From Amycolatopsis sp. cg9 (GTDB lineage Bacteria; Actinomycetota; Actinomycetes; Mycobacteriales; Pseudonocardiaceae), in NCBI RefSeq assembly GCF_041346945.1, contig NZ_CP166850.1:8664501-8728500 (forward strand): a DNA stretch of 64,000 bases, written 5' to 3'. Of the stretch, positions 1 through 64,000 are shown piece after piece; position 1 is the stretch's first letter; every line of letters starts with the position of its first letter. Made by a program: the position numbers and the translations under genes. The notes under the pieces were generated by a model. That model was not told the DNA's origin and made no database searches. It saw nothing but the letters and a program-made list of their open reading frames with translations.

Positions 1-665
1 TGACCGGCGCCGCCGGCCTGGGCGCCGCGCTGGCGATGGCCGTGGTCTTCGCCGTGGCGGCCCGGGGCGGCTTCACGAGCGAACGCCTGGTGCTGATCGG
101 CTTCGGCGTGCACGCGGCGACACAGGCGCTGGTGACGTTGCTGATCACGCTGTCCGACCCGTGGAACGAGACCAAGGCGCTGACCTGGCTGGGCGGCTCG
201 ACCTACGGCCGGACCCTGCCGCACCTCGTGCCGATGGCGCTGGTGCTGGTCCTGGCGGTGCCCGTGCTGATCCGCCTGCGCCGCGAGCTCGACCTGCTGG
301 CGCTGGACGACGAGACCCCACGGGTGCTGGGCGTGCCCGTCGCCCGGTCGCGCCTGCTGCTGCTCTCGTGCGCGGTGCTGCTCACGGGCGCGGCCGTCGC
401 CGGCATCGGCGTGCTCACGTTCGTCGGCCTGGTCGCCCCGCACGCGGCCCGCGCGATCGTCGGCAGCCGGCACGCCCGCCTGCTCCCCGCGGCGGCGTTG
501 CTGGGCGCACTCCTGGTGTGTGCGGCGGACACGCTCGGCCGCACGGTCATCGCCCCCGGCCAGCTCCCGGCCGGCCTGATGACCGCGATCATCGGCGCGC
601 CGTACTTCGTGTGGCTCCTGTACCGGCACCGCCGTCAGGGCTCGGGCGGTTCCCGGCCGCACTAA
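1..665 (+). CDS. FecCD-type iron-siderophore ABC permease, C-terminal part
   Basis: This is the last ~220 codons of an integral membrane permease of the FecCD/BtuC family, which imports ferric siderophores or cobalamin with a periplasmic-type binding protein and an ATPase. The open frame runs off the left edge, so the start is missing. Several hydrophobic helices are visible. The family signature for the loop that contacts the ATPase is present (LTFVGLVAPHAARAIVG), followed by the usual terminal helix pair ending VWLLYRHRR. The other transporter genes must lie left of the window, because the next gene is unrelated. The family is clear; the substrate cannot be read from this fragment. Confidence 0.9.
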   Translation, partial: TGAAGLGAALAMAVVFAVAARGGFTSERLVLIGFGVHAATQALVTLLITLSDPWNETKALTWLGGSTYGRTLPHLVPMALVLVLAVPVLIRLRRELDLLALDDETPRVLGVPVARSRLLLLSCAVLLTGAAVAGIGVLTFVGLVAPHAARAIVGSRHARLLPAAALLGALLVCAADTLGRTVIAPGQLPAGLMTAIIGAPYFVWLLYRHRRQGSGGSRPH

Positions 666-738
666 ACCGCGGGACCGGGAAGCGCGTGTGCGACACCGAA
701 CCCCGGAACAGCCGGGGCCCGGCACGAGGAGCACCGCG

Positions 739-1233
739 ATGTCGTTCAGCCGACGAGCCAGGCGAACCGGGGCGGCGGCCGTGGGCCTGGCCCTCGCCTT
801 GACGTTGTCGCCGGCCACCCCGGCCGGCGCGGCGAGCGGGGCCGGTGGCGCGCCGGCGTCGGCCACCGCCGCGTCGCCGGTGTGCTCCGGCACCGCGGGG
901 TGGGGAAAGATCGCCTACCAGGTTTGCGTCCGGTACAACTGCGACAGCGACAGCTGCTTGTCCCGCGGCTACCTCGGCCTGGTCAACCGGGCCACCAGCG
1001 CCCGCACCGTCCACTGGGAACTGGACACTTCCCTCTACTTCGACGGCACCGAGCCCATTTTCGACGACGGCGGCAGCGTCACGCTGGCCGCGGGCGAGCA
1101 GCGGACGATCTTCTCCGACTTCACCTACCAGGAACCGTGCGGCTCCAGGACCCGGGAGTGGCTCCGCATCCGGTACGACAGCGCCGGCTGGAGCCCGACG
1201 ATCTCCGTCTCGACCCTGGTCCCCTGCGCCTGA
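739..1233 (+). CDS. Small secreted cysteine-containing protein, unknown function
   Basis: A 164-residue exported protein. I chose the ATG with GAGGAG eight bases upstream; an in-frame start 51 bases earlier has no ribosome site and adds a residue stretch unlike a signal peptide. Residues 1-33 form a signal sequence (SRRARR, hydrophobic core, AGAAS cleavage region). The mature part holds six cysteines, probably three disulfides, and has the alternating polar/hydrophobic pattern of a beta-rich domain. It resembles the many small secreted actinomycete proteins of unknown role. No neighbour suggests a function. It converges on the hydrolase gene downstream. Confidence 0.72.
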   Translation: MSFSRRARRTGAAAVGLALALTLSPATPAGAASGAGGAPASATAASPVCSGTAGWGKIAYQVCVRYNCDSDSCLSRGYLGLVNRATSARTVHWELDTSLYFDGTEPIFDDGGSVTLAAGEQRTIFSDFTYQEPCGSRTREWLRIRYDSAGWSPTISVSTLVPCA

Positions 1234-1260
1234 CCACCCGGCCGGCGCTCCGCGAGCGGT

Positions 1261-2043
1261 TCAGGAACCCACGATGCCCCGCACCGTGGCCAGCACTTCG
1301 CCGGGGTGGTCGAGGTGGACGCTGTGCGTCGCGCCCGGCCAGCTCACCAGCCGGGCGCCGAACGCGGTGGCGAGGCGTTCGTGGGCGCGGTGGACGGCGT
1401 GGTCCGGTTTGCGGTCCGCCGTCACCACCACGGACGGGAGGCGGGGCAGGTCGGGCTCCCGCACGGTGCGGGCGACGTCGGTGAGGCCCCGGACCGCGCG
1501 GGCCAGCGTCGGGATGTCGAGGTCCGCCGTGCGCTCGAGGGCGGCCGCGCAGTCCGGGCGCAGGTCGCGGCGGCGGGCAGTGCGCCGGGCCGACCGGCGG
1601 AGGGCTTCGGCGAGCACGCGGCGCAGCCCGGGCACGGCCGACAGCTTGGCGAGCACGGCCGTCATGCGCTCGATGCTCGCGCAGACCCGGGCGTCGTTGA
1701 TCGGGGTCGGGTCGAGCAGGACCAGGCCCGCGAGCAGGTCGGGGCGGTCGCGGGCGAGCAGGACGCCGACCGCGCCGCCGAGGCTCTGGCCGACCGCCAC
1801 GACCGGGCCGAGGGCGAGCCGTTCGACGAGCGAGGCCAGGTGGGCCACGGCACCGGCCACCGAGCCGTCCACAGTGGACGTTCCGGTGCCCGGGCGGTCG
1901 TGCACGACTACTCGCGCGCCGGGATCGGCCACCAGCCCCTCCACCAGGCCGGGGAAGAAGCCGTCACAGCTCTCGGCGCCACCGGGGAGCAGCAGGACCG
2001 GAGGGCCGGACTCGCCGTGGACGCGGACTCCGTCGATCTCCAT
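1261..2043 (-). CDS. Alpha/beta-fold hydrolase
   Basis: A 260-residue alpha/beta hydrolase. The nucleophile elbow is GQSLGG and the probable catalytic His is in the C-terminal GATHSVHLD. A central DPTP and a cap region rich in Arg are also present. No signal peptide is seen, so it is probably cytosolic. The substrate is unknown; esterases, lactonases and C-C hydrolases all share this fold. I placed the start at MEIDGV; the frame stays open further upstream, but that extension crosses the divergent GntR gene and is not credible. The gene is transcribed away from that regulator with 51 bases between, which contain a palindromic site. Confidence 0.85.
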   Translation of the reverse strand: MEIDGVRVHGESGPPVLLLPGGAESCDGFFPGLVEGLVADPGARVVVHDRPGTGTSTVDGSVAGAVAHLASLVERLALGPVVAVGQSLGGAVGVLLARDRPDLLAGLVLLDPTPINDARVCASIERMTAVLAKLSAVPGLRRVLAEALRRSARRTARRRDLRPDCAAALERTADLDIPTLARAVRGLTDVARTVREPDLPRLPSVVVTADRKPDHAVHRAHERLATAFGARLVSWPGATHSVHLDHPGEVLATVRGIVGS

Positions 2044-2049
2044 GCCACA

Positions 2050-2060
2050 TTGTGACACAA
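2050..2060. promoter_or_regulatory. Palindromic operator between hydrolase and GntR genes
   Basis: The perfect inverted repeat TTGTG-A-CACAA lies between two divergent genes, 6 bp from the hydrolase start. Its size and place suit autoregulation by the GntR protein and control of the hydrolase. Binding is inferred. Confidence 0.55.
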
Positions 2061-2094
2061 TCTGCAGTGATCGTGTGCGACAAGGAGGACGGCC

Positions 2095-2766
2095 ATGGTC
2101 GGGCCCGCGGCGCCGGAGCGGATCGCCGCGGTGGTGCGCGGCGAACTGCTGGACGGCGCGCACCCCGTCGGCACCCGCTTCCGCGAGGAAGACCTGGCGG
2201 AACGCTTCGACGTGGGCAGGCACACCGTCCGCTCGGCCCTGCGGCTGCTGGCCGAGCGCGGCCTGCTGCTCCACGAACGCCACCGCGGGGCCGTGGTCGC
2301 GCCGCTGAGCCGGGCGCGCATCGACGAGATCTTCGACTACCGCAAGGTCCTCGAGCTCGGCGCGCTGCGCATGGCACTGGACCGGGGCGCGGACCTGACG
2401 CCGGTGCACGCCGAGGTCGAGCGCCTCGATGCACTCGCCGAGCGAACGCCGCGGCCGTCGTGGCGGAAGCTGACGGAGGTGCACGGCGCGATCCACCGGG
2501 CGATCGTCGCGGCCGCCGGGAACGCGCACGTCCTGGACAGCTACCACCGGTGCGAGGACGAGGTCCGCCTGCTCCAGGCCTTCGTCCGCCCCGACTTCGA
2601 CGCAGCGGCCATGGCGGCGATCCACCGCCGCCTGGTGGTCAAGCTCGGCCTCGACGGCGAGACCGCGACGGACGCCCTGACCGAGGACATCGACCGCACC
2701 GGCCGCGCGGCCCTGCTGACGGCGCTGCACCGCGCAGAGGAGAGCGCCCACCGGCTCGGCCGGTGA
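2095..2766 (+). CDS. GntR-family regulator, FCD-type
   Basis: A 223-residue one-component regulator. The N-terminal winged helix (about residues 5-70) carries the GntR pattern FREEDLAERFDVGRHTVRSAL..LAERGLL. The C-terminal all-helical domain (about 80-220) looks like the FCD effector domain, with spaced His/Asp residues that often bind a metal and an organic acid. The ATG has AAGGAGG just upstream. It is divergent from the alpha/beta hydrolase with a palindrome between them, so the hydrolase is its likely target. The inducer is unknown. Confidence 0.88.
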   Translation: MVGPAAPERIAAVVRGELLDGAHPVGTRFREEDLAERFDVGRHTVRSALRLLAERGLLLHERHRGAVVAPLSRARIDEIFDYRKVLELGALRMALDRGADLTPVHAEVERLDALAERTPRPSWRKLTEVHGAIHRAIVAAAGNAHVLDSYHRCEDEVRLLQAFVRPDFDAAAMAAIHRRLVVKLGLDGETATDALTEDIDRTGRAALLTALHRAEESAHRLGR

Positions 2767-2841
2767 GCGGCGCCGGCCGGCAGCAGCTGCCAGCGGGACG
2801 ACGGGACGCGGTGGACCCCGCGGCGAGCACCGTGCTAGAAA

Positions 2842-2855
2842 TAGAACGTGTTCCA
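2842..2855. promoter_or_regulatory. KstR-type operator upstream of fadD17
   Basis: TAGAACGTGTTCCA matches the published KstR consensus TnnAACnnGTTnnA at every fixed position. It lies 31 bp before the fadD17 start. KstR is the TetR repressor of cholesterol/steroid catabolism in mycobacteria and rhodococci, and fadD17 is a known regulon member there. No kstR gene is in this window. Confidence 0.75.
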
Positions 2856-2886
2856 CTTCTGACCACCGCTGCCGGGAGGTGCGTGG

Positions 2887-4443
2887 ATGGGCGTCCCGAC
2901 GGTGACCGAGCTGCTGCTGGCCCGCGCCGGGGACGACCGGCCGGGCCTGCGGTTCGAGGACGAGACCTGGTCGTGGACCGAGCACGTCGAGGCGTCGGCA
3001 CGCCGGGCCGGTGACCTCCGGGCGGCGCTCGACCGGGACGAACCGCCGCACGTCGGCATCTTGGCCGACAACGTGCCGGCGTTCTCGATCCTGCTGGGCG
3101 CCTGCGCGTTCGCCGGGGCGGTGCTGGTCGGCCTCAACCCCACCCGGCGCGGTGAGGCCCTCGCGCGGGACGTGCGGCTCGCCGACTGCCAGTTCGTGCT
3201 CGCCGAGCGGAAGTACCAGCCCCTCCTGGCCGGGCTGGACCTCGGCGGGATCCGCGTGCTGGACCTGGATTCCTGGCCGTCGGCGAACACGCCGATCGAT
3301 CCTGCCGAGACGTCGGCGGACGACCTGCTGATGCTGATCTTCACCTCCGGCACCAGCGGCGACCCGAAGGCGGTGCGGTGCACGCACGGCAAGATCGCGT
3401 TCCCCGGCGCGATGCTCGCCGAGCGCTTCGGGCTGTCCACATCGGACACCGTCTACGTCACGATGCCGATGTTCCACTCCAACGCGATCATGGCGGGCTG
3501 GGCGGTCGGACTCGCGGCGGGGGCGGGCATCGCCTTGCGCCGCCGGTTTTCCGCCTCCGGGTTCCTCCCCGACGTGCGCAAGTTCGGCGCGACCTACGCG
3601 AACTACGTCGGCAAGCCACTGTCCTATGTGGTCGCCACACCGCCGCGCCCGGACGACGCGGACAACCCGCTGCGCCTGGTCTACGGGAACGAAGGGGCGA
3701 GCGCCGATCTGGCCGCGTTCGAAAAACGCTTCGGCTGCCAGGTCGTCGACGCGTTCGGCTCCACCGAAGGCGGGGTGGGGTTCGCCCGCACCGCCGGCAC
3801 CCCGGCCGGTTCACTCGGCAAGCCGGCCGGCGACGTGGCCATCCTGCACCCGCAGACCGGCCGGCCGTGCCCGCCCGCCGAGTTCGACGCCGACGGGCAC
3901 CTGGTCAACGCCGGGGAAGCCGTCGGCGAACTGGTCAACACCGCCGGCCCCGGCTGGTTCGCCGGGTACTACCGCGACCCCGGAGCCGACGCGGAACGGC
4001 TGCGCGGCGGCCGGTTCCACACCGGAGACCTCGCCTATGCGGACAGCAACGGGTTCTACTACTTCGCCGGCCGGCTCGGCGACTGGCTGCGCGTCGACGG
4101 CGAGAACCTCGGGACCGCGCCGATCGAGCGGATCCTCCTGCGCCACCCCGCGATCACCGACACCGCGGTCTACGCGGTCCCCGACCCGGTGACCGGCGAC
4201 CAGGTGATGGCCGCCATCGTCACCGACGGCACCCCGCTGGACCCCGCCGAGTTCGGCCGCTTCCTCGCCGGCCAGCCCGATCTCGGGCCCAAGCAGGTGC
4301 CGAAGTACGTGCGCACGGTCCGGGAGCTGCCGCGGACGTCGACGTTCAAGGTCGTCAAGCGGCAGCTGTCCGCCGAGGGCCTGGACGGCGACGGCTCACT
4401 CTGGGAACGCGCGGGACAGGAGATCGCTTACACGAGCCGGTAG
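2887..4443 (+). CDS. fadD17: Steroid/fatty acyl-CoA ligase FadD17
   Basis: A 518-residue ANL-superfamily adenylating enzyme that activates a carboxylic acid to its CoA thioester. The AMP-binding P-loop is seen as IFTSGTSGDPKAV (about 150-162), the A5 region as AFGSTEGGV, the A7/A8 region as FHTGDLAY and GRLGDWLRVDGEN, and the A10 lysine region as TFKVVKRQLSAEG. Length and sequence match mycobacterial FadD17, including the start GVPTVTELLL and NYVGKPLSYVVATP. FadD17 belongs to the KstR regulon and is thought to act on steroid side-chain acids or related acyl groups. The ATG has GGGAGG upstream. Its last 16 bases overlap the end of the convergent GntR gene. Confidence 0.9.
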   Translation: MGVPTVTELLLARAGDDRPGLRFEDETWSWTEHVEASARRAGDLRAALDRDEPPHVGILADNVPAFSILLGACAFAGAVLVGLNPTRRGEALARDVRLADCQFVLAERKYQPLLAGLDLGGIRVLDLDSWPSANTPIDPAETSADDLLMLIFTSGTSGDPKAVRCTHGKIAFPGAMLAERFGLSTSDTVYVTMPMFHSNAIMAGWAVGLAAGAGIALRRRFSASGFLPDVRKFGATYANYVGKPLSYVVATPPRPDDADNPLRLVYGNEGASADLAAFEKRFGCQVVDAFGSTEGGVGFARTAGTPAGSLGKPAGDVAILHPQTGRPCPPAEFDADGHLVNAGEAVGELVNTAGPGWFAGYYRDPGADAERLRGGRFHTGDLAYADSNGFYYFAGRLGDWLRVDGENLGTAPIERILLRHPAITDTAVYAVPDPVTGDQVMAAIVTDGTPLDPAEFGRFLAGQPDLGPKQVPKYVRTVRELPRTSTFKVVKRQLSAEGLDGDGSLWERAGQEIAYTSR

Positions 4444-5174
4444 CCGGCCGCCGAGAACTCCGCCGTCAACGCGTAGCGGTCACCGCGGACCAACGTGTGG
4501 CGCCACTCCACCGGGCGGCCGCGCGCGTGGCTGAGCCGGTTGATCGCGAACGCCGCGACGTCGTGCGCGCACGCGAGCTGGGCCCGCTCGGCCGCGGTCG
4601 GGATGACCGCGCGGACCTCTTCCCGGCCGTGGTCGAGCCGCACGCCGGTGCGGCGGGCGAGTTCGGCGTACAGGCCGGTGTGCGTGAAATCGGCCGGCAG
4701 CAACGGTTTCGCCACCTCGGCCGGCAGCCAGACGCGGTCCAGGGCCAGCGGTTCGCCGCCCGCCAGGCGCAGCCGCTCCAGGTAGACCAGCGGCGTCGAC
4801 GCCTCCAGCTCGAGCCGCTCGGCGACCAGCGCGTCCGCGCGGACGTCGAAGGTGCGCACGACGCTGTGCTGCGACAGCCCGGCCGCTTCCACCGAGGCGA
4901 ACAGGCTGTAGAGCGCCCCCATCGGCTGGGCGATCTCCGCGGGCGGCGCCACCCGGGGCTGGCGGCCGCGCTCGGCGACGATCACCCCGTCCGCGCGCAG
5001 CTGCCGCAGCGCCTGCCGCACCGTGCTGCGGCTCACTTCGTACTCCTCGACCAGCGCCAGCTCACCGGGGAACTGGTCGGTGAACTCCCCCGCGTCGAGC
5101 CTGGTCAGCAGCTCGCGCTGGAGCTGGCGCCAGAGCGGCTCGGTGCCGGAGCGGCTGAGCGTCCGCGGTGGCAT
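4428..5174 (-). CDS. GntR-family regulator with UTRA domain (HutC type)
   Basis: A 248-residue repressor. The N-terminal winged helix has the sequence FPGELALVEEYEVSRSTVRQAL. The C-terminal UTRA ligand-binding domain (about 100-240) contains PLVYLERLRLAGGEPLALDRVWLP and ends in the usual EWRHTLVRGDRYALTAEF. I chose the ATG preceded by GGGAGGAAGCC; the longer frame begins inside the operator region. The gene is divergent from the YeiH-type transporter and two similar palindromes sit between them, so it probably represses that transporter and itself. The ligand is unknown. Confidence 0.88.
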   Translation of the reverse strand: MPPRTLSRSGTEPLWRQLQRELLTRLDAGEFTDQFPGELALVEEYEVSRSTVRQALRQLRADGVIVAERGRQPRVAPPAEIAQPMGALYSLFASVEAAGLSQHSVVRTFDVRADALVAERLELEASTPLVYLERLRLAGGEPLALDRVWLPAEVAKPLLPADFTHTGLYAELARRTGVRLDHGREEVRAVIPTAAERAQLACAHDVAAFAINRLSHARGRPVEWRHTLVRGDRYALTAEFSAAGYRLV

Positions 5175-5216
5175 GGCTTCCTCCCGGCTCGTCGCGCCGA
5201 CCCTACCCGTGGCCAA

Positions 5217-5252
5217 ATGTCCGTACATCATCTAAGTTGAATGTACGTACAT
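5217..5252. promoter_or_regulatory. Pair of 12-bp operators flanking a -10-like hexamer
   Basis: ATGTCCGTACAT (5217-5228) and ATGTACGTACAT (5241-5252) are near-identical; the second is a perfect palindrome. Their centres are 24 bp apart and a -10-like TAAGTT lies between them. This layout suits cooperative repression by the adjacent UTRA-type GntR protein. Confidence 0.65.
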
Positions 5253-5270
5253 TTCGACACGGAGGCACGG

Positions 5271-6329
5271 GTGACCACGATCCGGAACGCACCGGCCGCG
5301 CCGCAGGCGCCGGTCCGCCCTCGGCACGGGGCGGTGCCCGGCCTGCTGGTGACGGTCGCGGCCGCCGCGGTGGCGACCGGGCTGGGCTCGCTGGTCCCGA
5401 TCGTCGGCGGCCCGGTCTTCGGCATCCTGCTCGGCGCGCTCGCCGCCGCCGTCGTACCCGGCCTGCGCGACGAGCGGTGGGCCCCGGGCTACGCCGTCGC
5501 GTCGAAGCCCGTGCTGCAGGCTTCGATCGTGGTGCTGGGCACCGGCTTGTCCCTGCGCCAGGTGCTCGAGGTCGGCGGCGGCTCGCTGCCGGTCATGCTC
5601 GGCACCCTGGCGGTCGCCCTCGGCGGCGCGTGGCTGCTCGGCCGGTGGCTCGGTGTCCGCGGCGACACGCAGACCCTCATCGGCGTCGGCACCGGGATCT
5701 GCGGCGCGTCCGCGATCGCCGCGACCACCGCCGTCCTCAAGCCGAAGCAGGCCGACGTCGCCTACGCGCTCGGCACGATCTTCGCCTTCAACATCGCCGC
5801 CGTCCTGCTGTTCCCCCCGCTCGGGCACCTGCTCGGCCTGAGCCCGCACGCCTTCGGCCTCTGGGCGGGCACCGCGATCAACGACACCTCGTCGGTGGTC
5901 GCCGCGTCGTTCGCCTACGGCGAGGACGCCGGGTCGTACGGCCTCGTCGTCAAGCTCACCCGCACGCTCACGCTGATCCCGATCGTCATCGTGCTGGCCG
6001 TCCTCAAGTCCCGCCGCGAAGCCCGGCAGGCCGGCCCCGGCGCCACGGTCGCCGCGATGCCCTGGCGGCGGATCGTTCCCCTGTTCCTGCTGGGTTTCGT
6101 CGCCGCGGCCGCGCTGAACAGCCTCGGCGTCATCCCCGGCTCGTGGCACCCCGCCCTCACCGCGCTGGGCACGTTCCTGATCACCACGGCGCTGGCCGGC
6201 ATCGGCCTTTCCCTGCGGCTGGGCGACCTGCGCCGCGCGGGTGCCCGGCCGCTGCTGCTCGGCGGGCTGCTCTGGATCGCCGTCGCCGCGACGAGCCTCG
6301 GCCTGCAGTCCCTCACCGGCACGCTCTGA
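5271..6329 (+). CDS. YeiH/UPF0324-family membrane transporter
   Basis: A 352-residue polytopic protein of the YeiH (Cons_hypoth698) family, annotated as putative sulfate/sulfite exporters. About ten hydrophobic helices are visible. Family signatures include VLGTGLSLRQVL, the repeated GIGTxGI-like motif (LIGVGTGICGASAIAA) and GTAINDTSSVVAASFAYG. I chose the GTG with GGAGG six bases upstream; the ATG 30 bases earlier lies inside the operator palindrome. It is the likely target of the divergent GntR repressor. The substrate is not proven for the family. Confidence 0.87.
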   Translation: MTTIRNAPAAPQAPVRPRHGAVPGLLVTVAAAAVATGLGSLVPIVGGPVFGILLGALAAAVVPGLRDERWAPGYAVASKPVLQASIVVLGTGLSLRQVLEVGGGSLPVMLGTLAVALGGAWLLGRWLGVRGDTQTLIGVGTGICGASAIAATTAVLKPKQADVAYALGTIFAFNIAAVLLFPPLGHLLGLSPHAFGLWAGTAINDTSSVVAASFAYGEDAGSYGLVVKLTRTLTLIPIVIVLAVLKSRREARQAGPGATVAAMPWRRIVPLFLLGFVAAAALNSLGVIPGSWHPALTALGTFLITTALAGIGLSLRLGDLRRAGARPLLLGGLLWIAVAATSLGLQSLTGTL

Positions 6330-6346
6330 ACCGACTGCCCGGTAAC

Positions 6347-7162
6347 ATGCGGCTGGTGACCGACAGCCACGGCGACCGGCCGGACTGGCCCCGTAAGGTG
6401 TCCCGCTTCGTCGACCTGCTGCGGGCCGCGGACCAGCGCCCGGGCCTGATCCGGTCCGCGCGCGCCGTGCGCCGTCTGGTCCCCGGCGACCGCGACCTCG
6501 GTGACGCGCTGTCGACGACGGCGGGCCACCCGTCGGACCGGGTCGCCCGGCTGCTCGCCGAAGCGAAGGCCGAACAGCCCAGCGCGGTGCGGGAACTCGG
6601 GCTCGCGGCCGTCCAGGTCTGGCAGGCCGTCGCGCAGGGACGGCACGGCGAAAGCGGCGAGGCGACGATCGTGTTCACCGACCTGGTCGGCTTCTCGAGC
6701 TGGGCCCTCGACGTCGGCGACGCGCGGGCGCTCGAACTGCTGCGCGCGGTTTCGACCGCGAGCGAGGCGACGATCTCCCGTCACCGCGGCCGGGTCGTCA
6801 AGGGTCTCGGCGACGGCTTGATGGCCGTCTTCGGCGATCCGGCGGCCGCGGTCGAGGCGGCGTACGAGACGTGCGGCGCGGTCAGCGCGATCGACCTCGG
6901 CGGCTACCGGCCCCAGCTGAGAGCCGGCCTGCACACCGGACGGCCGCGCAAGGTCGGCCGCGACTACTTCGGCGTCGACGTCAACATCGCGGCGCGGATC
7001 GCCGACGCGGCCGCCGGCGGCGAGGTCCTCATCACCGGGGACGTGCTGGCGAACCTCGACACCGAGCGGTTCACCGTCCGGCGGCGGCGCCGGTTCCGCG
7101 CCAAGGGCGCACCCAGCGACCTCGAAGTGTTCGCCGTCGTCCCGCGGTACGACGGGACCTAG
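6347..7162 (+). CDS. Class III adenylate/guanylate cyclase
   Basis: A 271-residue soluble nucleotide cyclase. The catalytic domain occupies roughly residues 105-265. The first metal-binding Asp is in FTDLVGFS (D112), the substrate region is VVKGLGDG (K152, D156), and the transition-state Asn/Arg pair is in VNIAAR (N213, R217). The key residues are therefore intact and the enzyme is probably active. The ~100-residue N-terminal part is helical and resembles the regulatory segment of actinobacterial pH- or lipid-sensitive cyclases; no membrane span is present. A GTG nine bases downstream is an alternative start, as neither has a strong ribosome site. Confidence 0.85.
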   Translation: MRLVTDSHGDRPDWPRKVSRFVDLLRAADQRPGLIRSARAVRRLVPGDRDLGDALSTTAGHPSDRVARLLAEAKAEQPSAVRELGLAAVQVWQAVAQGRHGESGEATIVFTDLVGFSSWALDVGDARALELLRAVSTASEATISRHRGRVVKGLGDGLMAVFGDPAAAVEAAYETCGAVSAIDLGGYRPQLRAGLHTGRPRKVGRDYFGVDVNIAARIADAAAGGEVLITGDVLANLDTERFTVRRRRRFRAKGAPSDLEVFAVVPRYDGT

Positions 7163-7386
7163 CGGGTCGTCCAGGTGGTCAGGGCACCGGGTCGAAGATC
7201 GGTGGACGCCCACCGCGGGAGCCGAGACGTTGCGGTGCCCGAACTGATCGGCGGATTCGGGCATCCCCGCGACGATGCCGCGGTCCCGCAACGTCACCAG
7301 CCGCCCGTTCCAGGCCGGCCGCGTCGGCGTCGGTGAGCAGCCGTCCGCCGAGGCCTTTGCCAGACGGGACCTAGCGGGTCGTCCAG
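7151..7386. repeat. 24-bp perfect direct repeat bracketing ~190 bp
   Basis: The 24 bases at 7151-7174 recur exactly at 7363-7386 (GACGGGACCTAGCGGGTCGT then CCAG). The first copy contains the cyclase stop codon; the second contains the stop of the convergent membrane-protein gene. The DNA between has no good gene. Read leftward it includes GLGGRLL, reminiscent of the acetyl-CoA-binding motif of GNAT acetyltransferases, so it may be a decayed gene end. A short insertion or a local duplication would explain the layout. Confidence 0.6.
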
Positions 7387-7751
7387 TAGACGATGCCGGG
7401 CAGCACGACCAGCAGTGCCACCGCGAGCCAGTACCGGCCCGCTTTGAGCTGCGGTGCGCGGAAGGCGAACAAGGCGTTCAGGCCGAACACGACCAGTCCG
7501 GCGAACACCAGTGAGACCAGGCCGAGCCCGATCACGAAGCCCGCGCCGTCGTCGACCACGGTGGGGTCGGCCGTGCCCCAGCCGAGCTCCCACGCGAGGA
7601 CCTGCGTCCCCAGCATGGCGAACGCGACCGGGTAGGCGCACGGGACGGCCAGCAGCAGGTTGAGCGGAACGCCGATCAGCCATACGTGACGCGGGCGGAG
7701 CTCACGACGGGGCACCCGCTCATCATGCACCGGCTCAGGAGCGGCGCTCAC
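7371..7751 (-). CDS. Small integral membrane protein
   Basis: A 126-residue protein with a short charged N-terminus (about 20 residues), then three or four hydrophobic helices and a short polar C-terminus. I do not recognise a family. It starts with GTG inside the last 17 bases of the upstream TetR gene, so the two are probably translationally coupled. Its stop codon lies within the second copy of the 24-bp repeat. Confidence 0.68.
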   Translation of the reverse strand: MSAAPEPVHDERVPRRELRPRHVWLIGVPLNLLLAVPCAYPVAFAMLGTQVLAWELGWGTADPTVVDDGAGFVIGLGLVSLVFAGLVVFGLNALFAFRAPQLKAGRYWLAVALLVVLPGIVYWTTR

Positions 7752-8391
7752 CGAGCACCCGGTTCAGCTCGGGCAGCACGGTGGCCAGGTCCTTCGTCGT
7801 CCGGAAGACCACGATGGACGCTTCACCGTCGTCGTCGGGCCGGGTGAACAGCGCCACCGTCTCCGCCATCGCCGCGTCGAACTCCCGCTCGGGGTCGCCC
7901 GGACGGCCGCGCAACCACCCGCGCAGCACGTGGTTGTGCGCGGTCACGACCGCGCCGGCCATCAGCTCCGCCCGCAGCGCCGTGTCCTCGCCGCCGCCCA
8001 TCCAGCGGTGCAGGAACCCCCGGAACAACCGCTGGTACTGCTGCAACCCCGAGATCTCCCGGTCCCGCAGCGCCGGGACGCTGCGCGTCAGCCGGTACCG
8101 GGTCCGCGCCCGCTCCCCCTCGGCGAGGTAGTGCCGGAGGACCAGCCGGGTGCCTTCGGTGACCGCGAGCAGCGCGGTCCGCTCGGTCGAGCCGGCCAGC
8201 CGCGCCTCGATGGCCTGCAGCAGCACTTCGTGGTCGGGGAAGATCACGTCCTCCTTCGCCCGGAAGGTCCGGAAGAAGGTCGTGCGGCCGACGCCGGCGC
8301 GCTCGGTGATGTCGTCGATCGTCGTGTGGTCGTAGCCGCGCTCGGCGAACAGCGCGAACGCCGCCTCGACCAGGCGTTCCTTGGCCGTCAT
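7735..8391 (-). CDS. TetR-family regulator
   Basis: A 218-residue repressor with a classical N-terminal TetR DNA-binding domain (AAFALFAERGYDHTTIDDITERAGVGRTTFFRTFRAKEDVI, in part) and a helical C-terminal ligand domain. The ATG is preceded by AGGAAGCGG. It is divergent from fadB2, and a 15-bp palindrome lies between them, so it probably controls fadB2 in response to a fatty acyl-CoA or related ligand. That pairing is inferred from position. Confidence 0.87.
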   Translation of the reverse strand: MTAKERLVEAAFALFAERGYDHTTIDDITERAGVGRTTFFRTFRAKEDVIFPDHEVLLQAIEARLAGSTERTALLAVTEGTRLVLRHYLAEGERARTRYRLTRSVPALRDREISGLQQYQRLFRGFLHRWMGGGEDTALRAELMAGAVVTAHNHVLRGWLRGRPGDPEREFDAAMAETVALFTRPDDDGEASIVVFRTTKDLATVLPELNRVLGERRS

Positions 8392-8470
8392 CCGCTTCCT
8401 CCGCCCTGCCGCGGCCCAGCCTAGGGCGTGGCGGTCGTCATATCCGGGAGCGACGCCTTCAGCTACCGGC

Positions 8471-8485
8471 CGGTACTGAGTACCG
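8471..8485. promoter_or_regulatory. 15-bp palindromic TetR operator
   Basis: CGGTACT-G-AGTACCG is a perfect palindrome about 36 bp before the fadB2 start. It is the best candidate site for the divergent TetR protein. Confidence 0.65.
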
Positions 8486-8520
8486 TCGAAAGGGTATCGA
8501 GTCCCAGAGAGGTGGCGGCG

Positions 8521-9372
8521 ATGGAACGCGTGGGCGTGGTCGGGTGCGGGCAGATGGGGGCCGGGATCGCCGAGGTGTGCGCCCGGGCGGGCCTCGACGT
8601 CGTGGTCGTCGAATCGAGCCCGGAAGCCGTGGCGGCCGGCCGGCGCCGGCTCGAAGCTTCGCTGGCCCGCGCGGAGAAGAAGGGCAAGGTGGCCGATGCC
8701 GCCGCGGTCCTGGACCGAATCCGGGTCACCGAATCCCTCGACGACCTCGCCGACCGCACCTTCGTCGTGGAAGCGATCGTCGAAGACGAAGCCGTCAAGA
8801 CGGAGCTGTTCGGCCGGCTGGACAAGATCGTGACCGCACCGGACGCGGTCCTCGCGTCCAACACCTCGTCCATCCCCATCATGAAGTTGGGCACCGCCAC
8901 CGAACGGCCCGCGCAGGTCGTCGGCGTGCACTTCTTCAACCCCGTACCGGTGCTCCCGCTGGTCGAGCTGGTGCCCAGCCTGCTGACCACCGAAGCCACC
9001 GTCGACCGCGCCCGGGCGTTCGCCCGGGACGTCCTCGGCAAGCAGGCGATCCTCTGCCAGGACCGGGCCGGGTTCGTGGTCAACGCGCTGCTGATCCCGT
9101 TCATCCTCGCCGCGATCCGCATGTTCGAGTCCGGCTTCGCCACTCGCGAAGCCATCGACGAAGGCCTGGTGCGCGGCGCCGCCCACCCGCAGGGACCGCT
9201 CGCCCTCGCCGACCTGATCGGCCTCGACACCACCAAGGCCGTCGCCGAATCGCTCTACGAAGAGTTCAAGGAACCGCTCTACGCACCCCCGCCCCTGCTC
9301 GCCCGCATGGTCGACGCCGGGCTGCTCGGCCGCAAGACCGGCCGCGGCTTCTACACCTACGAGCGGCCGTGA
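8521..9372 (+). CDS. fadB2: 3-hydroxybutyryl-CoA dehydrogenase FadB2
   Basis: A 283-residue NAD(P)-dependent dehydrogenase oxidising 3-hydroxyacyl-CoA to 3-oxoacyl-CoA. The N-terminal Rossmann motif is VGCGQMGAGIAEV; the catalytic region includes SNTSSIPI and HFFNPVPVLPLVEL (with the active-site His), and the C-terminal dimer domain ends GRKTGRGFYTYE. The sequence closely follows mycobacterial FadB2 throughout. The ATG has GAGG nine bases upstream; the frame extends earlier into the TetR intergenic region without a ribosome site. Role: beta-oxidation or the acetoacetyl/butyryl-CoA branch. The stop overlaps the start of the next small gene. Confidence 0.92.
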   Translation: MERVGVVGCGQMGAGIAEVCARAGLDVVVVESSPEAVAAGRRRLEASLARAEKKGKVADAAAVLDRIRVTESLDDLADRTFVVEAIVEDEAVKTELFGRLDKIVTAPDAVLASNTSSIPIMKLGTATERPAQVVGVHFFNPVPVLPLVELVPSLLTTEATVDRARAFARDVLGKQAILCQDRAGFVVNALLIPFILAAIRMFESGFATREAIDEGLVRGAAHPQGPLALADLIGLDTTKAVAESLYEEFKEPLYAPPPLLARMVDAGLLGRKTGRGFYTYERP

Positions 9373-9653
9373 CGGAATGCCGGTGCTTGTGCGCCCCGGC
9401 CGGCCACGAGCACCACATCTGCACCGGCACCGCGGAGCACGGGAACTCGGTTCCGCTCCCGGGCAGCCCGACGGGCGCGTTCGTCCCGGCCTGCCCGCCG
9501 TGCCACCGCGCCACGCTCCCCCACCGGGGCCACCCGGGCCGTCGGGCGGCCGAGCCGCCGCGGCGCCTCGACGCCCGCGACTGGGACGCCGCCGTGCTCG
9601 CCCGCCCGGGCCGGCGCTCCGCCCGATGGCCGAAGGCGGCTGCGGCGAGCTGA
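9369..9653 (+). CDS. Small Cys/His-rich protein, possible zinc binder
   Basis: A 94-residue protein that starts with GTG overlapping the fadB2 stop (GTGA), so it is probably translated by coupling. The first half is rich in metal-type ligands: CRCLC, then GHEHHIC, then PACPPCHRATL. This looks like a small zinc-ribbon-like protein of the kind common and uncharacterised in actinomycetes. The second half is Arg/Ala/Pro-rich and less convincing. No membrane span or signal is seen. It could also be a spurious extension of low-complexity GC-rich DNA, but the Cys/His pattern argues for a real gene. Confidence 0.55.
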   Translation: MTECRCLCAPAGHEHHICTGTAEHGNSVPLPGSPTGAFVPACPPCHRATLPHRGHPGRRAAEPPRRLDARDWDAAVLARPGRRSARWPKAAAAS

Positions 9654-9750
9654 CGCCGGACGGCCTGCAAGAGCCGACGGGTGCGCCGTCCGGCCGTGCC
9701 GATGCACGGCCATTCGCACACCGAAACCGTTGAGGGACAGGAAAACTCGT

Positions 9751-9772
9751 ACATCCGTCAGGTGACGGATGT
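9751..9772. promoter_or_regulatory. 22-bp perfect palindrome upstream of MFS gene
   Basis: ACATCCGTCA-GG-TGACGGATGT (10-bp arms, 2-bp centre) lies 73 bp before the MFS start, with no T-tract, so it is an operator rather than a terminator. The cognate regulator is not obvious locally. Confidence 0.6.
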
Positions 9773-9845
9773 CTGATCCTTGCCCGCCGCGAAGCATTGC
9801 TCTACGGGGCCCCGACGCTCCGACCTCGAGACCCGAGGAGGAGCG

Positions 9846-11018
9846 ATGTCGCGTGCTACCACCACCGTCTCCACGTTCGTGATCTTCCTGTTGGCCATCA
9901 ACCTGCGCCCGGCCGTGACGAGCCTGGGCGCGGCCCTCCCGGACATCTCGGTCGCCGGCAACCTCGTCGCCGCGGTGCTCGTGGCGCTGCCCCTGTGGGC
10001 GATCGGTCTCGGCGGGTGGGCGACGCCGTGGCTGGCCAACCGGGTCGGGACGTACCGGACCGTCGCCGCGGCGCTCGGCGCGCTCGTGCTTTCACTGGGT
10101 GGGCGGGTCCTCGGCGGCTCGGCGCAGCTCCTGATCGGGACGGCGCTGACGTGCCTGTCGATCGCCGTCCTCGGCACCATCCTGCCCCTGCTGGCCCGGG
10201 GTTCCGCCGCCTTCACGTTCGGGCTCGGGCTCGGCAGCACGGTCGGCGCGCTGGTGACACCCGCGGTGGTCCTCTCGTCGTCGTGGCAGGTCGCGCTCGG
10301 CCTGTGGGCGGCCGTGGCCCTGCTGGCCCTCTACGCGTGGCAGCTCATCCCCGGCGAGTTCGCGGCGCCGCAACCGGCGTCCGGGGCGACCCCCGCGTTC
10401 GCCCTCACCATCCACTTCGGACTCATCTCGACGGTGACGTTCCTGGTCATGGGCTGGCTCCCCGGCATCCTGCGCGACGCGGGGGTCCCGGCGACGACCG
10501 CGGGCGGCTGCCTCGCGCTGTCGATGGCCATGGGGTTGCCCATGATGCTGCTGGTCCCGGGCTGGACGCGCCGGTGGCGCAACCAGACCCTGCTCGTCAT
10601 CGCGCTGGCCGCGCCCAACGCCATCGGCGTGACCGGGCTGCTCCTCGCCCCCGCGGCCGCCCCCTGGGTGTGGGCCGCGGCCACCGGCACGGGCATGGGG
10701 TCCCTCGCGTTCGCGCTGACGACGATCTCGTTGCGCAGCAAGGACAGCTCGCTCTCGCTGTCCGCGGTGGTCCAGGGCGTGGGGTACGTCATCGCCGGCT
10801 TCGGCGTACTGGCCTGCGGCTGGCTGCACACCTACACCGGCGCCTGGCGGACCCCGCTCCTGCTGGTGCTGGCCGTCCTGGTCGGCCAGGTCGCCAGCGG
10901 GCACGCCGCCGTCACGCGCCGGACCCTGGCGTCGCTGGTCCCGCGTCCCCTCTTCGTGCGCCGCCCGCGGCCGCTCTTCGTGCGCCGCCCGGACGACGCG
11001 CCGGAGGTCGGGGTCTGA
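9846..11018 (+). CDS. MFS transporter, CynX/cyanate-permease-like
   Basis: A 390-residue major-facilitator protein with about twelve hydrophobic helices. The opening INLRPAVTSLGAALPDI is typical of the CynX/NimT branch, which includes cyanate and 2-nitroimidazole transporters. The ATG follows GAGGAGGAGC. The C-terminal tail carries a tandem repeat of eight residues (RPLFVRRP twice), an oddity that lies outside the membrane core. A 22-bp palindrome upstream suggests regulation. Substrate unknown. Confidence 0.85.
   Translation: MSRATTTVSTFVIFLLAINLRPAVTSLGAALPDISVAGNLVAAVLVALPLWAIGLGGWATPWLANRVGTYRTVAAALGALVLSLGGRVLGGSAQLLIGTALTCLSIAVLGTILPLLARGSAAFTFGLGLGSTVGALVTPAVVLSSSWQVALGLWAAVALLALYAWQLIPGEFAAPQPASGATPAFALTIHFGLISTVTFLVMGWLPGILRDAGVPATTAGGCLALSMAMGLPMMLLVPGWTRRWRNQTLLVIALAAPNAIGVTGLLLAPAAAPWVWAAATGTGMGSLAFALTTISLRSKDSSLSLSAVVQGVGYVIAGFGVLACGWLHTYTGAWRTPLLLVLAVLVGQVASGHAAVTRRTLASLVPRPLFVRRPRPLFVRRPDDAPEVGV
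10950..10991 (+). repeat. 24-bp-period tandem duplication in MFS tail
   Basis: CTCTTCGTGCGCCGCCCG occurs at 10950-10967 and again at 10974-10991. In frame it duplicates the octapeptide RPLFVRRP at the cytosolic C-terminus of the transporter. It looks like replication slippage. Confidence 0.8.
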
Positions 11019-11027
11019 TGGCCCCGC

Positions 11028-13859
11028 TCAGCCCGAGGCGGATTGGTGGCGGGCGGCTTCCCGGGCGATGTCGATGCGGGAGTGCACGCCGAGCTTGTTC
11101 AGGATGTGCGAGACGTGCGTGCCGACGGTGCGCGGGGACAGGTAGAGGCGGGCCGCGATCTGCGGGTTCGACAGGCCTTCGACCACGAGGGCGGCGATCC
11201 GGCCTTCAGTCGGGGTGAGGCTTTCCCAGCCGTGCGTGGTCTGGCGGTGCTTCACCGTCGGGCCGCGCCGGATGCCGAACGCCCGGAAGAGTGCGCGCAA
11301 CCGGGCCACGTCCCACTGCGCGTCCAGCTCCGCGTAGAGGTCGACGGCGTGGGTGAACGCGGCCCGCGCCGAAGCGCGGTCTTCCTCCTTGGCCTCGGCG
11401 AAGGCGATCGCGGCCGCTTCGAGCGCCTTGGCGCGGGACAGCGGCCGGCTCGCGTCGCGGTAGCCGTCGGCGGCCCGCAGCAACGTCGTCCCGTCCCGGT
11501 CGAGCAAGCCGCGGCAGTACAGGGCGAGCGCGCCGAGGTGCGGCACGGCGGAATCGGCGGCGAGCGCGCGCACCCGGGCTTCGACCTCCGTCGCGGTCCG
11601 CACGTCGCCGATCGTCGTGGCCAGCCGGACGGCGTCCCCCAGCAGGTCCTCCCCCGCGTCCACGCCGGTCAGCACCGCGGTCAGCACGGCGAGCGCCCGC
11701 TCCGGCGCCCCGGCGTGCTCGAAGGCGAGACTGCGGGCCCGCACCAGGGATTCCACGACCCGGTCGCCGATGCGCTCCCAGTACTTCGCCGCGACGTCGA
11801 GGTGCTGCCGGGCCGCGGCTGTCTCGCCGCGGTGGAAGTGGATGATCGCCGCGACGCCGTGGTCGCAGCACACCACGCTCGGGTCCTTGCGGTCGTCGGG
11901 GACGACGTCCACCTCGGCCAGCGCGTCGTCCCACCGGCCGGCGCCCAGCAGCAACTGCCCGAGCGCGCTCTGGGCCTCGCTCAGCCGGACGACGCTTCCG
12001 GTGCGGTCGGCCAGTTCCCGGGCCTGCGCGGCGGCTGCGTGCGCCTCGGGGTAGCGGTCGAGCGCGCCGAAGGTGACCGACTGGTTGATGCGCAGCTGCA
12101 GGGTGAGGTCGATCAGCGCGGGATCGCCTCGCACGACGGCCATCGCGCGCTCGAACAGCGGCAGCGCGCCGGCCCAGTCGCCCCGCACCATCGCGACCAG
12201 GCTCAGCACGTGCAGCGCCCACCCGGTCGCCCAGCGGTCTTCGACCGGGCCCAGCTCCTCCAGCGCCTCGGTGGCGACCCGGCCCGCGGTGTCGACCTCG
12301 CCGATGTAGCGGTGCGTGCGTGCGATGAGCACCAGCAACCGGGCCCGGTGCCGCGGCTGCAGACCCGGCTGGCCCAAGGCGGAGTTCAGCTCGTTGAGGA
12401 ACTCGGCGGACCGGCCGGTCATCGCGCGGCACTGGACGACCGTCGTGTACAGGTCGACGCGCACGTCGGGGTCGCGCACGCGGTCGAGCGCGCGGTCGGC
12501 GATCCGCTCGGCTTGGGCGACGTTGCCCACGCCGTAGTAGGCGTCGGCCAGCCGGCAGGCCAGCGCGCCGGTCACCGCGTCGTCTAGCGGCGCGTCCCGC
12601 ACCGCCCGCCGCAGGAGGGCGACGGCGACCACCGGAGCCTGGCCGATCAGCGGCGTGGCCACGTCGAGCAGCCACCGCACGGCCCAGGCGGGCACCGGTA
12701 CCCGGCTGTCCGTTGTGGACACCATGGGCAGCAACTGCCGCGCGACCCGCTCGACCGGGGCGTTCGCCTCGGCCAGCGCCCACGCGGCGCCCTGGTGCCA
12801 GGCGATCCGCACCGCCGTCGGCATGTCGTCGTACAACGCCGTGCGGATCAACGGGTGCCGGAACTCCAGGTCGTCGCCGGCGGCCACGAGCACCCCGGCC
12901 GCGCGGGCCTCGTCGAGGGCGGGCAGGAGGTCGGCGAGCGGGGTGTTGGTGACGGTCACGAGGTCCGCGACCGAGAAGCCGACTCCCAGCAGCGCCGCCG
13001 CGCGCAGCACGCCCCGCGCGGGTTCCGGGAGGAAGCCCAGCCGGTCCGCGATCGCCTCCGGCAGCGAGTCCGGCGTGGCCGCGCCGGTCAGCTCCGCGAT
13101 GCCCGCGGTGTCGACCTCCAGGCACGAGCTCCTGGTCAGCGCGTCGAGGAGTTCGGTGAGGTACAAGGGGTTCCCGGCGGCGTCGGCGGCCAGCCGCGCC
13201 AGCTCGGCGCCCGGCTTGCCACCGGCCAGCTCCGACACCAGTTCCAGCACCGCCGGTTCCGGCAGCCGGCCCACCCGCAACCGCTCGCCCGGCCCGACGA
13301 TCCGGAAGAGCGACCGCAGGTCGTCGCGGCGCGGGATCGGCCGCAGCACACCGATCAGGAGCAGCGGGAGCTGCCGGACCGCCCGGGCCAGCCGGCTCCA
13401 CACCGCCACCGTCGTGCGGTCGGCCCACTGCATTTCGTCGACGACCAGCACGGCCGGGCCGTCCTGGCTCAGCTCGTCCACCAAGGCGATCAGCTGCTCG
13501 GCGGCCCGGGCGGCGAGGTCGGCACCCTTGCCCGCGACGGCGCCGCCCCGCAGCAGCTTGGAAATGGCCACCCGGCGGGGATCCCGCGCGGCCGGCGTGA
13601 TCCGCAACGCGTCCAGCAGCGGCAGCAGCGGCAGTGCCTGCCCGAGCTCGTCGCCGGCTCCCCAGTACACCTGGCAGCCCGCGTCGGTCGCGGCCGCGCA
13701 GGCCGTCCGCACGAGCGCGGACTTGCCGATCCCCGGCTCGCCGTCCACCAGAACGGCGACACCGCGACCGGCGCCCACACCACGGATCCAGGCGACCAGC
13801 CAGGACAGCTCACTGTCCCGACCGACCAGCAGCTCGGTACCGTCGGTGAGCGGTCGCAC
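11028..13859 (-). CDS. Large ATP-binding LuxR-family (LAL/MalT-type) regulator
   Basis: About 943 residues. The N-terminal AAA/NB-ARC-like module has a Walker A GEPGIGKSAL (about 40-49) and a Walker B AVLVVDEMQWAD. A long helical TPR-like middle follows. The C-terminal LuxR helix-turn-helix is LTPTEGRIAALVVEGLSNPQIAARLYLSPRTVGTHV (in part). LAL proteins are pathway-specific activators that sense a ligand through the central repeats. I chose the GTG that gives MRPLTDGTELLVGRD; the frame stays open 96 bases further, but that stretch is AT-rich and holds a palindrome. The divergent target is unclear because a long empty region follows. Confidence 0.88.
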   Translation of the reverse strand: MRPLTDGTELLVGRDSELSWLVAWIRGVGAGRGVAVLVDGEPGIGKSALVRTACAAATDAGCQVYWGAGDELGQALPLLPLLDALRITPAARDPRRVAISKLLRGGAVAGKGADLAARAAEQLIALVDELSQDGPAVLVVDEMQWADRTTVAVWSRLARAVRQLPLLLIGVLRPIPRRDDLRSLFRIVGPGERLRVGRLPEPAVLELVSELAGGKPGAELARLAADAAGNPLYLTELLDALTRSSCLEVDTAGIAELTGAATPDSLPEAIADRLGFLPEPARGVLRAAALLGVGFSVADLVTVTNTPLADLLPALDEARAAGVLVAAGDDLEFRHPLIRTALYDDMPTAVRIAWHQGAAWALAEANAPVERVARQLLPMVSTTDSRVPVPAWAVRWLLDVATPLIGQAPVVAVALLRRAVRDAPLDDAVTGALACRLADAYYGVGNVAQAERIADRALDRVRDPDVRVDLYTTVVQCRAMTGRSAEFLNELNSALGQPGLQPRHRARLLVLIARTHRYIGEVDTAGRVATEALEELGPVEDRWATGWALHVLSLVAMVRGDWAGALPLFERAMAVVRGDPALIDLTLQLRINQSVTFGALDRYPEAHAAAAQARELADRTGSVVRLSEAQSALGQLLLGAGRWDDALAEVDVVPDDRKDPSVVCCDHGVAAIIHFHRGETAAARQHLDVAAKYWERIGDRVVESLVRARSLAFEHAGAPERALAVLTAVLTGVDAGEDLLGDAVRLATTIGDVRTATEVEARVRALAADSAVPHLGALALYCRGLLDRDGTTLLRAADGYRDASRPLSRAKALEAAAIAFAEAKEEDRASARAAFTHAVDLYAELDAQWDVARLRALFRAFGIRRGPTVKHRQTTHGWESLTPTEGRIAALVVEGLSNPQIAARLYLSPRTVGTHVSHILNKLGVHSRIDIAREAARHQSASG

Positions 13860-13880
13860 ACGGAGATAATAAGAGGAAAA

Positions 13881-13896
13881 CTTGTTGCCCAACAAG
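13881..13896. promoter_or_regulatory. Palindrome upstream of the LAL regulator
   Basis: CTTGTTG-CC-CAACAAG has perfect 7-bp arms and lies 21 bp upstream of the chosen LAL start, within an unusually AT-rich stretch. It is probably an autoregulatory or promoter-proximal operator. Confidence 0.5.
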
Positions 13897-14636
13897 AGGT
13901 ATCGTGGGGCAAACCCGGATCGCCGGCCGTTAACCAAGGCTTCCCTTCCGGGCAAACATCCATTTCGATAATAATCCCGTTTCGTGATCCGAACGTGATT
14001 CCGCTGCGCGGAAGAATGTGGCTACTTGCCGCCACGCAACGCCGGAGAACGCCGCACGTACCGATCCGGACGAAATGCGGAGAAACGGTGTTACCGCCAT
14101 CGAAAGGGGCCGCGGCCGCGGAACACCCGCACCGGTTCCACGACTTTCCGGCCCTCGTTCCGCCCGCACCGGGCGTGGCGTTCGAGCATTTCGACGACCA
14201 CACCGCGTCCCCGAAGGCCCGGGCCGGCGACAGCGCCACGGCACCCCGCGGCGTTTGGTTTCAGCCGGGCGAACCGGCCGGATTCACCGGCGCGCCAGAT
14301 CGCCGATCCGTTGTTTTCCGCCTTGACCTGCACCCTCGGGCCACGTTTTCCGCACCCCGCCGGTGGCCGCCGCCCGGCCGGGCGGCCGCATACCCCTTCG
14401 GACGAGCGCCTGCCTCCTCATCACCCTCAGTGACCACTCCGGAGACCGCCGGCACGGGAACCGGAGCGGGCGAATCAGCGATCCCGGTGCCAGGCTCTCC
14501 GGAATCAGCGGGCCTGCCCCGTTTCCACCGGAGCTATTCGTAGCGCACGACGACGTCCGGCGAGCAAAAACAAGATCGTCGATCTAGTATTCGTGCGGCC
14601 ATTCTGGTGAAATCCCGTTTTCGATGTACGCACGCG
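13897..14636. other. Long intergenic region without a supported gene
   Basis: Some 740 bases between the LAL regulator and the lipoprotein promoter. Open frames exist on both strands, but none has a ribosome site, the strong G/C third-position bias of true genes here, or recognisable protein sequence. Composition is less GC-rich than the neighbours in places. I see no tRNA, riboswitch or terminator signature. It may hold regulatory DNA or a decayed gene. Confidence 0.5.
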
Positions 14637-14665
14637 TTGTCAAGCGCTTACCAGGTCCCTACAGT
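14637..14665 (+). promoter_or_regulatory. Sigma-70-type promoter for the lipoprotein gene
   Basis: TTGTCA, a 17-bp spacer and TACAGT give a near-ideal housekeeping promoter. Transcription would begin near 14672, leaving a leader of about 78 bases before the TTG start. Confidence 0.55.
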
Positions 14666-14749
14666 GGCCTGCCTGACTCCGGGGAATGATTCACACACAC
14701 CCCTTGGACTCGGTACAACAACCGTGATCTCCTGTCGAGGAGCAAGGCC

Positions 14750-15760
14750 TTGTTCGGAATAGCCAGGAGCAGTAACCGGGTTCGCACACGTCACGTCGCG
14801 CTCGCCGTCGCGGCCGTCCTGGCCGCCAGCGGCTGCGGGGCGCTCGGTGCCGAAGTCTCGAACTCCTCGTCCAGCGGCAGCGGCCTGGAAAAGCACACGA
14901 TCAAGGTTTCCATCTTGCCCACCACGGATCTCGGGCCGTTCTGGCTGGCCCAGGAGGGCGGTTACTTCCAGGCCGAAGGCCTCACCGTCGAGTCCGTGGT
15001 CGCCGCCAGCGGCCAGGCCTCGCTGACGAAAGCGATCTCCGGCGAGGCCGACATCGCGTTTTCCACCTACCCCCCGTTCTTCATCGCGCGCAGTTCCGGC
15101 TCCGCCGACATGCAGCTGGTCGCCGACGCGACGTCGGTCAACCCGAAGTCCAATGCGATCGTCACGGTTCCGAACTCCCCGGTGAAGACGATCTTCGACC
15201 TGGCGGGCAAGAAGATCGCCATCACGGCCAAGAACACCGCGTCCGATCTGCTCACCCGCTCGGTGATGCAGGACCACAACGTGGACGTCGGCAAGGTGAA
15301 GTGGGTGCTGGTCGCGCTACCGAACATCGCCGCCGCGCTGCAGCAGGGGCAGGCCGACGCCGCGTACCTGCCCGAGCCGTACATCACGCAGGCGGCCCAG
15401 ACGGTCGGCGCGATCCCCGTGATCGACATCAACAGCGGCGCGACCCAGGACTTCCCGCTGACCGGCTACGGCGCGACGAGGAAGTGGGTGCGGGAGAACC
15501 CGAAGACGCTGGCCGCGTTCCAGCGCGCGATGCAGAAGGCCACCCACGAGACCACGAACGACCGCGCCAAGGTCGAGCCGCTGCTGGTGCGGTTCGCCAA
15601 GATCGACGAGGACACCGCCAAGCTGCTCACGTTGCCGGGCTACGGCTCGATCCTGGACTCGCGGCGCCTGCAGCGGGTGCCGGACCTGCTGCTGCAGCTC
15701 GGCGCCATCCCGTCCCCGATCGACGTGAACTCGATGATCGGACCGCAGGCGGGCCGATGA
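14750..15760 (+). CDS. ABC-transporter substrate-binding lipoprotein (NMT1/SsuA type)
   Basis: A 336-residue exported lipoprotein. The signal peptide ends in a lipobox LAASGC (Cys29). The mature domain matches the NMT1/SsuA/TauA periplasmic-binding fold: ILPTTDLGPFWLAQEGGYFQAEGLTVE at the start, then GEADIAFSTYP, SDLLTRSVM, and an AAYLPEPYI segment near the hinge. Such proteins bind sulfonates, nitrate, thiamine precursors or small aromatic acids. The TTG start follows CGAGGAGC at good spacing. No permease or ATPase gene is adjacent, so it is an orphan here and the ligand cannot be assigned. Confidence 0.87.
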   Translation: MFGIARSSNRVRTRHVALAVAAVLAASGCGALGAEVSNSSSSGSGLEKHTIKVSILPTTDLGPFWLAQEGGYFQAEGLTVESVVAASGQASLTKAISGEADIAFSTYPPFFIARSSGSADMQLVADATSVNPKSNAIVTVPNSPVKTIFDLAGKKIAITAKNTASDLLTRSVMQDHNVDVGKVKWVLVALPNIAAALQQGQADAAYLPEPYITQAAQTVGAIPVIDINSGATQDFPLTGYGATRKWVRENPKTLAAFQRAMQKATHETTNDRAKVEPLLVRFAKIDEDTAKLLTLPGYGSILDSRRLQRVPDLLLQLGAIPSPIDVNSMIGPQAGR

Positions 15761-15820
15761 CCCCCGGTGTGCGATCCTCGGCCGGGCCGGTGCCGGGATA
15801 AAAAAGTTCTTCCGCAGTCG

Positions 15821-15847
15821 TGTTGATCCGCGCGCCGCCCGTTCGAC
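15821..15847 (+). promoter_or_regulatory. Candidate ECF42-type promoter
   Basis: TGTTGA, 17 bp, CGAC. As I recall it, the reported ECF42 promoter motif is TGTCGA at -35 and CGA(C/T) at -10; this site differs by one base. It sits about 49 bp before the DGPF gene and would make the DGPF/sigma pair self-regulated. Confidence 0.45.
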
Positions 15848-15895
15848 AAAGGGGGGCGAGGGCCGAGAGGCGGCCACGCGGACGAGGAGCGCACG

Positions 15896-16270
15896 ATGCC
15901 GAAGTACATGCTGATCATGCGGGGCACGGACGAATCGAACGCGGCCATGCTGGCCGACATCGACGCGATGATGGCCGCCAGCCGCGAGTTCATCGAGGAG
16001 ATGCTCAAGGCCGGCGTCCTCCTCGCCGCCGAAGGGCTCGACCTGCCGGGCCGCGGTGCGGTGGTCGACTTCGGCGGCGAAGCGCCAGTGGTCACCGACG
16101 GGCCGTACGGGGAGACGAAGGAGCTGTTCGGGGGCTACTTCCTGCTCGAAGTCGCCACGAAGCAGGAGGCGGTCGAGTGGGCCAAGCGGGTCCCGGCGGT
16201 CCGCGGGTCCAAGATCGAGGTCCGCCGGGTGGCCGGCAGCGACGAAACTCCCGAAGCGGCCGGGTCCTGA
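15896..16270 (+). CDS. YCII-related DGPF-domain protein
   Basis: A 124-residue protein of the YCII/DGPF family. The name-giving motif appears as TDGPYGETKELFGGYF (about 61-76). Proteins of this family are encoded next to ECF42 sigma factors across actinobacteria; their biochemical role is not established, although the fold resembles small dimeric ferredoxin-like enzymes. The ATG has GACGAGGAG upstream. The stop overlaps the start of the sigma-factor gene (ATGA), indicating coupled translation. Confidence 0.9.
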   Translation: MPKYMLIMRGTDESNAAMLADIDAMMAASREFIEEMLKAGVLLAAEGLDLPGRGAVVDFGGEAPVVTDGPYGETKELFGGYFLLEVATKQEAVEWAKRVPAVRGSKIEVRRVAGSDETPEAAGS

Positions 16271-17484
16271 TGGACGCGGCCGACGTCGCGGCCGTCTGGC
16301 GGATCGAGTCGGCGCGGATCGTGTCCGCGCTGACCCGGTTCACCGGCGACTTCGAACTCGCCGAAGACGCCGCGCAGGAAGCTGTTGCCGAAGCGCTGGT
16401 GTCGTGGCCGCTCACTCCCCCGGCCAACCCGGCCGGCTGGCTGCGGGCCACCGCCCGGCGGCGGGCCATCGACGCGATCCGCCGGCGGGCCGCGCTCCAG
16501 GAGCGCTACGCCCGGCTCGCGACCGACCCCGTGGCCGACGACGACGTCGACCCCGACCGGATCGACGACGACGTCCTGGCGCTGATGTTCATCAGCTGCC
16601 ACCCGGTGCTCTCCCCCGAGGCCCGGGTGGCGCTGACCCTGCGCGTGGTCGGCGGCCTGTCCAGCGAGGCGATCGCCCGCGCGTTCTTCGTGCCCGTGCC
16701 GACCGTGCAGGCCCGCATCACCCGGGGCAAGAAGACCATCGCGGCCGCCGGGGTGCCGTTCGAGCTGCCGCCGGCCGCCGAGCGCCGCGAACGGCTGGGC
16801 GGCGTGCTCAGCGTCCTCTACGTGATCTTCACCGAGGGGTCGACGGCGACGTCGGGTGACCGGCTCCTGCGTCCGGAAGTCGCGTACGAGGCGATCCGGC
16901 TGGCCCGCACGCTCGCCGCGCTGCTGCCCGGCGAGCCCGAGGTGCACGGCCTGCTCGCGTTGTGCGAGCTGACGGCCGCGCGGTTCCCGGCCCGGACCGC
17001 CCCGGACGGCGCGCCGATCCTGCTCGAAGACCAGGACCGGCGCGCGTGGGACCACGCGGCGGTCCACCGCGGGCTGGCCGCACTGGCCAAGGCGGCTCCC
17101 CACGGCCTCGGCCCCTATGGCCTGCAGGCCGCGATCGCCGCCACCCACGCGGCGGCGCCCTCGGTCGAAGACACCGACTGGGACCGGATCGTGCTGCTCT
17201 ACGAGGCACTCGGCCGCGTCGCGCCTTCGCCGGTGGTCGAGCTCAACCGGGCCGTCGCCGTGGCCATGGCCACGGGGCCGGAACCGGCGCTGGCGATCGT
17301 GGACGAGCTGGTCGCCACGGACCGGCTGCCGGGGTCGCACCTGGTCCCGACGGTCCGCGGCGAGCTGCTGGCGAGGCTCGGGCGGCGCCGGGAGGCACGC
17401 GCCGAGCTGGAACTGGCCGCTCGGCTGTGCGCCAACGAACGCGAACGTTCGGTACTGCTGGGCAAGGCGGCCGCGCTGGACTGA
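16270..17484 (+). CDS. ECF42-family RNA polymerase sigma factor with C-terminal extension
   Basis: A 404-residue extracytoplasmic-function sigma factor. Region 2 covers about residues 10-85 (FELAEDAAQEAVAEALVSW, then GWLRATARRRAIDAIRRR). Region 4 covers about 110-165 (LSPEARVALTLRVVGGLSSEAIARAF, PTVQARITRGKKTI). The remaining ~200 residues form the TPR-like extension that defines ECF42 proteins, including ELNRAVAVAMATGPEPAL. There is no anti-sigma gene; the family is thought to be controlled through its own extension. It is coupled to the upstream DGPF gene. Confidence 0.92.
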   Translation: MDAADVAAVWRIESARIVSALTRFTGDFELAEDAAQEAVAEALVSWPLTPPANPAGWLRATARRRAIDAIRRRAALQERYARLATDPVADDDVDPDRIDDDVLALMFISCHPVLSPEARVALTLRVVGGLSSEAIARAFFVPVPTVQARITRGKKTIAAAGVPFELPPAAERRERLGGVLSVLYVIFTEGSTATSGDRLLRPEVAYEAIRLARTLAALLPGEPEVHGLLALCELTAARFPARTAPDGAPILLEDQDRRAWDHAAVHRGLAALAKAAPHGLGPYGLQAAIAATHAAAPSVEDTDWDRIVLLYEALGRVAPSPVVELNRAVAVAMATGPEPALAIVDELVATDRLPGSHLVPTVRGELLARLGRRREARAELELAARLCANERERSVLLGKAAALD

Positions 17485-17581
17485 TCCCCTCATCCGGTTT
17501 CGGCGGCCGGCCGGGTTTCGTGAGCGGCGCTCGAGGCGCGATCCCTGGTAATACCGGGCGGAATGGACGAGTATCCCCGAG

Positions 17582-18346
17582 GTGCCCGACATCAGAGGAT
17601 TCAGCCTGTTCGCCCGGATCGGCCTGCTTTGCTACGCCTTCGTGCACCTGATCGTCGCCTGGCTGGCGGCCCAGGTGGCGCTCGGTGACAACGAGAAGGC
17701 CGACAAGGCCGGCGCGCTGCAGATCGTGGCCACGGGCGGCGGGGCCTGGCTGCTCTGGCTGATCGCCGCCGGCACCGGGTTGCTGGCGCTGTGGCAGCTC
17801 ACCGAGGCGATCGCCGGTCACCGGCACGCCGCCCCGCGACGCCGGTGGGTCCGGCGGGTGACCAGCGGGCTCGAGGTCGTCTTGTACGCCCTCGTCGCCT
17901 ACAGCGCGGGCAAGATCGCGACCGGTGGTTCCGGCAAAGCGGGGTCGATCGTGGCCGCGGCACTCGCGCAACCCTGGGGTGCCGCGGCGGTCACCACCGC
18001 CGGCGGCGCGGTGATCGCGGCCGCGGCGTTCCTCGCCTACCGCGGGATCGGGAAGAAGTTCGTCCACGACCTCGACTTCGACGGCGCGTCCCCGGCCCTG
18101 CGGCGCTCGACGATCCGGCTCGGCCAGGTCGGCTGGTGCGCGATGGCCCTCGCCTACGGCACCGTCGGCGCGATGTTCATCCTCGCCGCCGTGAACTACG
18201 ACCCGGCCAAAGCCGGCGGCCTGGACCCGGCGCTCAAGACGCTCGCGGTCCAGCCCTACGGCCAGGCGATGCTGCTGGCGCTGGCCGCGGGCATCGCGGT
18301 CTTCGGGGTGTTCGCGCTGTTCGAAAGCCGCTACCGCCGGATCTGA
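17582..18346 (+). CDS. DUF1206 integral membrane protein
   Basis: A 254-residue membrane protein with six predicted helices arranged as three similar pairs, each opening with an aromatic/Arg-Gly pattern (FARIGLLCYAFVHLIVAW, then VRRVTSGLEVVLYALVAY, then IRLGQVGWCAMALAYG). This is the DUF1206 repeat architecture common in actinobacteria; function unknown. It starts with GTG; no strong ribosome site is visible. It stands alone and converges on the alcohol dehydrogenase gene. Confidence 0.83.
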   Translation: MPDIRGFSLFARIGLLCYAFVHLIVAWLAAQVALGDNEKADKAGALQIVATGGGAWLLWLIAAGTGLLALWQLTEAIAGHRHAAPRRRWVRRVTSGLEVVLYALVAYSAGKIATGGSGKAGSIVAAALAQPWGAAAVTTAGGAVIAAAAFLAYRGIGKKFVHDLDFDGASPALRRSTIRLGQVGWCAMALAYGTVGAMFILAAVNYDPAKAGGLDPALKTLAVQPYGQAMLLALAAGIAVFGVFALFESRYRRI

Positions 18347-18364
18347 CGCGGCGGCGCTGCTCTC

Positions 18365-19402
18365 TCACGGCGTGGTGAAGTCGAGCAGCACCTTCGACGC
18401 CACGGTCCGGTCGCCGGCGGTCCCGAAGGCCGTGAGCGCCTCCGCCAGCGGGAAGCGGTGGGTCACCACCGGGTCCACCGGCAGGCCGCCGGCCAGCAGG
18501 GACAGGGCGTCGTCGAACTCGGTGTCGAAGCGGAACGCACCCTTCAGCACGATCTCGCGGGTCACCACGACGTTGCCGGGGAAGCCCGTCTCGCCCGGCG
18601 GGAGCAGGCCGAGCAGGACGACCGTGCCGCCGCGGCGGACGCGCGCGACGCACGTCGCGAGCCCGGCCGGGGCGCCGGACGCTTCGATCGCCACGTCGAC
18701 GTCCGCCGGCCACGCCGGGTCGTCCGGGCGGCCGGCCCGCACCGTCGAGGTCGCGCCGACCAGTTCGGCCACCTTCAGCGGTTCGGGGAGCAGGTCGCTC
18801 ACGACGACCTCCACCGCGCCCGCGTGCCGCAGCACCGCCACGACCAGGCAGCCGATCGGCCCGGCGCCGGTGACCAGGACCCGCTTGCCCTGGACGTCGC
18901 CGGCGCGGCGCACCGCGTGCACCGCCACCGACAGCGGCTCGGCCAGCACCGCCCGGTCGAGCGCCAGCCCGGGCGGGAGCACGCGGACCTGGGCGGCCGG
19001 GACCACCAGCCGCCGCGTGAATCCGCCCTCGACGTGCGGGAAGTGCGCCGCGCTGCCGAGGTAGCGGGACCGCGCGCAGACGTTGCGCCGGCCCTCGCGG
19101 CATTCGCGGCACTCGTCGCAGGGCGTCGCCGGGTGGATCGCCACCGGAACGCCGGTTGCGGGGCCGGGCACCCCGGCACCCAGCGCCGCGACGTGGCCGG
19201 CCACCTCGTGCCCGAGCACCATCGGCTCCCGCACGGTGAAGTCACCGACCGCGCCGCGGTGGTAGTAGTGCAGGTCGGAGCCGCAGATGCCGCCGTAGGC
19301 GACCGCGATCTCGACCTCGCCGGGGCCGGGGCCGGCCGGGTCGCGCTCCTCCACCCGCAGGTCGCCCGCTCCGTGCACGACGCACGCTCGTCCAGCAGTC
19401 AT
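18365..19402 (-). CDS. Zinc-dependent alcohol dehydrogenase, L-idonate 5-dehydrogenase-like
   Basis: A 345-residue medium-chain dehydrogenase. The catalytic zinc site is seen as GGICGSDLHYY and MVLGHEVAG; the four structural-zinc cysteines are in CDECRECREGRRNVC. The Rossmann motif is VTGAGPIGCLVV. The pattern GGICGSDLHYYHRGAVGDF is typical of L-idonate 5-dehydrogenase, which interconverts L-idonate and 5-ketogluconate. It is the third gene of a leftward operon after a 2-hydroxyacid dehydrogenase and a gluconate 5-dehydrogenase-like SDR. The true substrate may differ, because a shared promoter element links this operon with the pxp operon. Confidence 0.85.
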   Translation of the reverse strand: MTAGRACVVHGAGDLRVEERDPAGPGPGEVEIAVAYGGICGSDLHYYHRGAVGDFTVREPMVLGHEVAGHVAALGAGVPGPATGVPVAIHPATPCDECRECREGRRNVCARSRYLGSAAHFPHVEGGFTRRLVVPAAQVRVLPPGLALDRAVLAEPLSVAVHAVRRAGDVQGKRVLVTGAGPIGCLVVAVLRHAGAVEVVVSDLLPEPLKVAELVGATSTVRAGRPDDPAWPADVDVAIEASGAPAGLATCVARVRRGGTVVLLGLLPPGETGFPGNVVVTREIVLKGAFRFDTEFDDALSLLAGGLPVDPVVTHRFPLAEALTAFGTAGDRTVASKVLLDFTTP

Positions 19403-19412
19403 CGGATTCCTT

Positions 19413-20180
19413 TCACAGCACGGAAAGCATGCCGCCGTCGACGTACAGCAGCTGCCCGTTGACGAACGCGGACGCGTCGGAGGACAGGAAGATCAGCGCG
19501 CCGACGAGGTCCTCGACGCGCCCCCAGCGCCCGGCCGGGGTCCGGCCGCGCACCCAGGCGCTGAACTCCTCGTCGGCGACCAGCGCGGCCGTCAGCTCGG
19601 TCTCGAAGTAGCCGGGCGCCAGCCCGTTCACCTGGATCCCGGACGGCCCGAGGTCGGCGCACATCCCCTTGGTCAGCAGCTTCAGCCCGCCCTTGGTCGC
19701 CGCGTACGGCGCGATGCCGGGGCGAACGGTTTCGCTTTGCACCGAACAGATGTTGACGATCTTGCCGCGGCCGCGCGGCCCCATCCGGCGCGCCACCTCG
19801 CGGCCGACCAGGAACGCGCTGGTGAGGTTCGTGTCGAGCAGCCGGTACCAGTCCTCGTCGGAGAACTCGGTGAACGGCGCCCGGTGCTGGACCCCGGTGT
19901 TGTTCACCAGGATGTCCAGCGGCCCGGCCCGGTCCTCGGCGCGGGCGACGCCCGCGGCCACCGCGGCGGAGTCGGTGACGTCGAACGGCTCCGCGAACAC
20001 CGTGCCCAGGCCGGAAAGTTCCTTCTCCGCACACTCCAATGCGGACACGTCGCGGCCATTGAGGACGACCACGCAGCCGGCTTCCAGGAGCCCGCGGGCC
20101 AGCGCGAAGCCGATCCCCCGGCTGGAGCCGGTCACCAGCGCGACGCGGCCGGTGACGTCGAAGACCGGATGGCTCGTCAC
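19413..20180 (-). CDS. SDR oxidoreductase, gluconate 5-dehydrogenase-like
   Basis: A 255-residue short-chain dehydrogenase. The cofactor motif is VTGSSRGIGFALA, the structural motif NNTGV, and the catalytic Ser/Tyr/Lys are in NICSVQSE and YAATKGG. PAGRWGRVEDLVGALIFLSSDAS and the C-terminal VDGG are as in gluconate 5-dehydrogenase and related enzymes. The GTG start overlaps the stop of the upstream dehydrogenase (GTGA). With the following zinc dehydrogenase it resembles the idonate/ketogluconate interconversion pair, but specificity is inferred only. Confidence 0.86.
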   Translation of the reverse strand: MTSHPVFDVTGRVALVTGSSRGIGFALARGLLEAGCVVVLNGRDVSALECAEKELSGLGTVFAEPFDVTDSAAVAAGVARAEDRAGPLDILVNNTGVQHRAPFTEFSDEDWYRLLDTNLTSAFLVGREVARRMGPRGRGKIVNICSVQSETVRPGIAPYAATKGGLKLLTKGMCADLGPSGIQVNGLAPGYFETELTAALVADEEFSAWVRGRTPAGRWGRVEDLVGALIFLSSDASAFVNGQLLYVDGGMLSVL

Positions 20181-21133
20181 GCCGCCACCGCCTCGGGGAC
20201 CGGCGTGCGGGCCGGGCGGCCGGCCAGCACGTCCAGGACGTTGTCGACGGCCAGGTCGACCATCGCCGCCCGGGTCGCCTCGGTGGCCGACCCGACGTGC
20301 GGCACCGCGACCAGCCGGTCGGCGGCGATCAGGTCGGCGACGTCGGCGCCGCGGGGCTCGCGCTCGAAGACGTCGAGCCCGGCCGAGTGGATCACGCCGG
20401 TGCGCAGCGCGGCCAGCAGCGCGGCCTCGTCGACGACGCCGCCGCGGGAGGTGTTCACCAGGGTGGCCGTCGGTTTCATGGTCCGCAGCTCGCCCGCGCC
20501 GATGAGGTGCCGGGTGGCCGGGGTCAGCGGTACGTGCAGGGACACGACGTCGGACTCCGCCAACAGGACCGGGAGGCCGACGCCGTCCGGCGCGGCGGGG
20601 TCGTGGTGCAGCACACGCATGCCGAACCCGGCGGCGCGGCGGGCCATCGCGCGGCCGATCTGGCCGTAGCCGACCAGGCCGAGCGTCGCGCCGTGAACGT
20701 CCAGGCCGAGGTGGCCGTCCATCGCGAAGTGGGTCCACGCACCGGACAGCAGGCTGTCGCGGGCCGCGCCGAGCCGCCGGCGGGCCTGCAGGACGAGCGC
20801 GAACGCCAGGTCGGCGGTGGTCTCGGCGAGCACGCCCGGCGTGTGGGTGACGACGACGCCGCGCTCGCGGGCCGCGTCCCGGTCGACCGCGTCGTAGCCC
20901 ATGCTGGCCAGGCTCACCACGCGCAGCGCGGGGCCCGCGGCGTCGAGCAGAGCCGCGTCGACGGGGTCGTTGCCCAGGCACAGGATGCCGGCCACGCCGT
21001 GGGCGAGCCGGGCGAGGTCGCCCGGCTGCGGCCGGCCGGTGCCGGACCAGCGGACCAGCTCGGTGTGGTCGCCGAGCCGGCTCAGGCCGGTGCCGGGGAG
21101 ATCCCCCCGGGTGCTGAGCACGCGCTGCTTCAC
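20177..21133 (-). CDS. D-2-hydroxyacid dehydrogenase, 2-ketogluconate/glyoxylate reductase-like
   Basis: A 318-residue NAD(P)H-dependent reductase of 2-oxo acids. The Rossmann motif is LGLVGYGQIGRAMA; the catalytic Arg is in VNTSRGGVVDE, the Glu in LDVFEREP and the His in AVPHVGSAT. I chose the GTG with GAGGAG at proper spacing; a GTG six bases upstream is possible but the ribosome site would touch it. It is the first gene of the leftward three-dehydrogenase operon and lies directly behind the promoter carrying the shared 27-bp element. Candidate substrates are 2-ketogluconate, glyoxylate or hydroxypyruvate. Confidence 0.87.
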   Translation of the reverse strand: MKQRVLSTRGDLPGTGLSRLGDHTELVRWSGTGRPQPGDLARLAHGVAGILCLGNDPVDAALLDAAGPALRVVSLASMGYDAVDRDAARERGVVVTHTPGVLAETTADLAFALVLQARRRLGAARDSLLSGAWTHFAMDGHLGLDVHGATLGLVGYGQIGRAMARRAAGFGMRVLHHDPAAPDGVGLPVLLAESDVVSLHVPLTPATRHLIGAGELRTMKPTATLVNTSRGGVVDEAALLAALRTGVIHSAGLDVFEREPRGADVADLIAADRLVAVPHVGSATEATRAAMVDLAVDNVLDVLAGRPARTPVPEAVAA

Positions 21134-21167
21134 TTTCACTCCTCGGGCCGGAATCCGATCTCCCGAA

Positions 21168-21220
21168 AAGGTAGGCAGCGGCGCTCGGGAACCGCAAATA
21201 GCGATTCCCGGTGACGTGAT
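21168..21220 (-). promoter_or_regulatory. Shared 27-bp element and -10 of the dehydrogenase operon
   Basis: On the minus strand 21220-21194 begins ATCACGTCA and ends TATTTGC. It matches the element before pxpA in 22 of 27 positions. Twenty bases further downstream is a -10-like TACCTT (21173-21168). The position suits activation by the LysR protein encoded next door. Confidence 0.65.
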
Positions 21221-21229
21221 ACCGGCACC

Positions 21230-22126
21230 TTATCGATCCTCGAACCCGGTGATCAGTTCGTGGAAGAGGTCGTGCACGACCAGCGCGGGCTCCGACAGCG
21301 GCTGGTTCTCCGAAGTGCACAGCGACACCTGGACCCGGATCGCCGGGGCGATGCGCCGGACCACGAGGCCGCTGACGTCGAGGATCGCGCGGGCCGCCGA
21401 CCCCGGCAGCACCGTCGCGCCCAGGTCCGCCGTCACCGCGTTGACCAGCGTCAACGCCGACTCGATCTCGCCGGTCACGCGCGGGACCAGCCCGGCGTGC
21501 GCGAAGGCGGCGTCGACGACCTGGCGGATGGTGTGGATCCGGCTCGGCAGCAGCAGGTCGACCTCGGCGAGCTCCTCGACCGTGACCTCCCCGGCCGGCG
21601 TGCTGCCGCGGCCGGCGGAAATCAGCAGCAGGTCCTCGGTGCGCATCGGCTCGAACCGGACGCCGCGGATCGGGCCGGCGCCGTAGATGAACGCCATGTC
21701 CATCCGGCCGGTCATGATCGCCTCGCTGATCACGCCGCCGAAGTTTTCGTTGATGTGCAACACGATTTCGGGGTAGCGCTCCCGCACCGCGCGCAGCAGC
21801 GGGAGCGCGAGGGCGGCACCGGTGCTGTAGGGCGCGAGGCCGACCGAGACGCTGCCCGCCGGGGCGCGGCCGCCGATGTCCACCGCCGCGCGGGCCTGGT
21901 CGACCTGGCGCAGGATCAGCTGCGCGTGCCGGTAGAGCGCCCGGCCCGCTTCGGTCGGCACCACCCCGCTCTTGCTGCGGATGAGCAGCCGCTGCGCGAA
22001 CTCCGTCTCGAGCGTCGACACCTGCTGGCTCAGCGCGGGCTGCGCGATGTGCAGGATCGCCGCCGCGCGGGTGATGCTCCCCGCGTCGACGATCTTGACG
22101 AACGAGTACAGGCGCCTGGTGTCCAC
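21230..22126 (-). CDS. LysR-family regulator of the flanking catabolic operons
   Basis: A 298-residue LysR protein. The N-terminal winged helix is LYSFVKIVDAGSITRAAAILHIAQPALSQQVSTLE (in part), and a two-lobed ligand domain follows. I chose the GTG with GGGAGG upstream; the longer frame starts ten codons earlier without support. The gene lies between a leftward dehydrogenase operon and the rightward pxp operon. Because both promoters share a near-identical 27-bp element, this protein is the obvious candidate to control both. The inducer would then be a metabolite common to the two operons. Confidence 0.88.
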   Translation of the reverse strand: MDTRRLYSFVKIVDAGSITRAAAILHIAQPALSQQVSTLETEFAQRLLIRSKSGVVPTEAGRALYRHAQLILRQVDQARAAVDIGGRAPAGSVSVGLAPYSTGAALALPLLRAVRERYPEIVLHINENFGGVISEAIMTGRMDMAFIYGAGPIRGVRFEPMRTEDLLLISAGRGSTPAGEVTVEELAEVDLLLPSRIHTIRQVVDAAFAHAGLVPRVTGEIESALTLVNAVTADLGATVLPGSAARAILDVSGLVVRRIAPAIRVQVSLCTSENQPLSEPALVVHDLFHELITGFEDR

Positions 22127-22186
22127 AGTGTTCCTCCCGGTGCGAGCCGGGGCCATCGTACGGGGCCGGGGTCATAGCGAACCGCG

Positions 22187-22238
22187 ATCACGTCAGCCGG
22201 AACGGGTATTTGCCGCCCTCCTGACCTGGGATTACGGT
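22187..22238 (+). promoter_or_regulatory. Shared 27-bp element and -10 of the pxp operon
   Basis: 22187-22213 begins ATCACGTCA and ends TATTTGC, like the element in front of the opposite operon. A -10-like TACGGT lies at 22233-22238, 19 bp downstream. No good -35 is present, as usual for an activator-dependent promoter. Confidence 0.65.
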
Positions 22239-22311
22239 CACCGAAACGCGTTCCGCCCCACGGCCCGAACAGCTCCCGGCCGGTGTTCCCCCGTGTTCTA
22301 CGGAGGCTTTC

Positions 22312-23073
22312 ATGACCGCGAAAATCGATCTCGTCGCCGATCTCGGCGAAGGGTTCGGCGCCTACACCCTCGGTGACGACGAGGCGCTGCTCGACGTCGT
22401 CAGCTCCGCCAACGTCGCCTGCGGCTTCCACGCCGGCGATCCGTCCACCATGGACACGACGGTCCGCCGGTGCGTGGCCCGCGGGGTCGGGATCGGCGCG
22501 CACCCGGGCTTCCCGGACCTGGCCGGGTTCGGCCGCCGCGCGATGGACCTGACCGCGGACGAGGTGCGCACCGCCGTGCTCTACCAGGTCGGCGCGCTGC
22601 GGGCGTTCGCCGCCGCGCACGGCACCCGGGTCGCCCACGTCGCGCCGCACGGGAAGCTCGGCAACCTGGTGGCGGTCCGCCCGGACTACGCGGCCGCCGT
22701 CACCGACGCCGCAGCCGCCCTCGACCCGGACCTGATCGTGCTGGCCCAGGACGGCGAACTGGCCGACGCGGCCCGCGCACGCGGGCTGCGGGTGGCGATC
22801 GTCGGGATCGCGGACCGCGCCTACCGCGACGACGGGACGCTCGTACCCCGCGGCGAACCGGGCGCGGTGCTGCACGACCCGGCGGAGATCGCCGGGCGCG
22901 CGGTCCGGCTGGTCACCGAAGGAGTGCTGGAAACCGTCGGCGGCGGGGACCTGGCCGTCGCCTGCGACACCGTCCTGCTGCACGGCGACACGCCCGGCTC
23001 GGTCGCCGTCGCGCGCCGGGTCCGGGCCGAGCTGCGCGCCGCCGGCGTCACGATCGAAACCCTGCGGGGCTGA
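22312..23073 (+). CDS. pxpA: LamB/YcsF family protein, 5-oxoprolinase subunit A-like
   Basis: A 253-residue protein of the family that forms the ATP-dependent 5-oxoprolinase PxpABC, which opens pyroglutamate to glutamate. Family motifs are present: DLGEGFG, SANVACGFHAGDP, GAHPGFPDLAGFGRR, and a C-terminal LLHGDTPGSV. The active-site stretch that normally reads VKPHGALYN is here VAPHGKLGN (about 110-118), so the conserved Lys, Ala and Tyr are replaced. That change, and the aldolase and aminotransferase genes downstream, suggest a modified oxoproline as substrate. The ATG follows GGAGG. First gene of a seven-gene operon. Confidence 0.88.
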   Translation: MTAKIDLVADLGEGFGAYTLGDDEALLDVVSSANVACGFHAGDPSTMDTTVRRCVARGVGIGAHPGFPDLAGFGRRAMDLTADEVRTAVLYQVGALRAFAAAHGTRVAHVAPHGKLGNLVAVRPDYAAAVTDAAAALDPDLIVLAQDGELADAARARGLRVAIVGIADRAYRDDGTLVPRGEPGAVLHDPAEIAGRAVRLVTEGVLETVGGGDLAVACDTVLLHGDTPGSVAVARRVRAELRAAGVTIETLRG

Positions 23074-23074
23074 C

Positions 23075-23773
23075 GTGGACCTGCGCATCCGCGACGCGGG
23101 CGACTCCGCCGTCATGGTGACGGCGCTCCGCGGCGACGAAGAGCACCGCTGGCAGCGGGTGCACGCGCTGGCCGACGCCCTCGAAGCCGCCCGCGTCGAC
23201 GGCGTCCACGGCCTGGTCCCCACCTACGACACCCTGCTCGTCGAATTCGACTGCGTCCGCGTCGGGCACGCCGTCGTCCGGCGGGCCGTCGAACAGGCCG
23301 CGGGTGCGGCGCGAGTGCGGCGGACCGAACCCGCGCGCTTCGTCGTCCCGGTCGTCTACGGCGGCGAACACGGGCCCGACCTGCCGCTGGTCGCCGAGCA
23401 GCTCGGGCTGTCCGAGCGGGAGGTCGTCGACGCGCACAGCGGTGAAGACCTCGTCGTCCGCTGCCTCGGCGCGCCGGTCGGGGCGCCCATGACCGACGGT
23501 CCCGCGTTCGGGAAACCCGTGCCCCGCCTGGCTTCGCCGCGCACGAGCGTGCCGGCCGGCTCTGTCGCGGTCGCCGGGCGCCAGGCCGTGGTGTGCCCGC
23601 TGCCCTCCCCCGGTGGCTGGCCGCTGCTGGGCCGCACCCCGCTGCGGGTGCTGGACCTCGGGGCCGAGCGCCTCACCACGTACCGCCCCGGCGACCGGTT
23701 CCGGTTCGTCCCGATCGACGCCGCCGAGTGGTCCGCGCACGCCGGCCGGCCGCTGGAGGCCGCCGATGCCTGA
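23075..23773 (+). CDS. pxpB: 5-oxoprolinase subunit B-like (KipI family)
   Basis: A 232-residue protein of the carboxyltransferase subdomain C/D family (KipI, allophanate hydrolase subunit 1). Motifs include GLVPTYDTLLVEFD, FVVPVVYGGEHGPDL, and the glycine-rich LGAPVGAPMTDG, with the C-terminal GGWPLLGRTPLRVLD and RPGDRFRFVPID. It pairs with PxpC to bind ATP and phosphorylate the oxoproline. It starts with GTG one base after the pxpA stop and overlaps the pxpC start, so the three subunits are coupled. Confidence 0.9.
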   Translation: MDLRIRDAGDSAVMVTALRGDEEHRWQRVHALADALEAARVDGVHGLVPTYDTLLVEFDCVRVGHAVVRRAVEQAAGAARVRRTEPARFVVPVVYGGEHGPDLPLVAEQLGLSEREVVDAHSGEDLVVRCLGAPVGAPMTDGPAFGKPVPRLASPRTSVPAGSVAVAGRQAVVCPLPSPGGWPLLGRTPLRVLDLGAERLTTYRPGDRFRFVPIDAAEWSAHAGRPLEAADA

Positions 23774-24749
23774 CACCCTCACCGTGACGCGGGCGGGCCA
23801 CGCCGTCGTCCAGGACCTCGGCCGATTCGGCCGGTCGCGGTCCGGGCTGCCGGTCAACGGCGCCCTCGACCAGTACTCCGCCCGCGTGGCCAACGTGCTG
23901 GCCGGGAACGCCGAGAACGCGCCGCTGGTCGAGCTCACCGCGCTCGGCTTCGGCTGCACCCCGTCGGCCGACGTGCTCGTGGCCGTCACCGGCGCGCCCG
24001 CCGAAGTGCTCGTCGACCGTGCCCGCCGCCCGCAGTGGGAACCGGTCACCGTCCACGCCGGACAGACCATCCGGATCGACGGCATCCGCGACGGCCTGCG
24101 CGTCTACCTCGCCGTGCACGGGGCCGTCACCGCGGACTACCTGCTCGGCAGCTGCGCCCCGGACACGATCCTGGGGTTCGGCCGCCGGCTGCGCGAGGGC
24201 GACGAACTCGCCCTCCCCACCCGGCTCCCGCCGCTGGAGCACCCCGTGTTCCGGCACCCGGTGTTCCGCCTGCGCCCGCCGGTGCCGCGGTTCGGCGGGC
24301 CGTGGACCGTCGACGTCACCGACGGCCCCGACGCCGCCGAGTTCGGCGCCGGCGCCGAGCGGCTCTACACGGAGCCGTTCGCCGTCACCGCCCGCAGCAA
24401 CCACGTCGGCCTGCGGCTCAGCGGCCGGGTACCGCGCCGGGAAGCCACCGGCGAGGTCCTCTCCCGCGGCGTCCCGGTCGGCGCGGTCGAGGTGCCGGCC
24501 GGCGACGAGCTGCTGGTCCTGCACCGCGGCCACGGTGTCACCGCCGGCTACCCCGTGCTCGCCGTCGTCACCACGACCGGCCTGTGCGCGCTCGGCCAGG
24601 CCCGCCCCGGGCAGACCGTCCGGTTCCGGCGGCGCACGGTCGAAGACGCCGTCTCCGCCCGCGTCGCCCAGCACCACACCATCCGGGCACTCCACCGACG
24701 GGTGTCCACAGTGTTCGACGCCCTCCGCATCCCCGTGCCCGCCCACTGA
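23766..24749 (+). CDS. pxpC: 5-oxoprolinase subunit C-like (biotin-dependent carboxyltransferase family)
   Basis: A 327-residue protein of the KipA/carboxyltransferase A/B family, partner of PxpB. The N-terminal QDLGRFGRSRSGLPVNGALDQYS and the internal LYLAVHG-like segment VYLAVHGAVTADYLLGS are characteristic, as are SNHVGLRLSG and the C-terminal GQARPGQTVRF. The ATG overlaps the last codons of pxpB by eight bases. Length is normal and nothing is missing. It completes the PxpABC set; the substrate is judged by context, as described for subunit A. Confidence 0.9.
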   Translation: MPDTLTVTRAGHAVVQDLGRFGRSRSGLPVNGALDQYSARVANVLAGNAENAPLVELTALGFGCTPSADVLVAVTGAPAEVLVDRARRPQWEPVTVHAGQTIRIDGIRDGLRVYLAVHGAVTADYLLGSCAPDTILGFGRRLREGDELALPTRLPPLEHPVFRHPVFRLRPPVPRFGGPWTVDVTDGPDAAEFGAGAERLYTEPFAVTARSNHVGLRLSGRVPRREATGEVLSRGVPVGAVEVPAGDELLVLHRGHGVTAGYPVLAVVTTTGLCALGQARPGQTVRFRRRTVEDAVSARVAQHHTIRALHRRVSTVFDALRIPVPAH

Positions 24750-24756
24750 GGAGACC

Positions 24757-26068
24757 ATGATGAGTACCGTGGCCGCACAACCCGATTCACCCGTCGTCGA
24801 CGCCAAGGCCGCGCGCCGCATCACCGCGGCCGGCTGCGTCGGCATCTTCGCCGAGCTCTACGACAACGGCATCTTCGGCTTCATGGCCGCCACGCTGGCC
24901 ACGGTGTTCTTCCCGGACTCGCAGAACGCCGTGCTGCTGGTGTTCGTCGGGTACGCCATTTCGTTCTTCTTCCGGCCGCTCGGCGGCATCATCTGCGGTC
25001 AGCTCGGCGACCGCATCGGCCGGCAGCGCATGCTGGTCTTCGTCATCCTGCTGATCAGCGTGGCCACCGCGGCCATCGGCATCCTGCCCAGCTACGCCGC
25101 GATCGGCGTGGCCGCGCCGATCCTGTTGCTCCTGCTGCGGATCCTGCAGGGCTTCTCGGTCGGCGGCGAGGCCGCGGGCGCGATGACGTTCCTCGCCGAG
25201 CACGCCCCCGAGGGCAAGCGCGGGCTGTACACGAGCTTCGCCCAGATCGCGTCGTTCCTCTCGCTGCTGACCGGCACGCTGATCGCCGCGGCGATGACCA
25301 GCGGCCTCGGCGCGCAGCGGATGCACGACTTCGGCTGGCGCATCCCGTTCCTGCTGGCCGTGCCGCTGGGCATCACCGGGCTCTACATCCGGCGCCGGAT
25401 CAGCGACACCCCGCGCTTCACGAAGCTGAAGGAAGCGGGCGGGCTGTCGGCCAACCCGATCAAGGAAGCGTTCTCCACGCCGCAGCACCGGCGCGCGATG
25501 CTGCTCGCCCTGTTCATCCCGCTGATGAACGGCTCCGGCTACTACGTCCTGTTCACCTTCATGCCGACCTTCATGAGCAAGAACCTGAAGTTCGACACCG
25601 TTTCCGGGCTGCTGGTCACCGCGTCGAGCCTGGTCGCCATCTCCGTCGCCATTCCCTTCATGGGCAAGCTTTCCGACCGCGTGGGGCGCAAGAACGTCCT
25701 GCTCGGCGCCGCGGCCGCGATGATCGTCGCCGGGATCCCGTGCTACGCGCTGATCGCCACCGGCTCGGTCGGGCTCGCGGTCCTCGGCGCGTGCGTGATG
25801 GCCGTGATCTTCGCCGGCCACACCGGGGTCATCCACATCCTGCTGGTCGAGCTGTTCCCCACCCGCGTCCGCTACTCCGCCTACGGCCTGGGCTACAACG
25901 TCTCCTCCGCGCTGTTCGGCGGCACCGCTCCGCTGCTGATGACCTACCTCATCGCCGAGACACAACGTCTACGTGCCCGCGTTCTACGCCGTGCTCACCG
26001 CGCTCGGCACGCTCATCGCCGTGTCGCGGGTGCGGGACCGCGCGCACGTCCCGCTGCGCGACGCCTGA
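24757..26068 (+). pseudogene. MFS transporter (metabolite:H+ symporter type), frameshifted near the 3' end
   Basis: About 435 residues if repaired. The protein has the MHS-family look: LYDNGIFGFMAATLATVFFPD, the loop GQLGDRIGRQRML, LRILQGFSVGGEAAGAMTFLAEHAPEGKRG, and LSDRVGRKNV. Members import dicarboxylates, betaines or shikimate. After codon 401 the frame shifts near 25960 (one base extra or two missing): the next frame reads HNVYVPAFYAVLTALG, the expected last helix, and stops at 26066. As given, the frame instead continues without a stop into the SDR gene. This is either a real mutation that removes the last helix or a sequence error. The ATG pair follows GAGGAGA. Confidence 0.8.
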
Positions 26069-26103
26069 TCCCCGTCCGTCCCCGAGAGTTCTGGAGATTC
26101 CCC

Positions 26104-26850
26104 ATGCCCTTTTCCGACTACGCCACCGCGCTCGTCACCGGCGCCTCGACCGGGATCGGCGCGACGGTCGTCGAACGCCTGGCCAAACAAGGCCTGGTCG
26201 TCCACGCCGTCGCACGGGACGGCGAGCGGCTGGCCGAACTGGCCGAGCGCACCGGCTGCATCCCGCACGCGCTGGACCTCACCGACACCGCCGCGCTGAC
26301 CGAGCTGACCCGCGGCCTGGAGATCGACGTGCTGGTGAACAACGCCGGGGTGTCGCGGACCGGGAACATCCTTACCGTGGACGAATTCGGCGTCGACGAG
26401 CTCGTCGCGGTCAACGTCCGCGCGGTGCTGCACCTGGTGCGGCTGCTGATGCCCGGCATGGTCGAGCGCGACCGCGGGCACATCGTCAACATCAGCTCGA
26501 TCGCCGGCGTCTACAACTTCGGCGGCAACACCGTTTACCACGCGACGAAGGCGGCGGTGCACACCCTTTCCCGCCAGCTGCGGGTGGACGGCTTCGGCAA
26601 GCGCGTGCGCGTCACCGAGATCTGCCCGGGCCGCGTCGAGACCGAGATCTTCGGGCGGCTGATCGGCGACATGGAAGCCGCGCAGCGCGAGTTCTACGAC
26701 GGCTACGAATCCCTCAAGCCCGAGGACATCGCCGACGCCATCGAGTTCGCCGTCGACTCGCCGCGGCACGTCAACATCGGCCACATCGAGATCCTGCCGA
26801 CGTTCCAGGTGCCGGGCGGGCTGGACTTCGAGCGCCGGAGCGACGCGTGA
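26104..26850 (+). CDS. SDR oxidoreductase
   Basis: A 248-residue short-chain dehydrogenase: cofactor motif VTGASTGIGATV, NNAGVS, catalytic Ser in NISSIAGVYN and Tyr/Lys in YHATKAAVH. The C-terminal VDSPRHVNIGHIEILPT is typical of the YdfG/serine-type 3-hydroxy acid dehydrogenase branch, so a hydroxy acid or hydroxy amino acid is a reasonable substrate. It is the fifth gene of the pxp operon. Because of the upstream frameshift it lies in frame with the transporter, but its own ATG with GGAG upstream can serve as start. Its stop overlaps the next start (GTGA). Confidence 0.87.
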   Translation: MPFSDYATALVTGASTGIGATVVERLAKQGLVVHAVARDGERLAELAERTGCIPHALDLTDTAALTELTRGLEIDVLVNNAGVSRTGNILTVDEFGVDELVAVNVRAVLHLVRLLMPGMVERDRGHIVNISSIAGVYNFGGNTVYHATKAAVHTLSRQLRVDGFGKRVRVTEICPGRVETEIFGRLIGDMEAAQREFYDGYESLKPEDIADAIEFAVDSPRHVNIGHIEILPTFQVPGGLDFERRSDA

Positions 26851-28058
26851 GCCTCGCCCAGCGCGTCACGCGCATCCAGCCCTCGCCCAGCACCGCGGCC
26901 GCGCAACGGGTCCGGGAGCTGCGCACCGGCGGCGTGCGGATCGTCGACCTGACGGTCGGCGAACCGGACTTCGACACCCCCGAGCACGTGAAAACCGCGG
27001 CGGTGGCGGCGATCCGGCGCGGCGACACCAAGTACACGCCGGTCAACGGCGTCCCGGAACTGCGGCAGGCGATCGCCGCGAAGCTGGCCCGGCGGCACGG
27101 CCTGGCGATCCCCGAAGCCGACATCGCCGTCGGCGGCGGTGCGAAGCAGGTCATCTTCCTCGCGCTGATGGCCACCCTGGACCGCGGCGACGAGGTGATC
27201 GTCCCGGCACCGCACTGGGTGTCCTACCCGGACATGGTGCTGGCCAACGACGGCACGCCCGTCGTCGTCCCCTGTCCCGCCGGGCGGGGGTTCAAGCTCA
27301 CGGCCGCGGCCCTGCGCGCCGCCGTCACCCCGCGGACGCGCTGGCTGGTCCTCAACAGCCCGGGCAACCCGACCGGCGCGAGCTACACCCCCGCCGAGCT
27401 GCGGGAGCTGGCCGGCGTGCTCTCGGACCACCCGCACGTGCGGGTGCTGACCGACGAGATCTACGACGAGATCCGCTACGAACCCGGCCCGCCCACGACG
27501 CTCACCCAGGTGGCGCCGGAGCTGGCCGACCGCGTCCTGCTCACGAACGGCGTCTCGAAGACGTACGCGATGACGGGCTGGCGGATCGGCTGGGGCGCCG
27601 GCGCGCCCGACGTCGTCGCGGCGATCAACAAGCTGCAGTCCCAGATTTCGTCGTGCCCGTCGTCGATCTCCCAGGCCGCGGCCGTTGCGGCGCTGACCGG
27701 CCCGCAGGACTTCGTCGAGGAGACGGTCGCGGCCTACCGCGCCCGGCGAGACCGGACGGTGAAGCTGATCGACGAGGTCCCGCTGCTCTCGTGCACGCCA
27801 CCCGACGGCGGGTTCTACCTGTTCGCCAGCTGCGCCCGCGCCTTCGGCCATCGCACGCCGGGCGGTACGACGATCCGCACCGACGCGGACTTCGCGCGCT
27901 ACCTGCTCGAAGCGGAACAGGTGGCCGTGATCCACGGCGAGGCGTACGGATCCCCCGGCTACTTCCGCGTTTCCTTCGCCACTTCCGACGACGTGCTCGC
28001 CGAAGCGTGCACCCGCATCGCGCGCGCCTGCGCCGCCCTCACCCCGGAGCCGTCATGA
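26847..28058 (+). CDS. PLP-dependent aminotransferase, class I (aspartate aminotransferase-like)
   Basis: A 403-residue fold-type I aminotransferase of the 1A (aspartate aminotransferase) subgroup. Visible motifs: DLTVGEPDFDTPEHV, GGGAKQVIF, NSPGNPTGASYT, the Tyr in TDEIYDEI, the PLP lysine in SKTYAMTGWRIGW, and the C-terminal Arg in YFRVSFATS. It would move the amino group from an acidic amino acid, such as glutamate or a substituted glutamate released by PxpABC, to a 2-oxo acid. The GTG start overlaps the SDR stop and the stop overlaps the aldolase start, so it belongs firmly to the operon. Confidence 0.9.
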   Translation: MSLAQRVTRIQPSPSTAAAQRVRELRTGGVRIVDLTVGEPDFDTPEHVKTAAVAAIRRGDTKYTPVNGVPELRQAIAAKLARRHGLAIPEADIAVGGGAKQVIFLALMATLDRGDEVIVPAPHWVSYPDMVLANDGTPVVVPCPAGRGFKLTAAALRAAVTPRTRWLVLNSPGNPTGASYTPAELRELAGVLSDHPHVRVLTDEIYDEIRYEPGPPTTLTQVAPELADRVLLTNGVSKTYAMTGWRIGWGAGAPDVVAAINKLQSQISSCPSSISQAAAVAALTGPQDFVEETVAAYRARRDRTVKLIDEVPLLSCTPPDGGFYLFASCARAFGHRTPGGTTIRTDADFARYLLEAEQVAVIHGEAYGSPGYFRVSFATSDDVLAEACTRIARACAALTPEPS

Positions 28059-28714
28059 CCGACTTCACCCGTCCCGAGCCCGGCCTGGTCGAGGAGCTGG
28101 GCCGGTACTCGGCCGCCACGATCCACGAAGCGCAGGGCCGCCGCGGCGCGCTGACCTCCTCGATCAAGCCGGTGGACCACCGGATGTCGCTGTGCGGCCC
28201 GGCGTTCACCGTGCGCTGCGCGCCGCGCGACAACCTGATGCTGCAGGTGGCGATCTCCCGCGCCCGGCCGGGCGACGTCATCGTGGTCTCCGCCGGGGAG
28301 TACGCCGAGGCCGGCTCGTTCGGCGACGTGCTCGCCAACGCCTGCCTCGCCAAGGGGATCGCCGGCCTCGTCACCGACACCGGCGTCCGGGACACGGCCG
28401 AGCTGCGGAAGCTCGGGCTCCCGGTGTTCTCCCACAGCGTGTCGATCAAGGGCACGGTCAAGGAGACGGTGTCCCCGCCGGCCGAGCCGGTCCTGATCGG
28501 CGGCGAGCTGGTCCGCCCCGGCGACGTGGTCCGCGGCGACGCCGACGGGGTCGTCGTGGTCCGGCAGGAGGAACTCGCCGACGTGATCGAGGCGTCCCGG
28601 GCCCGCGAGGTGGCCGAAGCCGGGTACATCGCGGCGTACCGCGCCGGGAAGTCGGTGATCGAGGTCAGCGGCCTCGCCCCGGTGCTGGCCGCGAAGGGCC
28701 TGGCCGTCGACTAG
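28055..28714 (+). CDS. RraA-family aldolase (4-hydroxy-4-methyl-2-oxoglutarate / CHA aldolase-like)
   Basis: A 219-residue member of the RraA/HMG-aldolase family, class II metal-dependent enzymes that cleave 4-hydroxy-2-oxo acids to pyruvate or decarboxylate oxaloacetate. The signature SFGDVLANACLAKGIAGLVTDTGVRD holds the conserved Arg-Asp pair, and GDVVRGDADGVVVV follows. The retained Arg and Asp argue for an enzyme rather than an RNase-E inhibitor. It is last in the pxp operon, downstream of the aminotransferase, so a 2-oxo acid made there could be its substrate. Confidence 0.88.
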   Translation: MTDFTRPEPGLVEELGRYSAATIHEAQGRRGALTSSIKPVDHRMSLCGPAFTVRCAPRDNLMLQVAISRARPGDVIVVSAGEYAEAGSFGDVLANACLAKGIAGLVTDTGVRDTAELRKLGLPVFSHSVSIKGTVKETVSPPAEPVLIGGELVRPGDVVRGDADGVVVVRQEELADVIEASRAREVAEAGYIAAYRAGKSVIEVSGLAPVLAAKGLAVD

Positions 28715-28845
28715 CCGGGTGGCCACCACACGGGCGGAGGTGACCCGCCGTGTGGCGCAATCCGTCGGTTTTCGCCCGGTAACCGGCGGGACGGTGTTAA
28801 CTTCCGTCCGTCGTCCGCTGCCCGAGCGAGGTGGTTTAGTCGCCG

Positions 28846-29811
28846 TTGACACCGCACACGGACAAGTTCGCCGCCTACCTGCGCATGCTGAAGGACCGCA
28901 GCGGCCAGGGCTACGAACGGCTGGGCCGGCGGGCCGGGGTCAGCGGCTCCAGCCTGCACCGGTACTGCTCGGGCAAGAGCGTCCCCGCCGACTACCGCGT
29001 GGTCCACTCGTTCGCGAAGGTCTGCGGTGCGTCCACGGACGAACTGCGCGAGCTGCACCAGCTGTGGGCACTGGCCGACGCCGGCCGGGCCGACGACGGG
29101 CCGTCCGAGCCGGCCGAGGCCGTGGCGCGGGCGCGGCCGCGAAGACGCGGGTACGTGGCGGTGGCCATCGCGATCGCGGGCCTGCTCGCGGGCGGCCTGG
29201 CCTGGGCCACCGCCGGCGGGACCGGGCCCGGGCCGGCCGCGCAAGGCCGGTACGCGGACCGGGTGCTGTTCTCCACCGGCTGCCAGCCCCCGGTCAGCAT
29301 GGGCCAGCACGACGAGTGCGTCACCGAGGTGCAGAACCTGCTGGTCGCGGCCCAGGGGCGGCTCTCGGTCGACGGCTCGTTCGGCCCGGAGACGCTGCGC
29401 CGGGTCACCGCGTTCCAGGTGCTGGCCGGCCTGCCCGCCCGCGGCGTGGTCGACGAGGCCACCAAGAACGCGCTGTACGACCACCGGACCAGCCTGGCGG
29501 GCTGGTCGGCGGCCATGGTGGAGCAGCGGGTCCGGGCCGTGTTCACCGAGGCGCCGGACACCGCGGTCGCGATCGCCCGCTGCGCTTCGTTCCTCGACCC
29601 GCTGTGGGTGCTGCCGAACACGAACGGCAGCCGCAACTGGGGCGTCTTCCAGATCTCCGACGCCCGCCTGCTGGAGCTGGGCGGCACGCCGCGGCAGGCG
29701 TTCGACCCGGTCTGGAACATCGACGCGGCGCACCGCCTGTGGAGCGCGCGCCACGACTTCCACGACTGGCCGTCCTGTTCGGCCGCCCTCCAGAACCCGC
29801 CGCCGCACTGA
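28846..29811 (+). CDS. Membrane protein: HTH domain - TM - peptidoglycan-binding - lysozyme-like domain
   Basis: A 321-residue protein with an unusual order: an XRE-type helix-turn-helix at residues 5-75 (YERLGRRAGVSGSSLHRYCSG), a linker, one transmembrane helix at about 102-124, a PG_binding_1 domain at about 155-210 (VDGSFGPETLRRVTAFQ) and a lysozyme-like domain at about 225-321 (NWGVFQISDARL). The HTH would be inside and the wall-binding part outside. In the lysozyme-like part, the Glu expected before Ser (ARxES pattern) appears as ARCAS, so it is probably not catalytic. It starts with TTG 12 bases after GAGGTGG. It may be a membrane-anchored wall sensor. Confidence 0.78.
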   Translation: MTPHTDKFAAYLRMLKDRSGQGYERLGRRAGVSGSSLHRYCSGKSVPADYRVVHSFAKVCGASTDELRELHQLWALADAGRADDGPSEPAEAVARARPRRRGYVAVAIAIAGLLAGGLAWATAGGTGPGPAAQGRYADRVLFSTGCQPPVSMGQHDECVTEVQNLLVAAQGRLSVDGSFGPETLRRVTAFQVLAGLPARGVVDEATKNALYDHRTSLAGWSAAMVEQRVRAVFTEAPDTAVAIARCASFLDPLWVLPNTNGSRNWGVFQISDARLLELGGTPRQAFDPVWNIDAAHRLWSARHDFHDWPSCSAALQNPPPH

Positions 29812-29822
29812 GCACCGGGAGG

Positions 29823-29884
29823 GCGAAGCCCGCGCCCTCCACGAGGGGCGGCCCGGGAACGGGCCCGGAGGGCGCGGGCTTCGC
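29823..29884. terminator. Long hairpin between convergent genes
   Basis: Perfect 18-bp arms (GCGAAGCCCGCGCCCTCC at 29823-29840 and its complement at 29867-29884) flank a loop that holds a second small stem. There is no T-tract. Its place between two convergent genes suggests a bidirectional terminator. Confidence 0.7.
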
Positions 29885-29943
29885 GGCACGGGGCGGGATC
29901 GCTGACGCCGGAACCCCCAGGTTCCCGGCGGCAGCCCCGACCG

Positions 29944-30684
29944 TCAGACGGTCCCGTTCTCCCACCACCACGAGCGGCCGAGGTCGGCCCGGCTGTCCAC
30001 GTGCTGGTGGTCGGTGTTGTACGTCTCGAGACCGGAGAACCCGCTGGTCTCGGCCTTCTGGTACACGGTCTTGTTGGCCACGCCCGGCACGTTCAGGTCG
30101 GCCGCGGTGCCGTAGAGGTGCATGCTGTCGCTGGCGCCGCCGATGTCCGCGTTGTGCGCGATGCTGCGGAACCCCGAGTTCACCGTGATCGGCTTGTTCC
30201 CGAGCTTCTTGCGCACCGCCTCCAGCTTGTACATGCAGCGGCGGGCGTTCTCCTTGGCGGTGGCCGCGCTGACCTTGCCGCCGTTGAAGGTGCCGCTGAC
30301 CCGGTCGGTGAATTCGCTGAAGTCGAAGTGGACGGTGGAGCCGTCGCTCTGCTCCAGCGCGTTGAGCGCGGCCTGGGTGGCCGGGCCGGCCTGGCCGTCC
30401 ACGCCGAGGCCGTAGGCGGACTGGAACCTGCGGACCGCCGCGGCCGTGCCGGGGCCGAACTCGCCGTCGATCGAAACCCGGCTGTGGCTGGGCGCGTCGG
30501 CCGCCCAGCCCGCCACCCGGATCTGGAGTTCGGTGACGTCGGCACCCGTGGCGCCCTGCGCCAGGGTGCGCGACCAGGGGTAGGCCTGGGCGACGCCCGG
30601 TAGCAGCAGCGGGCTGACCGCCGCGGCCGCGCCGAGCACCACCGCGCCGCGCAGCACCGTGCGGCGGCTCATGGGGAGGGTCAT
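29944..30684 (-). CDS. Exported peptidoglycan-binding M15-family peptidase
   Basis: A 246-residue Tat-exported wall enzyme. Residues 6-34 form a twin-arginine signal (SRRTVLRGAVV, hydrophobic core, VAQA). A PG_binding_1 domain follows (about 40-112, IDGEFGPGTAAAVRRFQ), then an M15-type peptidase domain with SGFRSIAHN, the zinc pattern MHLYGTAADL, and the second ligand region DHQHVDS. Such enzymes cut D-Ala-D-Ala or cross-bridge peptides. Next to it are GH25 and CAP genes on the same strand, so this is a local group of wall-directed exported proteins. Confidence 0.87.
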   Translation of the reverse strand: MTLPMSRRTVLRGAVVLGAAAAVSPLLLPGVAQAYPWSRTLAQGATGADVTELQIRVAGWAADAPSHSRVSIDGEFGPGTAAAVRRFQSAYGLGVDGQAGPATQAALNALEQSDGSTVHFDFSEFTDRVSGTFNGGKVSAATAKENARRCMYKLEAVRKKLGNKPITVNSGFRSIAHNADIGGASDSMHLYGTAADLNVPGVANKTVYQKAETSGFSGLETYNTDHQHVDSRADLGRSWWWENGTV

Positions 30685-30707
30685 TCTCGTCCTTTCCTAG
30701 CGGGGAA

Positions 30708-32027
30708 TCAGCGGTTGGCGAGCTGGTCGAGATCGGCCTGGGTGCCGTTGAAGACGTCCCCGGTGGCCGGCGCAGGGATGCCGTCGGGGATGGCCGCGTC
30801 GGTGTACTGCCACATCAGCCAGGTCTTCGTCCCGGCGGGCAGGGCCGGCTGCGTGACGGACTGGCGGTAGTCGGCGAGCTGCATCGGGTACGCGGAGAGC
30901 GCCGTGGTGCCGCCCAGGCACGCGTCCAGGAACGACTTCTGGGTGTAGATGATCGGGGTCCGGCCGAACGCCGCCTGCACTTTGTCCAGCCACGCCTTGG
31001 CGTCGGCGACGGTGACGTACGGCGGGCAGCCGCCGGAGCCGTCGTCCTTCCACTCGAGGTCGAACACGGGCGGCAGGTCGCCGGCGCGCTTGCCGGTGTA
31101 CCCGGTGGCCCGCACCGCGGCGATGAACCGGTCCGCCTGCGCGCCGCCGGTGCCGGCCGCCGTACCGGTGTAGAAGTGGTACGGCCCCACGGCGAGACCG
31201 GCGTTGCGCGCGGCGGGCAGGTCCGTGGCCAGGTAGTCGTCGGTGACGTTCAGGCCGCGGGTCGCCTTGACGGTCGCGAACTCGACGCCGGACGCCTTGA
31301 CCGCGCCCCAGTTGATCGGCGCGCCGCCGGGGTGCTGGTACTTCGCGGTGTCGACGCCGTCGATCGGGTGCCCGGCGGGCTTCGGCGGCACGCAGTAGGT
31401 GTTGCGGCCGGACCAGTCGGTCACCTTCGCCCAGGTGGTGGGCCCGGCGACGCCGTCGGCGCTGGCGTTGACGCAGTGCTGGAACTGGATCACCCGGGTG
31501 CGGGTGCCGTCACCGAAGTTGCCGTCGATCGTCAGCGGCGGGTAGTGCCCCGGCTCCATGGCGAGGTTCAGCCGGCACTGGAGCTCCTTGACTTCCGTGC
31601 CGGTGGCACCGCTCTGCAAGGTGGGCCGGGCGGTGGACAGGCCGCACACCACGCTCTGCGCGGTCTCCGCCGTGCCCGGGGTGGCGCACTTGCGCGGCCG
31701 CGCCGACCACGTGTTCAGCGCGGCCCAGGTGTTCGGGCCGATCTGCCCGTCGACGCTCAGGGCGGCGCACCGCTGGAACACGCGTACCCGGGCGTCGGTC
31801 GCCGGGCCGAAGGAGCCGTCCGCGCCGATGGGCGTGTACCGGCTCGCCTTGGTCGCGAGGTTCAGTTCGCACTGGGCTTCGGCGACCGGGGCGCCGGTCG
31901 CCCCTTGCTTCAGCGTGGGCTGGGCCGTGGTGTGCCCGCACACGGCGACGGGTTCGGCCGCGACCGCGGTCGCGGCCGCGGCGGGGAACACCAGCAGCAC
32001 CGCGACGGTCAGAGCGAGTCTTTGCAT
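30708..32027 (-). CDS. Secreted GH25 lysozyme with two peptidoglycan-binding domains
   Basis: A 439-residue exported muramidase. The start is at MQRLALTVAV, which begins a signal peptide ending AAEP; the open frame extends 56 codons upstream but that part is Arg/Pro-rich and implausible. Two PG_binding_1 repeats occupy about 30-105 and 115-190 (VDGQIGPNTWAALNTW, IDGNFGDGTRTRVIQF). The C-terminal GH25 domain opens GVDTAKYQHPGGAPINW and has the catalytic DxE in PPVFDLEW, with WLMWQYTD near the end. It would cleave MurNAc-GlcNAc bonds. Confidence 0.9.
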   Translation of the reverse strand: MQRLALTVAVLLVFPAAAATAVAAEPVAVCGHTTAQPTLKQGATGAPVAEAQCELNLATKASRYTPIGADGSFGPATDARVRVFQRCAALSVDGQIGPNTWAALNTWSARPRKCATPGTAETAQSVVCGLSTARPTLQSGATGTEVKELQCRLNLAMEPGHYPPLTIDGNFGDGTRTRVIQFQHCVNASADGVAGPTTWAKVTDWSGRNTYCVPPKPAGHPIDGVDTAKYQHPGGAPINWGAVKASGVEFATVKATRGLNVTDDYLATDLPAARNAGLAVGPYHFYTGTAAGTGGAQADRFIAAVRATGYTGKRAGDLPPVFDLEWKDDGSGGCPPYVTVADAKAWLDKVQAAFGRTPIIYTQKSFLDACLGGTTALSAYPMQLADYRQSVTQPALPAGTKTWLMWQYTDAAIPDGIPAPATGDVFNGTQADLDQLANR

Positions 32028-32223
32028 GGCGAGCAGGCTGGCAGGGACCGCCCCGGCCGGTCGCCGTCCGGCGCGCGACTCGGGACGGCGGGACGGTCCC
32101 ACCCCACCGGACCAGCGGGAACGTGACCCCGCTGGGACACCGCTGGGACAGCCGGCCGGCACCTGGGGCCCGGTCGAGGGCACACGGCCCCGCACGGACC
32201 ACGAGTGCCGGGACCGTATACGG

Positions 32224-32679
32224 CTAGCCGCGCGGGGTGCCGAAGTCCTGCGTCCAGTACGCCTTCCGCGCCGAATCGACGGTGTAGCCGACCCCGAGCT
32301 CGGTCAGCCGGCAGTCGAGGATGTTCGCCTTGTGCACCGGGCTGTGCATCCACGAATCGACGACCTGCTCGGGCGTCCGCTGCCCGGCGGCGATGTTCTC
32401 GGCCCAGCGCTGCCACCGGTACCCGGCGGCGGAAATCCGCGCCGCCGGGTCCTCGCCGGCCCGCCCGGTATGGCTGAAGTACCGGTAGCGCGCCATCTCG
32501 CCGGTGTGCCCGTCGGCCGCGTCGGCGAGCAGCGGGTTGTCGGCGAGCGGCCCGCAACCGTACTTGACGCGCTGCACGTTGGTGAGCTGCAGCACCTGCG
32601 TGGGGTAGGAACCGGCGCCCGCCGCCGCGGCGGGCACCGGCGCGACCAGCGTGAGCACAACAGCGAATTCGAGAAACAT
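32224..32679 (-). CDS. Secreted CAP-domain protein (SCP/PR-1 family)
   Basis: A 151-residue exported protein. The start is fixed by GAGGAGGT upstream of MFLEF; the frame is open much further but without coding character. Residues 1-25 are a signal peptide ending in AAAAG. The CAP domain shows LQLTNVQRVKYGCGPLADNPLL, the metal-cradle residues in MARYRYFSHTG and AENIAAG, and SWMHSPVHKANILD. Bacterial CAP proteins are common on actinomycete cell surfaces; their activity is uncertain, with lipid binding and wall association both proposed. It follows the GH25 and M15 genes on the same strand. Confidence 0.87.
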   Translation of the reverse strand: MFLEFAVVLTLVAPVPAAAAGAGSYPTQVLQLTNVQRVKYGCGPLADNPLLADAADGHTGEMARYRYFSHTGRAGEDPAARISAAGYRWQRWAENIAAGQRTPEQVVDSWMHSPVHKANILDCRLTELGVGYTVDSARKAYWTQDFGTPRG

Positions 32680-33178
32680 GCCGACCTCCTCGTGGGGTGT
32701 TCTCCGTACACCCGGGGAATGGCGCGGACGGCCGGGTGGCGAAACCCGCCCGAGCGAGGGAAACCGCCGGCACGGACGGTGCGGGACGGGCCGGCGGTTC
32801 ACCGGGAATGGCGGCTCGGCCACCGGAGGAGTGGATTTCCCGGAACGGGCGGGAACGCGGTGTCGCGGCACGTGCAGGCTCACGTGCTCGCCGGGCACGC
32901 GGGCGGGACGTGGTCGCACCCCAAGACTGCTACCGAGAGTCACCAACACCCGAAGGATCCTCATGATCACCAACCGGGAAACCCAAGCAATTCTCGGAAA
33001 ATCGCTTCCTGTACCAGTCCACGCGATCACTCTGAGTATCGGGGGGTGGCTGAGCACCCATGATCATCGCGCTAGGTTTCGCGGTGTTCACCGGGGCCCG
33101 ACGACGCGTCCCCGCCCACCCTTCCGCCGGCGCGCGCCCCGTGGCGTGCGCTGGTTCGCCGTGCCGAAAGGAAGTTGC
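32680..33178. other. Intergenic region with a GC hairpin
   Basis: About 500 bases upstream of two divergent genes (CAP to the left, a small unknown gene to the right). A hairpin with 10-bp arms, AACCGCCGGC and GCCGGCGGTT, sits at 32762-32799, within the likely leader of the CAP gene. I looked for a c-di-AMP (ydaO) riboswitch, which often precedes wall-hydrolase genes, but its conserved GACAGCTAACC-like core is absent. No convincing gene is present. Confidence 0.45.
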
Positions 33179-33475
33179 TTGACCGCCACGACGTTGACAC
33201 AGGTGCTTCGCGAGACCCACACCGTCGCCGGGCCCACCCGGCTGATCGTGCGGTGGGACCGCGAAACCGGCTGGGCGCACCTGGCCATCGCCGTTCCGGG
33301 CGCCGGTCCGGCCTGCTTCGCGGGTTTCCACCGGTTCGCCGGGGGAAGCGCCGGAGCCGTCGCCGCCGAGCTCGCCGCCGCCGGTTGTGCGTCCGCTCCC
33401 CCGCTCCACCTCGACGACGCGCTGTCGGAGATCGAAGCCGTGCTGCCGGAGGTGCCCGCCGATGCGCGTGGATGA
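33179..33475 (+). CDS. Small protein of unknown function preceding the KAS III-like gene
   Basis: A 98-residue protein that I do not recognise. The TTG start has AAAGGAAG upstream; earlier in-frame starts lie in Arg/Pro-rich DNA with no ribosome site. The N-terminal third is beta-like (TRLIVRWDRETGWAHLAIAV), the middle Gly/Ala-rich, and the end acidic and helical (DDALSEIEAVLPEVPADA). Its stop is 14 bases inside the next gene, so the two are translationally coupled and probably work together. Confidence 0.62.
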   Translation: MTATTLTQVLRETHTVAGPTRLIVRWDRETGWAHLAIAVPGAGPACFAGFHRFAGGSAGAVAAELAAAGCASAPPLHLDDALSEIEAVLPEVPADARG

Positions 33476-34502
33476 CCTGCACCTCAACGGGATCGGCACC
33501 GACGTCGGGGCGCTGAGCCCGGTCGCCGCGTCGCTGGCGGCCGGCGAGTTCTCCGCCGGCGACGCCGGTCGGACCGGCCAGCTCTCCACCGCCGTCGCCG
33601 GGCTGCCCGGTCCCGAACTCGCCGTGCGGGCGGGGCGGGAAGCCCTGCGCCAAGCGGAAACCACGGGCGGCGAGCCGGTCTGGCCGACGTTGTGCCTGCA
33701 CGCCGGGATCTACCACTCCGGCATCGACTTCTGGCACGCCGCGTCCTACGTGCGCGACCAGCTCGGCATCGGCGCCGGCCCCGGCCTGACGCTCGAGCTC
33801 GGCGCGATGAGCAACAGCCTGGTGGCCGGCCTGGACGTCGCGGCGAGCGTGCTGCGCGGCCGCCCGGACCACGACGCCGCGCTCATCACCGCGGGCGACC
33901 GGTTCGGCGCGCCCGGTTTCCCGCACTGGAGCACCGACACGGGCATCGTCTACGGCGACGCCGGGAGCGCGGTCGTGCTGTCCCGGCGGCCGGGCCTGGC
34001 GCGGATCCGCGCGATCGCCTCCTACACCGACCCGTCACTGGAAGGCTTGCAGCGCGGCAACGAACCGTTCCGCCCGGCCAGCATCACCGCGCACCAGTCG
34101 CTCGACATCCGCGCCCGCAAGCGCCAGTGGCTCGGCCGCCACGGCGGTCCGGCGCACGTCGACAGCCGCAACGCCGACGGGGTCACGACGGTGGTGAAGA
34201 CCGCACTGGCCGACGCCGGTGTCGACCTGCCCGACATCGCCCGGGTCTGTGCCCCGCACTACGGGCGCCGCCTGGTGCACACGCAGATCCTGCGCCCGCT
34301 CGGCATTCCCGAGCACCGCACGATGACCGAGCTGGGGCTGCGGGTCGGTCACCTGGGCGCCAGCGACCAGATCGTGGCCCTCGACCACCTGCTCCGCACG
34401 GGCGAAGCCGGCCCGGGCGACCACGTGCTGCTGCTGGGCATCGGAGTCGGCATGACGTGGACGGCCGTGGTCCTGCAGCTCGGCCCGGCCGCCGTGCGCT
34501 GA
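33462..34502 (+). CDS. KAS III-family acyltransferase homologue with Cys-to-Ser active site
   Basis: A 346-residue thiolase-fold protein related to FabH (3-oxoacyl-ACP synthase III). The C-terminal LGIGVGMTWTAVVLQL aligns with the FabH end (FGGGFTWGSALV). Aligning LELGAMSNSLVAGLDVA with FabH DVAAACAGFTYALSVA puts Ser117 at the catalytic Cys. The His is kept (APHYG, His266). The FabH Asn (GNTS) is replaced in GHLGASD. Ser-type KAS III homologues such as DpsC act as acyltransferases with unusual starters. The small upstream gene is coupled to it; no other biosynthetic gene is nearby. Confidence 0.82.
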   Translation: MRVDDLHLNGIGTDVGALSPVAASLAAGEFSAGDAGRTGQLSTAVAGLPGPELAVRAGREALRQAETTGGEPVWPTLCLHAGIYHSGIDFWHAASYVRDQLGIGAGPGLTLELGAMSNSLVAGLDVAASVLRGRPDHDAALITAGDRFGAPGFPHWSTDTGIVYGDAGSAVVLSRRPGLARIRAIASYTDPSLEGLQRGNEPFRPASITAHQSLDIRARKRQWLGRHGGPAHVDSRNADGVTTVVKTALADAGVDLPDIARVCAPHYGRRLVHTQILRPLGIPEHRTMTELGLRVGHLGASDQIVALDHLLRTGEAGPGDHVLLLGIGVGMTWTAVVLQLGPAAVR

Positions 34503-34583
34503 CCGGCCTGCCCGGCGAGACCGTCTCGCCGGGCAGGCACCGGGCCCGGACAGTCCGATGTGGACACCACGGCGCTTCCCCGG

Positions 34584-35903
34584 TCACCCCATCGGGAAGG
34601 TCCGGCCGACCCACGTCTCGGCTTCCGCGCGGGTCGGGTACGTCGGCAGGTACGGCCCGGAGGCGACGACCACCCCGATGCCGAACAGCAGCCGCGCGTG
34701 CTCCTCGGAGAGCACCCCGCGGGCGCCGATCTTGATCCCGAGTTCCCCGGCGCGTTCGACCACCTGCCGGATGGCGCGCACGGCCTGCTCCGGCGGGTCG
34801 TCGACCTCCAGCGCGTCGATGATGGCGCCGGTGAGCAGCACGGCGGGCGCGGGCACGTCGAGGGCGGGCAGCAGTTCCAGTTCGGGCAGCCCGGTGATGT
34901 CGACGACGAACACCACGCCGGCCCGCGCGAGCTCGGCGAGGGAGCCGAGCAGGTCGCCGCGGTCGTCCAGCAGCGAAGGCGCGTCCGTGCAGAGCATCAG
35001 GTGCCGGTGCGCCAGGCCGTTGCGGTCGAGCTCCTGACCGACGACGCGCACGAGGTCGCCGTCGATCGCCATCCGCCGCGGCAGGGTCAGGCAGACCATC
35101 GGCGCGGCGTCGCCGAACCGGGCCCGCCAGTCGCCGGCGGTGCGCAGCGCCTCGGCCAGCAGGTGCCGCCCGAGCGCCACCGTCATACCGGTCGTTTCGG
35201 CGAGCGGGTAGAACTCTTCGGGCCGCAGCTCGCCCAGCTCGGGGTGGCGCCAGCGCAGCACGGCGTTGAGGGAGGTGACGATCTCGCCGTCCGGCAGCAC
35301 GACGTGCGGCCGGTAGGCGACCGCCAGCTCGCCGGAGGCCAGCGCCCCCGCGACACCGCACGCGAGGCGGTACCGCGCCGCGTCCGCGTGCCCGGCCACC
35401 GGGTCGAACAGCACCCACCGCGTCTGCCCGAGTTCCTTCGCCCGGCGCAGGGCGACCTGCGCCGACCGGATCGCTTCCGCCGGGAGCGCCTTGCGCGTGT
35501 CAGTGAGGAAAACGCCGACGCTCGCGCTGACCCCGACCCCCAGACCATCCACATAGGACGGCCGGCCCAGCGCGGCGATCACCGACTCCGCCAGCTCCCC
35601 CACCGACACCGCGTCGTGCTCGCCCGGCAGCGCCACGGCGAACACGTCCCCGGGCAGCACCGCGAGCACCGGCCGGCGGTCGCGGAAGATCTCCCCGAGC
35701 GTCCGCGCGACGCCCGCGAGCAATTCGTCGGCCGCGTCGAACCCGAGACCGTCGCGCACCACGGCGAATCCGTCGAGGCCCACCAGCAGCACCGCGACCT
35801 GGTTCCCGGTCCCGGCCGCCAGCAGCGGCGCCAGCCCGGCTTCGAGCACCGCGCGGCCGGGCAACCCGGTCACCGGGTCGAGGGGCGCGGAGCTGTCGGG
35901 CAC
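34584..35903 (-). CDS. Degenerate GGDEF-EAL protein
   Basis: A 439-residue cytosolic protein with a GGDEF-like domain (about 8-170) followed by an EAL-like domain (about 180-435). The fold markers remain (DPVTGLPGRAVLEAGL; VLRWRHPELGELRPEEFYPLAE), but the catalytic motifs do not. GGDEF is PGDVF (84-88), EAL is NAV (213-215), the DDFGTG loop is VDITGL and the KID lysine region is LTG. It cannot make or break c-di-GMP and probably acts by binding a protein or nucleotide. The GTG start follows GAGGAGG. It is divergent from a BldD-like gene 119 bp away. Confidence 0.85.
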   Translation of the reverse strand: MPDSSAPLDPVTGLPGRAVLEAGLAPLLAAGTGNQVAVLLVGLDGFAVVRDGLGFDAADELLAGVARTLGEIFRDRRPVLAVLPGDVFAVALPGEHDAVSVGELAESVIAALGRPSYVDGLGVGVSASVGVFLTDTRKALPAEAIRSAQVALRRAKELGQTRWVLFDPVAGHADAARYRLACGVAGALASGELAVAYRPHVVLPDGEIVTSLNAVLRWRHPELGELRPEEFYPLAETTGMTVALGRHLLAEALRTAGDWRARFGDAAPMVCLTLPRRMAIDGDLVRVVGQELDRNGLAHRHLMLCTDAPSLLDDRGDLLGSLAELARAGVVFVVDITGLPELELLPALDVPAPAVLLTGAIIDALEVDDPPEQAVRAIRQVVERAGELGIKIGARGVLSEEHARLLFGIGVVVASGPYLPTYPTRAEAETWVGRTFPMG

Positions 35904-36022
35904 CCGTCAGCCACCTCCTCGTCCAGCGCGCACCGGCCGTCTCTCGGCGTGGAGCCAGGATAGGGGCAAGGCTAGTGTGTGCCCGTGCGGCCCGCCGCGG
36001 TGGAGCTCGACGGAGAGGAGCG

Positions 36023-36505
36023 ATGGTGCAGCTGGATGCCGGTGCCTACCAGCGCATGCTCGGCGAGGAACTCCGCCGGCTGCGCGAGGAGCGCGGCCTG
36101 ACGCGCCGCGACCTCAACCACCGGCTGCGCAGCGACCTCTCGCTCCAGACGCTCGCCACCTACGAGCTCGGCACCCGGCAGTGCTCCGTCGTCCGCCTGG
36201 TCGAACTGTGCCTGGCGCTGGAGGTGTCCCCCGAAGCGCTGCTCGCCCGCGTCGGGCAGCGCTACTCCGGCACCTTCGGCACCACGGACTCCGACGGCGT
36301 CCGGATCGACCTGCGGCGCGTCGTCGACGCCCGGCACGACGACCTGGCCCCGCTCCGCCGCTGGGCGGAGGGCAGGCTGGCCGAGTGCGGGACGACGGGC
36401 GCCCCGCACGAGGTGCACCTGGACTCCGCGGCCCTGGCGCGGCTGGCGGAGCTCTGCGGGACCACGGCCGCGGACCTGCGCACCCGGATCCGCCGGCTCA
36501 GCTGA
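36023..36505 (+). CDS. BldD-like HTH protein lacking the c-di-GMP motif
   Basis: A 160-residue protein with an XRE helix-turn-helix at about 8-75 (LGEELRRLREERGLTRRDL, TYELGTRQCSVVRLVELCLALEVSPEALL) and a C-terminal domain like that of BldD (IDLRRVVDARHDDLAPLRRWAEGRL, then LARLAELCGTTAADLRTRI). BldD is the c-di-GMP-controlled master repressor of development in streptomycetes. Its ligand motif RxD-x8-RxxD is absent: the equivalent stretch reads CGTTGAPHEVHLDSAAL. The ATG follows GGAGAGGAG. It is divergent from a GGDEF-EAL gene that has also lost its nucleotide residues. Confidence 0.8.
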   Translation: MVQLDAGAYQRMLGEELRRLREERGLTRRDLNHRLRSDLSLQTLATYELGTRQCSVVRLVELCLALEVSPEALLARVGQRYSGTFGTTDSDGVRIDLRRVVDARHDDLAPLRRWAEGRLAECGTTGAPHEVHLDSAALARLAELCGTTAADLRTRIRRLS

Positions 36506-37025
36506 CGAGCTGCCAGAGGTAGCTCGCGTTCTTCACCGGGGCGGAGACCTTCTTCGTCCAGAGGTACTTCGTCGTGCAGGGCGGGACGATGTGGTACTTC
36601 CGCACGGTGAACGTGCGGGCCTCCTTGTACTGCTGCAACCGCAGCACCTTGCCGGCGGGCACCGTCGCCGCGTAGGACCACGAGTCGGACTTCGCGTAGC
36701 TCGCGCCGACGCTCACCGCGAGCGAAACGCTGGCCTTGGCGAAGATCACGCCCGCTTCGGCGCTGGTCGTCCCCGTGATCGACGCGTTCACCGTCGAAGT
36801 CGCCGTCTTGTTGTAGGTGATCGTGCCCGGCCCGCGGAGGTAGTCGCTGCGGAGGTTCGTCGCGAGCCACGAGCGCGACGGGTTGGAGAACGTGTAGTCG
36901 GGCGGATCCCGCACCTCGGGGCACGGGTACAGCGCGAGGGCCTGCGCACCGGCACCCGTCACGGCGGGCACGACACCGGACGCGCAGGCCAGCAGGACCA
37001 CTGCGGCGATGGAACGCAAACGCAT
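36498..37025 (-). CDS. Secreted beta-rich protein of unknown function
   Basis: A 175-residue exported protein with a signal peptide (residues 1-29, ending AGAQA). The mature part is Ser/Thr/Ala-rich with alternating residues typical of amphipathic beta strands (NKTATSTVNASITGTTSAEA, VSLAVSVGASYAKSDSWSYA). Two cysteines (YPCPEV and VPPCTT) could form a disulfide. The strand-rich Ser/Thr pattern is loosely like the membrane-inserting region of aerolysin-type pore formers, but that is only a resemblance. It overlaps the end of the BldD-like gene by eight bases, tail to tail. Confidence 0.7.
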   Translation of the reverse strand: MRLRSIAAVVLLACASGVVPAVTGAGAQALALYPCPEVRDPPDYTFSNPSRSWLATNLRSDYLRGPGTITYNKTATSTVNASITGTTSAEAGVIFAKASVSLAVSVGASYAKSDSWSYAATVPAGKVLRLQQYKEARTFTVRKYHIVPPCTTKYLWTKKVSAPVKNASYLWQLVS

Positions 37026-37270
37026 GCTGGGCTCCCCTGGTCGATCTTGAAAGCGACCCTAAGGGCACCGCGTCGGCGAAGCGCGGGAAGTAACCTCTTC
37101 GGGCGATCCGGGCCGCCGGCCAGGTATTGCTTCGCCTACCTACCGAAAATCACTCGTTCGAGTGTATTTGCCGCCGTTTTTCCGTCAATTCGATCGCAGT
37201 CAGTAACTTCACCCCTCTTTCGGTCGACTCCCCGTGCGTTGCCGGATCCCGAAGGAGAGGTCGACGCCTG

Positions 37271-37549
37271 GTGAGTGCTCACGGCCCGGTCTTCTTGACC
37301 GCCCACGATCCCGTGTCCCACCCACAGCACCTCCGGACCACGCCGGTCGGCCGGTGGCCGCTCCTGGCCGCGGCCGCGATCGCGGTGGTGCCCGCCGACG
37401 AGGGGACCGCGTGGACGACCGCCATCGCGATCGTCGTGACGGCGGTGGTCGCCTGGGTCGTGCTCGCGGTGCGCCGGGCCGCGGCGAAGATCGACACCGT
37501 GCTAGCCGAGGAACTCGGCCAGCGGCCAAGGACCGATGGGGACCGCTGA
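37271..37549 (+). CDS. Small membrane protein, unknown
   Basis: A 92-residue protein starting at GTG, with AAGGAGAGG ten bases upstream. A polar N-terminus of about 25 residues is followed by two hydrophobic segments (WPLLAAAAIAVVP and AIAIVVTAVVAWVVLAV) and a charged C-terminal helix (RRAAAKIDTVLAEELGQRP). No family recognised. It stands alone; a palindrome GTCCACAGTGGAC lies just after it at 37557-37569. Confidence 0.55.
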   Translation: MSAHGPVFLTAHDPVSHPQHLRTTPVGRWPLLAAAAIAVVPADEGTAWTTAIAIVVTAVVAWVVLAVRRAAAKIDTVLAEELGQRPRTDGDR

Positions 37550-37754
37550 CCGTGTGGTCCACAGTGGACTCCGCTGCCGACGTGGTCGTCGGGGACCCGG
37601 GCAGTCGCGACCGCGCTGATGGTTCCGCGACTCGCGCGCGGGGATGGTTCGGCCTTGGTGGTGCGGCCGGCGACCGGTGCACGCTGCCGTCCCCGATCAG
37701 GGACGAACCCCCGGGCCGGTCGCCCGCGGCGGCACCGGCGAGACAGCGCCGGAC

Positions 37755-38966
37755 CTACCGCGTGACCGGCGAAGCGACCGACGGTCCGGAGTCCGGCACC
37801 CCCGCGTACTCGGGCAGCTCGACGCCGTTGATCGCGCGCTGGACCAGATCGGTGAGCCACTCGGTGTCGGGCTCGCCCGCCGGCTCGGTGTCCGGGCCGG
37901 GGGCGCCGCGCATCCGGGCGTGCAGGCGGCCTATCTCCTGGTTGGCCTCGACGAACGAGCGCATCCGCTCCTCGTAGCGGCCGAACCCGGCCGCCGGGTC
38001 CCAATCCGCCGCGGCCAGGTCGCCGGCCAGCAGGTACGCGCCGACCAGGGCCAGTCCGGTGCCCTGGCCGGACAGCGGGGACGAGCTGAACGCCGCGTCG
38101 CCGATCAGCCCCACCCGGCCGCTGGACCAGCGGTCCATCACCACCTGGGCGACCTGGTCGAGGTAGAAGTCCGGGGTGTCGTCGAGGTGCGCGAGGATGC
38201 GCGGGGTCAGCCAGCCGAAGTCGCCCATGCGCTCGCGCAGCAGCCGCTTCTGGGCCTCGATGTCGCGGTGGTCGACGTCGAAGCCCGCCGCGGTGAAGGA
38301 GAACATCGCCATCGCCCGGGTGGCGTCGCCGATCGGCCGCAGCATGGCGGAGCGCCCGGGCTCCTGGTAGTCGAGCAGCCAGCGGTCCAGCCCGAACTCG
38401 TTGGGCACGCTGTAGAACGCCAGCACGTGGCCGAGGTGGCGGACGAACCGCTCGCGCGGCCCGAACACCATCGCCCGCACCGACGAGTGCAGCCCGTCGG
38501 CCCCGATCACCAGGTCGAAGCGCCGTCGGTCGCCGCCCGCGAAGGTCACGTCGACGCCGCCCGCGTCCTGGGTGAGCTCGGCGATCCGGTCGTCGAAGAC
38601 GTACTCGACGCCGTCCCGCGTGTCGTCGTACAGCACCTGCGACAGGTCTCCGCGCAGGATCTCGATCTCCGAGATGTAGCCGTCGCCGCCGTCGTCCTCC
38701 GCGCTGAAGGTCTCCAGCACGTTCCCGGCCGCGTCCACGGTGTGCGCGCCGGCGGTTTCGGTGCGGGCCGCGCGCACCGCGTCGTCCAGCCCCATCAGCC
38801 GGATGACCTCCCGGGTCACCCCGCGCGCGTCCACTGCCTGCCCGCCGGGACGCAGCCCCGGCGCCCGCTCGACCACGGTCACCTCGGCTCCCCGCCGGCG
38901 CAGCCAGTGGGCCAGCGCGGGCCCCGCGATGCTCGCCCCCGCGATCAGAACCCTGACACCGCTCAT
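37755..38966 (-). CDS. FAD-dependent aromatic/TetX-type monooxygenase
   Basis: A 403-residue class A flavoprotein monooxygenase. FAD-binding motifs are IAGASIAGPALAHWLRRRG (dinucleotide fold), FDLVIGADGLHSSVR (DG motif) and LIGDAAFSSSPLSGQGTGLALVGAYLLAG (GD motif plus helix). Enzymes of this branch hydroxylate phenols, polyketides or antibiotics such as tetracycline. It lies 46 bp behind the ArsR-like regulator on the same strand, so that protein probably controls it. Substrate not predictable. Confidence 0.88.
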   Translation of the reverse strand: MSGVRVLIAGASIAGPALAHWLRRRGAEVTVVERAPGLRPGGQAVDARGVTREVIRLMGLDDAVRAARTETAGAHTVDAAGNVLETFSAEDDGGDGYISEIEILRGDLSQVLYDDTRDGVEYVFDDRIAELTQDAGGVDVTFAGGDRRRFDLVIGADGLHSSVRAMVFGPRERFVRHLGHVLAFYSVPNEFGLDRWLLDYQEPGRSAMLRPIGDATRAMAMFSFTAAGFDVDHRDIEAQKRLLRERMGDFGWLTPRILAHLDDTPDFYLDQVAQVVMDRWSSGRVGLIGDAAFSSSPLSGQGTGLALVGAYLLAGDLAAADWDPAAGFGRYEERMRSFVEANQEIGRLHARMRGAPGPDTEPAGEPDTEWLTDLVQRAINGVELPEYAGVPDSGPSVASPVTR

Positions 38967-39012
38967 CGTTCCCCCTACGGTCCGGATCAGTGCCGGGATC
39001 GTACAGCGACGC

Positions 39013-39549
39013 TCAGCCGGCAGGTTGCTCGCTGGGGAAGAGGATGGGGCTGAGCAGGTACCGGGTGCGGCCGGGAGCCGGCTCGTTGGCCAGCCGGGGC
39101 AGGATCGCGTCGCGCAGTTCCGCGTTCATCGCGACCAGCTCGTCCCGGTCGAGCCAGACCGCGTGCTGCCGGTAGCCGACGGGATCGGTGGCCGGGTCGG
39201 CGTTTTCGCGGTCGAGGTAGGCGTTGAACTCGGCGACGAGCGCCGCGACCGCCACCGCGAAACCGCGCCGGTGGTCCTCGAGGGACAGTGCCGCGGCGGT
39301 GTCCGGGTCGATGGCGGCCCGTTCCGGGCGCAGCTGGTAGTGGCGCTCGACCGCGCCGCGCACCCGCCGTTCGTCGGCCACGCGCAGGATCCCGCCCGTG
39401 GCGAGCAGGTCGACGTGCCGGTAGACCATGGCTTTCGAGACGTCCGGCAGCAACGCGCAGAGCTGGGCGGTGGTGTGCGTCCGCCCGCCGCGCATGGCGT
39501 GCACGATCCGCAGCCGCACCGGGTGGGCCAGCAGTTCCAAGGTGTCCAC
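39013..39549 (-). CDS. ArsR-like winged-helix regulator
   Basis: A 178-residue regulator with an N-terminal winged helix (LELLAHPVRLRIVHAMRGGRTHTTAQLCALLPDVSKAMVYRHVDLL, in part) and a helical C-terminal domain rich in Arg/Glu. There is no metal-binding Cys pair, so it is not a metal sensor; it looks like the ArsR/YdfH-like group that responds to organic compounds. It starts with GTG 16 bp from a 13-bp palindrome and is divergent from the alpha/beta hydrolase gene. It is followed by the FAD monooxygenase, and both may be its targets. Confidence 0.82.
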   Translation of the reverse strand: MDTLELLAHPVRLRIVHAMRGGRTHTTAQLCALLPDVSKAMVYRHVDLLATGGILRVADERRVRGAVERHYQLRPERAAIDPDTAAALSLEDHRRGFAVAVAALVAEFNAYLDRENADPATDPVGYRQHAVWLDRDELVAMNAELRDAILPRLANEPAPGRTRYLLSPILFPSEQPAG

Positions 39550-39565
39550 TACCGAACGATCTCAC

Positions 39566-39578
39566 ACGGTGATACCGT
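39566..39578. promoter_or_regulatory. 13-bp palindrome between ArsR-like and hydrolase genes
   Basis: ACGGT-GAT-ACCGT is a perfect palindrome midway between the divergent starts. GAACGAT half-sites at 39554-39560 and 39592-39598, with an inverted relative at 39572-39580, surround it. It is the likely operator of the ArsR-like protein. Confidence 0.6.
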
Positions 39579-39607
39579 TCGCAAAACACGAGAACGATGG
39601 GGGCGGC

Positions 39608-40903
39608 GTGGTGGACGAGGGGCCGGCGGCGGTCGCCGCGGCGGTGGTCGGCATGGCGGCCGAGCGGCGGTTCGCCGACGTCGAGGCGATGTTCGCGCCG
39701 AGGTTGCGGGCGGCGGCGTCCGCCGAGACGCTGCGGGTCGGCTGGGAGAGCGAGCTCGCCAAGATCGGGCCGGTCTCGGCGGTCGGCGCCCCGGCGAGCG
39801 AGCCGGCCCAGGCGGGGCTGGTCCGGGTCAGCGTTCCGGTGACCTGCGAGCGCGGCGGCCTCACGGTCGTCATGTCGGTCGACGACGCCGGACTGCTGCA
39901 CGGCCTGCGGCTCGCGCCCCCGGGCGGCACCTCCTGGGCACCACCGGGTTACGCCGACCCGGCACGGTTCACCGAACGGGAAGTCACCGTCGGTTCCGGT
40001 CCGCTCGCGGTGCCCGGCACGCTGACCGTCCCGACCGGGCGCGGCCCGTGGCCCGGGCTGGTGCTGCTCGCCTCGGGGCCGTTCGACCGCGACCTGACGA
40101 CCGGCCCGAACAAGCCGTTCAAGGACCTGGCGTGGGGCCTGGCGAGCCGCGGTGTCGCGGTGGCCCGGTTCGACAAGGTGACCCACACCCACCCCCACGT
40201 CGGCGCCGAACCCGGGTTCACCCTGACCGAGGAGTACGTGCCGCACGCGCTCGCGGCCGTCCGCCTGCTCCAGCGGCAGCGGACCGTCGACGCCGAGCGG
40301 GTGTTCGTCGCCGGTCACAGCGGCGGCGGCAAGGCGGCCCCGCGGGTCGCGGCCGCCGACGCGTCGATCGCCGGGCTGGTGAGCCTCGCCGGCGACACCC
40401 TGCCGCTGAGCCGGGCGGCCGTCCGGGTCGTCCGGTACCTGGCGGACCTGGATCCCGGCCCGGCCATGACGGCGGCCGTCGAGGCGGTCACCCGGCAGGC
40501 CGCGCTCGTCGAGAGCCCCGAGCTGTCGGCCGCGATCCCGCCGTCGGACCTGCTCTTCGGCTGGCCGGCGTCGTACTGGCTGGACCTGCGCGGCTACGAC
40601 CCGGTCGCGACCGCGGCGGGACTGGACCGGCCGATACTCATCCTGCAGGGCGGCCGCGACTACCAGGTGACCGCGGCCGGCGACCTCGCGGACTGGCAGG
40701 CGGGCCTGGCCCACCGGCCCGACGTCACGATCCGCGTCCACGACGCCGACGACCACATGTTCTTCCGCGGCGCAGGACCCTCCACACCCGCCGGGTACGA
40801 GCCGCCGCAGCACGTCGACCCGGCCGTGGTCGCCGACATCGCCGGCTGGCTGGCCGCCCACCGGCGGAAGATCCCCCGGCGCCGGCTCCGCCGCGAGCGT
40901 TAG
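39608..40903 (+). CDS. Alpha/beta hydrolase with N-terminal DUF3887-like domain
   Basis: A 431-residue protein. The first ~110 residues (MAAERRFADVEAMFAPRLRA, LRVGWESELAKIGPV) look like a DUF3887 domain, which often precedes hydrolases. The C-terminal part is a dienelactone/peptidase-like alpha/beta hydrolase with nucleophile elbow AGHSGGGKA, an Asp in ILQGGRDYQV and a His in DADDHMFF. No signal peptide is seen. The GTG start is chosen because the adjacent GTG and upstream ATG-less DNA give no better site. It is divergent from the ArsR-like gene and overlaps the next gene tail to tail by four bases. Confidence 0.84.
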   Translation: MVDEGPAAVAAAVVGMAAERRFADVEAMFAPRLRAAASAETLRVGWESELAKIGPVSAVGAPASEPAQAGLVRVSVPVTCERGGLTVVMSVDDAGLLHGLRLAPPGGTSWAPPGYADPARFTEREVTVGSGPLAVPGTLTVPTGRGPWPGLVLLASGPFDRDLTTGPNKPFKDLAWGLASRGVAVARFDKVTHTHPHVGAEPGFTLTEEYVPHALAAVRLLQRQRTVDAERVFVAGHSGGGKAAPRVAAADASIAGLVSLAGDTLPLSRAAVRVVRYLADLDPGPAMTAAVEAVTRQAALVESPELSAAIPPSDLLFGWPASYWLDLRGYDPVATAAGLDRPILILQGGRDYQVTAAGDLADWQAGLAHRPDVTIRVHDADDHMFFRGAGPSTPAGYEPPQHVDPAVVADIAGWLAAHRRKIPRRRLRRER

Positions 40904-41904
40904 CCGGCCCGGACCGCCAGCAGACTGCGGGCGGTGTCGGCCAGGGTCTCTTCCACCGGGCGGGTCCGCCAGCCGAGCACGCTCCGCGCCTTGTCCGTGC
41001 GGATGACCGGGACGCGGCCGAGCCTGCCGAGCGCTTCCCGCATCGCCGGGTCGGTCTCGGCGGCGGCCCGCACCTGCTCGGCCGTCAGTTCACCGGTGGG
41101 CAGGCCGTCCCCGCCGACGGTCTCCGCGAGGATCCGGGCCATCCCGAGGAAGCTGATCGACTTCCCGGCCGCCGCCAGGAACCGCTCCCCCGCGGCCCGC
41201 GGGTGGGTCATCGCCCGCACGTGCAGGTCGGCGACGTCCCGGACGTCGGCGACGCCGAAGTGCAGCGGCGGCACCACCGGCACCGCCCCGTCGAGCATCG
41301 CCCGCACCAGCGCGACCGACGACGACAGGCGGCCGCCGAGGACCGGGCCGAAGATGCCGGCCGGGTTGATCACCGCCAGTTCCGGGCCGCCTGCCGACCG
41401 CACCTGCTCCCACGCCGCGCGCTCGGCGATGACCTTCGACCGGACGTAGGCGCTGTTGGGGTCGGCGGGGTCGGTCCAGTCGGCCTCGGTGTACTCCTCC
41501 CGCGGCGTGGCGCCGTAGCCGACCGCGGCGAAGGACGACGTCAGCACGACCCGCCGGACCCCGGCTTCCCGGGCGGCCGCCAGCACGCGCACCGCGCCGT
41601 CGCGAGCCGGGCGGATCACCTCGTCGTCGGTCTCGGGCGAGCCGGGCGGGAACGGTGAGGCGACGTGGAGCACGGCGTCCACCCCTTCGGCCGCCTCGGC
41701 CCAGCCGGCGTCCGCGCCGAGGTCCGCGGCCACCACCTCCAGATCACCGGGTCCCACGGCGGCCCGCACCTCGGCCGCGCGCCCGGGGTCGCGCACGGTG
41801 GTGCGGACCCGGTGCCCGTCGGCCAGCAGGCGCGCGACGGCATGCCCGCCCAGGTAGCCGGTACCCCCGGTCACCAGGACCACCGATCGGTTGTCGTCGT
41901 TCAT
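40900..41904 (-). CDS. NAD(P)-dependent epimerase / dihydroflavonol reductase-like SDR
   Basis: A 334-residue extended SDR. The cofactor motif is VTGGTGYLGGHAVARLL, the catalytic Ser region VVLTSSFAAVGYG and the Tyr/Lys pair YVRSKVIAE. The length and the LRxxxxxxDP-like pattern (VRTTVRDPGRAAEV) fit the dihydroflavonol-4-reductase/cinnamoyl-CoA-reductase branch, which reduces aldehydes and ketones. It follows the MerR gene by 16 bases on the same strand and is likely its regulated partner. Confidence 0.87.
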   Translation of the reverse strand: MNDDNRSVVLVTGGTGYLGGHAVARLLADGHRVRTTVRDPGRAAEVRAAVGPGDLEVVAADLGADAGWAEAAEGVDAVLHVASPFPPGSPETDDEVIRPARDGAVRVLAAAREAGVRRVVLTSSFAAVGYGATPREEYTEADWTDPADPNSAYVRSKVIAERAAWEQVRSAGGPELAVINPAGIFGPVLGGRLSSSVALVRAMLDGAVPVVPPLHFGVADVRDVADLHVRAMTHPRAAGERFLAAAGKSISFLGMARILAETVGGDGLPTGELTAEQVRAAAETDPAMREALGRLGRVPVIRTDKARSVLGWRTRPVEETLADTARSLLAVRAG

Positions 41905-41920
41905 GTCTTCCGTCCTCCGG

Positions 41921-42370
41921 TCAGAACCGCTCGATCAGCGCCAGGAGCTCCGGGACGAGCCGCTTCGCCGCGTCGGTGTCACCGCGGTCGCGGGCGTCCC
42001 ACAGCCGCGCCTTCACCCGCAGGTACGCCAGCCGCGACCGCAGCCGCTCGATCTCGGCTTCGAGCCGATCGGCGTGGTGGTCGAACAACTCCCGCTGCTC
42101 GGCGGCGGCCGCGTCCCCGCGGGCCAGCAGAGCGAGGTAGCGCCGCAGGTCCTCGACCCGCAACCCCGCCGAACGCAGGCACCCGAGCGAATCGAGGACG
42201 TCCATGGTCTCGGCGTCGTACCGCCGGTGCCCGCTGCTCGGCTCCCGCGGCACCGGGCCGATCAGCCCGATCTGCTCGTAGTAGCGCAGCGTCGGCTCGC
42301 TCAGCCCGCTGCGCCGCGACGCCTCGAGGATCGTCAGCCACACCTGCTCGCCCGCAACTCCTGCCGCCAT
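41921..42370 (-). CDS. MerR-family regulator
   Basis: A 149-residue regulator. The N-terminal MerR winged helix is LTILEASRRSGLSEPTLRYYEQIGLIGPVPREPSSGHRRY (in part). A long dimerisation helix follows (AEQRELFDHHADRLEAEIERLRSRLAYLRVKARLW). No cysteine effector site is seen, so it probably senses a small molecule or redox state in another way. The chosen ATG lies seven bases past the -10 of a promoter with a 19-bp spacer, so the mRNA may be leaderless. It is the first gene of an operon with the epimerase-like SDR. Confidence 0.84.
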   Translation of the reverse strand: MAAGVAGEQVWLTILEASRRSGLSEPTLRYYEQIGLIGPVPREPSSGHRRYDAETMDVLDSLGCLRSAGLRVEDLRRYLALLARGDAAAAEQRELFDHHADRLEAEIERLRSRLAYLRVKARLWDARDRGDTDAAKRLVPELLALIERF

Positions 42371-42377
42371 GGGAGCC

Positions 42378-42408
42378 AGCATGCAGAACTTCAAGCACTT
42401 GAAGTCAA
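42378..42408 (-). promoter_or_regulatory. MerR-type promoter with 19-bp spacer and palindrome
   Basis: Minus strand: -35 TTGACT (42408-42403), 19-bp spacer, -10 CATGCT (42383-42378). The perfect palindrome ACTTCAAG-TG-CTTGAAGT (42405-42388) fills the spacer. A 19-bp spacer with a centred dyad is the hallmark of MerR-controlled promoters. Confidence 0.65.
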
Positions 42409-42596
42409 CCGGACGAGACCGGTGTCGCCGACCACACCCGAACGGGTGCCGTCGCCCCGGATGCGTCGGCGCCGGCCGCGTCCGCCACCCGGAAATTGAT
42501 CCAGATCGCCCGCCGAGCACCGAATTGCGCGATTTCCTCGAATTGACCGCCATCGGCGAGGAATCCCGATACCGTGACCCACGGAGGGGAGCCGCC

Positions 42597-42812
42597 ATGG
42601 CGCGAGTCACCGCGAACGACAATCACGAACCGCGGCGGAGATTCGGGCGGATCCGGCATTTCCTGCGTCGCCGGGGCCGCCCGCTGACCGGGCTCGAGGC
42701 GTTCAACCTGATCGAACTGAAACGCGGCGCCGATCCGATGCGCTGGCATTCCCGGCACGGCGTCTGGCCGGCCGACCGGCAGTCCTCGGGGACACCGGGC
42801 CGTCAGCCTTAG
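42597..42812 (+). CDS. Small basic protein of unknown function
   Basis: A 71-residue Arg-rich protein (RRRFGRIRHFLRRRGRPLTG) with a short hydrophobic stretch (LEAFNLIELKRG) and no signal peptide. The ATG is well supported by CGGAGGGGA seven bases upstream. The frame extends further upstream but without coding character. Not recognised. It overlaps the end of the DUF4387 gene by four bases, tail to tail. Confidence 0.5.
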   Translation: MARVTANDNHEPRRRFGRIRHFLRRRGRPLTGLEAFNLIELKRGADPMRWHSRHGVWPADRQSSGTPGRQP

Positions 42813-43123
42813 CGCACGGCCATCCTCGCCAGTGGCACGTGGTGCTGCCCCGCGTGCGTGTCCCGGTCCCGCAGCGAACCCTGGCTCACCGGGCGCGGGA
42901 ACGAAATCTTCACGACGTTCAACGACGGGATCCGGAAGATCCGGATCGTCGCTTCGTCGACCCGGTACAGCGCCGCCACCACGCGCTCGTTCAGGAAATC
43001 TTCGTCCGCCGCCAAGCGGTAGCCGTCGGCGTCGCGCAGGAACAGTTCCAGCGTCACCCAGAACGGGCCGGCGTTCTTCGACCGGACCTCGTGGGCCAGG
43101 TCCGCCAAGGTTTTGTCAGGCAC
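42809..43123 (-). CDS. DUF4387 protein
   Basis: A 104-residue protein matching DUF4387: LADLAHEVRSKNAGPFWVTLELFL at the start, a central LNERVVAALYRVDE, and the C-terminal VVKISFPRPVSQGSLRDRDTHAGQHHVPL. Proteins of this family are nearly always encoded beside, or fused to, AtuA-like DUF1446 proteins, as here; the biochemical role is unknown. It overlaps the end of the AtuA gene by eight bases and is last in a four-gene operon. Confidence 0.87.
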   Translation of the reverse strand: MPDKTLADLAHEVRSKNAGPFWVTLELFLRDADGYRLAADEDFLNERVVAALYRVDEATIRIFRIPSLNVVKISFPRPVSQGSLRDRDTHAGQHHVPLARMAVR

Positions 43124-44489
43124 GGGTCGTCCCCTCGAACTCGATCCGGAACAGGTCCAGCGGCGCGCAGTCCACGACGTGGTTCAGCACGAACTCGTAC
43201 GCCGCCCCGCGCTCGACCTCCGCCGGGGAGGACGGGAACGCGAAGCTCGGCAGGTAGCCCATCGAAGGCGTCGGCAGGTGCAGCATCAGCGGGTTGGCCA
43301 CCTTCGCCACGGCCGTCGCGGTGGCCTGGTCGGGCGCGTTGACCAGCAGCATCACGCCGACCTCGCGCGGCGGCCCGCTCTCCGGTTCCAGCTCGCCCAG
43401 CACCGCGTTGTGGCCGTACAGCCGCAGGTCGAACGCGTACTCGCCGGCGGCGAGGCCCAGCGTCTGGCCCACCCGCCGGGTGATCAACGTGCGCATCAGC
43501 TCGGCCCACTCGTCGATGTCGGCCAGCACCAGCGGGTCGCGGATCGCCGAGAACGACATCGTCTCGTACCCGGTGATCCGCGCGCCCTCCAGCTTGATCG
43601 TGTACTGGTCGGCGACGTGGAACTTCGACCCGGTGACGCGGACGATCCGGTCGTCGACGGCCGTGTACTCCGCCTCGCGGACGTCGAGCGTGCCGTCGGG
43701 TTCGCGCATCTCGAACGGGTCCGCCGTCTCGTACAGCATGTGCGCGGCGACCAGGATCGGCGTGCACGCCGCACCCGGGTCGAGCGGCTCGATCGTGAAG
43801 CCGTCCGCGTCGATGGTCGCCAGGACGCCGCCCGCGCGCGGGTTGTCGGTGCACTGGCCGCCGCACTCGACGATCTTGGCCGCGTGCCACGTCGGGCCGG
43901 CCGGCATGCCCCGCATCAGCGGGTACGCGGCCGCCACCGCGGTGTCGGTCGCGCGGCCCGCCAGCACCACCTGCGCCCCCGCGCGCAGCGCCTCGACGAT
44001 CGGTTCGTGGCCCATCGCGCCGACGACGTGCGTGCAGCTCTCCAGGGTTTCCGCGGCCAGTTCTCCCAGCGGGGGCAACGGGTGCACGCGGCCCGCGCCG
44101 AGGTGCTCCTTCAGCTCGGCCGCGTCCTGCTCGCTGTAGATCTTCGCGACCTTCAGGTCCAGGCCCTCCTCCGCGAGCACCTCGGCGGCGATCCCGGCGA
44201 CCCAGTCGACGCCGGTGTCGGTCCCGCTCGTCCCGCACGAGCCCACGATCACCGGGATCCCGGCGCCCGCGGCGGCCGTGAACAGGCTGCGCAGGTCGCG
44301 TGCCACGGCCTTGGCGGTCGTCTTGGCCGTCGCGGCACCGAGGTAGTACGGGCCCGAGTCCGTCGACCCGCCGTCGATGCTGATGACGTCGGCGCCCAGT
44401 GCGATGCCGCGTTCGACCGTCGCGTGGTCCCAGCCGGCGCCGAGCATCCCGCTCGGTGCCAGCACGCGCACTTCGTCCATGTTCCTCAT
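43116..44489 (-). CDS. AtuA-family protein (DUF1446)
   Basis: A 457-residue member of the AtuA family, named for acyclic terpene utilisation in Pseudomonas. It shows VRVLAPSGMLGAGWDHATVERGI, ISIDGGSTDSGPYYLG, VIVGSCGTSGTD and VLAGRATDTAVAAAYPLMRG, all typical. The enzymatic reaction is not established; the neighbourhoods of this family point to oxo/hydroxy acid catabolism. The ATG overlaps the stop of the dehydrogenase gene (ATGA); a second ATG three codons later is also possible. It is probably co-functional with DUF4387. Confidence 0.87.
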   Translation of the reverse strand: MRNMDEVRVLAPSGMLGAGWDHATVERGIALGADVISIDGGSTDSGPYYLGAATAKTTAKAVARDLRSLFTAAAGAGIPVIVGSCGTSGTDTGVDWVAGIAAEVLAEEGLDLKVAKIYSEQDAAELKEHLGAGRVHPLPPLGELAAETLESCTHVVGAMGHEPIVEALRAGAQVVLAGRATDTAVAAAYPLMRGMPAGPTWHAAKIVECGGQCTDNPRAGGVLATIDADGFTIEPLDPGAACTPILVAAHMLYETADPFEMREPDGTLDVREAEYTAVDDRIVRVTGSKFHVADQYTIKLEGARITGYETMSFSAIRDPLVLADIDEWAELMRTLITRRVGQTLGLAAGEYAFDLRLYGHNAVLGELEPESGPPREVGVMLLVNAPDQATATAVAKVANPLMLHLPTPSMGYLPSFAFPSSPAEVERGAAYEFVLNHVVDCAPLDLFRIEFEGTTRA

Positions 44490-45424
44490 TCCGCTCCGTT
44501 CACGATGTGCCGGCCCCGGCCGTCCAGGGCCGCGACTAGTTCTTCGGCACCGCGCAGGCCCGCGGCCCGGCGCGCTTCGGCGGTCTGCCCGGCCAGGTGC
44601 GAGCAGACGACGATCCCGGCCACCCCGCGCAACGGACTGCCCGCGGGCAACGGCTCTTCACGCACGACGTCGAGCACCGCGCCCGCGATCTCGCCGGAGC
44701 ACACGGCTTCGGCGAGCGCGTCCTCGTCGACGATCGCTCCCCGGGCCGTGTTGACCAGGAGCGCGGTCGGCTTCATCCGCTTGAAGGCCGCGGCGTCCAG
44801 GAGCCCGCGGGTGCGCTCGGTGAGCGACGTGTGCACCGAGACGTAGTCCGAAGTGGACAGCAGCTCGGGCAGCCCGGCGAACCGGACGTCCGGGCCGCGC
44901 AGGTTCGACGTGCAGACGACGGTCATCCCGAACGCGCGCGCCAGCGGCACGACCGCCCGCGCGGAAGCGCCGTACCCGATGAGCCCGAGGGTCGACCCGC
45001 GCAGTTCGTGCCCGTCCTCGCGCGGCCACTCCCCGCGTGCTACCCCGGACGCCGACTGCACGAGCCGCCGCGCCCCGGCGAGCAAAAGTCCCATGGTGTA
45101 CTCGGCGACGGCGTTGGCGTTGACGCCGGGCAGATTGCTGACGCTGATCCCCCGGCGGGCGGCGGCTTCGACGTCGATGGAGTCGTAGCCGACGCCGGTC
45201 CGCACGATGACGCGCAGCTTCGGCGCGCGGGCCAGCACGCCCGCCGTCAGCGGCTCGTTGGCCACCAGCGCCGCGTCGATCCCGTCGAGCGCCTCGACCA
45301 GCTGCTCGGGGTCGCGCTTGCCGGCCATCGGCGCGTACACGGTTTCCAGCCCGGCGGCGCGCAGGTACTCGTCCACCTCGTCGCCGGGGCGCAGGTAGTC
45401 GGTGGTGACCAGGACCCGGCTCAC
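44486..45424 (-). CDS. D-2-hydroxyacid dehydrogenase
   Basis: A 312-residue NAD-dependent 2-hydroxyacid dehydrogenase. The cofactor motif is LGLIGYGASARAVV, with Ala-Ser where the last Gly pair usually sits; the catalytic Arg is in VNTARGAIVDE, the Glu in VVREEPLP and the His in CSHLAGQTA. The N-terminal IVRTGVGYDSIDVEAA matches the phosphoglycerate-dehydrogenase-like branch. The GTG start overlaps the transporter stop (GTGA). It likely interconverts a 2-oxo and 2-hydroxy acid in the pathway served by the transporter and AtuA protein. Confidence 0.88.
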   Translation of the reverse strand: MSRVLVTTDYLRPGDEVDEYLRAAGLETVYAPMAGKRDPEQLVEALDGIDAALVANEPLTAGVLARAPKLRVIVRTGVGYDSIDVEAAARRGISVSNLPGVNANAVAEYTMGLLLAGARRLVQSASGVARGEWPREDGHELRGSTLGLIGYGASARAVVPLARAFGMTVVCTSNLRGPDVRFAGLPELLSTSDYVSVHTSLTERTRGLLDAAAFKRMKPTALLVNTARGAIVDEDALAEAVCSGEIAGAVLDVVREEPLPAGSPLRGVAGIVVCSHLAGQTAEARRAAGLRGAEELVAALDGRGRHIVNGAE

Positions 45425-46689
45425 CGGACGCGCCCGTCGGCGCGGCGCCGCTGCAGCACGGCGACGCGGGCGACCAGGAGCACCGCGATCGCCGTGACGA
45501 GCGCGATGTCGAGCAGCAGGAACGGCCAGCCGGTCAGGTCGACCATGCCGCCGACCAGCGCCGGCCCGAGGAACCCGCCGCCCGACCAGCCGACGGTGTA
45601 GAGGCCCGTGTAGGTCCCGAGCACCCGGGCCGAGGGCGCGAGGTTCCACAGCACGACCGCCGTGTTGACCATGAACGCCGCCGCGCCCGCGGCCGCCACG
45701 CACATCGCGATGATCGTGCCGGTGGGCGTCCGCACGACCGTGCCGAGCACCATGGCCGCGGCGAACACGGCCATCCCGGCCAGGATCACCCGCAGCCGGC
45801 CGAAGCGTTCGGCGAACAGCGCCACCGGGTAGGCGGCCGCGAGGAACGCCAGGCCGCTGGGCAGGGTGAGGCCGCCGGAGTCGCCGCGGGACATGCCGAG
45901 CGTCTCGATGCCGTAGTTGGTGACGAGGGAGCGCGACGCGAACCACGCGCCGCCGAACGCGAAGACGGCCAGGATGACCAGCAGCCGGCTGCGGTCGGTG
46001 TCGCGCAGGATGTCGAGCAGGACGTCCCGCATCCGCACCCGCGGAGAGTTTTCGGTGTGGCCGGCGCGATCTTCTTCGAGCGCGGCCTGGTAGGCCGGGG
46101 AGTCGCTGTCCCGCACCCGCCAGGCGAGCACGCCGATGGAGACCAGCATCAGGACCGCCGGGATCGCGAAGGACAGCTTCGGGAAGTCGTCGATGAGGAA
46201 GAGGCTGATCAGCGCGGCGACGATCACGGTGATGCTGGAGGCGATCTTGACCGCCGCGTTGGCCCGGCTGCGGCGTTCGGGGGCGATGAAGTCCGGGAGC
46301 AGCGACTCGGCGATCGGCTTGAACGAGTTCGCGACCAGCGCGTAGCCGAACATCACCACGACGAGCAGCGGCAGCGAGACCGCGGCGTGCGGGATGAGCA
46401 CGAACAGCACGGCCGCCACCGGCATGCCGGCCACGAGGTACGGGATGCGCCGGCCCCACGCCGTCCGGGTGCCGTCCGAGCGGTTGCCCATCCACGGCTG
46501 GACGAAGATGCCGAGCAGGTTGTCCATGCCCATCAGCGCGCCGATGAGCGCGGCGCTGCCGACGTGCTCGCGCAGCAGCGGCGGGACCTGCGAGTCGTAG
46601 AGGTTCCACGTCGACTCCTGCGCGAAGACCGCCAGAGCCACGAAGAACGTGATGCGTCCGGGCCGGACGCGCGGGGTGGTCAACGTCAT
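45421..46689 (-). CDS. MFS transporter, sugar/glycoside-cation symporter-like
   Basis: A 422-residue transporter with about twelve helices. The segment FAQESTWNLYDSQVPPLLREHVGSAALIGALMGMDNLLGIFVQPWMGNRSD (in part) is typical of the SLC45/GPH-like MFS branch. I chose the ATG with GGGAAGG eight bases upstream; a GTG nine bases earlier is alternative. First gene of the operon with the 2-hydroxyacid dehydrogenase, AtuA and DUF4387 genes, divergent from the GntR gene. It probably imports the pathway substrate. Confidence 0.86.
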   Translation of the reverse strand: MTLTTPRVRPGRITFFVALAVFAQESTWNLYDSQVPPLLREHVGSAALIGALMGMDNLLGIFVQPWMGNRSDGTRTAWGRRIPYLVAGMPVAAVLFVLIPHAAVSLPLLVVVMFGYALVANSFKPIAESLLPDFIAPERRSRANAAVKIASSITVIVAALISLFLIDDFPKLSFAIPAVLMLVSIGVLAWRVRDSDSPAYQAALEEDRAGHTENSPRVRMRDVLLDILRDTDRSRLLVILAVFAFGGAWFASRSLVTNYGIETLGMSRGDSGGLTLPSGLAFLAAAYPVALFAERFGRLRVILAGMAVFAAAMVLGTVVRTPTGTIIAMCVAAAGAAAFMVNTAVVLWNLAPSARVLGTYTGLYTVGWSGGGFLGPALVGGMVDLTGWPFLLLDIALVTAIAVLLVARVAVLQRRRADGRVR

Positions 46690-46728
46690 CGTCGGCACCT
46701 TCCCTTGGACATGGCGGCCACCGTACTT

Positions 46729-46769
46729 TTGCTATAGCAAGATGGTCAATAGTTGCAAAAGAGTTTTGC
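46729..46769. promoter_or_regulatory. Two GntR operator candidates between divergent genes
   Basis: TTGCTATAGCAA (46729-46740) is a perfect palindrome. GCAAAA-GAG-TTTTGC (46755-46769) is a second inverted repeat with a related GCAA core. Both lie between the transporter and GntR starts, in an AT-rich patch. Confidence 0.65.
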
Positions 46770-46790
46770 GATGGCCAGTAGGCTGGACGC

Positions 46791-47492
46791 ATGATGGGCG
46801 AGACACTGCAGACCGACACGCTGGCCGACCGCGTGTACCGGGCCCTCCGCGACGCGATCACCACCGGCGAGCTGCGCCCGGGCCAGAAGGTCACCGAACG
46901 CGGGTTCGCCGAGCGGCTGTCGGTCAGCCCGACGCCGGTGCGCGAAGCCATCCGGCGCCTCGAACAGGACGGCCTCCTCGAGCGGTCCGGCCCGCGCACG
47001 GTCAAGGTCGCGATGTTCGGCGGCGTCGCCGTCCAGGACCTCGCCGAGGTCGAGGTCGGCCTGCGCGGCATGGTGGCCCGCTTCGCCGCCCGGCACGCCA
47101 CGCCCGAGCAGCTGGCCGGGCTCGACGCGATCCTCGACGAGGCCGACGACCTGCTCATCCTCATCCAGCAGCGCCACGGGTCCGGGCAGGACGTCGAGAA
47201 GCACGTCGGCCGGCTCTTCGACGCCATGCAGCGCTTCAACGCCCTCGTCGAGTCGTGCGCCGGCAACCCGGTGCTCGTCCGCCTCCTCGACCAGACCCGG
47301 GTGTTCTCCTACCCGGAGCGGCGCTCGCGGGTGCTCGAACGCGTCAGCGTCGACGAGACGTTCGGCCTCGACCGCTACCGGACCCACCGCGCGCTCGTGC
47401 ACGCCCTGCGGGCCGGCGACTCGGCGCAGGCCGAAGCGCTCGTGCTCGAAGACGCCCGGGGCGGCCTCGGCGACCTGCTCGCGGGCTCCTGA
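46791..47492 (+). CDS. GntR-family regulator, FCD type
   Basis: A 233-residue regulator. The winged helix is at about 10-75 (TTGELRPGQKVTERGFAERLSVSPTPVREAIRRLEQDGLLE, in part) and the FCD domain at about 85-225. FCD proteins usually sense organic acids through a bound metal. The gene is divergent from the transporter-dehydrogenase-AtuA operon, and two inverted repeats lie between, so it very likely controls that operon. It converges on the tartrate/malate-type dehydrogenase gene, ten bases apart. Confidence 0.88.
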   Translation: MMGETLQTDTLADRVYRALRDAITTGELRPGQKVTERGFAERLSVSPTPVREAIRRLEQDGLLERSGPRTVKVAMFGGVAVQDLAEVEVGLRGMVARFAARHATPEQLAGLDAILDEADDLLILIQQRHGSGQDVEKHVGRLFDAMQRFNALVESCAGNPVLVRLLDQTRVFSYPERRSRVLERVSVDETFGLDRYRTHRALVHALRAGDSAQAEALVLEDARGGLGDLLAGS

Positions 47493-47501
47493 GCCGAGCG
47501 G

Positions 47502-48587
47502 TCACGCGGCTCGCGGCCCGGCGGCGATCCGCTCGGCGATCGCCGTCCCGAGGCCCTCGGTCGTCCCCGGGCCGCCGAGGTCGGGGGTCAGCACCTCCGG
47601 CCGCTCGGCGAGCACGCCTTCGATCGCCGCGACGACCCCGGCGGCGGCTTCCGGTTCGCCGAGGTGGTCGAGCAGCATCGCACCGCTCCAGATCTGGCCG
47701 ATCGGGTTGGCGATCCCCCGGCCGGCGATGTCCGGGGCCGATCCGTGGACCGGCTCGAACAGGCTCGGCCAGGTGCGGTCCGGGTTGATGTTGGCGCTCG
47801 GGGCGATCCCGATCGTGCCGGTGCACGCGGGCCCGAGGTCGGAGAGGATGTCGCCGAAGAGGTTGCTGGCCACCACGACGTCGTAGGTTTCCGGGCTCAG
47901 CACGAACTTGGCCGCGAGGATGTCGATGTGGTCCTTGGCCGCGGTCACCCCCGGGTACCGGGCGGCCATCGCGGCCGCGCGCTCGTCCCAGTACGGCATC
48001 GAGATCGAGATCCCGTTGCTCTTGGTCGCCCACGTCAGCCGCTTGCGCGGCCGGGCCGCGGCGAGGTCGAAGGCGTAGCGCAGTACGCGGTCCACGCCGG
48101 TGCGGGTCATCACCGTCTCCTGCAGCACCGTCTCCCGGTCGGTGCCTTCGAAGATCCGGCCGCCGATGCTGGAGTACTCGCCCTCGGTGTTCTCCCGGAC
48201 GACGAGGAAGTCGATGTCCCCGGGCCCGTGACCGCGCAGCGGGGCGCGCACCCCGCGCAGCAGCCGGACCGGCCGCAGGTTCACGTACTGGTCGAACCCG
48301 CGGCGGAACTTCAGCAGGCTGCCCCACAGCGACACGTGGTCGGGCACCACGTCCGGCCACCCGACCGCGCCGAAGAAGATCGCGTCGAAACCGGAAAGGA
48401 TCTCCCGCCAGTCCGGCGGCAGCATTTCACCGTGCGCCAGCCAGTAGTCCGCGGAGGCGAAATCGAACTCCGTCGTCTCGAGCCCGAAGCCGTGGACGTC
48501 GGCCGCGGCACGCAGGCAGCGCACGCCTTCCGGGACGACCTCCCGCCCGATGCCGTCGCCGGGGATGACCGCGATGCGGTGGTTCAC
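47502..48587 (-). CDS. Tartrate / D-malate dehydrogenase-like decarboxylating dehydrogenase
   Basis: A 361-residue member of the isopropylmalate/isocitrate dehydrogenase family. Visible are IAVIPGDGIGREVVPEG, the substrate loop NLRPVRLLRGVRAPL, VRENTEGEYSSIGG, WATKSNGISISMPYWDE, the metal Asp in NLFGDILSDLG, and FEPVHGSAPDIAGRGIANP. The NTEGEYSS and KSNGI patterns favour tartrate dehydrogenase/D-malate dehydrogenase (TtuC/DmlA) over LeuB. The GTG start has CGAGGAG upstream. It is divergent from a LysR gene that probably activates it, and may extend the hydroxy-acid theme of the neighbouring operon. Confidence 0.88.
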   Translation of the reverse strand: MNHRIAVIPGDGIGREVVPEGVRCLRAAADVHGFGLETTEFDFASADYWLAHGEMLPPDWREILSGFDAIFFGAVGWPDVVPDHVSLWGSLLKFRRGFDQYVNLRPVRLLRGVRAPLRGHGPGDIDFLVVRENTEGEYSSIGGRIFEGTDRETVLQETVMTRTGVDRVLRYAFDLAAARPRKRLTWATKSNGISISMPYWDERAAAMAARYPGVTAAKDHIDILAAKFVLSPETYDVVVASNLFGDILSDLGPACTGTIGIAPSANINPDRTWPSLFEPVHGSAPDIAGRGIANPIGQIWSGAMLLDHLGEPEAAAGVVAAIEGVLAERPEVLTPDLGGPGTTEGLGTAIAERIAAGPRAA

Positions 48588-48676
48588 GGAACGCTCCTCG
48601 CAGTAGGGGTCCCGCCACTGTGGACGGCGGCCCGGCACCCCGGCAAGAACGCTCGCGGCAACCTATCCTTTCTCCC

Positions 48677-49594
48677 ATGGAAAGACTCGACGACCTCGCG
48701 TTCTTCCACGTGGTCGCGGTCAGCGAGACGCTCACCGCCGCCGCGCGCGAGCTGGACGTGTCGCTGCCGGTGGTCAGCAAACGCCTGAAAGCGCTGGAAG
48801 AACGGCTCGACGTCCGGCTGGTGCACCGCGGCGCGCGGCGGCTCGCCCTGACCGCCGAGGGCGAGCTCTACGCCGCGCGCGTCGAGGCGATCCTCGACCA
48901 GGTGCGGGAGCTCGACGACCTGGTCGGCCACCGCGCCGGCGACCTGCGCGGCCCGATCGTCGTCCAGGCGACCCCCGGGCTGGGCCGCGCGCACGTCGCG
49001 CCCCTCATCGGCGAGTTCACCGCGCGGCACCCGCTGGTGCGCGTCCGGCTCCACACCTCGGCGCTGCCGCTGCGGCCGCACCGGCGCGAGTTCGACCTCG
49101 CCGTGCACGTCGGGACGCCGCCGGACTCGACGCTGCGGATGCGCCGCCTGGCCCGCAACCGCCGGGTGCCGTGCGCGGCACCGTCCTATTTGGACCTTCG
49201 CGGGATCCCCGGACGGATCGAGGACCTCGCCGGGCACGACTGCATCGTGCTGCGCGAGAACGAGGGCGACTTCGCCGTGTGGCGCTTCGGCGGTGCCGCC
49301 CACCCCCGGCAGGTGCGGGTGCGCGGCAGCCTGGCGAGCAACGACGGCGACATCGTCACGGACTGGGCGCTGCGGGGCCGCGGGATCGTGATGCGCTCGG
49401 AATGGCAGGTCCGGCCCCACCTGGACAGCGGCGCACTGGTGCGGGTGCTGCCCGGCGTGCCGACCCCGCCCGCCGACATCTACGCCCTGCTGGCCGACGA
49501 CGCCCACATCCCGCGCCGGACCAGCGAACTGGTCGCCCACTTGGCGGCCCGGTTACCGGACGCGATCACGGCCTCGCGGCGCCCGAGCCGGTGA
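48677..49594 (+). CDS. LysR-family regulator (GcvA/DmlR-like)
   Basis: A 305-residue LysR protein: winged helix [41 protein letters not shown] (in part) and a two-lobed effector domain with [24 protein letters not shown]. The short loop pattern is as in the GcvA/DmlR group, of which DmlR activates D-malate dehydrogenase. The ATG is 57 bases inside a longer open frame that has no better start. It is divergent from the tartrate/malate dehydrogenase gene, its likely target. Its end overlaps the copA end by 29 bases. Confidence 0.86.
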
Positions 49595-51785
49595 AGCCGC
49601 GCAGCCGCAGGCTGTTGCCGACCACGAAGAGCGAGCTGAACGCCATTGCCGCGCCCGCGATCATCGGGTTCAGCAGGCCGGCCGCGGCCAGTGGGAGCGC
49701 CGCCAGGTTGTACGCGAAGGCCCAGAACAGGTTGCCCTTGATCGTCCGCAGTGTGCGGCGGGACAGGCGGATCGCGTCGGTGGCCGCGCGCAGGTCGCCG
49801 CGGACCAGGGTGATGTCGCTCGCCTCGATCGCGACGTCCGTGCCGGTGCCCATGGCCAGCCCGAGGTCGGCCTGGGCCAGCGCCGGTGCGTCGTTGACGC
49901 CGTCGCCGACCATGGCGACCACCTTGCCTTCGTCCTGCAGCCGCTTGACGACGTCGAGCTTGTCCGCGGGCAGCACCTCGGCGATCACCTCGGCGATCCC
50001 GACCTCCGCCGCCACCGCACGGGCCGCGGCCGCGTTGTCCCCGGTCAGCAGCACCGGGGTCAGCCCCAGCGCGCGGAGCTGCGCGACCGCTTCGGCCGAC
50101 GTCGGCTTCACCGTGTCGGCGACCACCAGGACGCCGCGGGCCGCGCCGTCCCAGGCCACCGCGACCGCGGTGTGCCCGCGTTCCTCGGCCGCCGCCTTCA
50201 CCGCGGCCAAACCTGCGGGTAGCGGCCGGCCCCACTCCTCGAGCAGGGCCGCGCGGCCCACGAGGACCGCCTGGCCGTCGACGATCCCTTGCACGCCAAG
50301 GCCTGCCACGTTCGTGAAGTCCTCGACGGCGGGGAGGTCGGCGCGCTCGCGGGCGCCGCGGGCGATGGCCGCCGCGATCGGGTGCTCCGACGCGTCCTCC
50401 ACCGCGCCCGCCAGCCGCAGCAGCTCGGCCTCGTCGACCCCCTCGGCCGCGTGCACGCCGGTCAGCGTCATGCGTCCCGCGGTCACCGTGCCGGTCTTGT
50501 CCAGCACCACGGTGTCGACGCGGCGGGTGGACTCCAGCACCTCCGGGCCCTTGATCAGCACCCCGAGCTGGGCGCCGCGGCCGGTGCCGACGAGCAGCGC
50601 CGTCGGCGTGGCCAGGCCGAGCGCGCACGGGCAGGCGATGATCAGCACCGCGACCGCCGCGGTGAAGGCGGCCGCAGTGCCGGCGCCGGTACCGAGCCAG
50701 AAGCCGAGCGTGGCGACCGACAGCCCGATGACGATCGGCACGAACACCCCGGACACCCGGTCGGCCAGGCGCTGGACCTCGGCCTTGCCGCTCTGGGCGT
50801 CCTCGACGAGCTTGGCCATCCGCGCCAGCTGCGTGCCGGCGCCGACCCGGGTGGCCCGCACGACCAGCCGGCCGCCGGCGTTGACGGTCGCGCCGGTGAC
50901 CGCGTCGCCTTCCCCGACCTCGACGGGCACCGGCTCGCCGGTGAGCATCGAGGCGTCGACGGCGGACTTGCCTTCTTCCACGACGCCGTCGGTGGCGATC
51001 TTTTCGCCCGGCCGCACGACGAACCGGTCCCCCACCGCCAGTTCGGCCGTCGGGATCCGGACTTCGGCGCCGCCCCGCAGCACGGCGACGTCCTTCGCGC
51101 CGAGGTCCAGCAGCGCCCGGAGCGCGGCACCCGCGCGGCGCTTGGCGCGTGCCTCGAAGTAGCGGCCGGCCAGGATGAACGTCGTGACGCCCGCGGCGAC
51201 TTCGAGGTAGATGTCGCCCGCCCCGTCCGACGGCGCGATCGTCAGCTCGAACGGGTGCACCATCCCCGGTGTCCCGGCCGTGCCGAACAGCAGGGCCCAC
51301 AGCGACCACGCGAACGCGGCCAGCACGCCCATCGACACCAGGGTGTCCATGGTCGCGGTGCCGTGCCGCAGGTTCGCCGATGCCGCCCGGTGGAACGGCC
51401 ACGCGCCCCAGGTGACCACCGGCGCCGCCAGCGTCAGCGAGATCCACTGCCAGTAGGTGAACTGCAGCGCCGGGACCATCGCGAGCAGGATCACCGGGAC
51501 CGCGAGCGCGGCGCTGGCGATCAGGCGCTGCCGCAGCGGCCGCGCCGGGTCGTCCCCGGCCGGTTCGGGTTCGTCCGGCCGGGGCAGCGTCGCCTGGTAC
51601 CCGGCGGCTTCGACCGTGGCCACCAGCGTGGCCGGGTCGACGCCCCCGGGCGCGTGCACCCGCGCTTTTTCGGTGGCGTAGTTGACCGACGCGGTGACGC
51701 CGTCGAGCTTGTTGAGCTTGCGTTCGATGCGGTTGGCGCAGGACGCGCAGGTCATCCCACCGATCGCGAGTTCGATCTCGGTCAT
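49566..51785 (-). CDS. copA: Copper-exporting P1B-type ATPase
   Basis: A 739-residue heavy-metal ATPase. The N-terminal metal-binding domain has GMTCASC (Cys13, Cys16). Eight membrane helices are visible, with the ion-site CPC at 385-387, the actuator motif LTGEP at 281-285, phosphorylation site DKTGT at 429-433, SEHP in the nucleotide domain, and [11 protein letters not shown] near the end. CPC plus GMTCASC indicates Cu(I) export. It is the third gene of the operon after copZ and a His-rich exported protein, behind a CsoR-type operator. Confidence 0.95.
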
Positions 51786-51803
51786 GATCGTCTCCTTCCG
51801 CGG

Positions 51804-52649
51804 TCAGTGGCCGGTGCTGAGGGTGAACTCGGCGGTCCGCACGACGCCGCCGTGCCGGAAGTCGAGGAACAGCCGGTAGGTCCCGGCGCTGGGGACCTCG
51901 GCGGCGAACCGCACCCGGGGGCCGGCACCGGGTTCGCCGTCGGGGTGGACGTGCAGGTAGGCGAGGTCGCCTTCGCGCAGCGCGACCAGGTGCCCGTAGG
52001 CGCCGAGGTAGGGCTGCAGGTCGGTGACCGGAACGCCGTCGCGGCTGACGGTCAGCGCCAGGGGCGACGTCTTCCCCGCGGTCAGGTCGCCGGTGAGCTC
52101 GACGGTGTAGCCGTCGACCCGGGCCGTGCGGCTGGGCGCGTACGTCACCGGCCGGTAGTCCCCGGCGACGGACAGGTCGGCGCCGAGGGTCATCGGCTTG
52201 CCGCCGGTGGGCGCGAAGTCGGCGAACGCGCGGTAGGACCCGGCGGCGGGCAGCGTCAAGGGAACGCTCCACGTGCCGTCCGGGGCCAGGTCGGGGTGGA
52301 TGTGGCGGAAGCCGGCGGTGTCGCGGCGGACCACGATGAGGTGCAGCTTCTTCTCGTGCTCGACGTCGAACGCGGTGACGGGCCTGCCGTCCGGGCCGGT
52401 GATCGTGAACGAGAACCGGCCCGCTTCCGGCGACGCGCCGGCGGGGACGAAGGTGTAGCCGGCCGCGCTCGCGGCGAGGCCGCCCGGCAGTTCTTCGACC
52501 GCGGCCATTTCCGTGGCCATTTCCGCGTGCTCCGAGGGTTCCCCGGTCGCGGCGGCGACCGGGCCGGTCGCGGTCCCGGCGGCGAACCCGCCGGCGGCGA
52601 GGAGGGCGAGCGCTCCCCCGAACGCGGCGAGCCGTGCTGTGGTGTTCAT
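51804..52649 (-). CDS. Exported His-rich protein of the copper operon
   Basis: A 281-residue protein with a signal peptide or N-terminal anchor (residues 1-33). The mature part has two similar beta-sandwich-like halves, each with PAAGSYRAFADF / PSAGTYRLFLDF at its end. Candidate metal ligands are clustered (FRHIHPDLAPDG, LAYLHVHPDG, EHAEMATEM, FRHGGV). Its place between copZ and copA suggests extracytoplasmic copper binding or delivery. The halves look like an internal duplication. The enzyme activity, if any, is unknown. Confidence 0.8.
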   Translation of the reverse strand: MNTTARLAAFGGALALLAAGGFAAGTATGPVAAATGEPSEHAEMATEMAAVEELPGGLAASAAGYTFVPAGASPEAGRFSFTITGPDGRPVTAFDVEHEKKLHLIVVRRDTAGFRHIHPDLAPDGTWSVPLTLPAAGSYRAFADFAPTGGKPMTLGADLSVAGDYRPVTYAPSRTARVDGYTVELTGDLTAGKTSPLALTVSRDGVPVTDLQPYLGAYGHLVALREGDLAYLHVHPDGEPGAGPRVRFAAEVPSAGTYRLFLDFRHGGVVRTAEFTLSTGH

Positions 52650-52651
52650 GG

Positions 52652-52858
52652 CTACTTCCCGGCGAAGGTGTAACCGGCTTCCTCGACGGCGGCGCGGATC
52701 CGCGCGTCTTCGAGGACCCGGCTGCTGGTGACGGTGACGGCTCCGGTGGGCAGGTCGACGACGACGTCGGTGACGCCGTCGACCGCGCGGACCTCTTCGC
52801 TGACCGAAGCCACGCAGTGCGCACAGGTCATGCCGGTCACGGTGTAAGTGCTTTCCAT
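52652..52858 (-). CDS. copZ: CopZ-like copper chaperone (HMA domain)
   Basis: A 68-residue heavy-metal-associated domain with the Cu(I) site GMTCAHC (about residues 9-15) and the fold pattern VSEEVRAVDGVTDVVVDLPTGAVTV. The start MESTYTVTGM gives a normal domain length; the frame extends 12 codons upstream across the operator, which is implausible. It is the first gene of the copper operon. The ATG falls seven bases after the -10 hexamer, so its mRNA is probably leaderless. Confidence 0.92.
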   Translation of the reverse strand: MESTYTVTGMTCAHCVASVSEEVRAVDGVTDVVVDLPTGAVTVTSSRVLEDARIRAAVEEAGYTFAGK

Positions 52859-52865
52859 GCGCCTG

Positions 52866-52894
52866 AAGATACCCCTACGGGGTATGGGTTTCAA
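52866..52894 (-). promoter_or_regulatory. Copper-operon promoter with embedded CsoR operator
   Basis: Minus strand: -35 TTGAAA (52894-52889), 17-bp spacer, -10 TATCTT (52871-52866). The palindrome ATACCCC-TAC-GGGGTAT (52869-52885) covers the spacer and part of the -10 and matches CsoR operators. CsoR releases DNA when it binds Cu(I). No csoR gene is in the window. Confidence 0.8.
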
Positions 52895-52978
52895 GTGGCC
52901 CGCGTCACCTCGGGGTGCTGGCGGCCGCCGGGCATCTGCGTGACGATGGAACCGCTTTCATCGGACAAGGGAGTTCGC

Positions 52979-54226
52979 ATGGTCAAAGCGTTCAGCCGGC
53001 GCACCGTCCTGATCACGGGCACCGGAATCACCGCCGGACTCGCGTTCCCCGGCGTCGCCGGGGCCACTCCGGCCGGCCGCGTGGGGTTCGGCCTCGACGC
53101 CGAAACGCTCGACGGCGGCGAGCAGATCACCTCGCTCACCCTCGCCACCACCCGGTTCGGGCCGATCGACCCGGCGAGCCTCACCACCACGACGTTCAGC
53201 GTGCACGCCAAGGCCACCAGCCCGATCGACACCGGCGGCCAGGACATCGGCTACGAACTCGACCGGCCGGTCACCGCGGCGCGGCTCGACCGCCACGGGA
53301 ACATCGTGCTGCACCTGAGCCACGGCGAAGGCCAGACCGGCGGCGGCACCCTCGGCTACATCAACGGCAAGGGCCGCAACGTCCGCCTGGACCTCGCCTA
53401 CACCGTCACGCAGCACGCGCCCGTCCGGCTCCGGCACGGCCGGCCGGTCACCTTCAGCGGATTCACCCAGGGCCGCCTGGCCAACCCCGAAGTCGACGCC
53501 TTCACCTACCACGCCTCGCGTTCCGGCATGAAGTACCGGCTGTACGCACCCTCGGAGCGGCGCGGCAGGCGCCCCTTGATCGTCTGGCTCCACGGCGGCG
53601 GGGAAGGCGCTTCCCTGCCCGACGGCTACTACGACAACGAAACCACGTTGCGCGCCAACCGCGGTGCGCTGGGCTTCACCACCCGGGAAGCCCAGGCGGT
53701 CTTCGAAAGCGCTTACGTCGTGGCCCCGCAATGCACCGCCGCGTGGATGGACGACGGCCCCCGCTTCGCCCCGCTCATCCACGAAGTCATCCAGGACGTC
53801 CGGCGCACGCACCCGATCGACCCTGCGCGTGTCCACGTCACCGGCTGCAGCAACGGCGGCTACATGACCATGAAGATGACCACCGTCCACCCCACGGCGT
53901 TCGCCTCCTCGGTCCCGATCTGCGGCGTCGTCGCCGGCCGGCAGGCGGGCGACCCGCCGTTGATCCCCGACCCCGAGCTGACCGCGATCCGCACGCCCAC
54001 GTGGCTCATCGCCTCGCGCGACGACGACACGGTCGACCCGCAGGCCAACTCCGTCCACGCGCACGACCTCATCCCGCGCGCCGAGCTGACGCTCTACGAC
54101 CAGGTCGTGTGGAACGGCCACCGGTTCCCCGGCCACTGGTCGTGGATCTACGCCGCCCGCAACGACCCGAGCACCCGGGGCACCCACCTGTGGCAGTGGA
54201 TGGCGCGGAAGGTCAGCGGCGGATGA
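52979..54226 (+). CDS. Tat-exported esterase / depolymerase-like hydrolase
   Basis: A 415-residue protein with a twin-arginine signal (FSRRTVLITG, cleavage near AGATPA). The first ~170 mature residues form a beta-rich domain. The C-terminal part is a PHB-depolymerase/PlpA-like hydrolase domain: RRPLIVWLHGGGEG, nucleophile elbow TGCSNGGYM, Asp in ASRDDDTVDP, and His in WNGHRFPGHWSW. It probably acts on an extracellular ester or polysaccharide ester. The ATG is chosen for the signal peptide that follows it and the GGGA upstream. It converges on the response-regulator gene. Confidence 0.85.
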   Translation: MVKAFSRRTVLITGTGITAGLAFPGVAGATPAGRVGFGLDAETLDGGEQITSLTLATTRFGPIDPASLTTTTFSVHAKATSPIDTGGQDIGYELDRPVTAARLDRHGNIVLHLSHGEGQTGGGTLGYINGKGRNVRLDLAYTVTQHAPVRLRHGRPVTFSGFTQGRLANPEVDAFTYHASRSGMKYRLYAPSERRGRRPLIVWLHGGGEGASLPDGYYDNETTLRANRGALGFTTREAQAVFESAYVVAPQCTAAWMDDGPRFAPLIHEVIQDVRRTHPIDPARVHVTGCSNGGYMTMKMTTVHPTAFASSVPICGVVAGRQAGDPPLIPDPELTAIRTPTWLIASRDDDTVDPQANSVHAHDLIPRAELTLYDQVVWNGHRFPGHWSWIYAARNDPSTRGTHLWQWMARKVSGG

Positions 54227-54848
54227 GACCGAGGTCCGTCGCGGCCGCGACGGCCGCCGTGCGCGAGTCGACGCCGAGCTTGGTGTAGCAGCGCGCCAGG
54301 TGCGACTTCACCGTGCCTTCGGTGAGGTGCAGGCGCGCGGCGATGGCCCGGTTGGACAACCCGTCGGCGACCAGGGCGAGCACCTCGATCTCCCGCCGGG
54401 TCACCGCCACACCGGGCCGGCGCATCCGGTCCAGGAGCCGGTCGGCGACGGTGGGCGCCAGGGTGGTGCGCCCGGCCGCGGCGGTGCGCACCGCCGCGGC
54501 CAGGTCTTCGGGCAGCGCGTCCTTGAGCAGGTACCCGGTGGCGCCGGCCTGGATGGCGGGCAGGGTGTCGGCGTCGGTGTCGTAGGTGGTGACGATCAGG
54601 ACCCGCGGCGCCCCGGCCCGCGCGGTGATCGCCGCGGTGGCTTCGGCACCGGTCATCCCGGCACCGAACTGCAGATCCATGAGGACGACGTCGATGTCCC
54701 CACCGGCGGCCCGGGCCACGGCGGCTTCGGCGGTCGCGGCCTCGGCGACCACGAGGAGGCCGGGTTCGGTCTCAAGGACTGCGCGCAGTCCCGCCCGCAC
54801 CACGGGGTGGTCGTCGGCCAACAGCAGGCGGATCGGGGTGCCGGTCAC
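54213..54848 (-). CDS. NarL/LuxR-type response regulator
   Basis: A 211-residue regulator: receiver domain (about 5-120) with acidic pair ADD, phospho-acceptor D58 in VVLMDLQFG, and Lys in LLKDALPED; LuxR helix-turn-helix at about 145-205 (VTRREIEVLALVADGLSNRAIAARLHLTEGTVKSHL, in part). It is the partner of the histidine kinase upstream. The GTG start overlaps the stop of a 41-residue mini-ORF, one of two formed by a tandem duplication of the kinase-regulator junction. Confidence 0.92.
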   Translation of the reverse strand: MTGTPIRLLLADDHPVVRAGLRAVLETEPGLLVVAEAATAEAAVARAAGGDIDVVLMDLQFGAGMTGAEATAAITARAGAPRVLIVTTYDTDADTLPAIQAGATGYLLKDALPEDLAAAVRTAAAGRTTLAPTVADRLLDRMRRPGVAVTRREIEVLALVADGLSNRAIAARLHLTEGTVKSHLARCYTKLGVDSRTAAVAAATDLGLIRR

Positions 54849-54970
54849 GGGCGAACCTCCGGCCGGCTCTCGACGGACCGGGCCACGACGAAGCCGAGCC
54901 CGGGCACCAACACCGCACGCACCACCGGGTGATCGTCGGCCAACAACAAACGGATCGGGCTACCGCTCAC
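54845..54970 (-). CDS. 41-residue mini-ORF, copy 2 (tandem duplication of kinase/regulator junction)
   Basis: An ORF that starts SGSPIRLLLADDHPVVRA, like the first residues of the response regulator, then switches to VPGLGFVVARSVESRPEVRP, like the end of the kinase. It starts with GTG overlapping the stop of copy 1 and ends overlapping the regulator start. It may be translated as part of the coupled chain or only serve to pass ribosomes along. No function is known. Confidence 0.45.
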   Translation of the reverse strand: MSGSPIRLLLADDHPVVRAVLVPGLGFVVARSVESRPEVRP

Positions 54971-55094
54971 CGGCGAACCTCCGGCCGGCTCTCGACGGAC
55001 CGGGCCACGACGAAGCCGAGCCCGGGCACCAACACCGCACGCACCACCGGGTGATCGTCGGCCAACAACAAACGGATCGGGCTACCGCTCACGG
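54851..55094. repeat. Two 122-bp tandem repeats at the kinase/regulator junction
   Basis: 54851-54972 and 54973-55094 are identical except in the penultimate base. Diverged parts of the same unit continue into the response regulator on one side and the kinase end on the other. The unit spans a stop-start junction, so each copy makes a complete short ORF. Confidence 0.92.
54967..55092 (-). CDS. 41-residue mini-ORF, copy 1
   Basis: Same layout as copy 2: the regulator-like start (SGSPIRLLLADDHPVVRA) fused to a kinase-like tail (VARSVESRPEVRR). The GTG overlaps the kinase stop (GTGA). The high identity of the two copies at DNA level shows the duplication is recent or kept by gene conversion. 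Confidence 0.45.
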   Translation of the reverse strand: MSGSPIRLLLADDHPVVRAVLVPGLGFVVARSVESRPEVRR

Positions 55095-56309
55095 GCGAAC
55101 CTCCGGCTGGCTCTCGGCGGGCCGGGCCACGGGAAGCCGGGCGGCCAGCGCGGTGCCCTCGCCGGGCGTGGACTCGACGGTGAACGCGCCGCCCAGTGCG
55201 CGGGTGCGGGCGCGCATGGCCGCCAGCCCGAACCCGCCTTCGCCGGGATCGGGTACCGGCAGCCCGCCGGGGTCGAAGCCGGTGCCGTCGTCGACGACGT
55301 CGAGGGCTACCTCGTCGCCGAGGTAGCTCAACGTGACCTCGGCGGTGGTGGCGCCGGCGTGCCGGACGGTGTTGGCGAGCGCCGCCTGGGCGATGCGCAG
55401 CAATGCCACCTCGTGGGCGGTCGGCAGCGGTGCCGGGTCGCCGGTGAGGTGGAAGCGCGCGGTGATCCGGTGGCGGGTGCTGGTGGTGGCGCACAGGCGT
55501 TCCAGCGCGCCCGCGAGCGTGGTGCCGTCGAGCGACGGCGGGCTGAGGGCGGCGACGAAGCGGCGTGCTTCGGCGAGGTTGTCCGCGGCGGCCTGGCGAG
55601 CCTGCTCCACGTAGCGGGCGGCGTTCCCCGGCGGATCGGGCAGGGACCGCCCGGCGGCGCGCAGCAGCAGTTGGATGCTGGACAGCCCCTGGGCGAGGGT
55701 GTCGTGGATCTCGCGGGCCAGGCGTTCCCGTTCGGCCAGCACCCCGGCGGTGTGCTGGGCCTCGGCCAGGTCGGCGCGGGCCGCGGTGAGCTCCTCGATC
55801 AGGCGCCGCCGTCGTTCGCTCTCCTGGTACAGCGCCTGGTAGCCCCACACCACGGCGACCGCGACCGCCGCGCCGAGCGCCGGGCCGATCGCGGCGGCCG
55901 GGGTGACGGTGTCCTGGTGCGCGGCGAAGGCCGCGATCGCGGTCAGCGCCGTGGCGAGCACCGCGAGCAGGCCCGCCCGGCGGGACAGCAGGTGGAGCTG
56001 GAGGAAGTACAGCGGGAAGGCGACCCACACCCCGTCGGCGGTCAGGACGACCAGGACCAGCCACCCGGCGCCGACGGCCCCCAGCCACCCCGCGGCGGCC
56101 CGCCGGGACGCGCGGACCGGCGGGAGGAGCGGCCCGGCCGCGTACACCACCGCGCAGGCCACCGCGGCCGCGACGACCGCACCGGCCCGCGGCTGCCCGC
56201 CCGCCACCGCCCGCGCCGCCGCCAGCACGAGCAGGGCGACGAGCAGCAGGTGCAGGCACCAGGTCAGCACCCGGCTGGTCGGGGTCAAGGCAGGAGCGGC
56301 GGCGTTCAC
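55089..56309 (-). CDS. Sensor histidine kinase (NarL-partner type)
   Basis: A 406-residue kinase. About five or six hydrophobic helices fill residues 12-158. A coiled segment and the HisKA_3 dimerisation helix follow with phospho-acceptor His202 (RERLAREIHDTLAQGLSSIQ). The HATPase domain shows LLRIAQAALANTVRHA and DDGTGFDPGG. The gene is divergent from an FtsX-type ABC transporter, and such pairs often sense and expel membrane-active compounds. It is joined to its response regulator through two duplicated mini-ORFs. GTG start. Confidence 0.9.
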   Translation of the reverse strand: MNAAAPALTPTSRVLTWCLHLLLVALLVLAAARAVAGGQPRAGAVVAAAVACAVVYAAGPLLPPVRASRRAAAGWLGAVGAGWLVLVVLTADGVWVAFPLYFLQLHLLSRRAGLLAVLATALTAIAAFAAHQDTVTPAAAIGPALGAAVAVAVVWGYQALYQESERRRRLIEELTAARADLAEAQHTAGVLAERERLAREIHDTLAQGLSSIQLLLRAAGRSLPDPPGNAARYVEQARQAAADNLAEARRFVAALSPPSLDGTTLAGALERLCATTSTRHRITARFHLTGDPAPLPTAHEVALLRIAQAALANTVRHAGATTAEVTLSYLGDEVALDVVDDGTGFDPGGLPVPDPGEGGFGLAAMRARTRALGGAFTVESTPGEGTALAARLPVARPAESQPEVRP

Positions 56310-56479
56310 AGTGCGTCCAGGCTACGGAGCCGCGGCGGGAACCACCTCTATCGAAAGGGGGAACCCGCGCCCCGTCGTCCGGCCCGGGAAGTGCCGTCCG
56401 CCGCCGGATGCCCCACCCGGGCGCCGGGGGCGACGCTGGAGGGACCCGCTTCCCCTTCCGGAAAGGACAGTCCGAGGCC

Positions 56480-57556
56480 GTGTTCGTCGCCTGGAGAGAC
56501 CTGAAATTCGCCAAGGGGCGCTTCGCCCTGATGGGGACCGTCATCGTGCTGATCACCCTGCTGGTCGGCCTGCTGTCCGGGCTGACCGCCGGACTCGGCG
56601 AGCAGAACGTCTCCGCCGTCACCGGCCTGCCCGCCGACCGGATCGCCTTCGCCGCCCCCGGCGACGGCCAGGACCTGTCCTACGCCGACTCCACCGTCAC
56701 CGAGGCGCAGTGGCGGCAGTGGTCCGCCGCGCCGGGGGTCACCGGTGCCGAACCGCTGGGCATCACCACCACCAAGGCCGCGGCCGGCGGCCGGAGCGCC
56801 GGCGTCTCCGTGTTCGGCGTCCGGCCCGGATCCCCGCTCGCCCCGGACAGCGGCGAGCTCACCGCGCACGCCGCGGTCCTGTCCGCCCCGGCCGCCGCCG
56901 GCCTGGGGGTCCGCTCCGGCGACCGCGTCACCCTGGCCGGCCGGCAGCTGACCGTGGCCGCGGTCTCCGGCGACGCCTCCTTCAGCCACACCCCCGTCGT
57001 CTGGACCACCCTCGACACCTGGCGGGCGATCGCCCCGCCGACCGGCGGCGACGCGACCGTGATCGCCCTGACCACCACCGCCGGCGCCGACGTCGCGGCC
57101 ACCGACCACGCCGCCGGCACCAGGACGGTCGCCCGGGACGATTCCCTGTCCGCGATCGGCTCCTACCGGTCCGAAAACGGTTCCCTGCAGCTGATGCGCG
57201 GTTTCCTGTTCGCCATCTCCGCGCTGGTGATCGGCGCCTTCTTCACCGTCTGGACGATCCAGCGCAGCGGCGACATCGCCGTCCTCAAGGCGCTGGGCGC
57301 CACCACGGCCGTGCTGCTCAAGGACGCGCTGGGCCAAGCCGTCGTCCTGCTCGGCGGCGGCACCCTGGTCGGCACCGGGCTCGCCGCCGCACTCGGAGCC
57401 GCGCTCGCCGGCTCCGCGGTCCCCTTCGTCCTCACCCCCGCCACCGTGCTGGTCCCGGCCGCCGTGCTGGTCCTGCTCGGCGGGCTCGGCGCGGCGCTCG
57501 CCGTCCGCCGGCTCACCTCCGTCGACCCGCTGACCGCCCTGGGAAGTGCCCGATGA
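56480..57556 (+). CDS. FtsX/MacB-type ABC transporter permease
   Basis: A 358-residue permease with one N-terminal helix (MGTVIVLITLLVGLLSGLTAGL), a ~190-residue extracytoplasmic domain, and three C-terminal helices that close with the FtsX pattern (RSGDIAVLKALGATTAVLLKDALGQAVVLLGGG, in part; RRLTSVDPLTALGSAR). Such permeases work with a LolD/MacB-like ATPase in lipoprotein release or peptide/antibiotic resistance. The GTG start is chosen; upstream in-frame sequence reads through the promoter region. Coupled to the ATPase gene by ATGA. Confidence 0.87.
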   Translation: MFVAWRDLKFAKGRFALMGTVIVLITLLVGLLSGLTAGLGEQNVSAVTGLPADRIAFAAPGDGQDLSYADSTVTEAQWRQWSAAPGVTGAEPLGITTTKAAAGGRSAGVSVFGVRPGSPLAPDSGELTAHAAVLSAPAAAGLGVRSGDRVTLAGRQLTVAAVSGDASFSHTPVVWTTLDTWRAIAPPTGGDATVIALTTTAGADVAATDHAAGTRTVARDDSLSAIGSYRSENGSLQLMRGFLFAISALVIGAFFTVWTIQRSGDIAVLKALGATTAVLLKDALGQAVVLLGGGTLVGTGLAAALGAALAGSAVPFVLTPATVLVPAAVLVLLGGLGAALAVRRLTSVDPLTALGSAR

Positions 57557-58236
57557 GCCTCACCCTGACCGACGTCACCCTCACCTACCCCGACGGCGAC
57601 ACCCGCCTGACCGCGCTCGACCGGGTCAGCCTGGACGTCCCGCGCGGCAGCCTGACCGCGGTGGTCGGCCCGTCGGGGTCCGGCAAGTCCAGCCTGCTGG
57701 CCGTCGCCGCCACCCTGATCACCCCCGACTCCGGGACCGTCACCGTCGACGGCACGGCGGCCACCGGCCTGACCCGCCGCGAGCGCACCGATCTGCGCCG
57801 GCACCGGATCGGCATCGTCTTCCAGCAGCCGAACCTGCTGCCCGCGCTCACCGCCGCCGAACAGCTCCAGGTCATGGCCCGGATCGGCGGGCGCTCCCCG
57901 GCGAAGGCCCGCACCCGCGCGCTGGACCTGCTCGACGCCGTCGGCCTCGCCGCCCAGGCGGGCCGCCGCCCGCACCAGCTCTCCGGCGGCCAGCGCCAGC
58001 GCGTGAACATCGCCCGCGCCCTGATGAACGAGCCCACGGTCCTCCTGGTCGACGAACCCACCAGCGCCCTCGACCACGACCGCGGGGCCGCCGTCATCGA
58101 CCTCCTCACCCGCCTCACCCACCAGCGGGCGACCGCGACGGTCCTGGTCACCCACGACCGCGCCCACCTCACCGCGGCCGACCGGATCGCCGAAGTCCAC
58201 GACGGCCGCCTGCGCCTCGCGGCGGCGACCGGCTGA
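57553..58236 (+). CDS. ABC transporter ATPase (MacB/LolD type)
   Basis: A 227-residue ATPase. Walker A GPSGSGKSSLL, Q-loop FQQPNLLPALTA, signature LSGGQRQRVNIARALM, Walker B VLLVDEPTSALD and H-loop LVTHDR are all intact. Its start overlaps the permease stop. With the FtsX-type permease and the divergent kinase/regulator, it fits a stress-inducible export module. Confidence 0.93.
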   Translation: MSLTLTDVTLTYPDGDTRLTALDRVSLDVPRGSLTAVVGPSGSGKSSLLAVAATLITPDSGTVTVDGTAATGLTRRERTDLRRHRIGIVFQQPNLLPALTAAEQLQVMARIGGRSPAKARTRALDLLDAVGLAAQAGRRPHQLSGGQRQRVNIARALMNEPTVLLVDEPTSALDHDRGAAVIDLLTRLTHQRATATVLVTHDRAHLTAADRIAEVHDGRLRLAAATG

Positions 58237-58248
58237 GACCCGCGGCGG

Positions 58249-59715
58249 TTACGCGAACCCGAGCGACCGGTCGTCGCCTTCGAGCACCGCCGTGCGGGTG
58301 CGGGTCAGTTCCGCGCCGGGTTCGACCGCGAAATCGCGCACCAGCCGGTCGTGGACCCGCTGGTACACCGCCAAGGCGTCGGTCCGCAGGCCGCGGGCGT
58401 ACAGCGCGCGCATCAGCAGCGCCGCGATCGGTTCGCGGTGGGGATGGGCCGCGAGCACGGTCGACAGCTCGTCCGCGGCCGAGGCGTACCGGCCCAGGCG
58501 CAGCTGCGAGTCCGCTTTCCGCTGCGCCAGGGAAAGCCGGTGTTCCCGCAGCCGCAGCCGCTCGCCCTCGGCGAAGGGGCCGGGCAGGCCCGCGAGCGGT
58601 TCGCCCTGGAAGAGCCCGATGGCGTCCGCGCAGAGCTCGGCCGCGGTGGCCAGGTCGCCGGTGCCGGCGGCCGCTTTCGCTTCCTGGTCGAGCTCCCGCA
58701 GGCGCGTGAGGTCGGTCCGGACGCCGTCGCTCGCGAACAGGTAACCCGCGCGGCCGCGGCGGATCACCGACTCCTTGCTGGTTTCGTGGGCCGCGCGCAG
58801 GCAGGAACGCAGCCGCAGCACGTACGTCGGCAGCACGCCGGTGCCGGTTCCCGGTGGTTCGAGGCCCCAGACGTCGTCGAGGAGCCCGTGGTCGGTGACC
58901 ACGACGTCCGGGCGCAGCAGCAGGGCGGCCAGCAGGGCCTGCTGGCGCACCGGGCCGAGGTCGAGGGCGGCCGTGCCCCGCCACGCCCGCAACGGACCGA
59001 GCACCGAAAACCGCAGCCTCGCCGCCGGCGGCCGGGGCGCGGGGGCCGGGGGGCCGGCGGTGGTCCGGGCGGCCGTCACGATGCCGTGGTCGAAGGCGTA
59101 CACGACCGCCGCGGCCCGGTCGCGCAGGCCGAGTTCCTTCAGGAGGCGGGCGAACCGGGTCTTCACCACCGATTCGGAAAGGCCGAGCGTGCCGGCGATT
59201 TCGGCGTCGGTGCCGCCCCGGCCGGCGGCGCGCAGCAGCTCGAGGTGTTCCGGGGTCAGCGATCCCGGCGCCGGCTCGGGGTGCGCGGCCGCGTGCCGGT
59301 AGGCGGTGAGCACGCGGGCGGTGACGGCGACGTCGAGCCACGCGTCGCCCGCGGCGACGGCGCGGACGGCCCGGATCAGGTCCTCGGCGGGCGAGTCCTT
59401 CAGGACGTAACCGACCGCGCCCGCCCGCAGCACGCCCGCGAGCAGCTCGTCGTCGTCGAACGTGGTCAGGGCCAGCACCGGCGGCCGGGCGCCGGTCCGG
59501 CGCAGCCGCCGGGTCGCTTCGATCCCGTCGACGTGCTTCATCCGCAGGTCCATGACGACGACGTCGGCTTCGGCCGCGGCGAGGGCCGCCGGTACTTCGG
59601 CGCCGTCGCCGCATTCGCCGACGATGGTGAACCCGTCGCGCTCGCGCAGGATCCGGCGCAGGCCGGAGCGCACCAGCTCCTGGTCGTCGACCAGCAGCAC
59701 CCGGATCGCGGTCAC
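58249..59715 (-). CDS. Response regulator with receiver, LuxR HTH and SARP/BTAD domains
   Basis: A 488-residue fusion. The receiver (about 3-120) has phospho-acceptor D56 (VVVMDLRMK) and VLKDSPAED. A LuxR-type HTH follows at about 155-205 (LTPEHLELLRAAGRGGTDAEIAGTLGLSESVVKTRF, in part). Then comes a SARP winged helix at about 232-320 (FSVLGPLRAWRGTAALDLGPVRQQALLAALLL) and a BTAD helical domain at about 325-475 (PFAEGERLRLREHRLSLAQRKAD). Two different DNA-binding domains behind one receiver are unusual. Partner of the kinase upstream. Confidence 0.88.
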   Translation of the reverse strand: MTAIRVLLVDDQELVRSGLRRILRERDGFTIVGECGDGAEVPAALAAAEADVVVMDLRMKHVDGIEATRRLRRTGARPPVLALTTFDDDELLAGVLRAGAVGYVLKDSPAEDLIRAVRAVAAGDAWLDVAVTARVLTAYRHAAAHPEPAPGSLTPEHLELLRAAGRGGTDAEIAGTLGLSESVVKTRFARLLKELGLRDRAAAVVYAFDHGIVTAARTTAGPPAPAPRPPAARLRFSVLGPLRAWRGTAALDLGPVRQQALLAALLLRPDVVVTDHGLLDDVWGLEPPGTGTGVLPTYVLRLRSCLRAAHETSKESVIRRGRAGYLFASDGVRTDLTRLRELDQEAKAAAGTGDLATAAELCADAIGLFQGEPLAGLPGPFAEGERLRLREHRLSLAQRKADSQLRLGRYASAADELSTVLAAHPHREPIAALLMRALYARGLRTDALAVYQRVHDRLVRDFAVEPGAELTRTRTAVLEGDDRSLGFA

Positions 59716-60860
59716 CGGGCCACCCCGGCCGGGGGAACGGCGAGGTCGACGAGCCAGTCGCCGCCGTCGGGCCCGGTGCGCAGGCGGGCGCCGATCTGTT
59801 CGGCCCTGGCCGCCATCCCGGTCAGGCCCGAGCCGTCGGCGGCGAACTCGGCCGGGCGGTCGGGCAGGGTGTTGCGGACGATGAGGCGGACCTCGTTCCG
59901 GCCGACGTGCAGCCGGATCCGGGCGGTGCTGCGCGGGGCGTGCTTGGCGATGTTCGCGAGCGACTCCTGCGTGATGCGGTAGAGCGTGAGCCCGGCCAGG
60001 TCGGGCACGTCGGCGGCGTCGCCCTCCTGCTCGAAGTGGATGTCGAGGCCGGCCCCGCGGGTGTGGTCGACCAGGTCGGCGATGTCACCGGCCCCCGGCA
60101 GCGTGTGCCGTTCGGCCGGGGAGTGCGAGAGCAACCGGACCGTGCGGCGGATGTCGGTCATCGCCGCCCGCCCCACCCGTTCGGCCTCGGTGAGCCCTTC
60201 GATCGCTTCGTCGACGTCGCGGTCCTGCTGCAGCGCGCGCCGGGCGCCGGTCAGGTGCAGCAGCGTGATGCTGAGCGAGTGGGCCACGACGTCGTGCACC
60301 TCGCGGGCGATGCGCTGGCGTTCGGTCAGGATCGTGTGCTCCCGCTCGGCCACCCGGCCGGCGCGCTCGGCGGCCAGCGCGCGGACGTACCAGCGGAGCA
60401 TGAAGCCGCCGGAGTGCCCGAGCAGCACCGCGGCCAGGTACACCGCCGCCCCGGTCAGCCCGGGCCCGGCCGCCGCCCAGCCGAGCACCGCGAGGTCGAG
60501 ACCGAGGAACAGGAACGCGACCGCGGGCCGGGCGATCGAGGCCACCTCGGCGGCCAGCACCACGAGCACGATCGGCGCGAAGTCCGGCAGGCGCGGTTCG
60601 GTCAGCAGGATCGCCACCGCGGCGGCCACCGTGACGCACTTGGTCCACACGGGCAGGATCCGGCCGGTGCCCAGCCAGGCCAGGCTGGTCGCCGCGACGA
60701 GCAGCACGACCAGGACGAGCACGAGCGGCGGCAGCACCCCCGCCCGCTGGGTGACGGCGGTGGCGGTCAGCAACGCGGTGAACGCGTTGGTGCAGACCGC
60801 CACCCACCACGGCAACGCGATCCGGGACTGGGCGAGACTCGCTTCCAGCTTTTCCCGCAT
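59712..60860 (-). CDS. Sensor histidine kinase
   Basis: A 382-residue kinase with about five hydrophobic helices (residues 15-155), a HisKA_3 helix with His189 (RIAREVHDVVAHSLSITL) and a HATPase domain (LYRITQESLANIAKHA, then DGSGLTGMAARAEQIGARL). I chose the ATG with AAAAGG upstream; a GTG six bases earlier overlaps that site. Its stop overlaps the start of the receiver-LuxR-SARP gene. The signal is unknown. Confidence 0.88.
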   Translation of the reverse strand: MREKLEASLAQSRIALPWWVAVCTNAFTALLTATAVTQRAGVLPPLVLVLVVLLVAATSLAWLGTGRILPVWTKCVTVAAAVAILLTEPRLPDFAPIVLVVLAAEVASIARPAVAFLFLGLDLAVLGWAAAGPGLTGAAVYLAAVLLGHSGGFMLRWYVRALAAERAGRVAEREHTILTERQRIAREVHDVVAHSLSITLLHLTGARRALQQDRDVDEAIEGLTEAERVGRAAMTDIRRTVRLLSHSPAERHTLPGAGDIADLVDHTRGAGLDIHFEQEGDAADVPDLAGLTLYRITQESLANIAKHAPRSTARIRLHVGRNEVRLIVRNTLPDRPAEFAADGSGLTGMAARAEQIGARLRTGPDGGDWLVDLAVPPAGVAR

Positions 60861-60893
60861 CTTCACCTTTTCACCCTAGGGCTCGTCGTGGGA

Positions 60894-61544
60894 TCAGGGG
60901 TAGTAGACGCCGTTGTACCACTGGCCGCCGGCGTCGTCGGAATAGACGTCGACGTTGAAGTTGTAGTTGCCGTGCTTGCCTTCCCACAGGTAACCGGGCA
61001 GGCCCGAAGCCGCGTCGATGTCGCAGATGACGTCGTCGGTGCACAACGTCAACGTGGGGATGTTCCCGAAGAAGTCGTCCACCCCGGCGAGCGGGAAACC
61101 GGCGATGGGCGCGATCAGCGGATGACCCGCCGCCCCGGCGTTGCCCGGCCCCGGTGCCCGCTTCGGGTCCGCGATGAGCACGGCGTTCACGTTGTCGAAG
61201 GTCTGCCAGTTTTCGGTCACCCACGTGTGCACCACCGCGGCGCCGAGCGAGAACCCGACCGCCTTGACGTGCTGGCCCCCGCACGCGTTGCGCTGGTCGC
61301 GGATCAGCCGGTTCAGCTCGTTGACGCCCTGGCGGGCGTTGTAGCCGATCGGCTGGGCCGGGTACCCGACGCGCTGGCTGATGTTGCCCTGCCAATAGGG
61401 AGCGTTGGAATCGTTGTCCCCCGTTCCGCCGACCACGATCGTGTAAGTGCCGTCGCACGACGCGGCCTGCGCCGCGGGCGGGGAAAGCAGGCCAAGTCCC
61501 GCGGACGCGAGAATGCCCGTCAGCACAACCGAAATCTTCTTCAC
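60894..61544 (-). CDS. Secreted cutinase/PE-PPE-like serine hydrolase
   Basis: A 216-residue exported protein with a signal peptide (1-28, ending AQAAS). The alpha/beta-hydrolase nucleophile lies in AVGFSLGAAVVHTW; Asp in LIADPKRAPGPG or TDDVICD and His in GKHGNYN are candidate triad members. The pattern resembles PE-PPE-domain and cutinase-like hydrolases of mycolic-acid bacteria and relatives. Two cysteine pairs probably form disulfides. Substrate: cell-envelope or exogenous lipid ester, by analogy. Confidence 0.8.
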   Translation of the reverse strand: MKKISVVLTGILASAGLGLLSPPAAQAASCDGTYTIVVGGTGDNDSNAPYWQGNISQRVGYPAQPIGYNARQGVNELNRLIRDQRNACGGQHVKAVGFSLGAAVVHTWVTENWQTFDNVNAVLIADPKRAPGPGNAGAAGHPLIAPIAGFPLAGVDDFFGNIPTLTLCTDDVICDIDAASGLPGYLWEGKHGNYNFNVDVYSDDAGGQWYNGVYYP

Positions 61545-61635
61545 TTCAACCCCCTTGCGCTGTCGCGGCCCGAATGACCGCGACGCGGGGAATGCTGCCG
61601 AGCGATCATGAAATTCCGATGAAACCGCGGCCCGG

Positions 61636-62292
61636 TCACCCGGTCATGCGATAGCCGACGCCCCGGACGGTGTGGATCAGCACCGGGTCGCGCAGCTTGC
61701 GCCGCAGGCGGCCGATCACCACCTCCAGCACGTTCGACCCCGGGTCCGCCGCCTCGTCCCAGGCGTACGCCAGCAGCGCGGCGCGCGAGACCGGCCGCCC
61801 GGCGGCGGTCATCAGGCGTTCGAGGACGAGGTATTCCTTGCGGGTCACCGTGAGCAGCACGCCGGCGCGGGTCACCCGGTGCTTGCCGTTGTCCAGCTCG
61901 ACGTCCGCGCAGCGCAGCACGTCCGGCCGGCTGGTCAGGTCGCGGCGGCACAGCCGGCGCACCCGCGCCACCAGTTCCGGCATGGCGAACGGCTTGACGA
62001 GGTAGTCGTCGCCGAAGCGCAGGCCGTCGATCCGGTCGGCGACGCTGTCGCGCGCGGTCAGGAACAGCACCGGCATCGGCCAGTCTTCGCGGCGCCGCCC
62101 GCTCACGTACCGCAGCGCGTCGCCCGACGGCAGCATCCGGTCGAACACCGCGCAGTCGTACGGGTTCACGAACAGCGCCTCGTCGGCGGCCGGCAGGTCG
62201 GCCGCGGTGTCGACCGCGAACCCGGCGGCACGGAGGGCGGCGTCGAGCGCCACCCGCAGATTTTCGTCGTCCTCGGTCACCAGCACCCGCAC
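61636..62292 (-). CDS. OmpR-family response regulator
   Basis: A 218-residue regulator with acidic cluster TEDDE, phospho-acceptor D51 (CAVFDRMLPSG), Lys in LVKPFAMPEL, and an OmpR winged helix (LLTVTRKEYLVLERLMTAAGRPVSRAALLAYAW, in part; VLEVVIGRLRRKL; IHTVRGVGYRM). No kinase gene is adjacent in the window. It lies ten bases behind the AAA ATPase gene on the same strand, so the two are probably co-transcribed. GTG start. Confidence 0.9.
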   Translation of the reverse strand: MRVLVTEDDENLRVALDAALRAAGFAVDTAADLPAADEALFVNPYDCAVFDRMLPSGDALRYVSGRRREDWPMPVLFLTARDSVADRIDGLRFGDDYLVKPFAMPELVARVRRLCRRDLTSRPDVLRCADVELDNGKHRVTRAGVLLTVTRKEYLVLERLMTAAGRPVSRAALLAYAWDEAADPGSNVLEVVIGRLRRKLRDPVLIHTVRGVGYRMTG

Positions 62293-62301
62293 CCCCGCAC
62301 G

Positions 62302-63942
62302 TTAGCGTGCGGCGGCCGCCACGACGTCGCCGGCGAGCAGCTCGCGCAGTTCGCCCACGTCCGGGATCCGGCCCAGCCGCCGCAGCCGCTGCGACTGCGC
62401 CTTGCGCATGCCTTCGAACAGCCGCCGCGCGTCCCGCGCGTTGCCGAAGTTCCGTTCCCCCGCGGCGCGCGTGAAGAAGTCGATCAGCACCGGGTGCGCC
62501 GTCGGGTCCAGCTCGTAGTCCCCCGCCGAGACCAGCCGCCCGACGATGCCGAGCAGCTCGCCGGGCGTGTAGTCGGCGAACTCGATCGTCTTGCCGAAGC
62601 GGGACGCGAGACCGGGGTTGGCCGACAGGAACTCCGCCATCTCGGCGGTGTAGCCGGCCACGATCACCGCCACGTCGTCGCGGCGGTCCTCCATCAGCTT
62701 GACGAGCATGTCGATCGCTTCCTGGCCGAAGTCGCCGCCCGCCGACGCCGACCTCGACAGCATGTAGGCCTCGTCGATGAACAGCACGCCGCCGAGCGAC
62801 TCCTCGACCACGACCGCGGTCTTCTCCGCGGTGTGGCCGATGTACTGGCCGACGAGGTCCCGGCGCGACACCTCGCGGAACTGGCCGCGCGGCAGCACGC
62901 CCAGTGCTTTCAGCAGCTTCCCGTAGATCCGCGCGACCGTCGTCTTGCCGGTGCCGGGCGCGCCCGCGAAGACCAGGTGGTGGCCGGTCGGCCCGACCGG
63001 CAGCCCGGCCCGCCGGCGCCACTCGTTGACCTGCAGCTCGTCGACCAGCGCCCGCACTTCGGCCTTCACCCCCGGCAGGCCGACCATCGCGTCCAGCTCG
63101 GCCAGCAGGTCGTCCAGCTCCTGGCTGCCGAGGCCGCCGGGGGCCGCCGGATCGCTCGCCGCGACCACGGTCGTCGCCGCGCCCGGCGCCACCGCGATGC
63201 CCGCGGTGTTCTCCACGCGGCACCCGGACACCCGGCCCCCGCAGTCCGCGGCGAACGCGATCCCGGCGCCCCGCGCGTCGCGGACCGTGCAGCCGGACAG
63301 CTCGGGCGCGCCGTGGTGCGCCACCGCGATGCCCTCCTGGCCGGTGCGGGTGATCTCGCAGCGTTCGACGACCGGCCGGGCGTACTGGTAGACGTACAGC
63401 CCGCGCAGCCCGCACCCGGTCACCGCGCAGTTGCGGATGACCGGGTCGGCGCCCATCGCGATGATGACGCCGTCGCCGGTGACGTCCTCGACCGTGGTGT
63501 CGGCGAGCGTGCCGGAGCCGCCTTCGACGACGATGCCCTGTTCCCCGCCCGTGACGGCGCACCCGGTCACCTCGAACCCGGCGGTCCCCCGGATCCGGAG
63601 CGCCGGGCCGCGCCCGCCGGTGAAGACGCACTGCCGCACGGTGAGCGCGACGTCGTCGGCGGAGATCGCGCCCGCGTCCCCGGCGCGGACCTCGATCCCG
63701 CGCAGCGCAAGAGATCCGCCGTGGACGGCGAAGACCGGCCGGTCGGCCCCGCCGCCGTCGACGACCACCGCCGCGCCGTCCGCGGCCACCAGCGTCACGC
63801 GCCGGCCCGCCAGGTCGAACACCTCGTGGTAGGTGCCTTCGGCGACGGTGATGAGGGCGTCGTCGCCGGCGTCGGCCAGTGCGTCGCCGATCGTCGCGTA
63901 CGCGCCGGGCCGCGCCGCGACCTCCAGGGTCCGGCCGGGCAT
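62302..63942 (-). CDS. Right-handed beta-helix / CbxX-type AAA ATPase fusion
   Basis: A 546-residue protein. Residues ~15-260 form a parallel beta-helix of pectate-lyase type, with repeated GxxVxxxxVxxxx turns and many regularly spaced Gly and Cys-containing rungs (VIRNCAVTGCGLRGLYV, VERCEITRTGQEGIAV, LSGCTVRDARGAGIAF). Residues ~275-545 are a CbxX/SpoVK/EccA-type AAA module: Walker A GAPGTGKT (327-334), Walker B VLFIDEA, and SRFGKTIEF sensor region. EccA-like ATPases serve type VII secretion. The ATG overlaps the stop of the upstream gene. Confidence 0.88.
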   Translation of the reverse strand: MPGRTLEVAARPGAYATIGDALADAGDDALITVAEGTYHEVFDLAGRRVTLVAADGAAVVVDGGGADRPVFAVHGGSLALRGIEVRAGDAGAISADDVALTVRQCVFTGGRGPALRIRGTAGFEVTGCAVTGGEQGIVVEGGSGTLADTTVEDVTGDGVIIAMGADPVIRNCAVTGCGLRGLYVYQYARPVVERCEITRTGQEGIAVAHHGAPELSGCTVRDARGAGIAFAADCGGRVSGCRVENTAGIAVAPGAATTVVAASDPAAPGGLGSQELDDLLAELDAMVGLPGVKAEVRALVDELQVNEWRRRAGLPVGPTGHHLVFAGAPGTGKTTVARIYGKLLKALGVLPRGQFREVSRRDLVGQYIGHTAEKTAVVVEESLGGVLFIDEAYMLSRSASAGGDFGQEAIDMLVKLMEDRRDDVAVIVAGYTAEMAEFLSANPGLASRFGKTIEFADYTPGELLGIVGRLVSAGDYELDPTAHPVLIDFFTRAAGERNFGNARDARRLFEGMRKAQSQRLRRLGRIPDVGELRELLAGDVVAAAAR

Positions 63943-64000
63943 CAGCCCGCCTCGGCCAGCAGCCAGCCGCGGTCGACCGCCTTGGCCCCGGCCTGGAACC
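63942..64000 (-). CDS. C-terminal end of an unidentified gene
   Basis: The last 18 codons of a gene that enters from the right edge: FQAGAKAVDRGWLLAEAG then stop. The stop overlaps the ATG of the beta-helix/AAA gene (ATGA), so it belongs to the same operon. Too short to identify. Confidence 0.5.
   Translation of the reverse strand, partial: FQAGAKAVDRGWLLAEAG

Follow-up and report, generated by a model that had tools for sequence, protein, structure and literature searches.

A conserved putative pathway encoded by two divergent operons

The gene set described here, found in a 64,000-nucleotide stretch of Amycolatopsis sp. cg9 DNA (the window), is a conserved pathway, and it looks like an undescribed route in which a pyroglutamate-like ring would be opened, its nitrogen removed and the rest split to pyruvate and a sugar acid. 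More specifically, we estimate a probability of roughly 55% that the two divergent operons serve the catabolism of a 4-hydroxypyroglutamate with a C4 polyol side group, via a 2-keto-hexonate product. Gene content, conservation and co-occurrence were observed directly; domains and families were assigned with Pfam and NCBIfam profiles, whose bit scores were compared with curated cut-offs (Table 1).

The sequence-only reading had placed PxpABC, an importer, an SDR, an aminotransferase and RraA at 22312-28714, and all of these genes lie there, in agreement with their Pfam and NCBIfam matches. They run head to tail as PxpA-PxpB-PxpC-MFS-SDR1-aminotransferase-RraA, overlapping or separated by gaps of 1-35 bp. 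That reading took this run as the whole unit, but its true extent is larger and includes the adjoining, divergently oriented putative operon LysR-HADH-SDR2-IdnD (18365-22156). The importer is likewise present as an MFS gene, but in this assembly its reading frame shifts by 1 base near 25957-25966, which leaves its last segment in another frame; its relatives in loci L012 and L068 are 435 aa long. The conserved block between the operons was found by aligning 20 of the 34 extracted intergenic regions.

Table 1 Features of the two divergent operons in the window.
Feature	Coordinates	Strand	Family or supporting match
IdnD	18365..19402	-	Zinc alcohol dehydrogenase, L-idonate 5-dehydrogenase-like
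SDR2	19413..20180	-	Gluconate 5-dehydrogenase (IdnO)-like SDR
HADH	20177..21139	-	D-2-hydroxyacid dehydrogenase, predicted 2-keto-L-gulonate reductase; Pfam 2-Hacid_dh
LysR-type regulator, Nac-like	21230..22156	-	NCBIfam Nac equivalog, 349 bits vs cut-off 309
Divergent promoter region, putative operator for both operons	22157..22311	.	Conserved CATA-N9-[GT]AT ... TATT[TG]G block
PxpA-like lactamase subunit, divergent paralog	22312..23073	+	LamB_YcsF
PxpB-like subunit	23075..23773	+	CT_C_D, 168 bits
PxpC-like subunit	23766..24749	+	CT_A_B, 212 bits
MFS metabolite:H+ symporter-like, predicted importer	24757..26068	+	TIGR00883, 344 bits, below cut-off 443
SDR1	26104..26850	+	YdfG-type 3-hydroxy-acid dehydrogenase-like SDR
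AT, class I aminotransferase	26847..28058	+	PRK06107 aspartate transaminase family
RraA-like class II pyruvate aldolase, HMG/CHA aldolase family	28055..28714	+	PRK09262

Aldolase, aminotransferase and dehydrogenases

RraA exceeds the cut-off of PRK09262 (CHA aldolase/oxaloacetate decarboxylase; 210 vs 179 bits) and misses the narrower TIGR02798 (180 vs 304.5 bits). Its residues 5-216 align without gaps to residues 16-227 of the Pseudomonas putida F1 enzyme (3NOJ), and the Arg-Asp pair is intact, as had been claimed from the sequence, with R112/D113 at the position of R123/D124. The window's protein keeps the catalytic and metal residues R123, D124, E199, K147, N71 and T145 (3NOJ numbering), and in the cluster group the catalytic residues are kept in 86/86 members, save N71 (84/86) and D102 (85/86). 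HMG/CHA aldolases, which act in protocatechuate/gallate 4,5-cleavage, yield pyruvate and a 2-oxo acid (PMC5065237), and the same chemistry is predicted for RraA, which shares their family and catalytic residues; however, none of the cluster genes belongs to an aromatic pathway, and the second product is predicted to be 2-keto-L-gulonate rather than pyruvate or oxaloacetate. Since RraA keeps these catalytic residues, the logic of lactam to amino acid to 2-oxo acid to aldol cleavage stands. The aminotransferase scores 628 bits against the PRK06107 aspartate transaminase equivalog (cut-off 617), and its PDB relatives are 6f77 and 6f35.

The window also holds a D-2-hydroxyacid dehydrogenase, an L-idonate 5-dehydrogenase-like protein and a gluconate 5-dehydrogenase-like SDR all together, although each falls below its NCBIfam equivalog cut-offs, as does SDR1. 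The best NCBIfam match of IdnD, which has relatives in the same clusters, is L-idonate 5-dehydrogenase (303 bits, cut-off 469), and SDR2 matches PRK07523 at 347 bits (below its cut-off) and gluconate 5-dehydrogenase at 296 bits (cut-off 408). SDR1 is closest to YdfG (153 vs 411 bits; PDB relative 3asu), with relatives in the clusters at 58-88% identity. The PDB relatives of HADH, the nearest ones included, are mostly glyoxylate reductases, the third being a probable 2-ketogluconate reductase (9m0t). By family and predicted activity, HADH, IdnD and SDR2 match a conversion of 2-keto-L-gulonate to L-idonate, 5-ketogluconate and gluconate, and comparison of the enzymes suggests that RraA would release a 2-oxo acid of the type that HADH would use.

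This module has counterparts in Aspergillus niger: the match to GluC, to whose family HADH belongs, and to GluF is one of family, and that to GluE one of predicted activity. In the fungal D-glucuronate pathway (PMC4870679, PMC5306355, PMC5814732), the 2-keto-L-gulonate reductase is of the D-2-hydroxyacid dehydrogenase family, as is HADH, and is accompanied by an L-idonate 5-dehydrogenase and an SDR 5-ketogluconate reductase, as here; L-gulonate is the presumed source of 2-keto-L-gulonate there, whereas aldol cleavage is the predicted source in the present cluster. Bacterial L-idonate (idn-like) operons share IdnD, SDR2 and GntK, as in Streptomyces himastatinicus (GntK-GntP-SDR2-IdnD in L127, with the GntP permease gene between GntK and SDR2), but in the present case the module also contains HADH and is linked to the lactam/aminotransferase/aldolase genes.

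We infer the substrate as well as each reaction and its place in the route. One Nac-like LysR would govern both operons, and the MFS protein would import the 4-hydroxypyroglutamate bearing the C4 polyol side group at C4. SDR1, being of the 3-hydroxy-acid dehydrogenase type, would reduce a ketone beta to the carboxyl, and PxpABC would open the lactam with ATP to 4-hydroxy-4-(tetrahydroxybutyl)glutamate, which AT would convert to the 2-oxo acid and RraA would cleave to pyruvate and 2-keto-L-gulonate. HADH would then form L-idonate, IdnD would oxidize it to 5-keto-D-gluconate, SDR2 would reduce this to D-gluconate, and a gluconokinase, encoded in the cluster or elsewhere, would yield 6-phosphogluconate.

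Conservation of the core across two phyla

The core gene set spans Actinomycetota and Alphaproteobacteria from soil, sea and roots, being found in Streptomyces, Rhodococcus, Microbacterium, rhizobia and Paracoccaceae. The same core in different gene orders supports the earlier proposal that opening of a lactam, transamination and an aldol cleavage of the pyruvate type are parts of one route. Among 77 loci found by RraA alone, with neighbours scored in up to 10 kb on each side, the aminotransferase was present in 72, SDR1 in 64 and PxpA in 57, many misses being due to short contigs or flank ends; PxpA, AT and SDR1 occurred jointly in 56/77, and with at least one of HADH, IdnD and SDR2 in 47/77. 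At the same thresholds, none of the five loci (four genomes) around RraA paralogs at 41-46% identity had a cluster gene; two of them hold a gene that matches the IdnD superfamily at 26%. The RraA neighbourhood is thus not a matter of chance.

Further backing for this logic comes from a parallel cluster, AT-nac-HyuA-HyuB-SDR-HpcH, on the three rhizobial plasmids examined (L097-L099). It has the same set of enzyme roles, a Nac-like regulator and an aminotransferase 59-62% identical to that of the window, but PxpABC and RraA are replaced by members of unrelated families, the oxoprolinase HyuA/HyuB and an aldolase of the HpcH/HpaI family, and identity between its SDR and SDR1 is no more than 30-32%. 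Ten loci of a second type (L013, L072, L076, L078, L080-L084 and L086) carry extra SDRs; L013, L072 and L086 also have TIM-barrel isomerase-like and 3-hydroxyisobutyrate-dehydrogenase-like genes, for which the proposed route offers no explanation.

Linkage of the two modules and alternative readings

In Microbacterium (L075), PxpABC-SDR1-RraA-AT-HADH-SDR2-IdnD-GntK-Gnd form one run, and in Sinorhizobium BG8 the full set of enzyme types is contained in about 21 kb. The operons might nevertheless encode two co-regulated but separate routes, one for a lactam amino acid (Pxp and AT) and one for 2-/5-ketogluconate or idonate (HADH, IdnD and SDR2), with RraA as an oxaloacetate decarboxylase draining an aspartate/glutamate transaminase. 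HMG/CHA aldolases do show oxaloacetate decarboxylase activity (PMC5065237), and AT belongs to the aspartate transaminase family. In G001, a genome of the window's genus, a divergent LysR gene separates the RraA-dehydrogenase run from the Pxp-AT-MFS run, and S. meliloti 1021 has HADH-IdnD-SDR2-GntK in a 19-kb region from which Pxp, AT and RraA are absent. Yet RraA joins Pxp, AT and SDR1 in some genomes and the dehydrogenases in others, as a linking enzyme would; in S. meliloti GR4 it lies directly 5' of HADH-IdnD-SDR2, and neither Pxp nor AT is present within 15 kb.

The distribution in Streptomyces also speaks against two separate routes. We scored 392 genomes with SDR1 as core marker (19 positive) and SDR2 as sugar-acid marker (107 positive). 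SDR2 occurred in 19/19 core-positive and 88/373 other genomes (Fisher 5.5e-12), and in 15/15 of those where it lies away from the core (8 at >500 kb, 7 on another contig; Fisher 1.0e-9); these values take no account of genome size and overstate independence, since core-positive genomes are large (median 10.9 Mb) and related. Of the five core-positive genomes of the window's genus, G001 has no SDR2 match at the cut-off, which counts against the proposed route, and in the other four the genes are linked. The dependency is one-way, with SDR2 alone in 88 genomes and the core alone in 0/19, and we consider two separate routes rather unlikely. Gluconokinase, present in 6/77 RraA-found loci, is near SDR2 in 10 of the 12 fetched unlinked regions, all 12 of which have IdnD nearby.

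The sequence-only reading had suggested a small side group, for example 4-hydroxy- or 4-hydroxy-4-methyl-pyroglutamate. On such a route, ring opening and transamination would be followed by cleavage to pyruvate and either glyoxylate or a second pyruvate, and the dehydrogenases would be peripheral. The enzyme logic would be identical, RraA is of the HMG/CHA aldolase family, and idonate genes are missing from the vicinity of several rhizobial core clusters; HADH-IdnD-SDR2 were absent from the stretches covered around the core clusters of Rhizobium etli p42c, R. lentis, Bradyrhizobium, Terrarubrum, A. vitis and Arthrobacter StoSoilB13, where the RraA of Bradyrhizobium (32%) and Terrarubrum (51%) is distant. 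Such a substrate would, however, leave SDR1 and HADH/IdnD/SDR2 without a job. Because several lineages carry them in shared operons and all 19 core-positive Streptomyces genomes have SDR2, these dehydrogenases belong to the pathway, which makes a C4 polyol side group more likely than H or CH3. The pocket position His75 of the P. putida F1 enzyme (PMC5065237) is also changed, being Gln in 86/86 of the cluster group including the window and His in 13/15 other homologs, yet in P. putida the H75A variant turns over HMG almost as before. Overall, a small side group seems improbable.

A divergent PxpABC

LamB_YcsF, CT_C_D and CT_A_B subunits occur all together in the window. PxpA is well within its family (LamB_YcsF 300 bits; NCBIfam PxpA subfamily 326 bits, cut-off 226), while PxpB (124 bits) and PxpC (153 bits) fall below their equivalog cut-offs of 145.55 and, by far, 500. 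A KPHG[AM]LY motif common to four PDB chains and seven non-cluster copies of PxpA is missing from the window, which has APHGKLGN where canonical copies have KPHGALYN. The motif reads APHG[RK]LG in 53/53 actinobacterial cluster copies (51 distinct), and 15/15 alphaproteobacterial copies lack the Lys and have Gly in place of the Tyr, so that it is altered in all 68 cluster copies compared. We infer from this pattern that the Lys/Tyr motif may set 5-oxoproline specificity. The genome that contains the window also encodes a second PxpABC, whose operon (GntR-MFS-D-glutamate cyclase-PxpABC) includes no aminotransferase or aldolase; this separate 5-oxoproline operon and the changed motif make plain 5-oxoproline an unlikely substrate of the cluster. 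Alphaproteobacteria also have a biotin-carboxylase version of PxpABC.

The 5-oxoproline operon pxpTABC of Corynebacterium glutamicum (PMC13274462, which also covers Bacillus subtilis) similarly encodes a three-subunit lactamase of the PxpABC type together with its own transporter and regulator. These are, however, an NRAMP-family (APC superfamily) transporter and a GntR regulator instead of an MFS protein and a Nac-like LysR, the PxpA Lys/Tyr motif is altered in the present cluster, and the operon is described there without the aminotransferase, aldolase and dehydrogenase that the cluster has. That the cluster simply performs ordinary 5-oxoproline use, PxpABC giving glutamate and AT 2-oxoglutarate beside accidental neighbours, would fit PxpABC family membership but is highly improbable given the second operon, the motif, a neighbourhood kept across two phyla and the gene content of pxpTABC.

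Candidate substrate

Ascorbalamic acid is a plant amino acid in which vitamin C and dehydroalanine are joined by a C-C bond; its formula, C9H13NO8, equals ascorbate plus dehydroalanine. We tentatively propose this compound or its lactam form as the best natural candidate for the polyol-bearing substrate. It is slightly more doubtful that it is degraded via a specialised oxoprolinase, AT, RraA, L-idonate and gluconate, with at least three lactamase types (PxpABC, biotin-carboxylase PxpABC and HyuAB) recruited to such routes. Among the papers listed (10 of 11) that name the compound in the library searched, none deals with its breakdown by bacteria, judging by title and abstract opening.

If true, the proposed route would join amino-acid lactam chemistry to sugar-acid metabolism, and would assign a role outside the aromatic setting to RraA-like genes of the 'CHA aldolase/oxaloacetate decarboxylase' type, and one to the divergent PxpABC lineage and its alphaproteobacterial biotin-carboxylase version. 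The annotations 5-oxoprolinase, aspartate transaminase and CHA aldolase are probably misleading in this cluster, and a concrete substrate class is now named for testing; were it ascorbalamic acid, a plant ascorbate derivative would gain a soil and rhizosphere fate.

Also in line with the proposed route, the TRAP binding protein of the alphaproteobacterial cluster L053 has as its closest PDB entries 2pfy and 2pfz, which we take to be DctP7 and DctP6. For these two proteins, 5-oxoproline complexes are reported in PMC13274462.

Organisation of the gene cluster

The gene content that the sequence-only reading had described for the core cluster was confirmed in the window, which lies in an actinobacterial genome of 10.6 Mb: three lactamase genes (PxpABC), an MFS transporter, a YdfG-like short-chain dehydrogenase (SDR1), an aminotransferase (AT) and an RraA-like aldolase, all closely packed in one orientation (see the table). 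The frameshift in the MFS gene puts its last segment (the last transmembrane stretch) in another frame, so that the MFS reading frame continues into SDR1; relatives at loci L012 and L068 are intact, and the window's frameshift is either an assembly error or a real loss. An alignment of 20 out of 34 LysR-PxpA intergenic regions shows a conserved CATA-N9-[GT]AT ... TATT[TG]G block, which is compatible with a putative LysR operator for both operons and which we take to resemble a Nac site.

Positions of the features discussed, in the window and at compared loci
Feature	Location	Position	Strand	Remark
PxpA, PxpB, PxpC, MFS, SDR1, AT, RraA	window	22312-28714	+	gaps 1-35 bp or overlapping
LysR (Nac-like), HADH, SDR2, IdnD	window	18365-22156	-	divergent from Pxp operon
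1-base frameshift in MFS	window	near 25957-25966		
DUF4387, AtuA-like, second D-2-hydroxyacid dehydrogenase and MFS gene in one run	window	42809-46698	-	apparently another catabolic operon
88% RraA with C-terminal aminotransferase remnant only	L011 (genome G026, window's genus)	9426-10288		beside rhamnosidase gene
AT - nac - HyuA - HyuB - SDR - aldolase	L098	12001-19703		
394-aa protein, no Pfam match at E 0.001	L100	15746-16930		near core cluster
544-aa protein, no Pfam match at E 0.001	L052	17854-19488		near core cluster
Biotin carboxylase-type Pxp clusters	L038, L052-L055, L065, L100, L101, L104, L106-L108			Alphaproteobacteria

Aldolase, sugar-acid dehydrogenases and the predicted pathway

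The window's RraA aligns without gaps to the P. putida F1 HMG/CHA aldolase 3NOJ, whose residue numbering we use. Conservation was counted in a cluster group of 86 sequences (82 distinct among 87; a few genes were fetched twice), with one sequence at 52-57% identity placed in neither group and matches shorter than ~190 residues excluded. The equivalents of R123, D124, E199, K147, T145, R40 and R195 are kept in 86/86, that of D102 in 85 and that of N71 in 84. The site of His75 holds Gln in all 86 cluster-group sequences and His in 13 of 15 more distant homologs (12 distinct). According to the work on this family, His75 is a pocket residue, and because H75A barely alters HMG turnover (PMC5065237), a specificity change through this substitution is only plausible. 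According to the same source, HMG/CHA aldolases release pyruvate together with a 2-oxo acid and have an active site that is large relative to the substrate (PMC5065237).

The divergent operon may act on sugar acids. HADH belongs to the D-2-hydroxyacid dehydrogenase family, like A. niger GluC, and the related descriptions list GluE as an L-idonate 5-dehydrogenase (PMC5306355) and GluF as an SDR 5-ketogluconate reductase (PMC5814732). IdnD scores highest against L-idonate 5-dehydrogenase, and gluconate 5-dehydrogenase is the second-best score of SDR2, both below cut-off. At L075 these genes are followed by gluconokinase (TIGR01313, 185 bits vs cut-off 114) and 6-phosphogluconate dehydrogenase, and in Rhodococcus and some Amycolatopsis IdnD lies inside the Pxp-RraA run. 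In S. meliloti GR4, HADH, IdnD, SDR2 and a stretch resembling GntK come directly after RraA, and neither Pxp nor AT was found within 15 kb. At L013, L072, L086 and other type-2 loci RraA occurs with several SDRs and IdnD; these three also encode a 3-hydroxyisobutyrate-dehydrogenase-like protein and a TIM barrel resembling xylose isomerase, and at L013 and L072 the Pxp-AT-MFS block adjoins the RraA/SDR/IdnD genes.

The sole simple path that we found using HADH, IdnD and SDR2 once each would begin at 2-keto-L-gulonate, which, as a 2-oxo acid, fits the product type of an HMG/CHA-type aldolase. Worked backward, the aldolase substrate would be 4-hydroxy-4-(tetrahydroxybutyl)-2-oxoglutarate, arising from the matching amino acid and, before that, from the corresponding pyroglutamate lactam. 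For SDR1, whose closest relatives are YdfG-type 3-hydroxy-acid dehydrogenases, the predicted role is the reduction of a ketone in the beta position to the carboxyl. We predict a new pathway assembled from known enzyme families. Ascorbalamic acid, a plant compound reportedly described in 1973, has the required skeleton and is a candidate substrate. Its formula is given as C9H13NO8 (PMC3976912), which equals ascorbate plus dehydroalanine. Were its former C3 ketone reduced to the L-gulo configuration, retro-aldol cleavage would give exactly 2-keto-L-gulonate. Other 2-keto-hexonate adducts match the gene content equally well. The 4-hydroxy- and 4-hydroxy-4-methylpyroglutamates offered as examples by the sequence-only reading are probably not the substrates, since they would leave SDR1, HADH, IdnD and SDR2 without a function. 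Among the matches listed, literature searches gave nothing relevant on the combined pathway and no 'oxoprolinase' for CHA/HMG compounds, and nothing relevant was found on ascorbate-dehydroalanine adducts.

Conservation of the cluster and co-occurrence with SDR2

Four aligned RraA proteins, used as the query against one genome per GTDB species, returned 77 loci, whose neighbours were counted up to 10 kb each side of RraA at fixed identity and coverage thresholds. AT was found at 72 loci, SDR1 at 64, PxpC at 60, PxpB and LysR at 59 each, PxpA and MFS at 57 each, IdnD at 42, HADH at 38, SDR2 at 31, GntK at 6 and Gnd at 3. Three of the 77 (L089, L092 and L093, Bacteroidota) are distant relatives without the gene set, L039 and L095 look like remnants, and many other missing neighbours reflect contig ends or flank ends; for S. 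himastatinicus L081, PxpABC-AT-MFS is just upstream, visible in L149. Under identical thresholds, none of five loci holding 41-46% RraA paralogs contains any cluster gene. That the two halves are unrelated neighbouring operons, as suggested by genome G001, where RraA belongs to a block of dehydrogenase genes and PxpABC-AT-MFS lies separately, is an explanation weakened by the 77 loci.

Actinobacterial carriers are Streptomyces, Nonomuraea, Saccharopolyspora, Amycolatopsis, Rhodococcus, Nocardia, Microbacterium and Sinomonas; others are Devosia, Flavimaricola, Roseivivax, Poseidonocella and Albidovulum, and the plasmid records examined add Rhizobium, Sinorhizobium, Bradyrhizobium, Paracoccus, Terrarubrum, Agrobacterium vitis and Arthrobacter. 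A phylum-wide search (few candidates scored per genome) found SDR1 in 1 of 396 genomes, the window's own only, and the cluster is therefore sporadic. L011 is a decayed cluster. The cluster at L045, on a contig annotated as cyanobacterial (Kaiparowitsia MAG), is closest to the Devosia one and probably represents contamination.

Dependency between the core and SDR2 was assessed in 392 Streptomyces genomes (genus g27) with SDR1 and SDR2 as markers (each E <= 1e-100), which were found in 19 and 107 genomes, respectively. Genus g27 is taken as Streptomyces because the matches in G618 and G674 fall at the coordinates seen in the named GESEQ-35 and S. himastatinicus genomes. SDR2 was present in 19/19 SDR1-positive genomes vs 88/373 others (Fisher 5.5e-12) and in 15/15 of the unlinked subset (1.0e-9), statistics to be read with caution given large genomes, shared ancestry and few candidates scored per genome. 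The two markers lie within ~8 kb in 4 of the 19, > 500 kb apart on the same contig in 8, and on different contigs, where linkage is still possible, in 7. For 8 of 15 loci without HADH, IdnD or SDR2 nearby, SDR2 and IdnD are ~2 kb or less apart in 8/8 genomes (at least four of which apparently overlap with the Streptomyces set); the pair lies elsewhere in six, just beyond the flank in G500, and beside another core cluster of the same genome in G503. Across 12 SDR2 regions (7 of those 8 genomes plus 5 of the 15 unlinked), IdnD occurs in 12 and GntK in 10, and at L127 GntP is encoded between GntK and SDR2. Within the window's genus, SDR1 was found in 5/80 genomes and SDR2 in 10/80, with both in 4 of the 5, all linked (p 6e-4).

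A probably specialised PxpABC

A second PxpA in the window's genome is 52% identical to the cluster copy. Its operon encodes a GntR regulator, an MFS protein, D-glutamate cyclase and PxpABC, with neither an aminotransferase nor an aldolase, and appears to serve the ordinary use of 5-oxoproline. A tree of 68 PxpA sequences places 52 actinobacterial cluster copies in a 100/99 clade that excludes this housekeeping copy (the single such sequence included, on a long branch), and 15 alphaproteobacterial copies in another group. In G023, another genome of the window's genus, PxpA is identical to that of A. echigonensis, which makes the genus probably Amycolatopsis. The canonical motif KPHG[AM]LY occurs in four PDB chains and in L110, L139, L141, L142, L146, L147 and L148; L145 is canonical at the motif sites, and L143 and L144 retain Lys while the Tyr is replaced by Gly or Ser. 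The actinobacterial cluster copies have APHG[RK]LG in 53 of 53 cases (51 distinct), and in 15/15 alphaproteobacterial cluster copies (14 distinct) the Lys is gone and Gly occupies the Tyr site. Judged from these motifs and the tree, the cluster PxpABC is predicted to be a specialist lactamase, and we infer that the Lys/Tyr motif may set substrate size. At most alphaproteobacterial loci PxpB/PxpC/PxpA are accompanied by biotin carboxylase and biotin-carrier proteins, possibly a biotin-dependent version of the lactamase.

In C. glutamicum, growth on 5-oxoproline is described as requiring pxpTABC, an operon that includes neither an aminotransferase nor an aldolase gene (PMC13274462). Plain 5-oxoproline use as the role of the window's cluster is rejected given the separate PxpABC operon elsewhere in the genome and the neighbourhood conservation. 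The predicted adduct pathway would employ a pyruvate aldolase. Amadori/opine-type conjugates such as deoxyfructosyl-oxoproline would require none and were dismissed.

Transport and parallel clusters

The closest PDB entries to the TRAP receptor at L053 are 2pfy and 2pfz, which we take to be B. pertussis DctP7 and DctP6. These receptors are reported to bind 5-oxoproline (PMC13274462), and two such B. pertussis receptors appear in a review (PMC5812351); because the similarity is moderate, the likeness is only a hint of a 5-oxoproline-type ligand. An amino-acid-type ABC transporter was dropped as proof of an amino-acid substrate, as S. meliloti 1021 has one adjoining HADH-IdnD-SDR2-GntK, with no Pxp, AT or RraA within the stretch examined.

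Three Agrobacterium/Rhizobium plasmids (L097-L099) carry AT - nac - HyuA - HyuB - SDR - aldolase, a functional parallel of the window operon, but its oxoprolinase (HyuAB) and its aldolase, of HpcH/HpaI type in L098, are unrelated. Two Streptomyces loci (L138 and L140, genomes G498 and G497) have PxpABC - MFS - SDR - AT (33-34%) - RraA (31-34%), with an SDR at 61-62% to that of the rhizobial clusters and the PxpA motif APHGRMGS. Because of these rhizobial and Streptomyces parallels, lactamase, transaminase and pyruvate-type aldolase are seen to associate in several versions, which supports the sequence-only reading's logic of lactam opening, transamination and pyruvate-type aldol cleavage.
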